Shown here: piece after piece, positions 1 through 36,096 of the stretch | Position numbering within the stretch: position 1 is the first letter of the stretch | How the letters are laid out: each line of letters starts with the position of its first letter | Source of the DNA: Anaeromyxobacter sp. | GTDB taxonomy: Bacteria; Myxococcota; Myxococcia; Myxococcales; Anaeromyxobacteraceae | Direction: 5' to 3' | Assembly (NCBI GenBank): GCA_025360965.1 | Contig: JANYBC010000097.1 | Location: 1-36,096, forward strand | Length of the DNA: 36,096 nt | Notes under the pieces: model-generated | What the model saw: the letters and a program-made list of their open reading frames with translations, nothing else | Databases searched by the model: none | Told to the model about the DNA's origin: nothing | Made by a program: the position numbers and the translations under genes

Positions 1-1
1 C

Positions 2-849
2 CTGAGCGCCAGCGATCCGGCCGCCATCGCCGGGACGCTGCGCCTCCAGCTCGACGTCGAGTACCTTCGCGTCGACGCCGGCACCGATGGCGTCCCGGGC
101 AGCACCGATCAGCTCAAGCAGCTCTCCTACCGGCTCAACGCGGTCTACAGGCCGCTCGATGCCTTGACCCTGAGCGCCACGGTGCCGGTGGTCTCGAAGA
201 AGATCACCAAGGTGGGAGCGGGGCCGGCGGTCGTCGCCTCCGACCTCACCGGGCTCGGAGACGCCGAGGTGGCGCCCGCTTCGTCCCCTGGCGGTCGGTG
301 CAGGTCGGTGCCATGAGGGCCCAGGAGCTGGCGATCGCCGCCGGGACCAGCCTCCCCACCGGGGCCACCGACGCCACGGCGGCCGGCGCGCTCATCGATC
401 CGCACGGCCAGCTCGGCGCCGGGGCCTGGGGGCCCTTCGCGGGGCTCCACTACCGCTACGACCAGGGCGACTGGACCGGCTACGCCGGCCTCTCCTGGCG
501 CCACCGCACCGAGGGCAGCTCCTTCGCCGGGAGCAGGTACAAGTTCGGCGACGCCCTGCTCTGGAGCGTGCACGGCCAGGTCCTGCTGGCCCGCAGGGTG
601 GCGCTCGACCTGGGCGTCGACGGCCGCGACGCCCGCCCGGACCGCGCGGTGGCCGCCGATGGGACCATCACCGCCGCGGTCGAGAACACCGGCGGGACGG
701 TCTGGTCGCTGGCGCCTGGGGTCTATGTCGACGCCGTGGCCGGGCTCTGGGTCTTCGTCCGCGCGCAGCTCCCCTTCCTCAAGCGGCTCGACGGCGAGCA
801 GGACGTCAAGCCCTCGGTGACGGCCGGCGTGCAGCTCCTGGCCTGGTAG
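2..849 (+). pseudogene. Outer-membrane-type protein, 3' part, frameshifted
   Basis: The gene enters from the left edge. Reading from base 2 gives a beta-barrel-like sequence (LRLQLDVEYLRVDAG, YRLNAVYRPLDALTLSATVPVV, ending TGLGDAEVA). At about base 274 that frame degenerates and soon stops. The continuation (ARFVPWRSVQVGAMRAQELA, then AGTSLPTGATDA and LDLGVDGRDARPDRAV, ending at a TAG at 847-849) is one frame back. Adding one G in the run gtggcgcccgc would restore a single reading with VAARFVP at the joint. The alternating polar and aromatic residues and the TGLGD turn resemble outer-membrane channel or 'transporter' proteins, but I do not recognise a named family. The ATG at 313 is internal, not a real start. 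The break is either a true mutation or a base-call error; the good coding quality on both sides makes an error or a very recent mutation likely. Confidence 0.7.
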
Positions 850-890
850 CGGCGGGCCGGGAGGCGGAGGCCGCGCCAGCCGCCCGCTCC

Positions 891-1544
891 TCAGTAGCGC
901 AGGCCGAGCAGCCCCAGCCCGACCACGTTGAGCGCGATGGCCACGCCGAAGAGCACCACCGGCACCGTCACCTTGGCCCGCAGGGTGGGGCGCTCGATGG
1001 CGAACTTGGCCGCCAGGAAGAACCAGAGGTAGCCGAAGACGAAGATGGGGAGCAGCGAGAGCGGGCCGCGGTTCCACCAGCGGTAGTCCCAGATCAGCAG
1101 GTTCCCGGCGTTGAGCCAGAGCTCCACCACCACGCAGACCGCAGAGTAGCCGAGCGCCCAGAACCAGCGGTCCGGCAGTCCGAGGATGCGCGCCCGCGGA
1201 TCGTCGCTCATGGTGCGGTGGTAGATGACCCCGAGGATGGCGAACATGAACATGATCTCGATGTTCCAGCCGACCATGGTGCGCAGGCCGGTCGGCCCGG
1301 GAGCGAGCCAGAGGGCGCTGTAGCCGGAGAGCGCGAAGAGCCAGCTGTTGAGGGTCTCGTTGACGAAGTCGGCGGCGAAGAGCGTGGCGCCGGCGATGAC
1401 CGCGTCCCACCGCCCGGAGCGGCGCGCCGCCTGGATCTCCCCGGCGTAGGTGAGGAAGACGAAGGCCAGCAGCGGGATGACGTACCACTGCATGGTGGAC
1501 GGGTCCCGCAGCCCCACCAGCGCCTGCCGTGCCGATTCGGTCAT
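891..1544 (-). CDS. Uncharacterised multi-pass membrane protein
   Basis: A 217-residue protein of about six or seven hydrophobic segments separated by short loops rich in Trp and Tyr (MQWYVIPLLAFVFLTYAGE, NSWLFALSGYSALWLAPG, WALGYSAVCVVVELWLNAG, LPIFVFGYLWFFLAAKFA, VPVVLFGVAIALNVVGLGLL). It has no signal peptide or soluble domain, so it is an inner-membrane protein. The open frame runs further upstream, but the ATG at 1544 is preceded by AAGGAGG with a 5-base spacer, which decides the start. The conserved-looking polar residues Asp, Asn and Glu in DFVNETLNSW and GWNIEIMF lie within or next to membrane segments and could line a pore or active site. I do not recognise a characterised family. 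It is divergent from the uracil phosphoribosyltransferase gene, with 121 bases between them. Confidence 0.8.
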   Translation of the reverse strand: MTESARQALVGLRDPSTMQWYVIPLLAFVFLTYAGEIQAARRSGRWDAVIAGATLFAADFVNETLNSWLFALSGYSALWLAPGPTGLRTMVGWNIEIMFMFAILGVIYHRTMSDDPRARILGLPDRWFWALGYSAVCVVVELWLNAGNLLIWDYRWWNRGPLSLLPIFVFGYLWFFLAAKFAIERPTLRAKVTVPVVLFGVAIALNVVGLGLLGLRY

Positions 1545-1593
1545 GTCAGCCTCCTTGGCGCACATCATGCCACGGTCGGTGAAGGCACGGAGG

Positions 1594-1618
1594 CCCCGTC
1601 CAGGGAGGGCGGACGGGG
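1594..1618 (+). promoter_or_regulatory. 8-bp hairpin in the leader region of upp
   Basis: ccccgtcc at 1594-1601 pairs perfectly with ggacgggg at 1611-1618 around a 9-base loop. It sits 47 bases before the upp start in the divergent gap. It could be a leader attenuator or an operator; nothing in the sequence decides. No Shine-Dalgarno precedes the upp ATG, but a TATGCT hexamer lies at 1653-1658. That position would suit a leaderless transcript, in which case the hairpin would lie outside the mRNA. Confidence 0.3.
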
Positions 1619-1665
1619 TGCGACCCGGCGCGCCCCGCGACCGGCCCTCGGGTATGCTGCCGCAC

Positions 1666-2481
1666 ATGAGAGATCGCGCCTACGTCACCATCCCGTATCG
1701 CATCAGCGAGATCGAGCACCGCTACGGCCAGAACATCCACATCCTGGCCAACCCGTTCCTGCTCGGCCACCTCGCCACCCTCTGCGCCAAGGAGACGGTG
1801 CAGCCGGTCATCAACCGGCTGGTCCGCATCCTCTACGAGGACCTGGTGCGCACCGTCATCGCCGCCGAGTTCCCGCGCCGCAAGGTCTCGGTGCCGACGC
1901 GGATGATCGACTCCTCGCCGCGCGCCATCTTCGAGGGCGAGGTGGTCGATCGGCAGGTCCGGGTGGTGACCGTCAACATCGCCCGCGCCGGCGCGGTGCC
2001 GTCGCAGGTGGCCTACGACCTGCTCAACGAGACGGTCGACCCGACCCTGGTGCGCCAGGACCACATCATCATGAGCCGCATGCTCGGCGACCACGACCAG
2101 GTGGTCGGCGCCGGCATCGGCGGGATGAAGATCGGCGGCGATGTCGACAACGCCTTCCTGCTCTTCCCCGACCCCATGGGCGCCACCGGCGGCTCGCTGG
2201 CCACCGCCATCGACACCTACAAGAAGAAGGTGCCGGGGACGCCCAGGCGGATCATCAACCTCCACCTGATCGTCACGCCCGAGTACCTGAAGACCATGAC
2301 CACGGCCCACCCCGACGTGCTGGTCTACGCCCTGCGGGTCGACCGCGGCCTCTCGGCCCCCGAGGTGCTCGACACCATCCCGGGCGAACGCTGGGCCGAG
2401 GAGCGCGGCCTCGACGACCACCAGTACATCGTCCCGGGCGGGGGTGGCTTCGGGGAGATCATGAACAACGCGTTTGTCTAA
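1666..2481 (+). CDS. upp: Uracil phosphoribosyltransferase, long variant
   Basis: Converts uracil and PRPP to UMP in the cytoplasm (pyrimidine salvage). The 271-residue protein keeps the family's landmarks: ARAGAVPS near residue 106 in place of the usual RAGLPM region, the PRPP loop PDPMGATGGS at 168-177, and the uracil-binding end YIVPGGGGFGE near 253, matching the usual YIvPGLGDFGDR. It is about 60 residues longer than the common enzyme of roughly 210, and GDFGD has become GGFGE, so it belongs to a divergent branch. The ATG at 1666 is chosen because homology-like sequence (MRDRAYVTIPYRISEIEHRYG) begins there and the upstream open frame is Arg/Pro-rich non-coding. No ribosome-binding site is visible, so translation may be leaderless. 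It converges on a uracil permease gene, which supports the role. The stop codon lies inside the terminator stem that follows. Confidence 0.85.
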   Translation: MRDRAYVTIPYRISEIEHRYGQNIHILANPFLLGHLATLCAKETVQPVINRLVRILYEDLVRTVIAAEFPRRKVSVPTRMIDSSPRAIFEGEVVDRQVRVVTVNIARAGAVPSQVAYDLLNETVDPTLVRQDHIIMSRMLGDHDQVVGAGIGGMKIGGDVDNAFLLFPDPMGATGGSLATAIDTYKKKVPGTPRRIINLHLIVTPEYLKTMTTAHPDVLVYALRVDRGLSAPEVLDTIPGERWAEERGLDDHQYIVPGGGGFGEIMNNAFV

Positions 2482-2525
2482 TCGCGTCGGGGCGGGCTTC
2501 TAGCCGCCCCGACGCAAGATTAGAC
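2476..2525. terminator. Bidirectional terminator between upp and uraA
   Basis: The left arm at 2476-2495 pairs with 2504-2515 (12 bp, GC-rich) and then, after a 2-base AA bulge, with 2518-2525 (8 bp, gtctaatc/gattagac). The loop is the 8 bases gcttctag. Total stem is about 20 bp. The upp stop codon TAA at 2479-2481 is inside the outer stem. There is no long T tract on either side. Its position between convergent stops makes a shared terminator or mRNA 3'-end stabiliser the natural reading. Confidence 0.75.
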
Positions 2526-2547
2526 AGTATCTCCTACGCCAGCGCGG

Positions 2548-3837
2548 CTAGTCCGCGGGCGAGTGCTTAGGGAGAATGAGGTTCAGCAGCACGCCCACGT
2601 AGGTGGCCAGCGACATCTCGCCGATCTCGGTGGCGCCGAAGTGGAGCTTGGCGCCGCCGATGCCGATCACCAGGATCACCGAGGCGATGATCAGGTTCCG
2701 CTTCTGCGAGAAGTCGGTCTTGTCCTCGACCATCATGCGCACGCCGGCCGAGGCGATGATCCCGAAGAGCAGGATGCAGATGCCGCCCATGACGTGGACC
2801 GGGATGGTGGCGAGCAGCGCGCCGACCTTGGGGAGGAAGGACATGACGATGGCCATGACCGCCGCGCCGCCGATGACCCAGACCGAGAAGACCCGGGTCA
2901 CCGCCATGACGCCGATGTTCTCGCCGTAGGTGGTGTTGGGGGCGCCGCCCAGCAGGCCTGAGAAGACCGTGGCCACGCCGTCACCGGCCAGCGAGCGGTG
3001 CAGCCCTGGATCCTTGATGAGGTCCCGGCCGACCACGTTGTTGGTGACGATGAGGTGGCCGATGTGCTCGGTGATCACCACCAGCGAGATGGGGGCCAAG
3101 AGGATGATGGCGCCGAGGTCGAAGCGGGGCAGCACGAAGTGGGGCACCGCGAAGGCGCCCGCCTGGGCGATGGGCGCCAGGTTCACCTGGCCAACCGCCA
3201 GGGCCACCAGGTAGCCGCCGATGACGCCGATCAGCACCGGGATGACGCCGAGGAAGCCGGTGAGGAACTGGGCCGCCAGGATGGCGATGACCAGCGCCAC
3301 CAGGGCCACCGCGAAGAAGTCGCCGCGGAAGAGGGTCGGGTTGAAGACGTTGGCGGCCACGCCGCTGCCGGTGGTGGCCATGGCCACGGCCACCTGGGCC
3401 AGGCCGAGGCCGATCACCATGACCACCGGGCCGATGACCACCGGCGGGAGGAGCCGGTTGATCCAGCCGCTGCCGAACTTGCCGATGGCCAGCGCCACCA
3501 CGATGTAGATGAGGCCGACCACGATGACCCCGCCCATGGCGGTGCCGATCAGCTCGTCGGAGCCGGGCACGCCGAAGGAGGCGTGGGTGATCGAGGCGAT
3601 GGCGGCGATGAAGGCGAAGGAGGAGCCGAGGTAGGCCGGGATCTTCCCCTTGGTGATGAGGATGTAGAGCAGCGTGCCGATCCCGCTCGTGAAGAGGGTC
3701 ACCGAGGGGTGGAGGCCGACCAGCAGCGGCACCAGCACGGTGGCGCCGAACATGGCGAAGAGGTGCTGGAGGGACAGCGGGAGGGCCTGCAGGAGCGGTA
3801 CGCGCTCCTCGATCTGGATGGTCCGCGGCGTGGTCAT
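2548..3837 (-). CDS. uraA: Uracil permease (NCS2 family)
   Basis: Inner-membrane proton-coupled uracil importer. The 429 residues form an all-helical membrane protein of NCS2 type, about 14 segments. It starts with the family's RVPLLQALPLSLQHLFAMFG, then VLVPLLVGLHPSVTLFTSGIGTLLY and PAYLGSSFAFIAA. It also has the region LAPISLVVITEHIGHL, where the conserved Glu (of TEHIGH) is the substrate-binding residue in UraA, and GGAPNTTYGENIGV, where the family has the second key Glu. The start is the ATG at 3837; only a weak GGGA precedes it. It faces upp across a shared terminator and follows the Tsx-like gene on the same strand, giving a set of porin, permease and phosphoribosyltransferase. It could also carry xanthine or thymine, but the upp neighbour favours uracil. 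Confidence 0.92.
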   Translation of the reverse strand: MTTPRTIQIEERVPLLQALPLSLQHLFAMFGATVLVPLLVGLHPSVTLFTSGIGTLLYILITKGKIPAYLGSSFAFIAAIASITHASFGVPGSDELIGTAMGGVIVVGLIYIVVALAIGKFGSGWINRLLPPVVIGPVVMVIGLGLAQVAVAMATTGSGVAANVFNPTLFRGDFFAVALVALVIAILAAQFLTGFLGVIPVLIGVIGGYLVALAVGQVNLAPIAQAGAFAVPHFVLPRFDLGAIILLAPISLVVITEHIGHLIVTNNVVGRDLIKDPGLHRSLAGDGVATVFSGLLGGAPNTTYGENIGVMAVTRVFSVWVIGGAAVMAIVMSFLPKVGALLATIPVHVMGGICILLFGIIASAGVRMMVEDKTDFSQKRNLIIASVILVIGIGGAKLHFGATEIGEMSLATYVGVLLNLILPKHSPAD

Positions 3838-3875
3838 GGTTCGTCCCGGGTGAGGTGAAGGCGTGGATGTGAAGA

Positions 3876-3904
3876 GGCGACCACCGGTTTGCCCGATGGT
3901 CGCC
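3876..3904 (-). terminator. Hairpin after the tsx-like gene
   Basis: On the + strand ggcgaccacc at 3876-3885 faces gatggtcgcc at 3895-3904 with one mismatch, loop ggtttgccc. On the minus strand it comes 26 bases after the stop of the porin gene and 39 bases before the uraA start. It may end or attenuate transcription between the two genes. It has no strong U tract. Confidence 0.45.
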
Positions 3905-3929
3905 CGTGAGGTTCAGGTGGTGGAGCCGG

Positions 3930-4751
3930 CTACGGGACGAACTGCGTGAAGGGCGTCCACTGGACCATGATCTGCGGAGTGAAGACGGTCTTGGAGCCGC
4001 CGCCGAGGAAGGCCAGGTTCTCGTAGCGGTGGATGTAGAGCTCGGTGCCGAGCTGGACCTTGCCGGGGACGCCGGCGAAGGCGCCGATGTCGAGCAGCAG
4101 CTGCGGCTCCGCCAGGACGTCGATCTTCTTGTCGTGGTTGGTGGTGATGTCGACGAAGCCGGTGAACTCCCAGGAGGTCGGCCCGATCTTGAAGTTGACG
4201 TCCCAGAAGGGCGAGATCTGCCAGGTGTTGGTGTAGGGCGTGCCGCTGGCGCCGACGAACTCGGTGCGGAAGTAGACGTTCAGGCCAGCCACCTGGAAGC
4301 CCGGGATGGCCAGGTCGAGGCCAGCGCCGGCCAGGTAGGCGTAGAAGCCGGCGGCGGCGTTGATCTCACCGGCCAGCCCCCAGTTCTTCACGAAGCCGCC
4401 GGTCGGGGCGCCGAGCTTGTTGAGGAAGAGGCGGGGGTGCCACTCGCCGTAGATCAGCGAGCGGTTGCCGGTGGGGCCGTCGGCGGCGTTGAGGAACTTG
4501 CCGCGGTAGATGTCGACGAAGGCGAAGTTGTCGCCGTAGGCCCAGGTGTGGAAGGTGTTGATGGTGACGGTGGTCATCCCGCCACCGGCGGTGTTGTACC
4601 CGAGCAGGTTGTCGTTGAAGTTGAAGCCCTGAAGGAGCTGGAAGTTGGTGGTCCCGAACTCGGCCCGGGCGGCGGCGGGGGCCAGCAGCGCGGCGAGGGA
4701 GAGGGCGGCCAGCAGGCGGACGGCAGACGACTTCACGCGTTGGAGGTGCAT
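3930..4751 (-). CDS. Tsx-like nucleoside channel, outer membrane
   Basis: A 273-residue exported protein. Residues 1-31 form a signal peptide (MHLQRVKSSAV, then LLAALSLAALLAPAAARA, cleaved after ARA). The mature part starts FGTTNFQLLQGFNFNDN and shows the Tsx-family layout: the early strand INTFHTWAYGDNFAFVDIYRG, the turn YGEWHPRLFLNK, and a last strand ending VQWTPFTQFVP with a C-terminal aromatic region suited to barrel insertion. E. coli Tsx is a 12-stranded barrel that admits nucleosides and deoxynucleosides; length here is close to that. The start is the second of two adjacent ATGs (4751), with GAGGA a few bases upstream. It precedes uraA on the same strand, so it probably passes pyrimidines across the outer membrane for UraA and Upp. 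The substrate is inferred from family and context. Confidence 0.8.
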   Translation of the reverse strand: MHLQRVKSSAVRLLAALSLAALLAPAAARAEFGTTNFQLLQGFNFNDNLLGYNTAGGGMTTVTINTFHTWAYGDNFAFVDIYRGKFLNAADGPTGNRSLIYGEWHPRLFLNKLGAPTGGFVKNWGLAGEINAAAGFYAYLAGAGLDLAIPGFQVAGLNVYFRTEFVGASGTPYTNTWQISPFWDVNFKIGPTSWEFTGFVDITTNHDKKIDVLAEPQLLLDIGAFAGVPGKVQLGTELYIHRYENLAFLGGGSKTVFTPQIMVQWTPFTQFVP

Positions 4752-5034
4752 GCATTCCTCGGTTGGAAGTGGACGACGGCGCACCCTACCGAAGGGGGCT
4801 GACATTGACACCGGAAATTTCACGCCGGCCCTGGGGGTCCGTGCGAAGGATGTGGGGCGAATTCGGGATGGGGGTCGTTCAGGCGAAGGGCCTCCCCACG
4901 CTGCCGCCTCCCTGGCCGAACATGGCGCTGAAGAACCTGGTGGCGAAGGCCAGTCCATGAGCTTCAGGCCGCCATGCCGGCGCGCAGGCGTGCTGGTGGG
5001 GCGGCGGGCGCGCAGGTACGGTAAGAAGGACGCC
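4752..5034. other. Divergent intergenic region with a long imperfect hairpin
   Basis: This 283-base gap between the porin (-) and the transporter (+) holds no convincing gene. A relatively AT-rich patch at 4801-4826 (ttgacaccggaaatttcac) is the likeliest promoter area. An inverted repeat lies at 4921-4976: catggcgctgaag (4921-4933) pairs with cttcag (4962-4967) and cgccatg (4970-4976) around a 2-base bulge, with a possible inner stem ctgg/ccag. On the minus strand the same stretch reads HGLAFATRFFSAMFGQGGGS in one frame, without a start or ribosome-binding site. I do not call a gene. Confidence 0.4.
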
Positions 5035-5478
5035 ATGGAGACCCTCCTGCTCATCCTGCTCGGCCTCCTGGCCGGCGCCGGCGTCCCGGTCCAGGCCAGC
5101 GTCAACGCCGCCCTCCGGCAGCACCTCGGCCGCCCCGAGTGGGCCACGCTGGTCAGCTTCGGGGTCGGCACCCTGGTCATCGCGCTGGGCCTCCTGCTCC
5201 AGCGGACGCCGCTCCCGGTGGCGGCCCAGCTGGCACGGGCCCCGTGGTGGACCTGGACCGGCGGGGCCCTGGGGGCCTTCTACATCTTCATCACCATCGT
5301 GCTGGTGCCTCGGCTCGGCGTGGCCACCACGCTGGCGGTCATCCTGGCCGGCCAGGTGGTCTCGGGGCTGCTGCTCGACCATGCCGGCGCGCTCGGCCTG
5401 GCCACCCGCGAGATCACGCCGGGCCGGCTGGCCGGGGTGGCCCTGCTGTCGGCCGGGGTCTTCCTGGTCCAGCGGTGA
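5035..5478 (+). CDS. DMT-family transporter, YdcZ type
   Basis: A 147-residue inner-membrane protein with five hydrophobic helices. It carries the YdcZ (DUF606) signature of helix 1 and the following loop, GLLAGAGVPVQASVNAALRQHLGRPEWATLVSFGVGT, which corresponds to the family's Q(A)xxNxxLrxxlgsPxxAxxxSFxvGt. The other helices include GGALGAFYIFITIVLVPRLG, VILAGQVVSGLLLDHAG and GRLAGVALLSAGVFLVQR. These half-size members of the drug/metabolite superfamily probably act as dimers; no substrate is known. The ATG at 5035 has AAGGA 5 bases upstream. The longer open frame upstream is non-coding in composition. The next gene starts 12 bases after its stop and may be co-transcribed. Confidence 0.85.
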   Translation: METLLLILLGLLAGAGVPVQASVNAALRQHLGRPEWATLVSFGVGTLVIALGLLLQRTPLPVAAQLARAPWWTWTGGALGAFYIFITIVLVPRLGVATTLAVILAGQVVSGLLLDHAGALGLATREITPGRLAGVALLSAGVFLVQR

Positions 5479-5490
5479 CCTGAGCGTCCC

Positions 5491-6096
5491 GTGCGCACCA
5501 CCTGCCGCCGCTGCCTGCGCCCCGAGGCCTTCTGCGTCTGCGACCACCTGCCGACGCTGAACCCGCGGATCCGTGTCGTCATCCTGCAGCACCCGCGCGA
5601 GGTCCGCCTGGCCATCTGCTCGGCCTGGCTCACCCATGTCGCGCTGGCCGGCTCGGAGCTCTACCCGGGCTTCTGCTTCGAGGAGCATCCGCGCGTTCGC
5701 GAGCACTGCGCCGCGCCAGGCACCATGCTGCTCTACCCCGGGGATGGGTCCACCCCCGCCGACCGGCTGGCCGGCGCGCCCCCCGAGACCCTGCTGGTCA
5801 TCGACGCCACCTGGCGGCAGGCGGTGAAGATGCTGCGCGCCAATCCGGCCGTCGCCGCGCTCCCGCGGGTCGGCATCGAGGTGGCGGCGCCGAGCGGCTA
5901 CGCCGGCCTGCGCCAGGAGCCCGTGGAGGGGCACCTCGCCACCATCGACGCGGTGGCCGAGGCCCTCGGCGCCCTGGAGGGCGATCCGGCCCGCTTCGCG
6001 CCCATGCGGGCCGCCTTCCGGCGGGCGGTCGAGCTTCAGCTGGAGTGCAGCACCGGCGCGCGGCGGAGCCCGCGCCACCGGCCGGGCTCGTGTTGA
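5491..6096 (+). CDS. tapT: DTW-domain tRNA-uridine aminocarboxypropyltransferase
   Basis: A 201-residue DTW-domain protein. The family uses S-adenosylmethionine to add the 3-amino-3-carboxypropyl group (acp3U) to tRNA; E. coli TapT modifies U47. Features seen are the N-terminal cysteine cluster CRRC at 5-8 and CVC at 15-17 (family pattern CxxC...CxC), the motif ILQHPREV at 31-38 (ilqHPxE in the family), and the DTW signature LVIDATWRQAVKM with Asp105, Thr107 and Trp108. GTG at 5491 is the start, since the cysteine cluster must be included and the frame is short upstream. The C-terminal 15 residues are Arg/Pro-rich and look unconserved. The choice between tapT and its paralogue tuaA cannot be made from sequence alone. 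Confidence 0.82.
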   Translation: MRTTCRRCLRPEAFCVCDHLPTLNPRIRVVILQHPREVRLAICSAWLTHVALAGSELYPGFCFEEHPRVREHCAAPGTMLLYPGDGSTPADRLAGAPPETLLVIDATWRQAVKMLRANPAVAALPRVGIEVAAPSGYAGLRQEPVEGHLATIDAVAEALGALEGDPARFAPMRAAFRRAVELQLECSTGARRSPRHRPGSC

Positions 6097-6127
6097 CGCC
6101 GGCTTCTGGTGGCGCCAGCGCGAGCGA

Positions 6128-7903
6128 TCAGGCGTAGAGCGCCGCGATCCGCGCGCCCAGGAAAGACACCGCGGCCTCGCGCTTCACCTTGAGCGTCGGT
6201 GTCACCAGCTCCGGGTAATCGGTCGGCGCGCCGGTCACCACGATGAGCTTCTTCGGCTTCTCGTGGTCCGAGAAGCCGGCCAGCGCCGCCCGCAGGGTCT
6301 CGAGCAGCGCCGCCGGGGTCTCCTGGCCGGTCGCCGCCAGCCTGGTCAGGTCCTGCTGCGCCACGAAGACCGCCGCGGTCACGAAGGGGCGCCCCTCGCC
6401 CAGCAGCACCGCCCCCTGGAACGGCAAGGTCGAGGCGATGGCCAGCTCGATCGGCTCGGGTGCGAGCTTCTTGCCGGTGGAGAGCACCATGAGGTGCTTC
6501 TTGCGGCCGGTGATCCAGAGCGAACCGTTCGGGTCGAGGCGGGCCACGTCGCCGGTCCGGTAGTAGCCGTCGGCGGTGAAGGCCCCGGCGTCGTCCTCCG
6601 GCTCGAGGTAGCCGCTGAAGAGCAGCGGGCCGCGCACCTGCAGCTCGCCGTCGTCGGCGATCCGGACCTCATGATCCGGGGAGATGAGGCCGACCGAGCC
6701 GGCCCGGCGAGGGCCGCTGAACGGGTTCATCGAGACCATCCCGGCCGTCTCGGTCATGCCGTAGAGCTCGACGAAGGGGATGCCCAGCCCCTCGAAGAAG
6801 CGGAAGAGCGCCGCCGCCGCCGGCGCCCCGCCGGAGAAGAGGCCGCGCACCCGGCCGCCCAGCCCGCGCCGGAGCTTGCGGCCCACCAGCGCCGAGGCGA
6901 TGGCGCCGAGCAGCCTGTCGAGGAGCGAGCGCGAGCCGTCGACCGCCACCCGGGCCCCGGCCTCGAGCCCGGCGGTCAGCAAGGCGCGCAGCGGCGCCGG
7001 CATCCGCGCCACGGCGGCCAGCGCCTGGTTGCGGATCCGCTCGTAGATTAGCGGCACAGAGAAGACGTAAGTGGGCGAGAGCGCCAGCGCCCGCGGCACG
7101 TCCTCCTTGCGCGCGATCATGAGCAGGCCGTGCCCCTGCGCCAGCGCCAGGCAGAGCTGGTCGTGGCCGGCCACGTGGCCGAAGGGGAGGAGGTGCAGGC
7201 CGAGGTCGTCGCAGCTGGTCTCGCAGCCCGCGGCGCCGCAGTCGATGGCGGCCACGATGGTGCGCTGGCGGAGCCGCACCCCCTTCTGCCGGCCGGTGGT
7301 GCCGCTCGTGAAGAGCAGCAGGAACGGGTCCTCCGGCGTGACCGCGGCGGCGCGGGCGTCGAAGTCGGGGAGCGGCGTGGCCCCGGGTCCGAGCGCCTCG
7401 GCGACGGTGACGGCCCGCAGCCCGGGCGGCAGCGACGCCGCCGGAAGGGGCTGGTGCGAGAGCACCACCGCGAGCCCTGCGGCCACCAGGTCGGCGGCCG
7501 CCGGAGCCAGCTTGCGCCACTGGGCCTCGGAGGAGACGTAGATCACCCGCGCCCGGACCCGCCGGGCGATCGACTCGCAGGCCTCGGCCGAGAGGACCGA
7601 GAAGAGCCCGGCCGGTTCGGCCCGGAGCGCCTGGGCGGCGAACGAGACCGCCAGCCACTCCGGGGAGTTCTCGGCCAGCAGCAGCACCCGCTCCCCTGGG
7701 GCCAGGCCGGCGCCCACCAGGAAGGCGGCAGCACGCGCCGTCAGCTCGCGGAAGCTCCCGTAGGTGACGAGGCGCGGCGGCGCCTCGGGGAGCGACGGGT
7801 CGAAGAAGTAGAGGAAGGGCTTCGCGCCGAAGCGCCCGGCGGTGCGGACCAGTTGGGCGGGGAGGGTGCGGTCGGGGAAGCGCTGGACGGGCAGGCGGGT
7901 CAT
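6128..7903 (-). CDS. AMP-forming long-chain acyl-CoA ligase
   Basis: A 591-residue member of the ANL adenylating superfamily. It activates a fatty or similar carboxylic acid with ATP, then transfers it to CoA. Motifs in order are the P-loop-like LLLFTSGTTGRQKG near 195-208, LLPFGHVAGHDQL, the aromatic motif FVELYGMTETAGMVSMNP, YYRTGDVARLDPNGSLWITGRKK near 447-468 (hinge and ATP ribose binding), and the C-terminal catalytic lysine region LVTPTLKVKRE. The YPELVTPTLKVKR ending is typical of bacterial long-chain acyl-CoA synthetases of FadD15 type. The ATG at 7903 has AGGAGA 8 bases upstream. It follows the NYN gene on the same strand with a 73-base gap, so it may be co-transcribed. Chain length cannot be read from the sequence. 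Confidence 0.88.
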   Translation of the reverse strand: MTRLPVQRFPDRTLPAQLVRTAGRFGAKPFLYFFDPSLPEAPPRLVTYGSFRELTARAAAFLVGAGLAPGERVLLLAENSPEWLAVSFAAQALRAEPAGLFSVLSAEACESIARRVRARVIYVSSEAQWRKLAPAAADLVAAGLAVVLSHQPLPAASLPPGLRAVTVAEALGPGATPLPDFDARAAAVTPEDPFLLLFTSGTTGRQKGVRLRQRTIVAAIDCGAAGCETSCDDLGLHLLPFGHVAGHDQLCLALAQGHGLLMIARKEDVPRALALSPTYVFSVPLIYERIRNQALAAVARMPAPLRALLTAGLEAGARVAVDGSRSLLDRLLGAIASALVGRKLRRGLGGRVRGLFSGGAPAAAALFRFFEGLGIPFVELYGMTETAGMVSMNPFSGPRRAGSVGLISPDHEVRIADDGELQVRGPLLFSGYLEPEDDAGAFTADGYYRTGDVARLDPNGSLWITGRKKHLMVLSTGKKLAPEPIELAIASTLPFQGAVLLGEGRPFVTAAVFVAQQDLTRLAATGQETPAALLETLRAALAGFSDHEKPKKLIVVTGAPTDYPELVTPTLKVKREAAVSFLGARIAALYA

Positions 7904-7976
7904 CGGCGGGTTCTCCTGGGGCCGGATGGTGCCGGGTCCCCGTCACCGCCTCGTCACCGGGAGCGACCCCGCAGCG

Positions 7977-8744
7977 TTACGTCGCCTCGGCCGGGGCCAG
8001 CACGTACCACTGCCCCTTGGCCCCCTGCTCGCGCCGCAGCAGGCCGGCCGTCTCCATGGCCTCGAGCAGGCGGGAGAAGGAGGAGAAGCCGTGGTCCCGC
8101 TCGTCGAAGTCCGGCTCGCGCCGGACGATGGCGGCCTTGATGGCCGAGGGGTTGATGGGGGCGGTCGCCTTGGAGAGCAGCGCGGCGGTCGCCTCCTTGG
8201 CGATCTCCGGAATGACCTTCTCCTTGGCCGGGGCCTTCTCTCGCGGCGACGCCGGCTCGGAGGCCTCGCGGCGGCGGGCCGGGGCCCGCAGGTAGATGAA
8301 CTCGTCGCAGGCCTTGACGAAGAGCGGGCTGGTGGCCTCCTTCACCGCCATGCCGATCACCGTCCGGTCGTTCTCGCGCAGCTTGTAGGCGAGCGGGCAG
8401 AAGTCGGAGTCGCCGGAGGCGAGCACGAAGGTGTCGATGTGCTCGCGCAGGTAGCAGAGCTCCAGCGCGTCGATCACCAGCCGCACGTCGGCGCCGTTCT
8501 TGCCGGCCCGGGTCGAGGGGGGCACGTCGATCAGCTCGACGCCCTTGTCGTGGAGCCGCTGGGTGGCCGCGGTGAAGCGGGTCCAGTCGGCGTAGGCCCG
8601 GCGGTAGACCACCTTGCCCTTCTCCAGCAGGGTGTCGAGCGCCGGCTGCAGGTCGAAGTTGTCGGCCGAGTGGCCGGTGCGGGTGACGAGGTTCTCGAAG
8701 TCGATGAACAGGGCGATGCGCTGGTCGTGGCTCTCACGCTTCAT
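7977..8744 (-). CDS. NYN-domain nuclease-like protein with OST-HTH domain
   Basis: A 255-residue cytoplasmic protein. Residues 8-155 form a NYN (PIN-like, LabA-type) domain with its acidic residues in place: Asp15 in ALFIDFENL, Asp86 in NGADVRLVIDAL, and Asp112 and Asp114 in LASGDSDFCPLAYKL. These bind metal in PIN/NYN ribonucleases, so RNA cleavage is plausible. After a charged linker (156-180), residues 180-250 resemble an OST-HTH/LOTUS winged helix (REPDFDERDHGFSSFSRLLEAM, ending GQWYVL), a module that binds RNA or guides protein contacts. The two together are a known bacterial combination of unclear role. The ATG at 8744 has GAGGG about 10 bases upstream. The gene precedes the acyl-CoA ligase; no functional link is evident. 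Confidence 0.87.
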   Translation of the reverse strand: MKRESHDQRIALFIDFENLVTRTGHSADNFDLQPALDTLLEKGKVVYRRAYADWTRFTAATQRLHDKGVELIDVPPSTRAGKNGADVRLVIDALELCYLREHIDTFVLASGDSDFCPLAYKLRENDRTVIGMAVKEATSPLFVKACDEFIYLRAPARRREASEPASPREKAPAKEKVIPEIAKEATAALLSKATAPINPSAIKAAIVRREPDFDERDHGFSSFSRLLEAMETAGLLRREQGAKGQWYVLAPAEAT

Positions 8745-8880
8745 ATGGGCCGCACCCTCTCATCCGCGGTCCAGACACGCAAGAAAGGGCCCTGGGGAGG
8801 CAACCCGTTTCGAGCCCCTCCGGGTGGTTGGGCCCCAACGAGGAGTTGACACCACCGGCGGCTTGAACAGACTTCCGGCC

Positions 8881-11037
8881 ATGACCGACTCGACCTCGCC
8901 CCACCGCTGGCAGTTCCATCGCGTCGGAGGCCTCGACCAGGTCGCCATCGAGACCGCCGAGGACCTGCGCCACGTCCAGCGGCTCGACCAGAAGCTCTGG
9001 GTGGCGCTCTCCTGCCCGGTGGCCGGGCTGGAGCTCGACCAGCGGACGCTCGAGCTGCTCGATCTCGACCACGACGGCCGGGTGCGCGCCCCCGAGATCC
9101 TGGCGGCGCTGGCCTTCTGCGAGGCCCGGCTCACCGATCTCGGTTCGCTGCTCAAGGGCGAGGACTCCCTGCCGCTCGCCGCGCTCTCCTCCGAGCGGCC
9201 AGAGGGCCGCGCGCTCCGGGCGGCGGCGCTGCTGGTCCTGGCCAGCCTCGGGAAGCCCGACGCCACCAGCCTCACCCCCGACGACGTCAAGGACCTGACC
9301 CACGTCTTCGACGCCGGCCTCCTCGACGGCGACGGCGTGGTGCCGCCGGAGCAGGCCGGCGGCGACGCCCCGACCCGGCTGGCGATCCTCGACGCCATGA
9401 CCTGCACCGGCCCGGTGATGGGCCGCAACGGCAAGCTCGGCATCGACCGGGCCAGGCTGGAGACCTTCTTCACCGAGCTGGCCGCCTACGACGACTGGCA
9501 GCGGGACGGCCGCGAGGCCGGGGCGCTGGTCTTCGGCGACGCCACCGGCGCCGCCTGGGACGCGGTCAAGGTGGTCCGCGAGAAGCTGGACGACTACTTC
9601 GCCCGCTGCCGCCTCGCCGCCATGGACCCGCGCGGCGCGGCGCTGCTCAACCGCACCGACGAGGAGTTCAAGGCCCTGGCCGCCAGGCAGCTGGGAGCCG
9701 GGAGCGCCGAGCTGGCCGCCTTCCCGGTGGCCCGCGCCGAGGCCGGGCGGGCGCTGCCGCTGGTGGAGGGCGTCAACCCGGCCTGGGCCGAGGCCCTGCT
9801 GGCCCTGCGCGACACCGCGGTCAGGAGCACGTTCGGCTCCGAGCGCGCCTTCCTCACCGAGGCCGAGTGGGGCGAGCTGCAGTCGAAGCTGTCGCCCTGC
9901 CAGGACTGGATGGGGCGGAAGAAGGGGGCCAGCGTCGAGCCGCTGGGGCCGGCGCGGGTCCGCGAGCTGCTGGGAGGCTGGGCGCGCGCCGCCATCGAGA
10001 AGCTGATCGCCGAGGACCAGGCGCTCCAGGCCGAGACCGACGCGGTGGCCGACGTGGCCCGCATGGTCCACTGCTACCGGGACCTGGCGCTGCTGCTGCG
10101 GAACTTCGTCAACTTCGCCGACTTCTACGATCCCCGGAAGGCGGCCATCTTCCAGGCCGGCACGCTCTTCCTCGACGCCAGGAGCTGCGACCTCTGCATC
10201 CGGGTGGTCGATCCGGCCGCCCACGCGCCGCTGGCCATGGGCTCCAACATGTTCATCGCCTACTGCGACCTGCGCCGGGCCGGCGGCGAGACCATGAAGA
10301 TCGCCGCCTGCTTCACCCAGGGGGACAGCGACTTCCTGGCGGTGGGGCGCCACGGCATCTTCTACGATCGCAAGGGGCGCGACTGGGACGCCACCGTGGT
10401 CCGGCTCGTCGACAACCCCATCGCGCTGCGCCAGGCCTTCGCCGCGCCCTACAAGAAGTTCATCAAGTTGATCGAGCAGCAGACCGCCAGGTTCGCCGCC
10501 GCCAAGGAGAAGGAGGCCGACGCCAGGCTGGCCAGCGCCGCCGCTCTGCACCTGCCCGGGCCGCCCCCGGCCGCGCCCCCGCCGGTGGACGTCGGCAAGA
10601 TGGTCGGCATCATCGCCGCCCTCGGCGTCGGCGTCGGCGCCATGGGCACCATCCTCGGCGGCTTCGTCTCCGGTTTCATCGGCCTCCAGCCCTGGTGGGC
10701 CAAGCTGGTGGCGGTGGGGGGCGTGGTGCTGATCATCTCCGGCCCCTCGATGCTGATCGCCTGGCTCAAGCTGCGCCAGCGGACGCTCGGGCCGCTGCTC
10801 GACGCCACCGGCTGGGCCATCAACGGGCGGATCCGGGTCAACCTGCCGCTCGGCACCGCCCTCACCGACGTGGCGCTCCTGCCGGAAGGGGCCCGGCGCG
10901 CGCTGGAGGATCCGTTCGAGGACGTCGGGGCCAGGCAGCGCCGGCGGGTGCTGGCGCTGCTGGTGCTGCTGGCCGTGGCGGCCCTGGCGGCGGCGCGCGC
11001 CCTGCGCTGGTGGCCCTTCCAGCCGGGCGGCTGGTAG
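8881..11037 (+). CDS. Large EF-hand membrane protein of unknown function
   Basis: A 718-residue protein that I cannot name. Residues 61-72 form a complete EF-hand loop (DLDHDGRVRAPE, with Asp at 1, 3 and 5, Gly at 6 and Glu at 12), so calcium binding is plausible. Degenerate copies may follow (LLDGDGVVPPEQ, MGRNGKLGIDRARLE). The middle is helical and soluble, with NFVNFADFYD, then a beta-rich block around AGTLFLDARSCDLCIRVVD and DRKGRDWDATVVRLVDNPIALRQAF. Near the C-terminus come two membrane helices (MVGIIAALGVGVGAMGTILG and KLVAVGGVVLIISGPSMLIA) and a third at the very end. The bulk therefore sits on one face, presumably cytoplasmic since there is no signal peptide. The ATG at 8881 is chosen over the long upstream extension because the extension is poor coding sequence antisense to the NYN gene. 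A TTGACA is present at 8846-8851, without a matching -10. Confidence 0.8.
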   Translation: MTDSTSPHRWQFHRVGGLDQVAIETAEDLRHVQRLDQKLWVALSCPVAGLELDQRTLELLDLDHDGRVRAPEILAALAFCEARLTDLGSLLKGEDSLPLAALSSERPEGRALRAAALLVLASLGKPDATSLTPDDVKDLTHVFDAGLLDGDGVVPPEQAGGDAPTRLAILDAMTCTGPVMGRNGKLGIDRARLETFFTELAAYDDWQRDGREAGALVFGDATGAAWDAVKVVREKLDDYFARCRLAAMDPRGAALLNRTDEEFKALAARQLGAGSAELAAFPVARAEAGRALPLVEGVNPAWAEALLALRDTAVRSTFGSERAFLTEAEWGELQSKLSPCQDWMGRKKGASVEPLGPARVRELLGGWARAAIEKLIAEDQALQAETDAVADVARMVHCYRDLALLLRNFVNFADFYDPRKAAIFQAGTLFLDARSCDLCIRVVDPAAHAPLAMGSNMFIAYCDLRRAGGETMKIAACFTQGDSDFLAVGRHGIFYDRKGRDWDATVVRLVDNPIALRQAFAAPYKKFIKLIEQQTARFAAAKEKEADARLASAAALHLPGPPPAAPPPVDVGKMVGIIAALGVGVGAMGTILGGFVSGFIGLQPWWAKLVAVGGVVLIISGPSMLIAWLKLRQRTLGPLLDATGWAINGRIRVNLPLGTALTDVALLPEGARRALEDPFEDVGARQRRRVLALLVLLAVAALAAARALRWWPFQPGGW

Positions 11038-11051
11038 CGGCGCGCCGGCGG

Positions 11052-12179
11052 CTACCGCGGGTAGAGCGGCGCAGCGGCCCGGGCGAACTCGCGGCTCATG
11101 TCGGCCGAGCCGGGGCCGTCGGGGTGGAGGCCGTCGTGGAGCCGCCCGGGGCGGGCCTTGAACCAGCCGTAGAGGTCCGGGCCGGGGAGCAGGCGGCGCT
11201 CGAAGATGAGCTGGTCGATGACCTGGTTCTTCACCGCCACGTAGTCCTGGTCGTACTTGGTCTGGTAGGGGAGGCGGGCCAGCAGCGGGATCTTCCCGGC
11301 GCCCTGCACCTTGGTGATGATGCCGTCGAGGGCGGCGCGCAGCTTGTCGAGATCGCCGTCGTTGGAGCCGAGGGTGATGGCCACCACCGTGGCCTCGGGG
11401 TTGAACGCCAGCACCTCGTCGACCCGGTCGATGGCCTCCCAGCTGCGCAGCCTCGGCAGCCCGGCGTTGATCATGGCCGGCGTGTAGCCAGGGTGGAGCG
11501 CCGCCACCGAGTCGGCGAAGGAGGGGCGCCGCTCGTCGGCCCGGTCGAAGACGCCGGCGGTGATCGAGTCGCCGAGGAAGACCCAGATGTCGTTGCCGCC
11601 GTCCGAGAGGTCGTGCAGCTCCAGCTCGTCGATGAAGAGCCCCCACTCGTTCACCTTCTCCGGCAGCCGGGTCACCACCATGCGGACCCAGCGCTGCCCC
11701 TCGAAGGGGACGGCGTGGGCCCGGCTGCGGGTCGGGTTGGCCTTGACGTCGGCCACCACCGTCCAGGTGCCATCCTGGCCGTCGATCGAGTCGGCGCTGG
11801 TCTCGATCCGGTAGTCGCGGGGCGCCCCGTAGAACTGCTCGAAGTAGTCGTGGTTGTGCGAGGAGGTCCAGGTGAGCAGCAGTCTCCGGTAGCTCCGCTG
11901 GAGCCTGACGGCGGCCCAGGCCGGCCTCTCGACGGTCGGCTTGCCGCCACCCCAGGAGGTGCCCCGGAAGCGCCCGTCGACGAGGCGCCCGGTCTCCGGC
12001 AGGGAGCCGGTGGTCCAGGCTCCCAGCGAGACGATGGGGGTGGGGCGGAGCAGGGGCGGGGCCGGCGGCGGGGGGGCGACCGGCGCGGCCGAGGCGGGGC
12101 GGGCGCAGCCGGCGCCGAGCAGGAGGAGCGCCAGGAAAAGCCCGAGGCCAGGTGCCGCGAAGCGGCTCGTGGATGACAT
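11052..12179 (-). CDS. SGNH/GDSL hydrolase lipoprotein with N-terminal beta domain
   Basis: A 375-residue exported lipoprotein. The signal peptide ends in the lipobox LGAGC with Cys25 as lipidated residue, followed by a Pro/Ala linker. Residues about 50-190 look like a discoidin (F5/8 type C)-like beta domain (RFRGTSWGGG, VRLQRSYRRLLLTWTSS, DYRIETSADSIDG, WVRMVVTRLP), which usually binds carbohydrate. Residues 195-375 form an SGNH hydrolase: FLGDSITAG with nucleophile Ser205, Gly240 in INAGLP, Asn273 in TLGSNDG, and Asp349/His352 in HDGLHPDG. It probably deacylates a polysaccharide or lipid outside the inner membrane; the substrate is unknown. The ATG at 12179 lacks a clear Shine-Dalgarno, though a TACAAT hexamer sits about 12 bases upstream. 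It converges on the EF-hand gene with a 14-base gap. Confidence 0.87.
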   Translation of the reverse strand: MSSTSRFAAPGLGLFLALLLLGAGCARPASAAPVAPPPPAPPLLRPTPIVSLGAWTTGSLPETGRLVDGRFRGTSWGGGKPTVERPAWAAVRLQRSYRRLLLTWTSSHNHDYFEQFYGAPRDYRIETSADSIDGQDGTWTVVADVKANPTRSRAHAVPFEGQRWVRMVVTRLPEKVNEWGLFIDELELHDLSDGGNDIWVFLGDSITAGVFDRADERRPSFADSVAALHPGYTPAMINAGLPRLRSWEAIDRVDEVLAFNPEATVVAITLGSNDGDLDKLRAALDGIITKVQGAGKIPLLARLPYQTKYDQDYVAVKNQVIDQLIFERRLLPGPDLYGWFKARPGRLHDGLHPDGPGSADMSREFARAAAPLYPR

Positions 12180-12241
12180 GAGGTGCGATTGTAGCGTGCG
12201 TGGGGTAGAAACGCCCTACATCAGGAGAGGCCTGACACCTC

Positions 12242-13057
12242 ATGGATCTCGCGCTTCAGCGCTGGCTGCAGCAGAACCCCTTCCTCGTCCCGATGGCCCA
12301 CTTCGAGGGGCAAGTGCGGGGCGCGGCCGAGGCCCTGACCCCTCCGGCGCTGGTCCTGGGCCCGTGGTCGGAGCACCGGGCCGAGCACGAGAACGGGGTG
12401 CCGCTCCTGCTCGGCCAGAGCCACGGGACGGCGCTGCAGGCCGGGGCAGCCGAGCTGCTCGGGCCGGCCTGCGACAAGGCCCTGCTCGGCAAGCTGCCCC
12501 CGGCGCTGGCCGAGGGGATGAGGGAGGTCAAGGCGGCGCTGGCCACGCCGGCCTCGAGGAGCACCGCCATCCACTGGCTGCTCACGGGGGCCTCGCCCGG
12601 CAACGCCCCGGCGCAGCCGGCCCTGCTGCAGCTGCTCGCCTGGCGCACCTTCTCGCGCCTGCTCTCGCCGCACCTCGAGCCGTTCTCGGCCTGGCGAAAC
12701 GGGGTCCGCTGGGGGCGCTCCAGCTGCCCCCTCTGCGGGGCCCTGCCCATGATGGCCCACTCCCGCGGGGGCGAGCGGACGCTGGTCTGCGGCTGCTGCA
12801 ACTCGCGCTGGCGCGATGCGCCGCCGGGCTGCCCGCACTGCGGCAACCGGGACGCGTCCCGCCTGGCCCGGCTGGAGATGAAGGGGGCGGCCGGGCTGCG
12901 GCTCGACGTCTGCGACGCCTGCAAGGGCTACCTGAAGGTCTACGCAGGGGAGGGCGAGGAGGCGGTCTTCCTGGCCGACTGGCCGACGCTGGCGCTCGAC
13001 GGGCTGGCGGTGGAGCGAGGCTACGGACGGCGCGGCGCCTCGCTCTGGGAGCTCTGA
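12242..13057 (+). CDS. fdhE: Formate dehydrogenase accessory protein FdhE
   Basis: A 271-residue cytoplasmic protein needed for formation of active formate dehydrogenase. The C-terminal half has the two rubredoxin-like metal sites of FdhE: CPLC at 162-165 and CGCC at 183-186, then CPHC at 197-200 and CDAC at 224-227. The surrounding sequences WGRSSCPLCGALPMM, LDVCDACKGYLKVY and FLADWPTLALDGLAVERGY fit the family. The N-terminal half is helical. The ATG at 12242 has AGGAGAGG farther upstream than ideal (about 12 bases). No formate dehydrogenase subunit is in the window, so its partner is elsewhere or beyond it. The gene starts 62 bases from the divergent SGNH gene. Confidence 0.93.
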   Translation: MDLALQRWLQQNPFLVPMAHFEGQVRGAAEALTPPALVLGPWSEHRAEHENGVPLLLGQSHGTALQAGAAELLGPACDKALLGKLPPALAEGMREVKAALATPASRSTAIHWLLTGASPGNAPAQPALLQLLAWRTFSRLLSPHLEPFSAWRNGVRWGRSSCPLCGALPMMAHSRGGERTLVCGCCNSRWRDAPPGCPHCGNRDASRLARLEMKGAAGLRLDVCDACKGYLKVYAGEGEEAVFLADWPTLALDGLAVERGYGRRGASLWEL

Positions 13058-13135
13058 GCGGGCCGCCAGCCAGCGCATTTCTTCCTACCTCGGGCTCCGC
13101 CCCGGCATACAAGGATGGATCGAAAGGAACCCGCC

Positions 13136-16100
13136 ATGACCCGATGGTCCGTCCCGGCTGCTCTCCTCGCGCTGGCCGCCTGCACCTCCCGGCCGGCGCC
13201 GGCCAGCTTCGCAAGCCCGCCACCGGCCACCTCGGGGGGGCTCGGCCTGGCCCCGATCGACGCCAGGACCGCGGGTTCGGCCCGTGCGCTCCGCTTCGTC
13301 GACCCGTCGCTGGCCGGCGACCGGCTCCGCCCCGGCGCCGCGCTGCAGGTGGACGAGCGGATGGGGCTGCCCACCTTCGTCTGGACGCGCCCGGATCCGG
13401 ACCCGGTGCGGCGCGCGGCGGTCCGCCGGCTCGGCCCCGAGGCGGCCGCCCGTGGACACCTCGCGGAGCTGGCGCCGCTCTACGCGCTCACGGCCGTCTC
13501 GGCGGCGCGGGCCGAGTTCGGCGCGCTCCACGACACCGGCCGGGGTGGCATCATCGCCCGCTTCACGCAGCGGGTGCAGGGGGTGCCGGTCTTCGGAACG
13601 TCACTCTCGGTCCTGATGGATCGCGAGCTGCAGCCGCTGGCCGTCACCGGGAGCCTGAGCCCCGACGCCGAGGCGGCCGAGGGTGTGGCCCTCGACTTCC
13701 GGCTCGACGAGGCCGACGCCATCGACCGGGCCCTCACCGACCTGCACGGCACCTCCTTGCCACGCCAGGCGCTGGGCGCCTCGCGCACCGACCAGTCGGG
13801 GGCCACGCTGCACGAGGTGCTGGCGCCACCGGCGGGGGTGGTCTTCAGCCGCCCGCCGCGGACCCGCCCGGTGCTCTTCCAGCTCCCCGAGCGGCTCGAG
13901 CCGGCCACCTACGTCGAGCTGGTGGCCTCGACCTCCGACCGGAGCGACTCGGTCGCCTACGCCTACGTCTTCTCGGCGGTGGACGGGCGGCTGCTGCTGC
14001 GCCGGGACCTCTCCTCGCACGCCGCCTTCACCTACCGCGCCTGGGCCGGCGCCGGCGCGCCCTACCTCCCGCCTCCCGGTCCGCAGGGACGCGGCGCCAC
14101 GCCGTACCCCACCGCCGCCCCCTCGGGGCTGGTGCTCCCCTTCACGGCCCCCGCCCTGGTGTCGCTCCAGAACTCCCCCTTCTCCAGGAACGATCCCTGG
14201 CTGCCGGACGGGGCCGGCGACACCACCGGCAACAACGTCGCCGCCTACGCCGACCTCGGCCCCCCCGACGGCTTCAACACCGACACCGACCTGAGCGCGG
14301 GGGTGACCAGCACCGAGATCTTCGACCGGAGCTACGACACCGCGCTGGCCCCGGCGGCCAGCCCGGACCAGGTGAAGGCGGCCGTGACCCAGCTCTTCTT
14401 CGTCACCAACTTCCTGCACGACTGGTACTACGACAGCGGCTTCGACGAGGCCGCCGGCAACGCCCAGGAGAACAACCTCGGGCGGGGCGGCGCCGGCGGG
14501 GACCGCCTCCACGCCGAGGCGCAGGACTTCAGCGGCACCGACAACGCCAACATGATGACGCCGGCCGACGGCGCCTCGCCGCGCATGCAGATGTACGTCT
14601 GGACCGCCAAACCGAAGGGGGTGGTCGAGATCATGTCTCCGCCGGCCCTGGCCGGGACGCTCACCAGCACGCTGGGGGCCAACTTCGGCCCGAGCAGTTT
14701 CACGGTGCCCGAGACGCCGCTGGCGCTGGTGGACGATGGCGTCAGCGCGCCCGGGTCGCTCGGCTGCGCGGCGCTCGTCAACGGGGCGGCGCTGGTGGGC
14801 CGCATCGCCGTGGTCGACCGCGGCGGTTGCACCTTCGTCATCAAGGTCGGGAACGCCCAGGCCGCCGGCGCCGTCGCGGTGCTGGTCGTCAACAACGTGG
14901 CCGGGCAGGTCCGCATGGCCGGGGCCGACCCAGCCATCACCATCCCGGCCCTCTCCATCTCGCAGGCCGAGGGCGAGGCGATCAAGGCCAGGCTCGGGGC
15001 CGGGGTGACCGCCCGCCTCTCCGGCAGCAAGGGCCAGGACCGTGACGGCAGCATCGACAACACCGTGGTGGCCCACGAGTGGGGCCACTACGTCAGCAAC
15101 CGGCTGATCGGCAATGGGAGCGGACTCGCCAACAACCAGGGCCGGAGCATGGGGGAGGGCTGGTCGGACTTCTTCGCGCTGCTCATGATGGTCCAGGCCG
15201 GCGACACCGCCGTGGCCGGGAACGGGACCTGGGGAGGCAGCTACGCCCTGGCGGGCTACGCGACCTTCGAGCTCACCCCCGACCCCTACTACTACGGCAT
15301 CCGCCGGGTCCCGTACTCGACCGACCCCGACAGGAACGGCCTCACCTTCAAGCACATCGCCGACGGCGTGGCGCTGCCGGTCGGACCGCCCACCGCCTTC
15401 GGCGCCGACGGCGTCGCCAACTCCGAGGTGCACAACGCCGGCGAGGTCTGGGGCTCGATGCTCTGGGAGTGCTATGCCGCCCTGCTCCGGGACACCGGAC
15501 GGCTCAGCTTCGACCAGGCCCAGCGGCGGATGAAGGACTATCTGATCGCGTCGCTCAAGCTGACGCCCCAGAACCCGACCTTCCTGGAGGCGCGCGACGC
15601 GGTGCTGGCCGCGGCCCTGGCCGGCGACCCGGCCGACCACCGGCTCTTCGCGCAGGCCTTCGCCCGGCGCGGCGCCGGCACGCGGGCGGTCGCCCCCTCC
15701 CGCGACTCCACCGATCACGCCGGCGTGGTCGAGAGCTTCTCGGCCAGCGACGACGTGGCGCTGGTCTCGGCCACGCTCGACGACTCGACCGGCGCTACCT
15801 GTGGCACCACCGGGGTCCTCGCCGCCGGGGGCTCCGGCCTGCTCACCGTCACGCTGAGGAACGTCGGCCTCGATCCGCTGGCGGCCACCAGCGCCACGGT
15901 CGGGAGCGTCGCCGCCGGCCTCGGCTTCCCATCCGGCAGGTCGCTCTCCTTTGCCCCCATGGACCCCGGGGCGACGGCCACCGCCACGCTCCCGGTGACC
16001 CTCGACGCCAGCGTGACCGGCATCCAGGTGATCACGCTCTCCCTCATGGTGACCGATCCGGCCATGCCGACGCCGCTGGCGGTCGACCTGGTGCGGCGGC

Positions 16101-17140
16101 TCAACTTCGACACGGCGGCGGGCCAGTCGGCCGGCGACGACGTCGAGGGCCAGGCGACCGCCTGGTCGCCCACGGCCGGCCCGGCCAGCGCCCCGGGCTC
16201 CGGGTGGCGGCGGGTGGAGCGCTCGCCGGTCGATCACCGCTGGCAGGCCCCGGTGAGCACCGACACCGGCGAGTGGTGGCTGGTCTCGCCGGCCCTGGAG
16301 ATCGGCTACGGCCCGGCCTCCATCACCTTCAGTCATCGCTTCGACTACTGGTATGGCTACGACACCGCCGGCGCCGCCCTCTACGCCAGCGGCGGGGTGG
16401 TCGAGGCGAGCCAGGCCGGTGGCGCCTGGACCGACCTGGGGAGCTCCATCACCCCGGGCTACACCCAGACGCTGGCCGCCTGGGGAGGTCCGCTCGACGG
16501 CCGCCGCGCCTTCGCCGGCCGGAGCGTCGGCTGGCCGGACCGGGCCACCGCCACCATCAACCTCGCCACCCGGTACGCGGGCAAGTCGATCCGCGTCCGC
16601 TTCCGCTCGGCGCAGTACGGGATCGCCATCACCCCCGGCTGGGAGGTGGACGACATCGTGGTGAGCGGCGTCACCAACCTGCCCTTCGGCGCGCTGGTGG
16701 GGCGCGGCGCGGCCTGCCTGCAGGCGCCCAGCGCGGTCGCCACGGCCCCGGCCACCGGGACCGTGGGCGTGCCGGTGGCGCTCGACGGGACCGGGAGCAG
16801 CGACCCGTCCAGCCGGGCGCTCAGCTACGCCTGGGCCCAGGTGAGCGGCCCGGAGGTCTCGCTGGATGGCGCCTCCACCGCCAGCCCCAGCTTCTCGGTG
16901 GCCAGCCTGGCCGGACCCCAGCCGATCGCCTTCTCCCTGCGGGTCTCCAACGGCCTGCTCTGGAGCGCCTCGGCGTATGTGACTGTCACCGTGAGCCCGG
17001 CGCCGCCACCCCCCAGGCACGGGGGCGGCTGCTCCTCCACCGGCCAAGGGCTCGACGGCGCCTTCGCGCCACTACTCGGCCTGGCGCTCGGGCTCTGGCT
17101 GCGCGGCGTGGGGCGGGCTAGGAGGCGCGCAGCAGCTTGA
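13136..17140 (+). CDS. Secreted M36 (fungalysin-like) metalloprotease with PA domain and MYXO-CTERM-like tail
   Basis: A 1334-residue secreted protease. The N-terminus has a lipobox-like signal (LLALAAC, Cys15). Residues about 50-330 look like the FTP/PepSY propeptide of M36 enzymes (ARFTQRVQGVPVFGTSLSVL). The catalytic domain contains HEWGH at 647-651, with the third zinc ligand Glu674 in MGEGWSDFFALL. A protease-associated (PA) domain is inserted just before it, about 530-620 (GCAALVNGAALVGRIAVVDRGG, AGAVAVLVVNN). After the catalytic part come beta-sandwich regions, including a PKD/Ig-like block near 1200-1290. The tail is GGGCSSTG, a hydrophobic helix, then an Arg-rich end, like a MYXO-CTERM sorting signal with Cys1299. 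The ATG at 13136 (AAGGA, 7-base spacer) is preferred over an in-frame ATG at 13115. Its stop overlaps the convergent reductase gene by 23 bases. Confidence 0.9.
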   Translation: MTRWSVPAALLALAACTSRPAPASFASPPPATSGGLGLAPIDARTAGSARALRFVDPSLAGDRLRPGAALQVDERMGLPTFVWTRPDPDPVRRAAVRRLGPEAAARGHLAELAPLYALTAVSAARAEFGALHDTGRGGIIARFTQRVQGVPVFGTSLSVLMDRELQPLAVTGSLSPDAEAAEGVALDFRLDEADAIDRALTDLHGTSLPRQALGASRTDQSGATLHEVLAPPAGVVFSRPPRTRPVLFQLPERLEPATYVELVASTSDRSDSVAYAYVFSAVDGRLLLRRDLSSHAAFTYRAWAGAGAPYLPPPGPQGRGATPYPTAAPSGLVLPFTAPALVSLQNSPFSRNDPWLPDGAGDTTGNNVAAYADLGPPDGFNTDTDLSAGVTSTEIFDRSYDTALAPAASPDQVKAAVTQLFFVTNFLHDWYYDSGFDEAAGNAQENNLGRGGAGGDRLHAEAQDFSGTDNANMMTPADGASPRMQMYVWTAKPKGVVEIMSPPALAGTLTSTLGANFGPSSFTVPETPLALVDDGVSAPGSLGCAALVNGAALVGRIAVVDRGGCTFVIKVGNAQAAGAVAVLVVNNVAGQVRMAGADPAITIPALSISQAEGEAIKARLGAGVTARLSGSKGQDRDGSIDNTVVAHEWGHYVSNRLIGNGSGLANNQGRSMGEGWSDFFALLMMVQAGDTAVAGNGTWGGSYALAGYATFELTPDPYYYGIRRVPYSTDPDRNGLTFKHIADGVALPVGPPTAFGADGVANSEVHNAGEVWGSMLWECYAALLRDTGRLSFDQAQRRMKDYLIASLKLTPQNPTFLEARDAVLAAALAGDPADHRLFAQAFARRGAGTRAVAPSRDSTDHAGVVESFSASDDVALVSATLDDSTGATCGTTGVLAAGGSGLLTVTLRNVGLDPLAATSATVGSVAAGLGFPSGRSLSFAPMDPGATATATLPVTLDASVTGIQVITLSLMVTDPAMPTPLAVDLVRRLNFDTAAGQSAGDDVEGQATAWSPTAGPASAPGSGWRRVERSPVDHRWQAPVSTDTGEWWLVSPALEIGYGPASITFSHRFDYWYGYDTAGAALYASGGVVEASQAGGAWTDLGSSITPGYTQTLAAWGGPLDGRRAFAGRSVGWPDRATATINLATRYAGKSIRVRFRSAQYGIAITPGWEVDDIVVSGVTNLPFGALVGRGAACLQAPSAVATAPATGTVGVPVALDGTGSSDPSSRALSYAWAQVSGPEVSLDGASTASPSFSVASLAGPQPIAFSLRVSNGLLWSASAYVTVTVSPAPPPPRHGGGCSSTGQGLDGAFAPLLGLALGLWLRGVGRARRRAAA

Positions 17141-17762
17141 AGGCGTGACCCCAGCGGCCCTGGCGGAGGCCGGGGATGCACCAGAGCATGCAGAGCGGCT
17201 CGATGGCCCTGGCCGCCTCGGCGGCACCCAGGTCCTCGACCTCCCAGCCGAGCTGCTCGATGAGCGCGGCCGCCTGCTTCCGGGCCGCCTCGTCGTTGCC
17301 GCAGATGAACATGGTGGGTGGGCCGCCGGGCAGCTTCGGATCGACCATGAAGGCGTTGCCGACGCAGGAGAAGGCCTTGACGAAGCGGGCCGCCGGCACC
17401 TTCGCCTGCAGCCGCTCCATGAGCGACTCGCCGGGACCGGTGAAGAACTGGAGCACGCCGTTGACCGGCGGCGCCTCGGCGATGGGGTTGGTGGCGTCGA
17501 GGACCGGCTTGCCTGCCAGGGCCGCGCCGCAGGCCTCGACCGCCGCCGCCGCCGCGCTCCCCTTCACCGCCAGCACCACCATCGAGCCGAAGCCGGCCGC
17601 CTCGGCGAAGGTGCCGGCCAGGGCGCGCGGGCCGGCGTGGGTCCGCCACGCCTGCAGCTTGCCGGGCTCGCGCGAGCCACGCATCACCTCGTGGCCGTGC
17701 TTGAGGAGCCCGTCGGCCAGCACCTGCCCGACCACGCCAGAGCCAAGGACGCCGATCTTCAT
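17118..17762 (-). CDS. NADPH-dependent F420 reductase-like protein
   Basis: A 214-residue Rossmann-fold protein of the F420-dependent NADP oxidoreductase (NADP_oxidored_F420) family. The dinucleotide loop is MKIGVLGSGVVGQVLADGL, followed by MRGSREP, whose Ser-Arg suits the NADP 2'-phosphate. DATNPI near residue 130, the block FVKAFSCVGNAFMVDPKL and a C-terminal dimerising helix are typical. Many bacterial members of this group do not use F420, so reaction and substrate remain open. The ATG at 17762 has AAGGAGA with a 5-base spacer. It is divergent from the phosphoglucomutase gene and overlaps the protease gene at its 3' end. Confidence 0.85.
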   Translation of the reverse strand: MKIGVLGSGVVGQVLADGLLKHGHEVMRGSREPGKLQAWRTHAGPRALAGTFAEAAGFGSMVVLAVKGSAAAAAVEACGAALAGKPVLDATNPIAEAPPVNGVLQFFTGPGESLMERLQAKVPAARFVKAFSCVGNAFMVDPKLPGGPPTMFICGNDEAARKQAAALIEQLGWEVEDLGAAEAARAIEPLCMLWCIPGLRQGRWGHAFKLLRAS

Positions 17763-17779
17763 GGTGTTCTCCTTCCAGG

Positions 17780-17797
17780 GCGGCTCGGTTGAGCCGC
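17780..17797. promoter_or_regulatory. Perfect 7-bp hairpin in a divergent promoter region
   Basis: gcggctc (17780-17786), loop ggtt, gagccgc (17791-17797). It lies 18 bases upstream of the reductase start and 54 bases before the phosphoglucomutase start. It may be a dyad operator or a leader hairpin; the sequence alone does not decide. Confidence 0.3.
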
Positions 17798-17850
17798 GCA
17801 GCCGGTGATCTAGGAGGGTGGCGGCTTCGGCGCCGCGCTAGAGTGATCGC

Positions 17851-19494
17851 ATGGCCCACCCGCTCGCCGGCACGCCGGCCCCCCGTGAGCAGCTCATCGA
17901 CGTGGCTGACCTGCGCCGCCGCTACCACGAGGAGACGCCCGACCCGGCCGTCACTGCTCAGCGGGTCGCCTTCGGCACCTCCGGCCACCGCGGCAACGGG
18001 CTGAAGCGCGGCTTCAACGACGCCCACCTGGCCGCCGTGGCGCAGGCCACCGCCGAGTACCGGGCCGGGCAGGGGATCGACGGCCCGCTCTTCCTCGGCA
18101 GCGACACTCACGCCCTCTCGGCGCCGGCCGAGCGGACCGTGCTCGAGGTGCTGGCCGCCAACGGGGTCACGGTGGTGGTCTCCGAGGGTGGCGTGCCGGT
18201 CCCGACGCCGGTCCTCTCCCACGCCATCATCGGCTTCAACCGCGGCCGCGCCGCCCACCTGGCCGACGGCCTGATCATCACGCCGAGTCACAACCCGCCC
18301 GAGGACGGCGGCATCAAGTACAACCCGCCCCACGGCGGTCCGGCCGACGCCGACGCCACCGGCTGGATCGAGCGGCGGGCCAACCTGCTGCTCGAGGGGA
18401 AGAACCGCGAGGTGAAGCGGATCCGGTATGACCGGGCCCGCGCTGCCGCCACCACCTCGGAGCGCGACTACGTCACCCCCTACGTGGCCGACCTCGGCGC
18501 CGTGCTCGACCTCGAGGTGCTGCGAGGGGCGAAGCTCAAGCTGGCGGCCGACCCCTTGGGCGGCGCCAGCCTCCCGTACTGGGGGCCGATCGCCGAGGCG
18601 CTGAAGCTGGACCTCACCGTGACCCGCCCCGGGCTCGACCCGACCTTCGGCTTCATGCCGCTCGACCACGACGGCCGCATCCGCATGGACTGCTCGTCGC
18701 GCTACGCCATGAGCGGGCTCATCGCACTGAAGGACAGGTTCGACCTGGCCTTCGGCAATGACGCCGACGCCGACCGGCACGGCATCGTCACGCCGTCGCT
18801 GGGGCTGCTCGACCCGAACGCCTACCTGGCGGTCGCCATCGACTACCTCTTCACCCACCGGCCCGGCTGGCCGGCCGCGGCCGGCATCGGCAAGACGCTG
18901 GTCTCGTCGGCGCTCATCGATCGGGTGGCGGCCCGGCTGGGCCGGAGGCTGGTCGAGGTGCCGGTAGGCTTCAAGTGGTTCGTGCCTGGGCTGCGCGACG
19001 GCTCGATCGGCTTCGGCGGCGAGGAGAGCGCCGGCGCCTCGTTCCTGCGGCGCGACGGGACCACCTGGACCACAGACAAGGACGGGATCCTGCTCGACCT
19101 GCTGGCGGTGGAGCTGACCGCCCGCACCGGCCGCGACCCTGGCAAGCGCTACCGCGAGTTGACGGCCGCGCTGGGGGCCCCGATCTACCGGCGCATCGAC
19201 GCCCCGGCCTCCCCGGCGGTCAAGGCGGCGCTCAAGAAGCTCTCGCCCGAGGCGGTCGGCGCCACCACCCTGGCAGGCGATCCCATCACGTCGAAGCTGA
19301 CCCGGGCGCCGGGGAACGGTGCCGAGATCGGGGGCTTGAAGGTGACCACCGCCAACGGCTGGTTCGCGGCGCGGCCGTCGGGGACCGAGGACGTGCAGAA
19401 GATCTACGCCGAGAGCTTCCGAGACGAGGCCCACCTGGCCCGCATCATCGATGAGGCCCAGGCCATCGTGGCGGCCGCCACCCGGGGAGCCTGA
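17851..19494 (+). CDS. pgm: Phosphoglucomutase (alpha-D-glucose specific)
   Basis: Interconverts glucose 1-phosphate and glucose 6-phosphate in the cytoplasm, feeding glycogen, trehalose and cell-surface sugars. The 547-residue protein matches the usual length of bacterial Pgm. Landmarks are RVAFGTSGHRGNGLKRGFND at 38-57, the phospho-serine loop LIITPSHNPPEDGGIKYNPP with Ser146, the magnesium loop FGNDADADRHG with Asp304, 306 and 308, the sugar-binding loop GGEESAGASFLR, and the C-terminal phosphate-binding ARPSGTEDVQKIYAESF. The ATG at 17851 is the first plausible start; the leader has only a weak GAGTG. The next gene begins 5 bases after its stop, so they are likely co-transcribed. Confidence 0.95.
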   Translation: MAHPLAGTPAPREQLIDVADLRRRYHEETPDPAVTAQRVAFGTSGHRGNGLKRGFNDAHLAAVAQATAEYRAGQGIDGPLFLGSDTHALSAPAERTVLEVLAANGVTVVVSEGGVPVPTPVLSHAIIGFNRGRAAHLADGLIITPSHNPPEDGGIKYNPPHGGPADADATGWIERRANLLLEGKNREVKRIRYDRARAAATTSERDYVTPYVADLGAVLDLEVLRGAKLKLAADPLGGASLPYWGPIAEALKLDLTVTRPGLDPTFGFMPLDHDGRIRMDCSSRYAMSGLIALKDRFDLAFGNDADADRHGIVTPSLGLLDPNAYLAVAIDYLFTHRPGWPAAAGIGKTLVSSALIDRVAARLGRRLVEVPVGFKWFVPGLRDGSIGFGGEESAGASFLRRDGTTWTTDKDGILLDLLAVELTARTGRDPGKRYRELTAALGAPIYRRIDAPASPAVKAALKKLSPEAVGATTLAGDPITSKLTRAPGNGAEIGGLKVTTANGWFAARPSGTEDVQKIYAESFRDEAHLARIIDEAQAIVAAATRGA

Positions 19495-19499
19495 ACGCC

Positions 19500-20285
19500 A
19501 TGGCCAACGACTTCACCCACCGCGCGGTGCCGGCGCTCGGCGGCAAGCGGCTCCACCGGCTCGGGCTGTCGCCGAGCTACGGGCTCGACGAGAAGGGCTG
19601 CGAGGAGGCGCTGGAGCAGCTCCAGTATGTCTTCTGGAATCCGCGGGCCGCGAAGTTCACCAGCCCGCTGCGGGCCGCCTGCAAGAGGGACCGGGAGCGC
19701 TACCTCATCGCCGGCGGGCCGACGCTGGCCGTATTCCCAGGGCAGTTGCAGCGGTACGTCGACCGGGCCAGGAAGGTGCTGGGGACCGACTATCTCGACG
19801 TCTTGCAACTCTATTGGGTCTCGAAGATGTCGCGCCTCTCGCCGGCCATGCTCGACGAGATGGTACGGCTCCGCGAGAGCGGCGCGGTGCGGGCGCTCGG
19901 CGTCTCGATCCACGACCGGCCGCGGGCCGGCCGGCTGGCGCTCGACTCGCCGCTCGACCTGCTGATGATCCGCTACAACGCCGCCCACCCGGGCGCCGAG
20001 GTCGACATCTTCCCGCACCTGGCGAAGCGCCAGCCGGCGGTGGTCGCCTACACCGCCACATCCTGGCGCAAGCTGCTCAAGGCCCGGTCCGGCTGGAAGG
20101 GGCCGGCCATGACCGCCGGTGACTGCTACCGCTTCTGCCTCACCAGCCAGCACGTCGACCTGGTGCTGACCGGCCCCAAGGACGTGACCGAGCTGCGCCA
20201 GAACCTGGCGGCGCTGGAGCAGGGTCCGCTCACCGCCGAGGAGCAGGGCTGGATGCGTGAGTTCGGAAGGAAGGTGCACGGCTGA
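19500..20285 (+). CDS. Aldo/keto reductase-like protein with altered active site
   Basis: A 261-residue protein with the outline of the aldo/keto reductase barrel. It has a YG pair at 27-28, the strand KVLGTDYLDVLQLYW at 92-106, VRLRESGAVRALGVSIHDR, DLLMIRYNAAHPGAE (for the usual llqveYN) and a C-terminal QHVDLVLTGPKDVTELRQNL. It is short for the family (about 320). The catalytic residues look changed: the usual Asp in the FDTAxxYG motif is absent (LSPSYG), the usual Lys strand reads YLIAGGP, and the usual His in LLHW is Tyr105 in LQLYW. It may be a non-catalytic or radically altered member. It begins 5 bases after the pgm stop. Its TGA overlaps the next ATG by one base (TGATG), so the two are translationally coupled. 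Confidence 0.75.
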   Translation: MANDFTHRAVPALGGKRLHRLGLSPSYGLDEKGCEEALEQLQYVFWNPRAAKFTSPLRAACKRDRERYLIAGGPTLAVFPGQLQRYVDRARKVLGTDYLDVLQLYWVSKMSRLSPAMLDEMVRLRESGAVRALGVSIHDRPRAGRLALDSPLDLLMIRYNAAHPGAEVDIFPHLAKRQPAVVAYTATSWRKLLKARSGWKGPAMTAGDCYRFCLTSQHVDLVLTGPKDVTELRQNLAALEQGPLTAEEQGWMREFGRKVHG

Positions 20286-21130
20286 TGCGTGTCCTGGTCG
20301 CAGGCGCCGGCTGGCTCGGCAGCGCGGTGGCGAGAGCGCTGGTCGCGCGCGGCGACCAGGTGATAGCGCTGCGGCGCGACCCGGCCAGGGCCGAGGCGCT
20401 GCGCGCACCCGGGGTGACGCCGCTGGCGCTCGACCTCACGTCGCCCGGGGCCGCCGCGAAGCTGCCGACCTTCGACGCCGTGGTCGCCTGCCAGTCGGCC
20501 GGGGGCGACAGCGCCGAGAACTACCGGGCCGCCTACCTGACCGCCAACCGGGCGCTGCTCGAGGCGGCGGCGCGCGCTGGCGCCAAGCGGTTCGTCTACA
20601 CCGGCTCGACCGGCGTCTTCGGCCAGCGGGACGGCTCCCTGGTGACCGAGGAGACGCCGCCGGCCCCGGCGAACCCGACCGCCGGGGTGCTGGTCGAGGC
20701 CGAGCGGCTGGTGCGCGGCGCCGCGCCCGGTGTCCCGGCCTGCCTGCTGCGGCTCTCCGGGCTCTACGGGCCGGGCCGCTCCGGGGTTCTACAGCGGGTC
20801 CGCTCCGGGGCGCTCTCGCTCGGCCCCGGCGACGACGCCTTCATGAACTGGTGTCACCTCGAGGATGCGGTCGCCTTCGTGCTGGCTGCGCTCGATCGCG
20901 GAGCGCCGGGGGCCGCCTACCACGGCAGCGACGCCGCGCCGCCGCGCCGCCGCGAGGTGATCGAGTGGGTGGCCACGCAGCTCGGCGTCGAGCCGGGCCG
21001 GAGCGCCGTGGCGGCCGGCGGTCCGAGCCGGCGCATCGACTCGGCCTGGAGCCGGCAGCAGCTCGGCGTGACCTTGCGCTACCCGAGCTTCAAGGAAGGG
21101 TTGGCGCCGCTCATCCGCGCCGCGGGGTGA
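20285..21130 (+). CDS. NAD(P)-dependent SDR epimerase, YeeZ-like
   Basis: A 281-residue extended short-chain dehydrogenase/reductase. The nucleotide loop is MRVLVAGAGWLGSAVARAL, the GWLG form typical of the YeeZ-like atypical group. KRFVYTGSTGVFGQRDGSLVTEETPP follows, then LRLSGLYGPGRSG. The classical YxxxK pair is replaced by GVLVEAERLV, as is common in this group, so catalysis is uncertain. Its ATG shares one base with the stop of the upstream AKR-like gene, pointing to a joint function, perhaps acting on one sugar or carbonyl substrate. Its last 20 bases overlap the convergent HIT gene. Confidence 0.85.
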   Translation: MRVLVAGAGWLGSAVARALVARGDQVIALRRDPARAEALRAPGVTPLALDLTSPGAAAKLPTFDAVVACQSAGGDSAENYRAAYLTANRALLEAAARAGAKRFVYTGSTGVFGQRDGSLVTEETPPAPANPTAGVLVEAERLVRGAAPGVPACLLRLSGLYGPGRSGVLQRVRSGALSLGPGDDAFMNWCHLEDAVAFVLAALDRGAPGAAYHGSDAAPPRRREVIEWVATQLGVEPGRSAVAAGGPSRRIDSAWSRQQLGVTLRYPSFKEGLAPLIRAAG

Positions 21131-21572
21131 GCCCCGGCAGGCCGAGCGCCTCGGCCACCAGCTCGGCGGCCGCCGCCAGCTCGAGGGCCGGGCGGGCGTC
21201 GCCGGGCGCCAGGTCGAAGGCGCCGCGCCCCCGGAGCCGCTGCGGCGTGCCGACGTAGCGCGGCACCAGGTGCAGGTGGAAGTGGTGCAGCACGTCGCCG
21301 ATGGCGAAGGCATAGACATGCTCGGCGCCGAGCGCCGCCCGCTGCGCCCGCATCACCTCCTGTGCGACCTGGCCGAGCGCGGCGGTCGACTCGGCGTCGA
21401 GGTCGTAGAGGGCCCGGCAGTGGCGCTCGGCGGTGAGCACCAGCCAGCCGGGGATTGGGCACGGTCCGTCGAGCGCGTGGAGCGCCAGGCCACCACCTCG
21501 CCAGACCAACCCGCCCGGAACGGTTCGGCGCCCGGCCAGCAGGTCACAGGCTGCACAAGTCGGCTCGCTCAT
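21111..21572 (-). CDS. HIT-family hydrolase
   Basis: A 153-residue histidine-triad protein, a nucleotide phosphoramidase or diadenosine polyphosphate hydrolase type enzyme. The signature is HHFHLHLVPR, with the triad His97, His99 and His101 (the last two are the pair nearest the catalytic step). CAAC at 6-9 looks like half of the zinc site found in many HIT proteins. PIPGWLVLTAERH fits the family's 'pGHlLvvPkrH' strand. The ATG at 21572 has GGAGG with an 8-base spacer, which rules out the longer open frame. It is divergent from the small Cys-protein gene and convergent with the SDR gene. Confidence 0.88.
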   Translation of the reverse strand: MSEPTCAACDLLAGRRTVPGGLVWRGGGLALHALDGPCPIPGWLVLTAERHCRALYDLDAESTAALGQVAQEVMRAQRAALGAEHVYAFAIGDVLHHFHLHLVPRYVGTPQRLRGRGAFDLAPGDARPALELAAAAELVAEALGLPGLTPRRG

Positions 21573-21599
21573 GGTCCAATCCTCCATCGTCGGCGGTGG

Positions 21600-21662
21600 T
21601 CCTTCCGTATATACCTCAGTGACTCCAGGGAGATACGCCATATCCCCCATCGGAGGTATTTC
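21600..21662. promoter_or_regulatory. AT-richer divergent promoter region with dyad
   Basis: This stretch is clearly less GC-rich than its surroundings. It holds TATATA at 21608-21613, which reads as a good -10 on either strand and lies 36 bases upstream of the HIT start on the minus strand. An inverted repeat atacctc (21611-21617)/gaggtat (21653-21659) overlaps it. No -35 with a good match is seen. It probably holds the HIT promoter and perhaps that of the small Cys protein. Confidence 0.4.
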
Positions 21663-21738
21663 CTTGGTGGGCCGGTCGGCGGCACCTTGGCGCGTCCGTT
21701 TGGCATGTCCGGTCCCAATCTGCAGTCCGGGAGCTTCC

Positions 21739-21963
21739 GTGACCCTCCATCCCAATCCTTCGCCGCTCTCGCAGTTGATCCGTTCCGAGACGGTCGTGTC
21801 GGGCCACCGCAGCCTCTACTGCTTCCACTACGACGGCTGCCTCGACGTGGCCGTGAAGCACGACTGGGACAGCTGGTCCTGCGAGCGCTGCTCGCTCTTC
21901 CAGGCGGAGGCCGGCCCGCGCGACCACGCCACCTCCTTCGCCAACGATCGCCGCGGCCCCTGA
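21739..21963 (+). CDS. Small four-cysteine protein of unknown function
   Basis: A 74-residue protein if GTG at 21739 is the start; GGGAG 5 bases upstream supports it. The core SPLSQLIRSETVVSGHRSLY is followed by YCFHYDGCLD and WDSWSCERCSLF. The four cysteines in C-x6-C and C-x2-C spacing, with nearby His and Asp, suggest a small metal site. The codon pattern is strongly coding, with GC-rich third positions. It lacks a signal peptide, so it is likely cytoplasmic. I do not recognise a named family. The M2 peptidase start follows 23 bases after its stop on the same strand, so they may share a transcript. Confidence 0.65.
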   Translation: MTLHPNPSPLSQLIRSETVVSGHRSLYCFHYDGCLDVAVKHDWDSWSCERCSLFQAEAGPRDHATSFANDRRGP

Positions 21964-21986
21964 AGCCGCCCCTCCCGGGAGTCCAC

Positions 21987-23816
21987 ATGTTGAGCGCGCT
22001 CATCCTGGCCGCGGCCGTCGCCGCGGTCCCCGCCACCGCTGCGCCCGCCGCACTGCCCGCTACTGCCCGGCCGGCCGACGCCCTGTTCATCGACGGCGCC
22101 AACGCCGCCCTTCGCCGCGCCTGGGTCCGCTCCTCCAGCGCCGACTGGGCCAGGCAGACCAACATCACCGACGACACGGAGTTCCTCGCCGCCGAGCTCA
22201 ACACCGACGCGCTGGCGACGCTCGATGGCCTGTCACGGCAGTCGCTTCGCTTCGACGCCGCCAGGGCCTCCTCGCCGGCGGTGGGGCGCCAGCTCCTGCT
22301 GCTGCGCAACCCCTCGGTGCTGGCGGGCGGACTGCCGGTCATCCCGCCGGCCGAGCCGGCCAGGCAGGCCGAGCTGGCTGCGCTCTCGGCGAAGCTCGAC
22401 GGCCTCTACGGCAAGGGGAAGTGGTGCGGGGCGGACGGCAAGCAGCCCTGCCGCGACCTCGGCCAGCTCGAGGAGGTGATGGCCTCGAGCCGCAGCTGGG
22501 ACGCGCTGCTCGACGCCTGGTCGGGCTGGCACACCATCTCGCGGGAGATGCGGCCGCTCTACGCCCGGCTGGTCGAGCTGGCCAACGAGGGGGCGCGTGG
22601 CCTGGGCTGGAAGGACACCGGCGAACTCTGGCGCGCCGGCTACGACATGCCGGCCGCTGACTTCGAGGCCGACACCGACCGGCTCTGGGCCGAGGTGAAG
22701 CCCTTCTACGACCAGCTCCACTGCTACGTCCGCGCTGAGCTGCAGAAGCGGCATGGCAAGGAGCGGGTCCCGGACCGGAAGCCCATCCCGGCCCACCTGC
22801 TCGGCAACATGTGGGCGCAGAGCTGGGACAACCTCTACGCCGACCTCGAGCCCTACCACGGGCAGCCGTCGCAGGACGTCAGCGGCGCCCTGGTGGCGCA
22901 GAAGTGGGACGTCACCCGGATGGTGAAGCTGGGGGAGGGATTCTTCTCCTCGCTCGGCTTCGCGCCGCTGCCGGAGAGCTTCTGGCAGCGCTCCCAGCTC
23001 GTGAAGCCGCGCGACCGTGAGGTGGTCTGCCACGCCAGCGCCTGGGACGTCACCTTCGCCGCCGACCTGCGCATCAAGATGTGCATCAAGCCGACCGAGG
23101 AGGATCTCGTCACCATCCATCACGAGCTCGGCCACAACTACTACCAGCGGGCCTACGCCGGCCTGCCGGTGCTCTTCCAGAACGGCGCCAACGACGGCTT
23201 CCACGAGGCCATCGGCGACGCCATCGCCCTCTCCATCACCCCCGGCTACCTGAAGCAGGTCGGGCTGCTGACCGAGCTGCCGAAAGACGACAAGGGGCTC
23301 ATCAACGTGCAGCTCAAGCGGGCGCTCGGCAAAGTCGCCTTCCTGCCGTTCGGCAAGCTCATCGATCAGTGGAGGTGGGACGTCTTCAGCGGGAAGACGC
23401 CGCCGGAGCAGTACAACCAGGCCTGGTGGGCGCTGCGGGCGAAGTACCAGGGGGTGGCGCCGCCGGTGGCGCGCTCCGAGGCCGACTTCGATCCGGGCGC
23501 CAAGTACCACATCCCGGCCAACGTTCCGTACACGCGCTACTTCCTGGCCGCCATCTACCAGTTCCAGTTCCACAAGTCCCTCTGCGAGGCGGCCGGCTGG
23601 AAGGGGCCGCTCCACGAGTGCTCCATCTACGGCTCCAAGGCGGCCGGCACCAAGCTGAACGACATGCTGGCGCTCGGCATGTCGAAGCCCTGGCCGGAGG
23701 CCTACGCCACGCTCACCGGCAGCACCCGGGCCGACGCCAAGGCGCTGCTCGAGTACTTCGCGCCGCTGCGCGGCTGGCTCCAGAAGCAGAACGCCGGCCG
23801 CGCCTGCGGGTGGTGA
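21987..23816 (+). CDS. Exported M2 (ACE-like) dipeptidyl carboxypeptidase
   Basis: A 609-residue zinc peptidase of family M2, the family of angiotensin-converting enzyme. It has a signal peptide (MLSALILAAAVAAVPATA) and so works in the periplasm or outside. The zinc site is VTIHHELGHNYYQ with His379 and His383 and general base Glu380; the third ligand is Glu407 in NDGFHEAIGDAIALS, 24 residues further, exactly the M2 spacing. Upstream blocks such as ADWARQTNITDDTE, LLGNMWAQSWDNLY and the end region KYHIPANVPYTRYFLAAIYQFQFHKSLC are family-typical. It probably removes C-terminal dipeptides from peptides taken up as nutrients. The ATG at 21987 has GGGAG with a 5-base spacer. Confidence 0.94.
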   Translation: MLSALILAAAVAAVPATAAPAALPATARPADALFIDGANAALRRAWVRSSSADWARQTNITDDTEFLAAELNTDALATLDGLSRQSLRFDAARASSPAVGRQLLLLRNPSVLAGGLPVIPPAEPARQAELAALSAKLDGLYGKGKWCGADGKQPCRDLGQLEEVMASSRSWDALLDAWSGWHTISREMRPLYARLVELANEGARGLGWKDTGELWRAGYDMPAADFEADTDRLWAEVKPFYDQLHCYVRAELQKRHGKERVPDRKPIPAHLLGNMWAQSWDNLYADLEPYHGQPSQDVSGALVAQKWDVTRMVKLGEGFFSSLGFAPLPESFWQRSQLVKPRDREVVCHASAWDVTFAADLRIKMCIKPTEEDLVTIHHELGHNYYQRAYAGLPVLFQNGANDGFHEAIGDAIALSITPGYLKQVGLLTELPKDDKGLINVQLKRALGKVAFLPFGKLIDQWRWDVFSGKTPPEQYNQAWWALRAKYQGVAPPVARSEADFDPGAKYHIPANVPYTRYFLAAIYQFQFHKSLCEAAGWKGPLHECSIYGSKAAGTKLNDMLALGMSKPWPEAYATLTGSTRADAKALLEYFAPLRGWLQKQNAGRACGW

Positions 23817-23830
23817 GCGAGTAGCGGTTC

Positions 23831-23876
23831 GGCGGCGGTTCGGCCGCCTCCCCCAAAAGCGATTCCCGACGTCGGG
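23831..23876 (+). terminator. Hairpins after the M2 peptidase gene
   Basis: ggcggc (23831-23836) pairs with gccgcc (23843-23848) around ggttcg, followed by tcccccaaaa. A 12-base perfect palindrome cccgacgtcggg lies at 23865-23876 with a few flanking pairs. The first is the likelier terminator of the peptidase transcript. The second may be an operator or part of the same structure. Confidence 0.45.
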
Positions 23877-23950
23877 GTTCGCGAAAGGGGGGCGGTGAAG
23901 GTCAGGATCACGGCCCGTGCGCGCGTGCAGGTGCGTGGCAGGAGAGCCTG

Positions 23951-24562
23951 GTGGGCGGAGAAGCGTCCAGCCGCGCCCAGGCCTCCCAGTCCCGGACCGT
24001 GCTGGTCATGGTCGCCGTCTTCCTGGCCGCCCTCGCCACCAACTTCCTGAACGGTCGGATGGCCCTGGTCACCCTGGAGCGTCGCCTGCTGCGCCTGCGG
24101 GACGGCGCCGAGCGGGTGGCGACAGGAGACCTGCAACACCGGGTCGCCATCCAGGGGGACGACGAGCTGGCCGACCTGGCGAGGGCCTTCGACCGGATGA
24201 CCGAACGGCTGCAGCCGGGCGGCGCTGGAGGACTACGGGCCGCTGCTCGACGACAAGGGGCGCCAGTACCTGGCGCTGGCCGACGAGGCGGCCCAGGAGA
24301 TGGCGCAGCTCATCGACGACCTGCGCCGCGCCGAGCCCGCCCGTCAGGCGGTGGTCGAGATCGCCGACGACCTCCAGGCCGAGGGTGATCCGACCCTGCC
24401 TTCGCCGCTCAGGAGGACTGACCCGCTCCTGCTCGCCAGAAAGGTACCGGCACCGGGATCGGGCTGGCCACCGTGGGCCGCGTGATTCGCCGCCACGGCG
24501 GCAGGGCCTGGGCCCACGGCGAGGTCGAGAAGGGCGCCACCTTCAGCTTCACGCTGCCAGCC
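23951..24562 (+). pseudogene. Decayed sensor histidine kinase
   Basis: Remnants of one kinase lie in order but in alternating frames. Frame A starts at GTG 23951 (AGGAG upstream): a membrane helix (TVLVMVAVFLAALATNFL) and a HAMP domain (ERVATGDLQHRVAIQGDDELADLARAFDRM...ERLQ), ending near 24214. Frame B runs from about 24222 to 24400: ALEDYGPLLDDKGRQYLALAD and MAQLIDDLRR, the second half of a HisKA dimerisation domain, then VVEIADDLQAEGDP. Frame A returns at about 24443: [20 protein letters not shown]...[11 protein letters not shown], the last glycine box and end of a HATPase. The phospho-accepting His region and the N and G1 boxes are gone, so at least two internal deletions occurred and no active kinase can be made. 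The lack of a periplasmic domain suggests the front was lost too. The adjacent receiver gene is presumably its former partner. Confidence 0.82.
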
Positions 24563-24575
24563 ATGGAGGCATCAC

Positions 24576-25013
24576 CTGTCGAACAAGGTCATCCTGCTGG
24601 TCGAGGACAACCCGAAGGACGTCCTGTTGACGGAGCGGGCCTTCAAGCAGAGCAAGATCGCCAACGAGCTGCACGTGGTGCGTGACGGCGTCGAGGCGCT
24701 CGACTACCTGCACGGGCCCGGAGCCGGGACCCGGGAGCGGCCCACGCCGGCCCTGGTGCTGCTCGATCTCAAGCTGCCGAAGCTCGATGGGCTGGAGGTG
24801 CTCCGCCGGATCCGGCAGGAGGAGCGGACCCGGCTCCTGCCGGTGGTGATCCTCACCACCTCCACCGAGCAGCGGGACCTCGCCGCGACCTACGCCAACG
24901 GCGCCAACAGCTACATCAGGAAGCCTGTCGACTTTGCCCAGTTCATCGAGGCGGTGCGCAACCTGGGGCTATACTGGCTGGTGCTGGTCGAGCCACCGCC
25001 TCAGGTCAAGTAG
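24576..25013 (+). CDS. Single-domain response regulator (Rcp1-like), probable CTG start
   Basis: A 145-residue receiver domain without an output domain. All functional residues are present: Glu10/Asp11 in LLVEDNPKD, phospho-acceptor Asp64 in [13 protein letters not shown], Thr94 in [12 protein letters not shown] and Lys116 in YIRKPVDF. Homologues begin MSNKxILLVEDN; here that position reads CTG TCG AAC AAG, with GGAGG at 24565-24569 six bases upstream, so a CTG start at 24576 is the best guess. A TTG start at 24627 would cut off the acidic pocket and is rejected. Its partner kinase just upstream is broken, so it must be phosphorylated by another kinase, possibly the hybrid kinase downstream, or be on the way to loss. 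Gap to the next gene is 44 bases. Confidence 0.8.
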
Positions 25014-25057
25014 CCCACCCGGACGGGCCGGAGGCTCCCGGCGAGGAAGCGTGCGCG

Positions 25058-27547
25058 ATGAAGGTCCTCAACCTCGAAGACCAACCGCGGGACTCGGCGC
25101 TGATCGAGCGCGAGCTCCAGAAGCACTTCGGCTCTGTGGAGATGGTCCGCGTCGACACGGCCGAGGGCTTCACCGCGGCCCTGGCGGAAACGGGGTGGGA
25201 TCTCATCGTCGCCGACCACAGGCTCCCACGCTTCACGTCACTGGGGGCCCTGGCCGCCCTGGAGGCCTCGGGGAAGGACATCCCGCTGGTCGTGGTCTCG
25301 GGGACCGTGGGGCTGCAGTTCGCGGTCGAGGCCATGCGGGCCGGCGCCCGCGACTTCCTCGTCAAGTCCGACCTGGTCCGGCTCAGCGCGGTGGTGGAGC
25401 GGGAGGTCCGGGACGCGGCGGCGCGCAGGCTGGTCAGGACCAGACAGGCGCTGACCGATGAGATCCTGGAGATTCTCAAGGGCCACGGCGAGCTGGGTCC
25501 CCAGCTTCGCAGCGTGCTGGAGCTGCTGCGCCGCCATGCCGGCGCCGACGCCGCGGCCATCCGGCTGCGCGTCAACGACGACTTCCCGTACGCCGAGCTG
25601 GTCGGGTTCGGAGCCGAGCACGCCGCCGCGGAGAGTTCCCTCTGTGCGCGCGAGGGGCCCGACTGCGATGGCGGGACGAAGGGCGGCGCCGGCGAGCTGG
25701 CCTGCCTCTGCGGTGCGGTGCTCCTCCAGCATGGCGCGCTGGCCGGCGCGCTGACGGCGCGGGGCGCCTACGTGACCGGTTCGCTCCGCGCCGGCGTGGA
25801 CCAGGCACTGCAGGACGGCCGGCTGCCGCACCCGCGTGGCCTCTGCGCCGACGAGGGCTACCAGTCCCTGGCCCTGGTCCCGCTCCACGGAGGTCCGCGG
25901 GTGATCGGGCTGCTCCAGCTCAACGCCCGCGCCCCCGACCGCTTCGGGCCCGACCTGGTCCAGTACCTCGAGAAGGTCTCACCCAGCCTGGGGTTCGCGC
26001 TCGAGCGCCGCCGGGCGGAGGAGTCGCTGCGGGCGAGCGAGGAGCGCTACCGGCTGCTGGTCGAGGCCTCACCCTACGGCGTGGCCCTGACTGGGCGGGA
26101 CGGGAACATCCTCAAGGCCAACCGGCGGCTCGCGGCCCTGCTGGACGTGGGAGATGCGGCCTCCCTGGAGGGGCTCCTGGTGACCAGCCTGGTGGCCCAG
26201 AAGGATCGCCGGCGGGCCGAGGCCGAGCTGGCCAGCGCACTGGCGCGCGGGAGCCCCTTCGAGTCCCAGCTCAGGGTCTGCCATGGCGCCGTCGAGTTCG
26301 ACGCCGAGGTGACCGGCGCCAGGAGCAGCCGTGACCCGGGCACCGCGGGGCTGGTGCTCATGATCCGCGACGTGACCGAGCGTCGCCGGCTGCAGGCGCA
26401 GTTGGCCCAGTCGGAGCGGATGGCGAGCGTGGGCATGCTGGCGGCCGGGGTGGCGCACGAGATCAACAACCCGCTCACCTACGTCCTGGCCAATCTGGAG
26501 GGGTTGAACGCCGACCTCCCGGCGGTGGAGGCTTCGCTGCCGGCGGCCCGCGAGCCGCTAGAGCTGGTGCAGCGGGCACGGGACGCCTTCGACGGGGCGA
26601 AGCGGATCAAGGCGATCGTCCGCGATCTCAAGCTCTTCTCCCGCACCGCCGACGAGCGGGTCGAGCCGGTCTCGATCGACCGGGTCATCGAAGGCGCGCT
26701 CAACATGACCCAGGGCGAGGTGAAGTACCGGGCCAAGGTGGTCGCCGATTACGGTGAAGTGCCGCCGGTGCTGGCCAACGAGGGGAGGCTGGCCCAGGTA
26801 TTCCTTAACCTGATCGTCAACGCGGCCCAGGCCATCCCCGACGGGGACGTGGAGCACAACCAGATCCACGTCAGGACCTGGACCGAAGCGGGCGCGGTGC
26901 TGGCCGAGGTGCGCGATACCGGGGTCGGCATCCCGGTGGAGCACCAGGCCCACGTCTTCGAGCCCTTCTTCACCACCAAGCCGGCCGGGATCGGGACCGG
27001 CCTGGGGCTGGCCATCAGCCGTGGGATCGTGGAGGAGGCGGGTGGGCGGATCACCCTGGAGAGCAGCCCCGGCCAGGGGGCCAGGTTCGTGGTGCGGTTG
27101 CCGGCGATGGCAGAGCTGGGCCGGGCCCCGGTCGTCCCGGCCGAGGCTCCGCCCAGGCCCGGCTCCCGGCGCGGGAGGATCCTGGTCGTCGACGACGAGC
27201 GGCTGATCCGTGCCGCGCTGATCAGGATCCTGGCGGCCGAGCACGACGTGGTCGAGGCGGAGAGCGGGGAAGCGGCGGAGCGGCTGCTGGCGGCGGACGG
27301 CGGCTTCGACGTGATCTTGAGCGATCTCATCATGCCGGAGGTCACCGGCATGGACCTCCACGACGGCCTGGCGCTGACCCGTCCCGAGCTGGCCGCGCGG
27401 ATGGTCTTCATGACCGGCGGCGCCTTCACGCAGCGCGCCATGACATTCCTGGAGGCGGTGCCGAACCTGCGCGTCGAGAAGCCGCTCGACGCCATCAACC
27501 TGCGGGAGCTGGTTCGCCTCCTGGTGGCGGGGCGAACGCCGGCCTGA
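25058..27547 (+). CDS. Hybrid sensor kinase REC-GAF-PAS-HisKA-HATPase-REC
   Basis: An 829-residue soluble signalling kinase. Domains in order: receiver 1-125 (LNLEDQPRD, phospho-acceptor Asp53 in LIVADHRLP); GAF about 135-318 with a Cys-rich insert (SLCAREGPDCDG, ACLCGAVLL, then LCADEGYQSLALVPL and VIGLLQLN); PAS about 325-445; HisKA with His467 in GVAHEINNPLTYVLANLE; HATPase with N box FLNLIVNAAQAI, G1 VRDTGVGIP, F box FEPFFTTK and G2 GTGLGLAIS; and a C-terminal receiver with Asp756 in VILSDLIMPEVTGMD. All catalytic residues are present. It lacks membrane helices, so it senses a cytoplasmic signal or takes its input from the first receiver. The ATG at 25058 has GAGGA about 10 bases upstream. 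It probably works with the receiver gene just upstream. Confidence 0.93.
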   Translation: MKVLNLEDQPRDSALIERELQKHFGSVEMVRVDTAEGFTAALAETGWDLIVADHRLPRFTSLGALAALEASGKDIPLVVVSGTVGLQFAVEAMRAGARDFLVKSDLVRLSAVVEREVRDAAARRLVRTRQALTDEILEILKGHGELGPQLRSVLELLRRHAGADAAAIRLRVNDDFPYAELVGFGAEHAAAESSLCAREGPDCDGGTKGGAGELACLCGAVLLQHGALAGALTARGAYVTGSLRAGVDQALQDGRLPHPRGLCADEGYQSLALVPLHGGPRVIGLLQLNARAPDRFGPDLVQYLEKVSPSLGFALERRRAEESLRASEERYRLLVEASPYGVALTGRDGNILKANRRLAALLDVGDAASLEGLLVTSLVAQKDRRRAEAELASALARGSPFESQLRVCHGAVEFDAEVTGARSSRDPGTAGLVLMIRDVTERRRLQAQLAQSERMASVGMLAAGVAHEINNPLTYVLANLEGLNADLPAVEASLPAAREPLELVQRARDAFDGAKRIKAIVRDLKLFSRTADERVEPVSIDRVIEGALNMTQGEVKYRAKVVADYGEVPPVLANEGRLAQVFLNLIVNAAQAIPDGDVEHNQIHVRTWTEAGAVLAEVRDTGVGIPVEHQAHVFEPFFTTKPAGIGTGLGLAISRGIVEEAGGRITLESSPGQGARFVVRLPAMAELGRAPVVPAEAPPRPGSRRGRILVVDDERLIRAALIRILAAEHDVVEAESGEAAERLLAADGGFDVILSDLIMPEVTGMDLHDGLALTRPELAARMVFMTGGAFTQRAMTFLEAVPNLRVEKPLDAINLRELVRLLVAGRTPA

Positions 27548-27569
27548 AGCGCCGGGCGCAGGGCTTCAG
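27544..27569. terminator. Terminator-like hairpin between convergent genes
   Basis: ctgaagc (27544-27550) pairs with gcttcag (27563-27569), followed by ctttcc on the + strand. An alternative inner pairing gcgcc/ggcgc overlaps it. It includes the TGA of the hybrid kinase and ends 30 bases before the stop of the convergent lipoprotein gene. Confidence 0.5.
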
Positions 27570-27598
27570 CTTTCCGGGCCGGGACCGCTGCCGCCGGC

Positions 27599-28519
27599 TC
27601 AGCGGGAGAAGACCACGGTGAGCGGGCCGGCCACGGCCTCGCCGCCGCGCAGGTCGCGCGCCACCACCCAGACCAGCGCCTCGGTCGCGCCCGCCAGCTC
27701 CTTGGCCTCGAGCGCCGTGCTGGTGGAGGGTGCGGCCACGGTGGCCTGGCCGCTCTGGTACTTGAAGCGGCCGGCGGTCGTGAAGAAGGAGATTACGATG
27801 GTCTCCTCCAGAGAGAGCTGGCCGGCACGGTAGGGCTGGAAGGAGCCGGCATCGATGGTGACGTCGATGGCGACCGACGCGGCCGAGCAGGGGGCCGGCT
27901 GGGCGCTGCAGTCCGAGGTGGCCGCGGCGGAGGAGATGACCGGGTTGAGGTTGGCGGGCTGCGCCGGCGGGGCGCCGAACCAGACCGGGATCCGCTGCAC
28001 CGCCTCGCGCCGCAGGCCGTCGAGGGTGGCGACGTAGCGGACCAGCATGTCGACGGCGCCCCCGCCCCCCGGGCCCCCCGCGCCGCCGCCCGTGAAGCCG
28101 CCGAGGGCCGCCTGGCAGGCAGGCTTCATCACCTCGAGCAGCGGGTCGAGGGTGACGCGGCCGTCCGCGGCAGGCAGCAGCGTCGACTCGCAGGCCGGGA
28201 TGGCGCAGGCGTAGCCGCTGGTGGCGCCGATCGAATATGGGCAGAAGCTCCAGGCCACGTCGGCCGGCGCGGGCCTGCGGGCCGGTCCGCCCGCCGCGGC
28301 GGGTGGGGCCACCGAGATCGCCTGCAGGACGGTCACGGTGTTGCTGCCGGCGGCCGGCGAGAGCCTGAGCTCGGGCGGATCGGCCACCATGGCCAGCACC
28401 CGCAGGTCCTCGACCACCGAGGCCGGGACGAAGGTGTCGGCGCAGCCGGCGGCCAGCAGGACGGCCAGCGGCGCGAGCGAGGCGAGCGAGGCGAGCGGGA
28501 GGCGAGGGTTCGAGCGCAT
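27599..28519 (-). CDS. Lipoprotein, last gene of the RND-Ton operon
   Basis: A 306-residue exported lipoprotein with lipobox LLAAGC (Cys near residue 26). The mature N-terminus (VVEDLRVLAMVADPPELRLSPAAG) carries a motif I associate with myxobacterial lipoproteins, whose function is unknown. The body holds paired cysteines (FCPY, YACAIPAC, KPACQ, SDCSAQPAPCS), a Gly-rich linker (GGFTGGGAGGPGGGG), and a beta-rich C-terminal part (RAGQLSLEETIVISFFTTAG). The ATG at 28519 is 2 bases after the stop of the receptor gene, with GGAG 8 bases upstream inside that gene, so it is co-translated with it. A GTG at 28528 is an alternative. It may be a surface partner of the receptor, as lipoproteins often are in Ton systems; that is inference. 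Confidence 0.82.
   Translation of the reverse strand: MRSNPRLPLASLASLAPLAVLLAAGCADTFVPASVVEDLRVLAMVADPPELRLSPAAGSNTVTVLQAISVAPPAAAGGPARRPAPADVAWSFCPYSIGATSGYACAIPACESTLLPAADGRVTLDPLLEVMKPACQAALGGFTGGGAGGPGGGGAVDMLVRYVATLDGLRREAVQRIPVWFGAPPAQPANLNPVISSAAATSDCSAQPAPCSAASVAIDVTIDAGSFQPYRAGQLSLEETIVISFFTTAGRFKYQSGQATVAAPSTSTALEAKELAGATEALVWVVARDLRGGEAVAGPLTVVFSR
28473..28499. repeat. Three tandem copies of a 9-base unit
   Basis: gcgagcgag occurs at 28473-28481 and 28482-28490, and with one change (gcgagcggg) at 28491-28499. It encodes part of the signal peptide of the lipoprotein (LASLASLA). Gain or loss of a copy would keep the frame and only change signal-peptide length. Confidence 0.7.
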
Positions 28520-28521
28520 GG

Positions 28522-31122
28522 TCACCACTCCGCGTTGAGGCCGAGGATGGGCAGGATGGGGAGGCCGGTGGCGGGCGTCTTCTGGGCGTAGTCGTAGCTG
28601 TAGGAGTAGCCCTCGACGTTGCCGCGGTTGGCGACGTTCTGGACGTCGAGGAAGAGCACCATCTTCCAGGTCGGCCAGGTCCAGGTCCGGTCGAGCCGCA
28701 GGTCGAGCTGGTTGAAGGACGGGAGACGGGTCGAGTTGACGGGTCCATAGCGCGGCACGTAGGTGCCGGTGCCGGCGTCGAGCACCGAGCCGGTGACCGG
28801 CGTCTCGGGGTCGCCGGAGACGTAGCGGAAGCGGCCACCGGCCGACCAGGCCCGGGCGAAGTTCCAGGTGCCGACCACGGTCAGGTTGTGCGGCTGGTCG
28901 AAGGAGAAGGGGCGCTCGGGCTGGCCGGGGGCGTCGGTCCGGTAGGCCCGCTGGTAGGTGTAGGCGATCCAGCCGAAGAAGGTCTCGCCGGCGCGGCCCC
29001 GGAGGATCAGCTCCAGCCCCTTGACCCGGCCGGTGCCGGCGTTGCTGTAGGGCGGCAGGGCCGGGTCATAGGTGGCGGCCTGGTTGCGCACCACCTGGTC
29101 GGAGAGCTGCTTGTGGAAGATGGTGGCCTCGCCCTGGAAGGTGTCGGAGACCTGCTGCTCGACGCCGACCGAGGTGTGGAGGGCCGCCTTGGGCTTGAGG
29201 TGGGGGTTGCCGACGTCGGGCGCGCTCTCGTCCGGGCCGGGGGGCTGGTGGAAGAGGCCGATGCCGGCCTTGAGCGTGGTGCCGGGGCGCACCTCCCAGC
29301 GGGCGCCGACGCGCGGGTCGAAGGAGGCGCGATCGATCTGGCTGTAGTAGTCGGCGCGCACCCCGGGCAGGACCAGCAGCGACGGGAGCGGCTCCCAGCG
29401 CAGCTCGAGGAAGGCGGCCGGTTGGTGCTGGCCGGTCCTGGTCTTGAGCGAGAGGGTGGGCGAGGTCGAGACCGGGGTCTGCGGCTGGCCCTCCTTGGGC
29501 GGCTGCGGCGTGTTGAGCGCGATCTGGACCGCCGCGGTGGTGGCGTCGAGGCCGGCCCGAAGCTGCAGCCCCCTGGCGAGGTCGAGGGTCCAGGCGCTGC
29601 GGACGCCGAGCTGCACCACGTCGAGGTCGAAGAAGAACTGCGGCCCGAACTGGGTGCGGAACTGGTTGTAGGAGAGCTGGAGGCTCGACTCCTGGCGCAG
29701 CCCCGGCGCCACCGCGCCGGAGAGCGAGGCCTGCAGGGCGTGGAACATGGTGCGGGCCGAGATGGTGCCGGTGATCTTCGGGTCGTCGGCGGGGCGCTTG
29801 AAGATCACCACCACCTTGTCCATGGAGCCGTAATAGAGGAGCCGCAGCGCCTGGCCGCCCAGCTTCCGGGTCGCCAGGAACTGGTAGTCGTAGTAGCGCG
29901 GCGCCGAGTCGAAGGAGAGGTTGGCGTCGCTCGGCAGCACCAGCGGCAGGATGGTGTCGATCCAGGAGCGGCGGAAGGAGGCCCCGCCGGCCCAGCCGCC
30001 GCCGAGCGGCCCCTCCACGGCGCCGCCGGCGTCGTAGAAGTTCACGAAGGCCTCGCCCCGCACCAGGTCCGAGGCCGGGTCGCGCAGCTTCACGTCGACG
30101 ATGCCGCCGGTGGCGCGGCCGTAGTCGGGCGCGAAGTTTCCGGGGATGAACTCGACCTGCTCGAGGAAGCGGGGGTTGATGGTGCTGCGCAGCCCGCCGA
30201 AGTGATAGAGGAGCGGGATCTGCTGCCCCTCCAGGAAGACCCGCGAGTCGCCGGGCCCGGAGCCGCGCAGGATCAGCTGGCCCGAGCCGAAGGCGGTGCG
30301 GGCCACGCCCGGCAGGTTGAGCACCGCCTTGATGGTGTCGCCCTGGGTGCCGGCCACCTTGGCCACCTCGCTGGCCGGGATCACCTGTCGGGTGATCTCG
30401 CGGCGGATCGGAGCGGCGCTCACCACCGTCTCGTTCCCGTCGCCGGACCGCTCCAGGTAGAAGGTCTCGTCGCGCTCCTCGCCCGGCTTCGCCTCGACCC
30501 GCAGCTCGAGCCGGTCGTGACCCGCCGGGACGGCCACCAGCGTGAAGCTGGCCTCGGGAACGGTCAAGGCGAAGCGGCCGTCGGCGCCGCTGGTCGCCTT
30601 CTGCGGCTCGGCGCCGGTGCGGGCCGCCACCGCCACGTTGGCCAGCGGCTTTCGGGTGCCGCGCTCCAGCAGGCGGCCGGTGAAGCGGACCGGGGCTGGC
30701 GCAGGGGGAGGGGCCTCGGCCGCCGGGGGCGCGGTCAGGCGCATCCGGAAGCTGATGGTGACCGGCACCGGCTCGCCGGTGGTAAGCCGCCCCGGCTCGA
30801 AGAGGAACTTCTTCGCGGCGCCGGCCGCGGCGGCGTCGAACGGCTCGCCAACCCCCTGCTCGACGCGCACCGCCTCGACCAGCCCGGCCGGGTCGACGTC
30901 GATGGCCAGCACCACCACCACCTCGGGGGTGGGGAAGACCGTGCCGGGCGGGAGCTCGGCCGGCACCAGCAGCTTCACGGCCGGTGGCGTCGCCAGCGTC
31001 GGCTCGGCCGGCGCCGTCGCCGCTGGCGGCGGCGGGTTGGCCGGGTCGGCCCCCTGCGCCGGGACGGCAGCCGCGAGGGTGAGGGAGAGCAGGGCGAGGC
31101 CGAGGAGGCGGGTGGTGGTCAT
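28522..31122 (-). CDS. TonB-dependent receptor with N-terminal TonB-C-like domain
   Basis: An 866-residue outer-membrane receptor. A signal peptide (LLGLALLSLTLAAAVPAQG) leads to residues 48-130, which read like the C-terminal domain of TonB (LAIDVDPAGLVEAVRVEQGVG, FDAAAAGAAKKFLFEPG, VPVTISFRMRL). A carboxypeptidase-regulatory-like beta domain follows at 146-225 (FTGRLLERGTRKPLANVAV). Then come a TonB-box-like ETVVSAAP at 231-238, the plug (GDTIKAVLNLPGV, LILRGSGPGDSRVFLEGQ, FIPGNFAPDYGRATGGIVDV) and the barrel to the end. The last residues are LGLNAEW, an aromatic barrel end. The ATG at 31122 is 4 bases after the tonB stop. Substrate is unknown. The receptor needs the ExbB-ExbD-TonB complex encoded just upstream for energy. 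Confidence 0.9.
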   Translation of the reverse strand: MTTTRLLGLALLSLTLAAAVPAQGADPANPPPPAATAPAEPTLATPPAVKLLVPAELPPGTVFPTPEVVVVLAIDVDPAGLVEAVRVEQGVGEPFDAAAAGAAKKFLFEPGRLTTGEPVPVTISFRMRLTAPPAAEAPPPAPAPVRFTGRLLERGTRKPLANVAVAARTGAEPQKATSGADGRFALTVPEASFTLVAVPAGHDRLELRVEAKPGEERDETFYLERSGDGNETVVSAAPIRREITRQVIPASEVAKVAGTQGDTIKAVLNLPGVARTAFGSGQLILRGSGPGDSRVFLEGQQIPLLYHFGGLRSTINPRFLEQVEFIPGNFAPDYGRATGGIVDVKLRDPASDLVRGEAFVNFYDAGGAVEGPLGGGWAGGASFRRSWIDTILPLVLPSDANLSFDSAPRYYDYQFLATRKLGGQALRLLYYGSMDKVVVIFKRPADDPKITGTISARTMFHALQASLSGAVAPGLRQESSLQLSYNQFRTQFGPQFFFDLDVVQLGVRSAWTLDLARGLQLRAGLDATTAAVQIALNTPQPPKEGQPQTPVSTSPTLSLKTRTGQHQPAAFLELRWEPLPSLLVLPGVRADYYSQIDRASFDPRVGARWEVRPGTTLKAGIGLFHQPPGPDESAPDVGNPHLKPKAALHTSVGVEQQVSDTFQGEATIFHKQLSDQVVRNQAATYDPALPPYSNAGTGRVKGLELILRGRAGETFFGWIAYTYQRAYRTDAPGQPERPFSFDQPHNLTVVGTWNFARAWSAGGRFRYVSGDPETPVTGSVLDAGTGTYVPRYGPVNSTRLPSFNQLDLRLDRTWTWPTWKMVLFLDVQNVANRGNVEGYSYSYDYAQKTPATGLPILPILGLNAEW

Positions 31123-31126
31123 GGGT

Positions 31127-31882
31127 TCACTCGTCGAGCCGGAACTTGAAGGTCCAGGCATAGCGCACCGCCACCGGGCGGCCCGCGCGGGTGCCCGGGG
31201 TGAAGGAGAGCATGCGGGCCAGCTGCTGCACGGCCGCGTCGAAGCCGGCGCCGCCGCCCTCGACGACGCGGACCTCACGCACCGCGCCGGTCTCGTCGAC
31301 CAGCAGCTCGACCCGGACGTTGGCCTCCAGCCCATCGCGCCTCGCCGCCTCCGGGTAGAGGGCGCGCAGGTCGAGCTTCGAGGGCTGGCGCAGCAGGCGC
31401 GGCGCCTGCTCCAGGTCGGTGACGTCGGATGGCCGCCCCGCGAAGGCCGAGTTGTCGCCGGCCGGGGCCGAGGCCGGCGCGTTCGGGTTGCCGCGCGCCG
31501 CGGTGGCGCCGCTGGTGGTCGGCATGGCGAGGCCGCCGCCCGCACTGACCAGCGCGTCCATGGAGACCGCGAAGCGGCGGGGCTGCGGGGGCGGTCTGCC
31601 GGGTGGCGGCGGCGCGGTCGGTGTGACCGGGGACTCGGGGCGGACGGCCTTCGGGGCCGGCGCGGTGGTCCGGTTGGAGACCAGCGGCGGTGGCCTGACA
31701 GGCTCGGGCTGCCTCGGCTCGGGCCGGGCCGCGGGGGGGCGCGTCGCCAGGCGCACCGCGATGGGAGGGCGCTTCACCTGCAGCCGGGGCGGATGGCGGG
31801 TGGCGACCCAGGCGGCGGCCGCGGCGTGGAGCAGGCCGGCCGCGACCAGGGAGGGCCAGAAGGTGGAGCGGACCAGCGTCAC
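31127..31882 (-). CDS. tonB: TonB energy-transducing protein
   Basis: A 251-residue protein that couples the ExbB/ExbD motor to the outer-membrane receptor. It has one N-terminal membrane helix (FWPSLVAAGLLHAAAAAWVA), a Pro-rich periplasm-spanning stretch about 30-102, a low-complexity part (GGGLAMPTTSGATAARGNPN) and a TonB C-terminal domain at 176-248 (YPEAARRDGLEANVRVELLV, VREVRVVEGGGAGFD, LSFTPGTRAGRPVAVRYAWTFKFRL). GTG at 31882 is the start; it shares four bases (GTGA) with the exbD stop, so translation is coupled. It is the third gene of the Ton trio and directly precedes the receptor, so it is probably dedicated to it. Confidence 0.92.
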   Translation of the reverse strand: MTLVRSTFWPSLVAAGLLHAAAAAWVATRHPPRLQVKRPPIAVRLATRPPAARPEPRQPEPVRPPPLVSNRTTAPAPKAVRPESPVTPTAPPPPGRPPPQPRRFAVSMDALVSAGGGLAMPTTSGATAARGNPNAPASAPAGDNSAFAGRPSDVTDLEQAPRLLRQPSKLDLRALYPEAARRDGLEANVRVELLVDETGAVREVRVVEGGGAGFDAAVQQLARMLSFTPGTRAGRPVAVRYAWTFKFRLDE

Positions 31883-32325
31883 GGGGTCGTGGTGGTGGGC
31901 GGCTGCGTGTCGAGCGCGATGTCGCTCACCCCGGCGACGCGGAGCTGGTCGACCGCCTCAGCGAACCTGCCGTACGGGGCGTCGACGTCGGCCGAGACGA
32001 AGCCGGCCAGCCTGGCCTCGACGCCGCTGGAGGCCGCCCTGGCGCGCGCCGCCTCGACCTCGCGGGCGATGTCCTTGAGCTGGGCCGCGGCGCCGTTGAC
32101 GAAGAGGTCGCCGTTCCTGGCCACGGCGATGTTGATGATGGAGGGGGGCGAGCTCTCGGCCGAGGCGGCCTTGGGCAGGTTGACCGGCATCGACCGGTTG
32201 ACCACCTGCGAGGCGGTGACGATGAAGACCACCAGCAGGGTCAGGCAGACGTCGACGATGGGCGTGATGTTGACGCCGCCGATCAGCTCGTCGTCGCCGG
32301 CGCCGCCCCAGGAGGACCCGCTCAC
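31879..32325 (-). CDS. exbD: ExbD-type motor protein
   Basis: A 148-residue inner-membrane protein. A single helix near the N-terminus carries the proton-path aspartate, Asp25 in GGVNITPIVDVCLTLLVVFI, followed by a periplasmic domain (PSIINIAVARNGDLFVNG, EARLAGFVSADVDAPYGRFA, VAGVSDIALDTQ). With ExbB it converts proton flow into motion of TonB. GTG at 32325 is the start, 3 bases after the exbB stop, with GGAGG 8 bases upstream. TolR is the closest alternative, but the adjacent TonB and receptor genes favour ExbD. Confidence 0.92.
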   Translation of the reverse strand: MSGSSWGGAGDDELIGGVNITPIVDVCLTLLVVFIVTASQVVNRSMPVNLPKAASAESSPPSIINIAVARNGDLFVNGAAAQLKDIAREVEAARARAASSGVEARLAGFVSADVDAPYGRFAEAVDQLRVAGVSDIALDTQPPTTTTP

Positions 32326-32328
32326 CGG

Positions 32329-32991
32329 TCAGCCCTCCGCCCCGCTGTCGGTGTCGAGCCGCGGCAGGTTGGCGACCAGCTCCCGGCTCAGCGCCTCGGC
32401 CTGCTTGAGCCGCCCGTTCACGTGGGCCTTGAGGCCGTTGTAGGCGACCACCGCCGGGACGGCGACGGTGATGCCGAAGCCGGTCACCACCAGCGCCTCG
32501 CCGATGGAGGCCATCACCTGGGAATTGGAGGAGGCCTGCACGGTCCCGACCTTGCCGAGGACGTAGAAGGCGCCGACGATGCCGATGACGGTGCCGAGCA
32601 GCCCGATGAGCGGGGCGATGTTGCCGATGGTGGCCAGCACCGAGAGCCGGGCCTCGTAGCGGCCGCGTTCCTCGGAGAGCTGGCCGAGCATGGCCTGCTC
32701 CACCGAGGCCGGCTGGCGCTCGCCGCGGGAGGCCAGCTCCAGGCCGGCCCGGACCACGTTGCGGCTGAGCGAGTCACCCTCGACGGCGCGGAGCGCGCCC
32801 TTCAGGTCGGCGGCGGCCAGGGCGGCCGAGAAGGCGCGCTTGAGGGCCGGGAACCGCTCGGCGGTGCGGACGTAGAAGACCATCCGGTCGATGAAGACGC
32901 CCAGGCCGATGATCGAGACGCCGATCAGGACGAAGTTGACCCAGTCGGCGCCGAAGCTGGCCGTCAGGTCGAGGAGCTTCTGGGTCAGCAT
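32329..32991 (-). CDS. exbB: ExbB-type proton channel protein
   Basis: A 220-residue MotA/TolQ/ExbB family protein with three membrane helices: one near residues 15-35 (WVNFVLIGVSIIGLGVFIDRMVF), then, after a cytoplasmic loop, IAPLIGLLGTVIGIVGAFYVLG and ALVVTGFGITVAVPAVVAYNG. These last two hold the conserved Gly/Thr residues of the channel pore. The ATG at 32991 is preferred over GTG 33021 because AAGGAG stands 8 bases before it. It overlaps the 3' end of the RND gene by 7 bases, which ties the Ton genes to the pump gene in one transcript. Confidence 0.92.
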   Translation of the reverse strand: MLTQKLLDLTASFGADWVNFVLIGVSIIGLGVFIDRMVFYVRTAERFPALKRAFSAALAAADLKGALRAVEGDSLSRNVVRAGLELASRGERQPASVEQAMLGQLSEERGRYEARLSVLATIGNIAPLIGLLGTVIGIVGAFYVLGKVGTVQASSNSQVMASIGEALVVTGFGITVAVPAVVAYNGLKAHVNGRLKQAEALSRELVANLPRLDTDSGAEG

Positions 32992-35900
32992 GAGGGTAAC
33001 TCCTTGGCGGAAGGGCGCCACCGGTCGATGATCACATAGAAGACCGGCGTCACGTAGAGCGTGAGGAACTGGGAAAAGATCAGGCCGCCCACCACAGCCA
33101 GGCCGAGCGGCCGCCGCCCCTCGGCCCCGGCGCCGATGCCGATGGCGAGCGGCAGCGTTCCGAAGAGCGCCGCCATGGTGGTCATCATGATGGGGCGGAA
33201 GCGGGTGATGGAGGCCTCGTGGATGGCCTCCCGGGCGCTCTTCCCGGCCCGCTGCGCCTCGAGCGCGAAGTCGACCATCATGATGCCGTTCTTCTTGACG
33301 AGGCCGACCAGCATGACGATGCCGACGAAGGCGTAGACCGAGAGCTCGGAGCGGAAGACCCAGAGGGTCACCAGCGCGCCGAAGCCGGCGAAGGGGAGGG
33401 CGGTCAGGATGGTGACCGGATGGGCGAAGCTCTCGTAGAGCACGCCGAGCACCATGTAGATGATCAGGATGGAGACGGCCAGCAGCAGCCCGAGCCCGGT
33501 CAGCGAGTCGCGGAAGGCCTGCGCCGCTCCCTGGAAGCGGGTCACCACCGTCTGCGGCAGGGTCGCGGCGGCCGTCTTCTCGATGGCGGCCACGGCGTCG
33601 CCGATGGCCCGGCCCGGCTTGACGTTGAAGGAGACGTTGACGGCCGGGAGCTGCCCGGCGTGGCTCACGGTGAGCGGGCCGACCGACCGCTCCACCCGGG
33701 CCAGTGCGTCGAGCGGGACCAGCTTGCCACCCGGGCCGCGCAGGTGGAGCCAGGAGAGGGCCTGCGGATCGGTGCGCAGCTCGGGCAGCAGCTCCAGGAT
33801 CACCTGGTACTGGTCCTCCGGCGCCATGATGGTGGAGACCTGGCGCGAGCCATACGCGGAGTAGAGGGCCTCCTCGACCGCCTGGGCCGGGACCCCCAGC
33901 AGCGCGGCCCGGTCGCGATCGATCTCCACCTTGAGGCGCGGGCTGGCGAGGCGCAGGTCGGAGGTGACGTCCTGCAGCTCGGGGAGGGCCCGCAGGGCCT
34001 TCTCGAAGGCCGGCGCGGCCCGGTAGAGCCCCTGGAGGTCGGCGTCCTGCAGCGTCACCGTGTAGAGGGCACGGCCGCCGCCGCCGAGGTTGATGGGGGG
34101 CGGCACGGTCGGGATCACCTGCAGCCCGGGCACGCCGCCCATGAGCGACCGCAGGTCGCCGATGACCGCGTCGACGTGGCGCCGCTGGTCGCGGTCCTTG
34201 AGCTTGAGGAACATGGTCCCCTGGGTGACGCCGGCCGGGCCGCGCGCCCCGACCGAGGACATGAACTGCTCCACCTCCGGCTGGGAGGCCACCAGCGCGG
34301 CGGCGGCGCGCTGGGCCTTGGCCATGGCGTCAAAGCTGGTCCCTTCCGGACCCTCGGTGGAGACCCGGACTCGCCCGGTGTCGTCGGTGGGGAGGAACCC
34401 CTTGGGCACCGCCATCCAGAGCGGCACCATCGCCAGCAGCACGGCGGCCGAGAAGGCCAGGACCCGGCGCGGGTGGTCGAGCGCCCAGGAGAGCCCGCGG
34501 TCGTAGAAGCGGATGACCGCCTCGAAGCCGCGCTCGGTCCACTGGTAGAAGGCGCCGTGCGCCTCGGCGTGGGGGGCGTGGCGCAGGAAGCGGGCGCAGA
34601 GCATCGGGGTCAGGGTCAGCGAGACCACGCCCGAGACCAGGATGGCCGAGCCGATGGTGACGGCGAACTCGTGGAAGAGCCGGCCCACCAGGCCGCCCAT
34701 GAAGAGGATGGGCAGGAAGACCGCCGCCAGCGAGATGGTCATGGAGACGATCGTGAAGGCCACCTCCCGGGAGCCGTCCAGGGCCGCCTGCAGCGGCGGC
34801 TTGCCCATCTCCATGTGCCGGACCACGTTCTCCAGCATGACGATGGCGTCGTCGACCACGAAGCCGACCGCCAGGGTCAGCGCCATGAGCGAGAGGTTGT
34901 CGAGGCTGTAGCCGGACCACCACATGAGCGCGAAGGTGCCGAGCAGCGAGACCGGCAGCGCCAGCGAGGGGATGACGGTGGCCGGGACGTTGCGGAGGAA
35001 GAGGAAGATGACCAGCACCACCAGGCCGAGCGTCAGCCAGAGCGTGAACTTCACGTCGGTCACCGACTCGCGGATGGAGACGGCGCGGTCGTAGATGACG
35101 AAGAGGCGGGCCGCGGCCGGAAGCTGCGCCTCGACGATGGGGAGCATCTGGTGGACGGCCTGCGCCACCGCCACGGTGTTGGTGCCGGGCTGGCGCATCA
35201 CCGCCAGCACGATGGCCCGCCGCTCCTTGCCGTCGCGGTAGAACCAGGCGGCGGTGTTCTCGTTCTCGACGCCGTCGCGGACGCGGCCGAGATCGGCGAC
35301 GCGCACCGGGGCGCCGTTGCGGTAGGCCACCACCGCGCTGCCGAACTCGCTGGCCCGCTCCAGCCCGCCGCTGGCCTCGACCGCGTAGGCCCGCGAGCCG
35401 CCCTGCACCACGCCGGTCGGCAGGTTGGAGTTCTGGCCGCGGATGGCCTGGGCCAGTTCATCGAGCCCGATGCCACGCGAGGAGAGGGCGCGGGGGTCGA
35501 CCTGGATGCGCACCGCGTACTTCTGCGACCCGAAGACCTGCACCTGGGCCACCCCCGGGATGGTGGCGAGCCGCTGGCCGATGACGTCCTGGCCGAGACG
35601 GTTGAGCGTGGAGAGTGGGAGGGTCGGGGAGGTGAGGGCCAGGTAGATGATCGGCTCGTCGGCCGGGTTGACCTTGCGGTAGGTCGGGGCGGCCGGGAGG
35701 TTGGGCGGGAGCTGTCCGCCGGCCGCCGAGATGGCCGACTGCACGTCGAGGGCGGCGCCGTCGAGGTTCCGCGAGAGGTCGAACTCCAGGGTGATGGAGG
35801 TCTGGCCCTGGCCGGAGGTGGAGTTCATGGCGGTGAGGCCGGCGATGGAGGAGAACTGGCGCTCCAGCGGCGTGGCCACCGTGGTGGCCATGGTCTCGGG

Positions 35901-36065
35901 GCTGGCGCCGGGGAGCGAGGCCGAGACCTGGATGGTCGGGTAGTCGACGGCCGGCAGGTCGGAGACCGGCAGCAGGTTGTAGGCGACCACGCCGAAGATG
36001 ATGGCGGCGATGGTGAGCAGCGCGGTCGCCACCGGCCGCCGGATGAAGAGCTCCGAGATGTTCAC
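32985..36065 (-). CDS. RND efflux pump, inner-membrane subunit (HAE1/MdtBC-like)
   Basis: A 1026-residue proton-driven exporter, the expected length. It opens NISELFIRRPVATALLTIAA. The periplasmic porter part includes GASPETMATTVATPLERQFS and GVAQVQVFGSQKYAVRIQVD. The membrane proton relay Asp pair is in LAVGFVVDDAIVMLENVVRHME, and the second half includes GFLPTDDTGRVRV, then near the end GLVKKNGIMMVDFALEAQR and TMAALFGTLPLAIGIG. The LPxxDLPAVDYPTIQV start and VVDDAIV motif place it with MdtB/MdtC-type multidrug or small-molecule pumps rather than heavy-metal pumps. GTG at 36065 is the start; it overlaps the upstream stop (GTGA). It heads a run of seven genes that continues with the Ton system. 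No outer-membrane TolC-type channel is in the window. Confidence 0.94.
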   Translation of the reverse strand: MNISELFIRRPVATALLTIAAIIFGVVAYNLLPVSDLPAVDYPTIQVSASLPGASPETMATTVATPLERQFSSIAGLTAMNSTSGQGQTSITLEFDLSRNLDGAALDVQSAISAAGGQLPPNLPAAPTYRKVNPADEPIIYLALTSPTLPLSTLNRLGQDVIGQRLATIPGVAQVQVFGSQKYAVRIQVDPRALSSRGIGLDELAQAIRGQNSNLPTGVVQGGSRAYAVEASGGLERASEFGSAVVAYRNGAPVRVADLGRVRDGVENENTAAWFYRDGKERRAIVLAVMRQPGTNTVAVAQAVHQMLPIVEAQLPAAARLFVIYDRAVSIRESVTDVKFTLWLTLGLVVLVIFLFLRNVPATVIPSLALPVSLLGTFALMWWSGYSLDNLSLMALTLAVGFVVDDAIVMLENVVRHMEMGKPPLQAALDGSREVAFTIVSMTISLAAVFLPILFMGGLVGRLFHEFAVTIGSAILVSGVVSLTLTPMLCARFLRHAPHAEAHGAFYQWTERGFEAVIRFYDRGLSWALDHPRRVLAFSAAVLLAMVPLWMAVPKGFLPTDDTGRVRVSTEGPEGTSFDAMAKAQRAAAALVASQPEVEQFMSSVGARGPAGVTQGTMFLKLKDRDQRRHVDAVIGDLRSLMGGVPGLQVIPTVPPPINLGGGGRALYTVTLQDADLQGLYRAAPAFEKALRALPELQDVTSDLRLASPRLKVEIDRDRAALLGVPAQAVEEALYSAYGSRQVSTIMAPEDQYQVILELLPELRTDPQALSWLHLRGPGGKLVPLDALARVERSVGPLTVSHAGQLPAVNVSFNVKPGRAIGDAVAAIEKTAAATLPQTVVTRFQGAAQAFRDSLTGLGLLLAVSILIIYMVLGVLYESFAHPVTILTALPFAGFGALVTLWVFRSELSVYAFVGIVMLVGLVKKNGIMMVDFALEAQRAGKSAREAIHEASITRFRPIMMTTMAALFGTLPLAIGIGAGAEGRRPLGLAVVGGLIFSQFLTLYVTPVFYVIIDRWRPSAKELPSC

Positions 36066-36096
36066 GGCTTCACCGGCGCGGGGGCGGGCGCCGCGG
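36062..36096 (-). CDS. 3' end of upstream gene, probably the RND membrane fusion protein
   Basis: Only the last residues are visible at the right edge: AAPAPAPVKP followed by TGA at 36062-36064, which shares four bases with the GTG of the RND gene. Its place directly before an RND pump gene and the Ala/Pro-rich tail fit a periplasmic membrane fusion protein. The family itself cannot be seen here. Confidence 0.5.
   Translation of the reverse strand, partial: AAPAPAPVKP

Follow-up and report, generated by a model that had tools for sequence, protein, structure and literature searches.

An additional periplasmic alpha/beta domain precedes the TonB box in the STN-bearing transducers FpvA, FecA and FoxA. 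The TonB box of apo-FpvA pairs as a strand with this N-terminal signalling domain until strand exchange dislodges it (PMC2729926). FoxA and TonB bind in two steps, of which the first involves a stretch immediately preceding the box (PMC6699858). SusC/RagA-type receptors with an NTE (PF13715) carry a regulatory-like domain directly ahead of the TonB box and, where another N-terminal domain is present, it is an STN domain (PMC7782687). Deletion of the NTE in a Bacteroidota SusC protein abolished growth in one tested system; the harm to growth may not involve transport itself, and the Bacteroides NTE has been suggested to confer TonB specificity (PMC7782687). A domain resembling the C terminus of TonB or TolA is also found outside TonB proper in VreA (PA0674) of Pseudomonas aeruginosa, a receptor-derived protein (PMC2729926).

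TonB_C-bearing receptors already exist in a named family, the myxochelin receptor MxcH (NCBIfam NF038079), in which an N-terminal TonB_C domain is followed by plug and barrel. In the openly accessible literature we found no paper that treats a TonB_C domain within a TonB-dependent receptor, or its role. From the same phylum as the receptor described here, Oar of Myxococcus xanthus is a TonB-dependent transporter with exbB1 and exbD1 adjacent (PMC11658791); it is a secretion transporter (for PopC), unlike the Anaeromyxobacter uptake receptor.

Architecture of the Anaeromyxobacter receptor

The window analysed is a stretch of 36,096 nucleotides from Anaeromyxobacter sp., to which all positions refer. 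The ORF at 28522–31122 (–) encodes an 866-residue TonB-dependent outer-membrane receptor, in which translation and Pfam place, in order, a TonB_C domain, a carboxypeptidase-regulatory-like domain, a TonB box, a plug and a beta-barrel. A predicted Sec-type signal peptide was recognised by eye at residues 1–24 (31051–31122, –) as a hydrophobic run followed by AQG-A. The TonB C-terminal-like domain spans residues 48–131 (30730–30981, –) according to Pfam, NCBIfam, profiles and a structural model, and the carboxypeptidase-regulatory-like domain (NTE, Ig/transthyretin-like) residues 146–224 (30451–30687, –) according to Pfam, profile and model. The TonB box ETVVSAA, residues 231–237 (30412–30432, –), was identified by reading and aligns with the YETVVRG-type boxes of relatives, in which a short gap separates it from the regulatory-like domain. 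The plug follows at residues 244–340 (30103–30393, –), and the barrel occupies about residues 363–866 (28525–30036, –; Pfam match 482–830). Both exceed their Pfam cut-offs (Plug 28.7 bits against 23.9, barrel 111.3 bits against 27), and together with the box ahead of the plug they identify the protein as a TBDT. The order of a TonB-C-like domain, a regulatory-like beta domain and a TonB box had been read from the translation in a first-pass annotation, and our analysis agrees with it.

The regulatory-like domain ahead of the TonB box is as in SusC-type receptors. In the receptor itself the CarboxypepD_reg match (148–223) falls below its Pfam cut-off, and all 41 aligned relatives match at E 0.01 or better. 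SusC/RagA-type receptors, however, have no TonB_C domain. The receptor is also distinct from MxcH: it scores 39.1 bits on NF038079 against a cut-off of 925, over the N-terminal part only, whereas four Myxococcota receptors reach 1026–1300 bits with alignments that start at model position 1 or 2 and span nearly all of it, and Pfam gives them TonB_C and Plug with no regulatory domain. MxcH thus differs from the Anaeromyxobacter receptor in lacking the carboxypeptidase-regulatory domain. VreA contains STN but lacks a barrel, and its TonB-like domain is at the C terminus, whereas here the domain is N-terminal in a protein with a barrel and no STN. The variant seen here combines TonB_C, a regulatory domain and a plug, and is accompanied by a conserved lipoprotein.

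By eye, no further hydrophobic segment was found in the sequence between the signal peptide and the TonB_C domain. The receptor lacks the inner-membrane anchor of a TonB energy transducer, whereas the TonB of the operon has a hydrophobic N-terminus. With a signal peptide and no membrane anchor, the TonB_C domain would sit in the periplasm, untethered to the inner membrane, and so it cannot itself be driven by ExbB/ExbD or act as an energy transducer.

Identity and conservation of the TonB C-terminal-like domain

Several searches converge on the identity of the N-terminal domain. Pfam TonB_C (PF03544) matches residues 69–126 (E 8.8e-7, 29.7 bits against a cut-off of 24.6), and the NCBIfam model TIGR01352 (tonB_Cterm) is also above its cut-off. 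An HMM trained solely on the relatives' true TonBs matches the domain at E 2e-10 and finds it in every receptor relative extracted, a count that is not unbiased as these were gathered by whole-receptor similarity. TonB_C is present in 41 of 41 aligned relatives at E 0.01 or better (Pfam). When a profile of these 41 N-terminal regions was compared with the sequences of solved structures, positions 4–87 matched the C-terminal domains of E. coli TonB (1xx3, 1u07, 2gsk and 2grx; E 2e-10 to 1.4e-9), and positions ~101 to 200 matched regulatory-like domains of receptors and carboxypeptidases. In Pfam neither the receptor nor its 41 relatives matched STN (PF07660), and the profile search of PDB sequences found no STN or secretin domain. 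The STN/secretin fold, which the first-pass annotation had named as the finding that would overturn its assignment, was accordingly rejected. Residues 48–131 are almost certainly a genuine homologue of the TonB C-terminal domain, as judged from these sequence comparisons; the limits first drawn at 48–130 were right to within a residue or two. The receptor's own match covers positions 17–74 of the 79 in the Pfam model and so does not include a complete domain with the N-terminal YP segment; most relatives outside its clade have the complete domain.

Structure prediction, which had been suggested earlier as a check, agreed with this assignment for the domain and gave no usable position for the TonB box. 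AlphaFold2 with a shallow four-row alignment, built from the Anaeromyxobacter locus and one related locus, produced a beta-beta-alpha-beta arrangement for the TonB_C stretch, with pLDDT of about 66–74 from the first strand into the helix and lower at the last strand; the box region was modelled at pLDDT around or below 50. A single-sequence prediction of residues 24–362 was poor (pLDDT 47), and Foldseek matches to the four-row model came mostly from the regulatory-like domain.

The fold-core positions are retained in the receptor-borne copies, often with conservative substitutions (E. coli V176, G186, V188, F202, V206, Y215 and P217). The edge strand (E. coli 226–232) is also kept, with V226, I228, Y/F230 and Y/F232 strongly conserved in most copies. 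In contrast, residues that mark true TonBs in this phylum are mostly lost: a basic residue at 169 is found in 2 of 54 receptor-borne copies versus 18 of 18 true TonBs of the phylum, a basic residue at 168 in 14/54 versus 16/18, and E173 in 22/54 versus 18/18, differences that the Fisher p-values exaggerate, since the sequences are related to one another. The basic pair 168/169 is absent from TonB of E. coli and is therefore not a general requirement for box binding. In the clade of the Anaeromyxobacter receptor, the YP tyrosine (Tyr163) is replaced by leucine or valine, and valine stands at Gly174. Given the loss of the TonB-typical residues and of this tyrosine, the receptor's domain may have stopped binding the TonB box.

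Genomic neighbourhood and spread in the Myxococcota

A complete exbB-exbD-tonB set lies directly upstream of the receptor on the same strand, with spacings of at most 4 bases or short overlaps. It comprises TonB proper (31127–31882, –), with an N-terminal hydrophobic stretch, a proline-rich middle and TonB_C at residues 175–249, an ExbD/TolR family protein (31879–32325, –) and an ExbB/TolQ family protein (32329–33021, –). Among 55 non-duplicate receptor loci, 17 have a true tonB directly upstream and 14 of these have both exbB and exbD; the other three are truncated where the contig stops. As a true TonB coexists upstream, the receptor-borne domain is no replacement for it. The gene for an AcrB-type RND pump (32985–36065, –) shares 37 bases with the beginning of exbB. 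The nearest related locus showed no relative of AcrB ahead of its exbB, and the linkage may be local to the Anaeromyxobacter locus.

Downstream, and sharing seven bases with the 3' end of the receptor ORF, is the gene for a predicted lipoprotein of no known family (27599–28528, –; lipobox ...LLAAGC). Relatives of this lipoprotein occur within about 250 bp downstream in 43/55 receptor loci sampled across the order, and the 12 loci without one belong to more distant receptors. The family has the invariant lipobox cysteine, one more invariant cysteine and a C-terminal RDGRGG-like motif; it has no match in Pfam or NCBIfam and no convincing match among solved structures. A downstream lipoprotein is likewise a feature of SusC systems, but this one is similar to no known family. 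We regard it as a candidate surface partner of the TonB_C-bearing receptors, either a lid or a substrate-binding protein. A different predicted lipoprotein, weakly DUF4374/DUF5074-like, is encoded directly downstream of MxcH-type receptors (L109:389-1792 and L112:934-2220), and both classes of TonB_C receptor seem to have a lipoprotein partner.

Elsewhere in the window, a hybrid histidine kinase (25058–27547) is encoded on the strand opposite the receptor. An angiotensin-converting-enzyme-like M2 peptidase (21270–23816, +; Pfam E 2.9e-218) has about 270 additional N-terminal residues in its ORF, and a large fungalysin (M36) metallopeptidase with PA and PKD domains lies at 13115–17140 (+). An ORF of 1169 residues (8734–12243, –) has no Pfam match at E 1e-5 and overlaps long opposite-strand ORFs; it may not be a real gene.

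The N-terminal profile matched in 55 of 58 sampled Myxococcota genomes, the partial matches including true TonBs; dozens of matches are full-length and lie inside ORFs of about 850–1200 residues. Receptor matches were found in 39 of 41 genomes searched within the order, many of them near full length and often several per genome. A count less biased than that of the similarity-gathered relatives was obtained by eye from eight genomes, where about 19 of 59 Plug matches (about a third; 18 by Pfam and one extra by the family profile) have a TonB_C upstream in the same frame, and about two thirds of plug receptors have none. This phylum-wide spread, and the presence of the domain in MxcH, go beyond what had been noted from the window. 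In a small sample of annotated plasmids searched for the architecture outside the Myxococcota, the receptor and TonB parts were matched separately and never together.

In a phylogeny of 73 TonB_C domains, the division into receptor-borne and true TonB copies required 2 label changes, compared with a mean of 17 after shuffling; with so short a domain and many forks left unresolved, a single origin is neither demonstrated nor excluded. The receptor's domain falls inside a receptor clade of 12 rows (support 98) and the TonB of its operon inside a TonB clade of 8 rows (support 97). A recent duplication of the adjoining tonB was considered as the source of the domain and rejected, since the two kinds of copy part on the tree; for the same reason the capture must be old. 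Its sequence relationships thus show that the domain was captured long ago in the Myxococcota and retained in many paralogues.

Possible roles of the receptor-borne domain

A TonB-related docking or gating role is probable for the receptor-borne domain. We propose that it may act as a periplasmic gate controlling the access of the operon TonB to the receptor's TonB box, a reading to which we give a probability of roughly 0.4. The domain would be a passive beta-augmentation module that governs how TonB reaches the box. At rest, its free edge strand would hold the receptor's own box, as STN does in apo-FpvA, and substrate binding together with the real TonB would displace the box by strand exchange. 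TonB would then be engaged by loaded receptors only, sparing a scarce protein that the many receptors could otherwise occupy; the regulatory-like domain in between would serve as a spacer or a TonB-specificity element. Self-sequestration in this specific form is a tentative and somewhat doubtful suggestion. Against the gate, no structure has the TonB box docked on the domain of its own receptor (the box region is modelled at low pLDDT), the TonB-typical residues are mostly lost, and about two thirds of plug receptors manage without the domain.

A gate or a recruiter are the natural readings given the precedents of apo-FpvA (PMC2729926) and FoxA (PMC6699858). As a recruiter or specificity element, the domain would bind the operon TonB, in a mixed TonB_C pair or via the regulatory-like domain, raise its local concentration and pick among several TonBs. 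This would fit the cognate exbB-exbD-tonB genes that adjoin 14–17 of the 55 loci and the presence of several proteins with TonB_C in each genome. Most of the 55 loci, however, have no adjoining tonB in the stretch seen, and it is disputed whether TonB C-terminal dimers matter physiologically. Even with the constitutive TonB docking segment upstream of the FoxA box (PMC6699858) and the TonB specificity suggested for the Bacteroides NTE (PMC7782687) in its favour, we consider recruitment rather unlikely.

An old TonB_C copy could also persist as a structural or biogenesis domain, a folded periplasmic spacer or assembly aid with no strand exchange. Retention of the fold core alongside loss of the TonB-typical residues is consistent with such a role, as is the harm to growth in Bacteroides on NTE deletion, which may not concern transport itself (PMC7782687). 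Such good preservation of an exposed edge strand across the order is not what one would expect of a pure spacer, and we judge this explanation improbable. Relay of receptor occupancy to an inner-membrane regulator, in the manner of STN, seems very unlikely. The domain does occupy the position of STN in FpvA and FecA, and in VreA a TonB/TolA-like domain is joined to STN in a signalling protein (PMC2729926), but Pfam and the PDB profile search gave no STN match and the hybrid histidine kinase of the window is on the other strand. Across eight genomes, none of about 19 such receptors has a match to the FecR anti-sigma factor on its contig closer than about 75 kb, in which they differ from the STN transducers with their FecR partners; this argues against classical signalling, and the signalling gate put forward in the first-pass annotation is disfavoured in its FecR/ECF sense. 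The other two roles put forward there, competition with TonB for the box and a mixed dimer with TonB, are both still plausible. Conservation of the edge strand, together with the existence of the real TonB as a separate protein, slightly favours the gate on TonB access, although the evidence is not decisive.

How dozens of receptors share few TonBs, and how TonB distinguishes receptors with substrate from those without, are long-standing questions. The Myxococcota combine many TonB-domain receptors with culturable, genetically tractable myxobacteria that hold some of them (the MxcH class), which makes the competition and gating models directly testable, and the conserved partner lipoprotein without a family name offers a second handle on the substrate that these receptors transport. 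It is conceivable, if unlikely on present evidence, that the Myxococcota receptors form a self-inhibited class of TBDT in which a built-in TonB mimic sequesters the receptor's own box until it is released by substrate together with the real TonB. If true, such self-inhibition would allow a single cell to operate many receptors with few TonBs.
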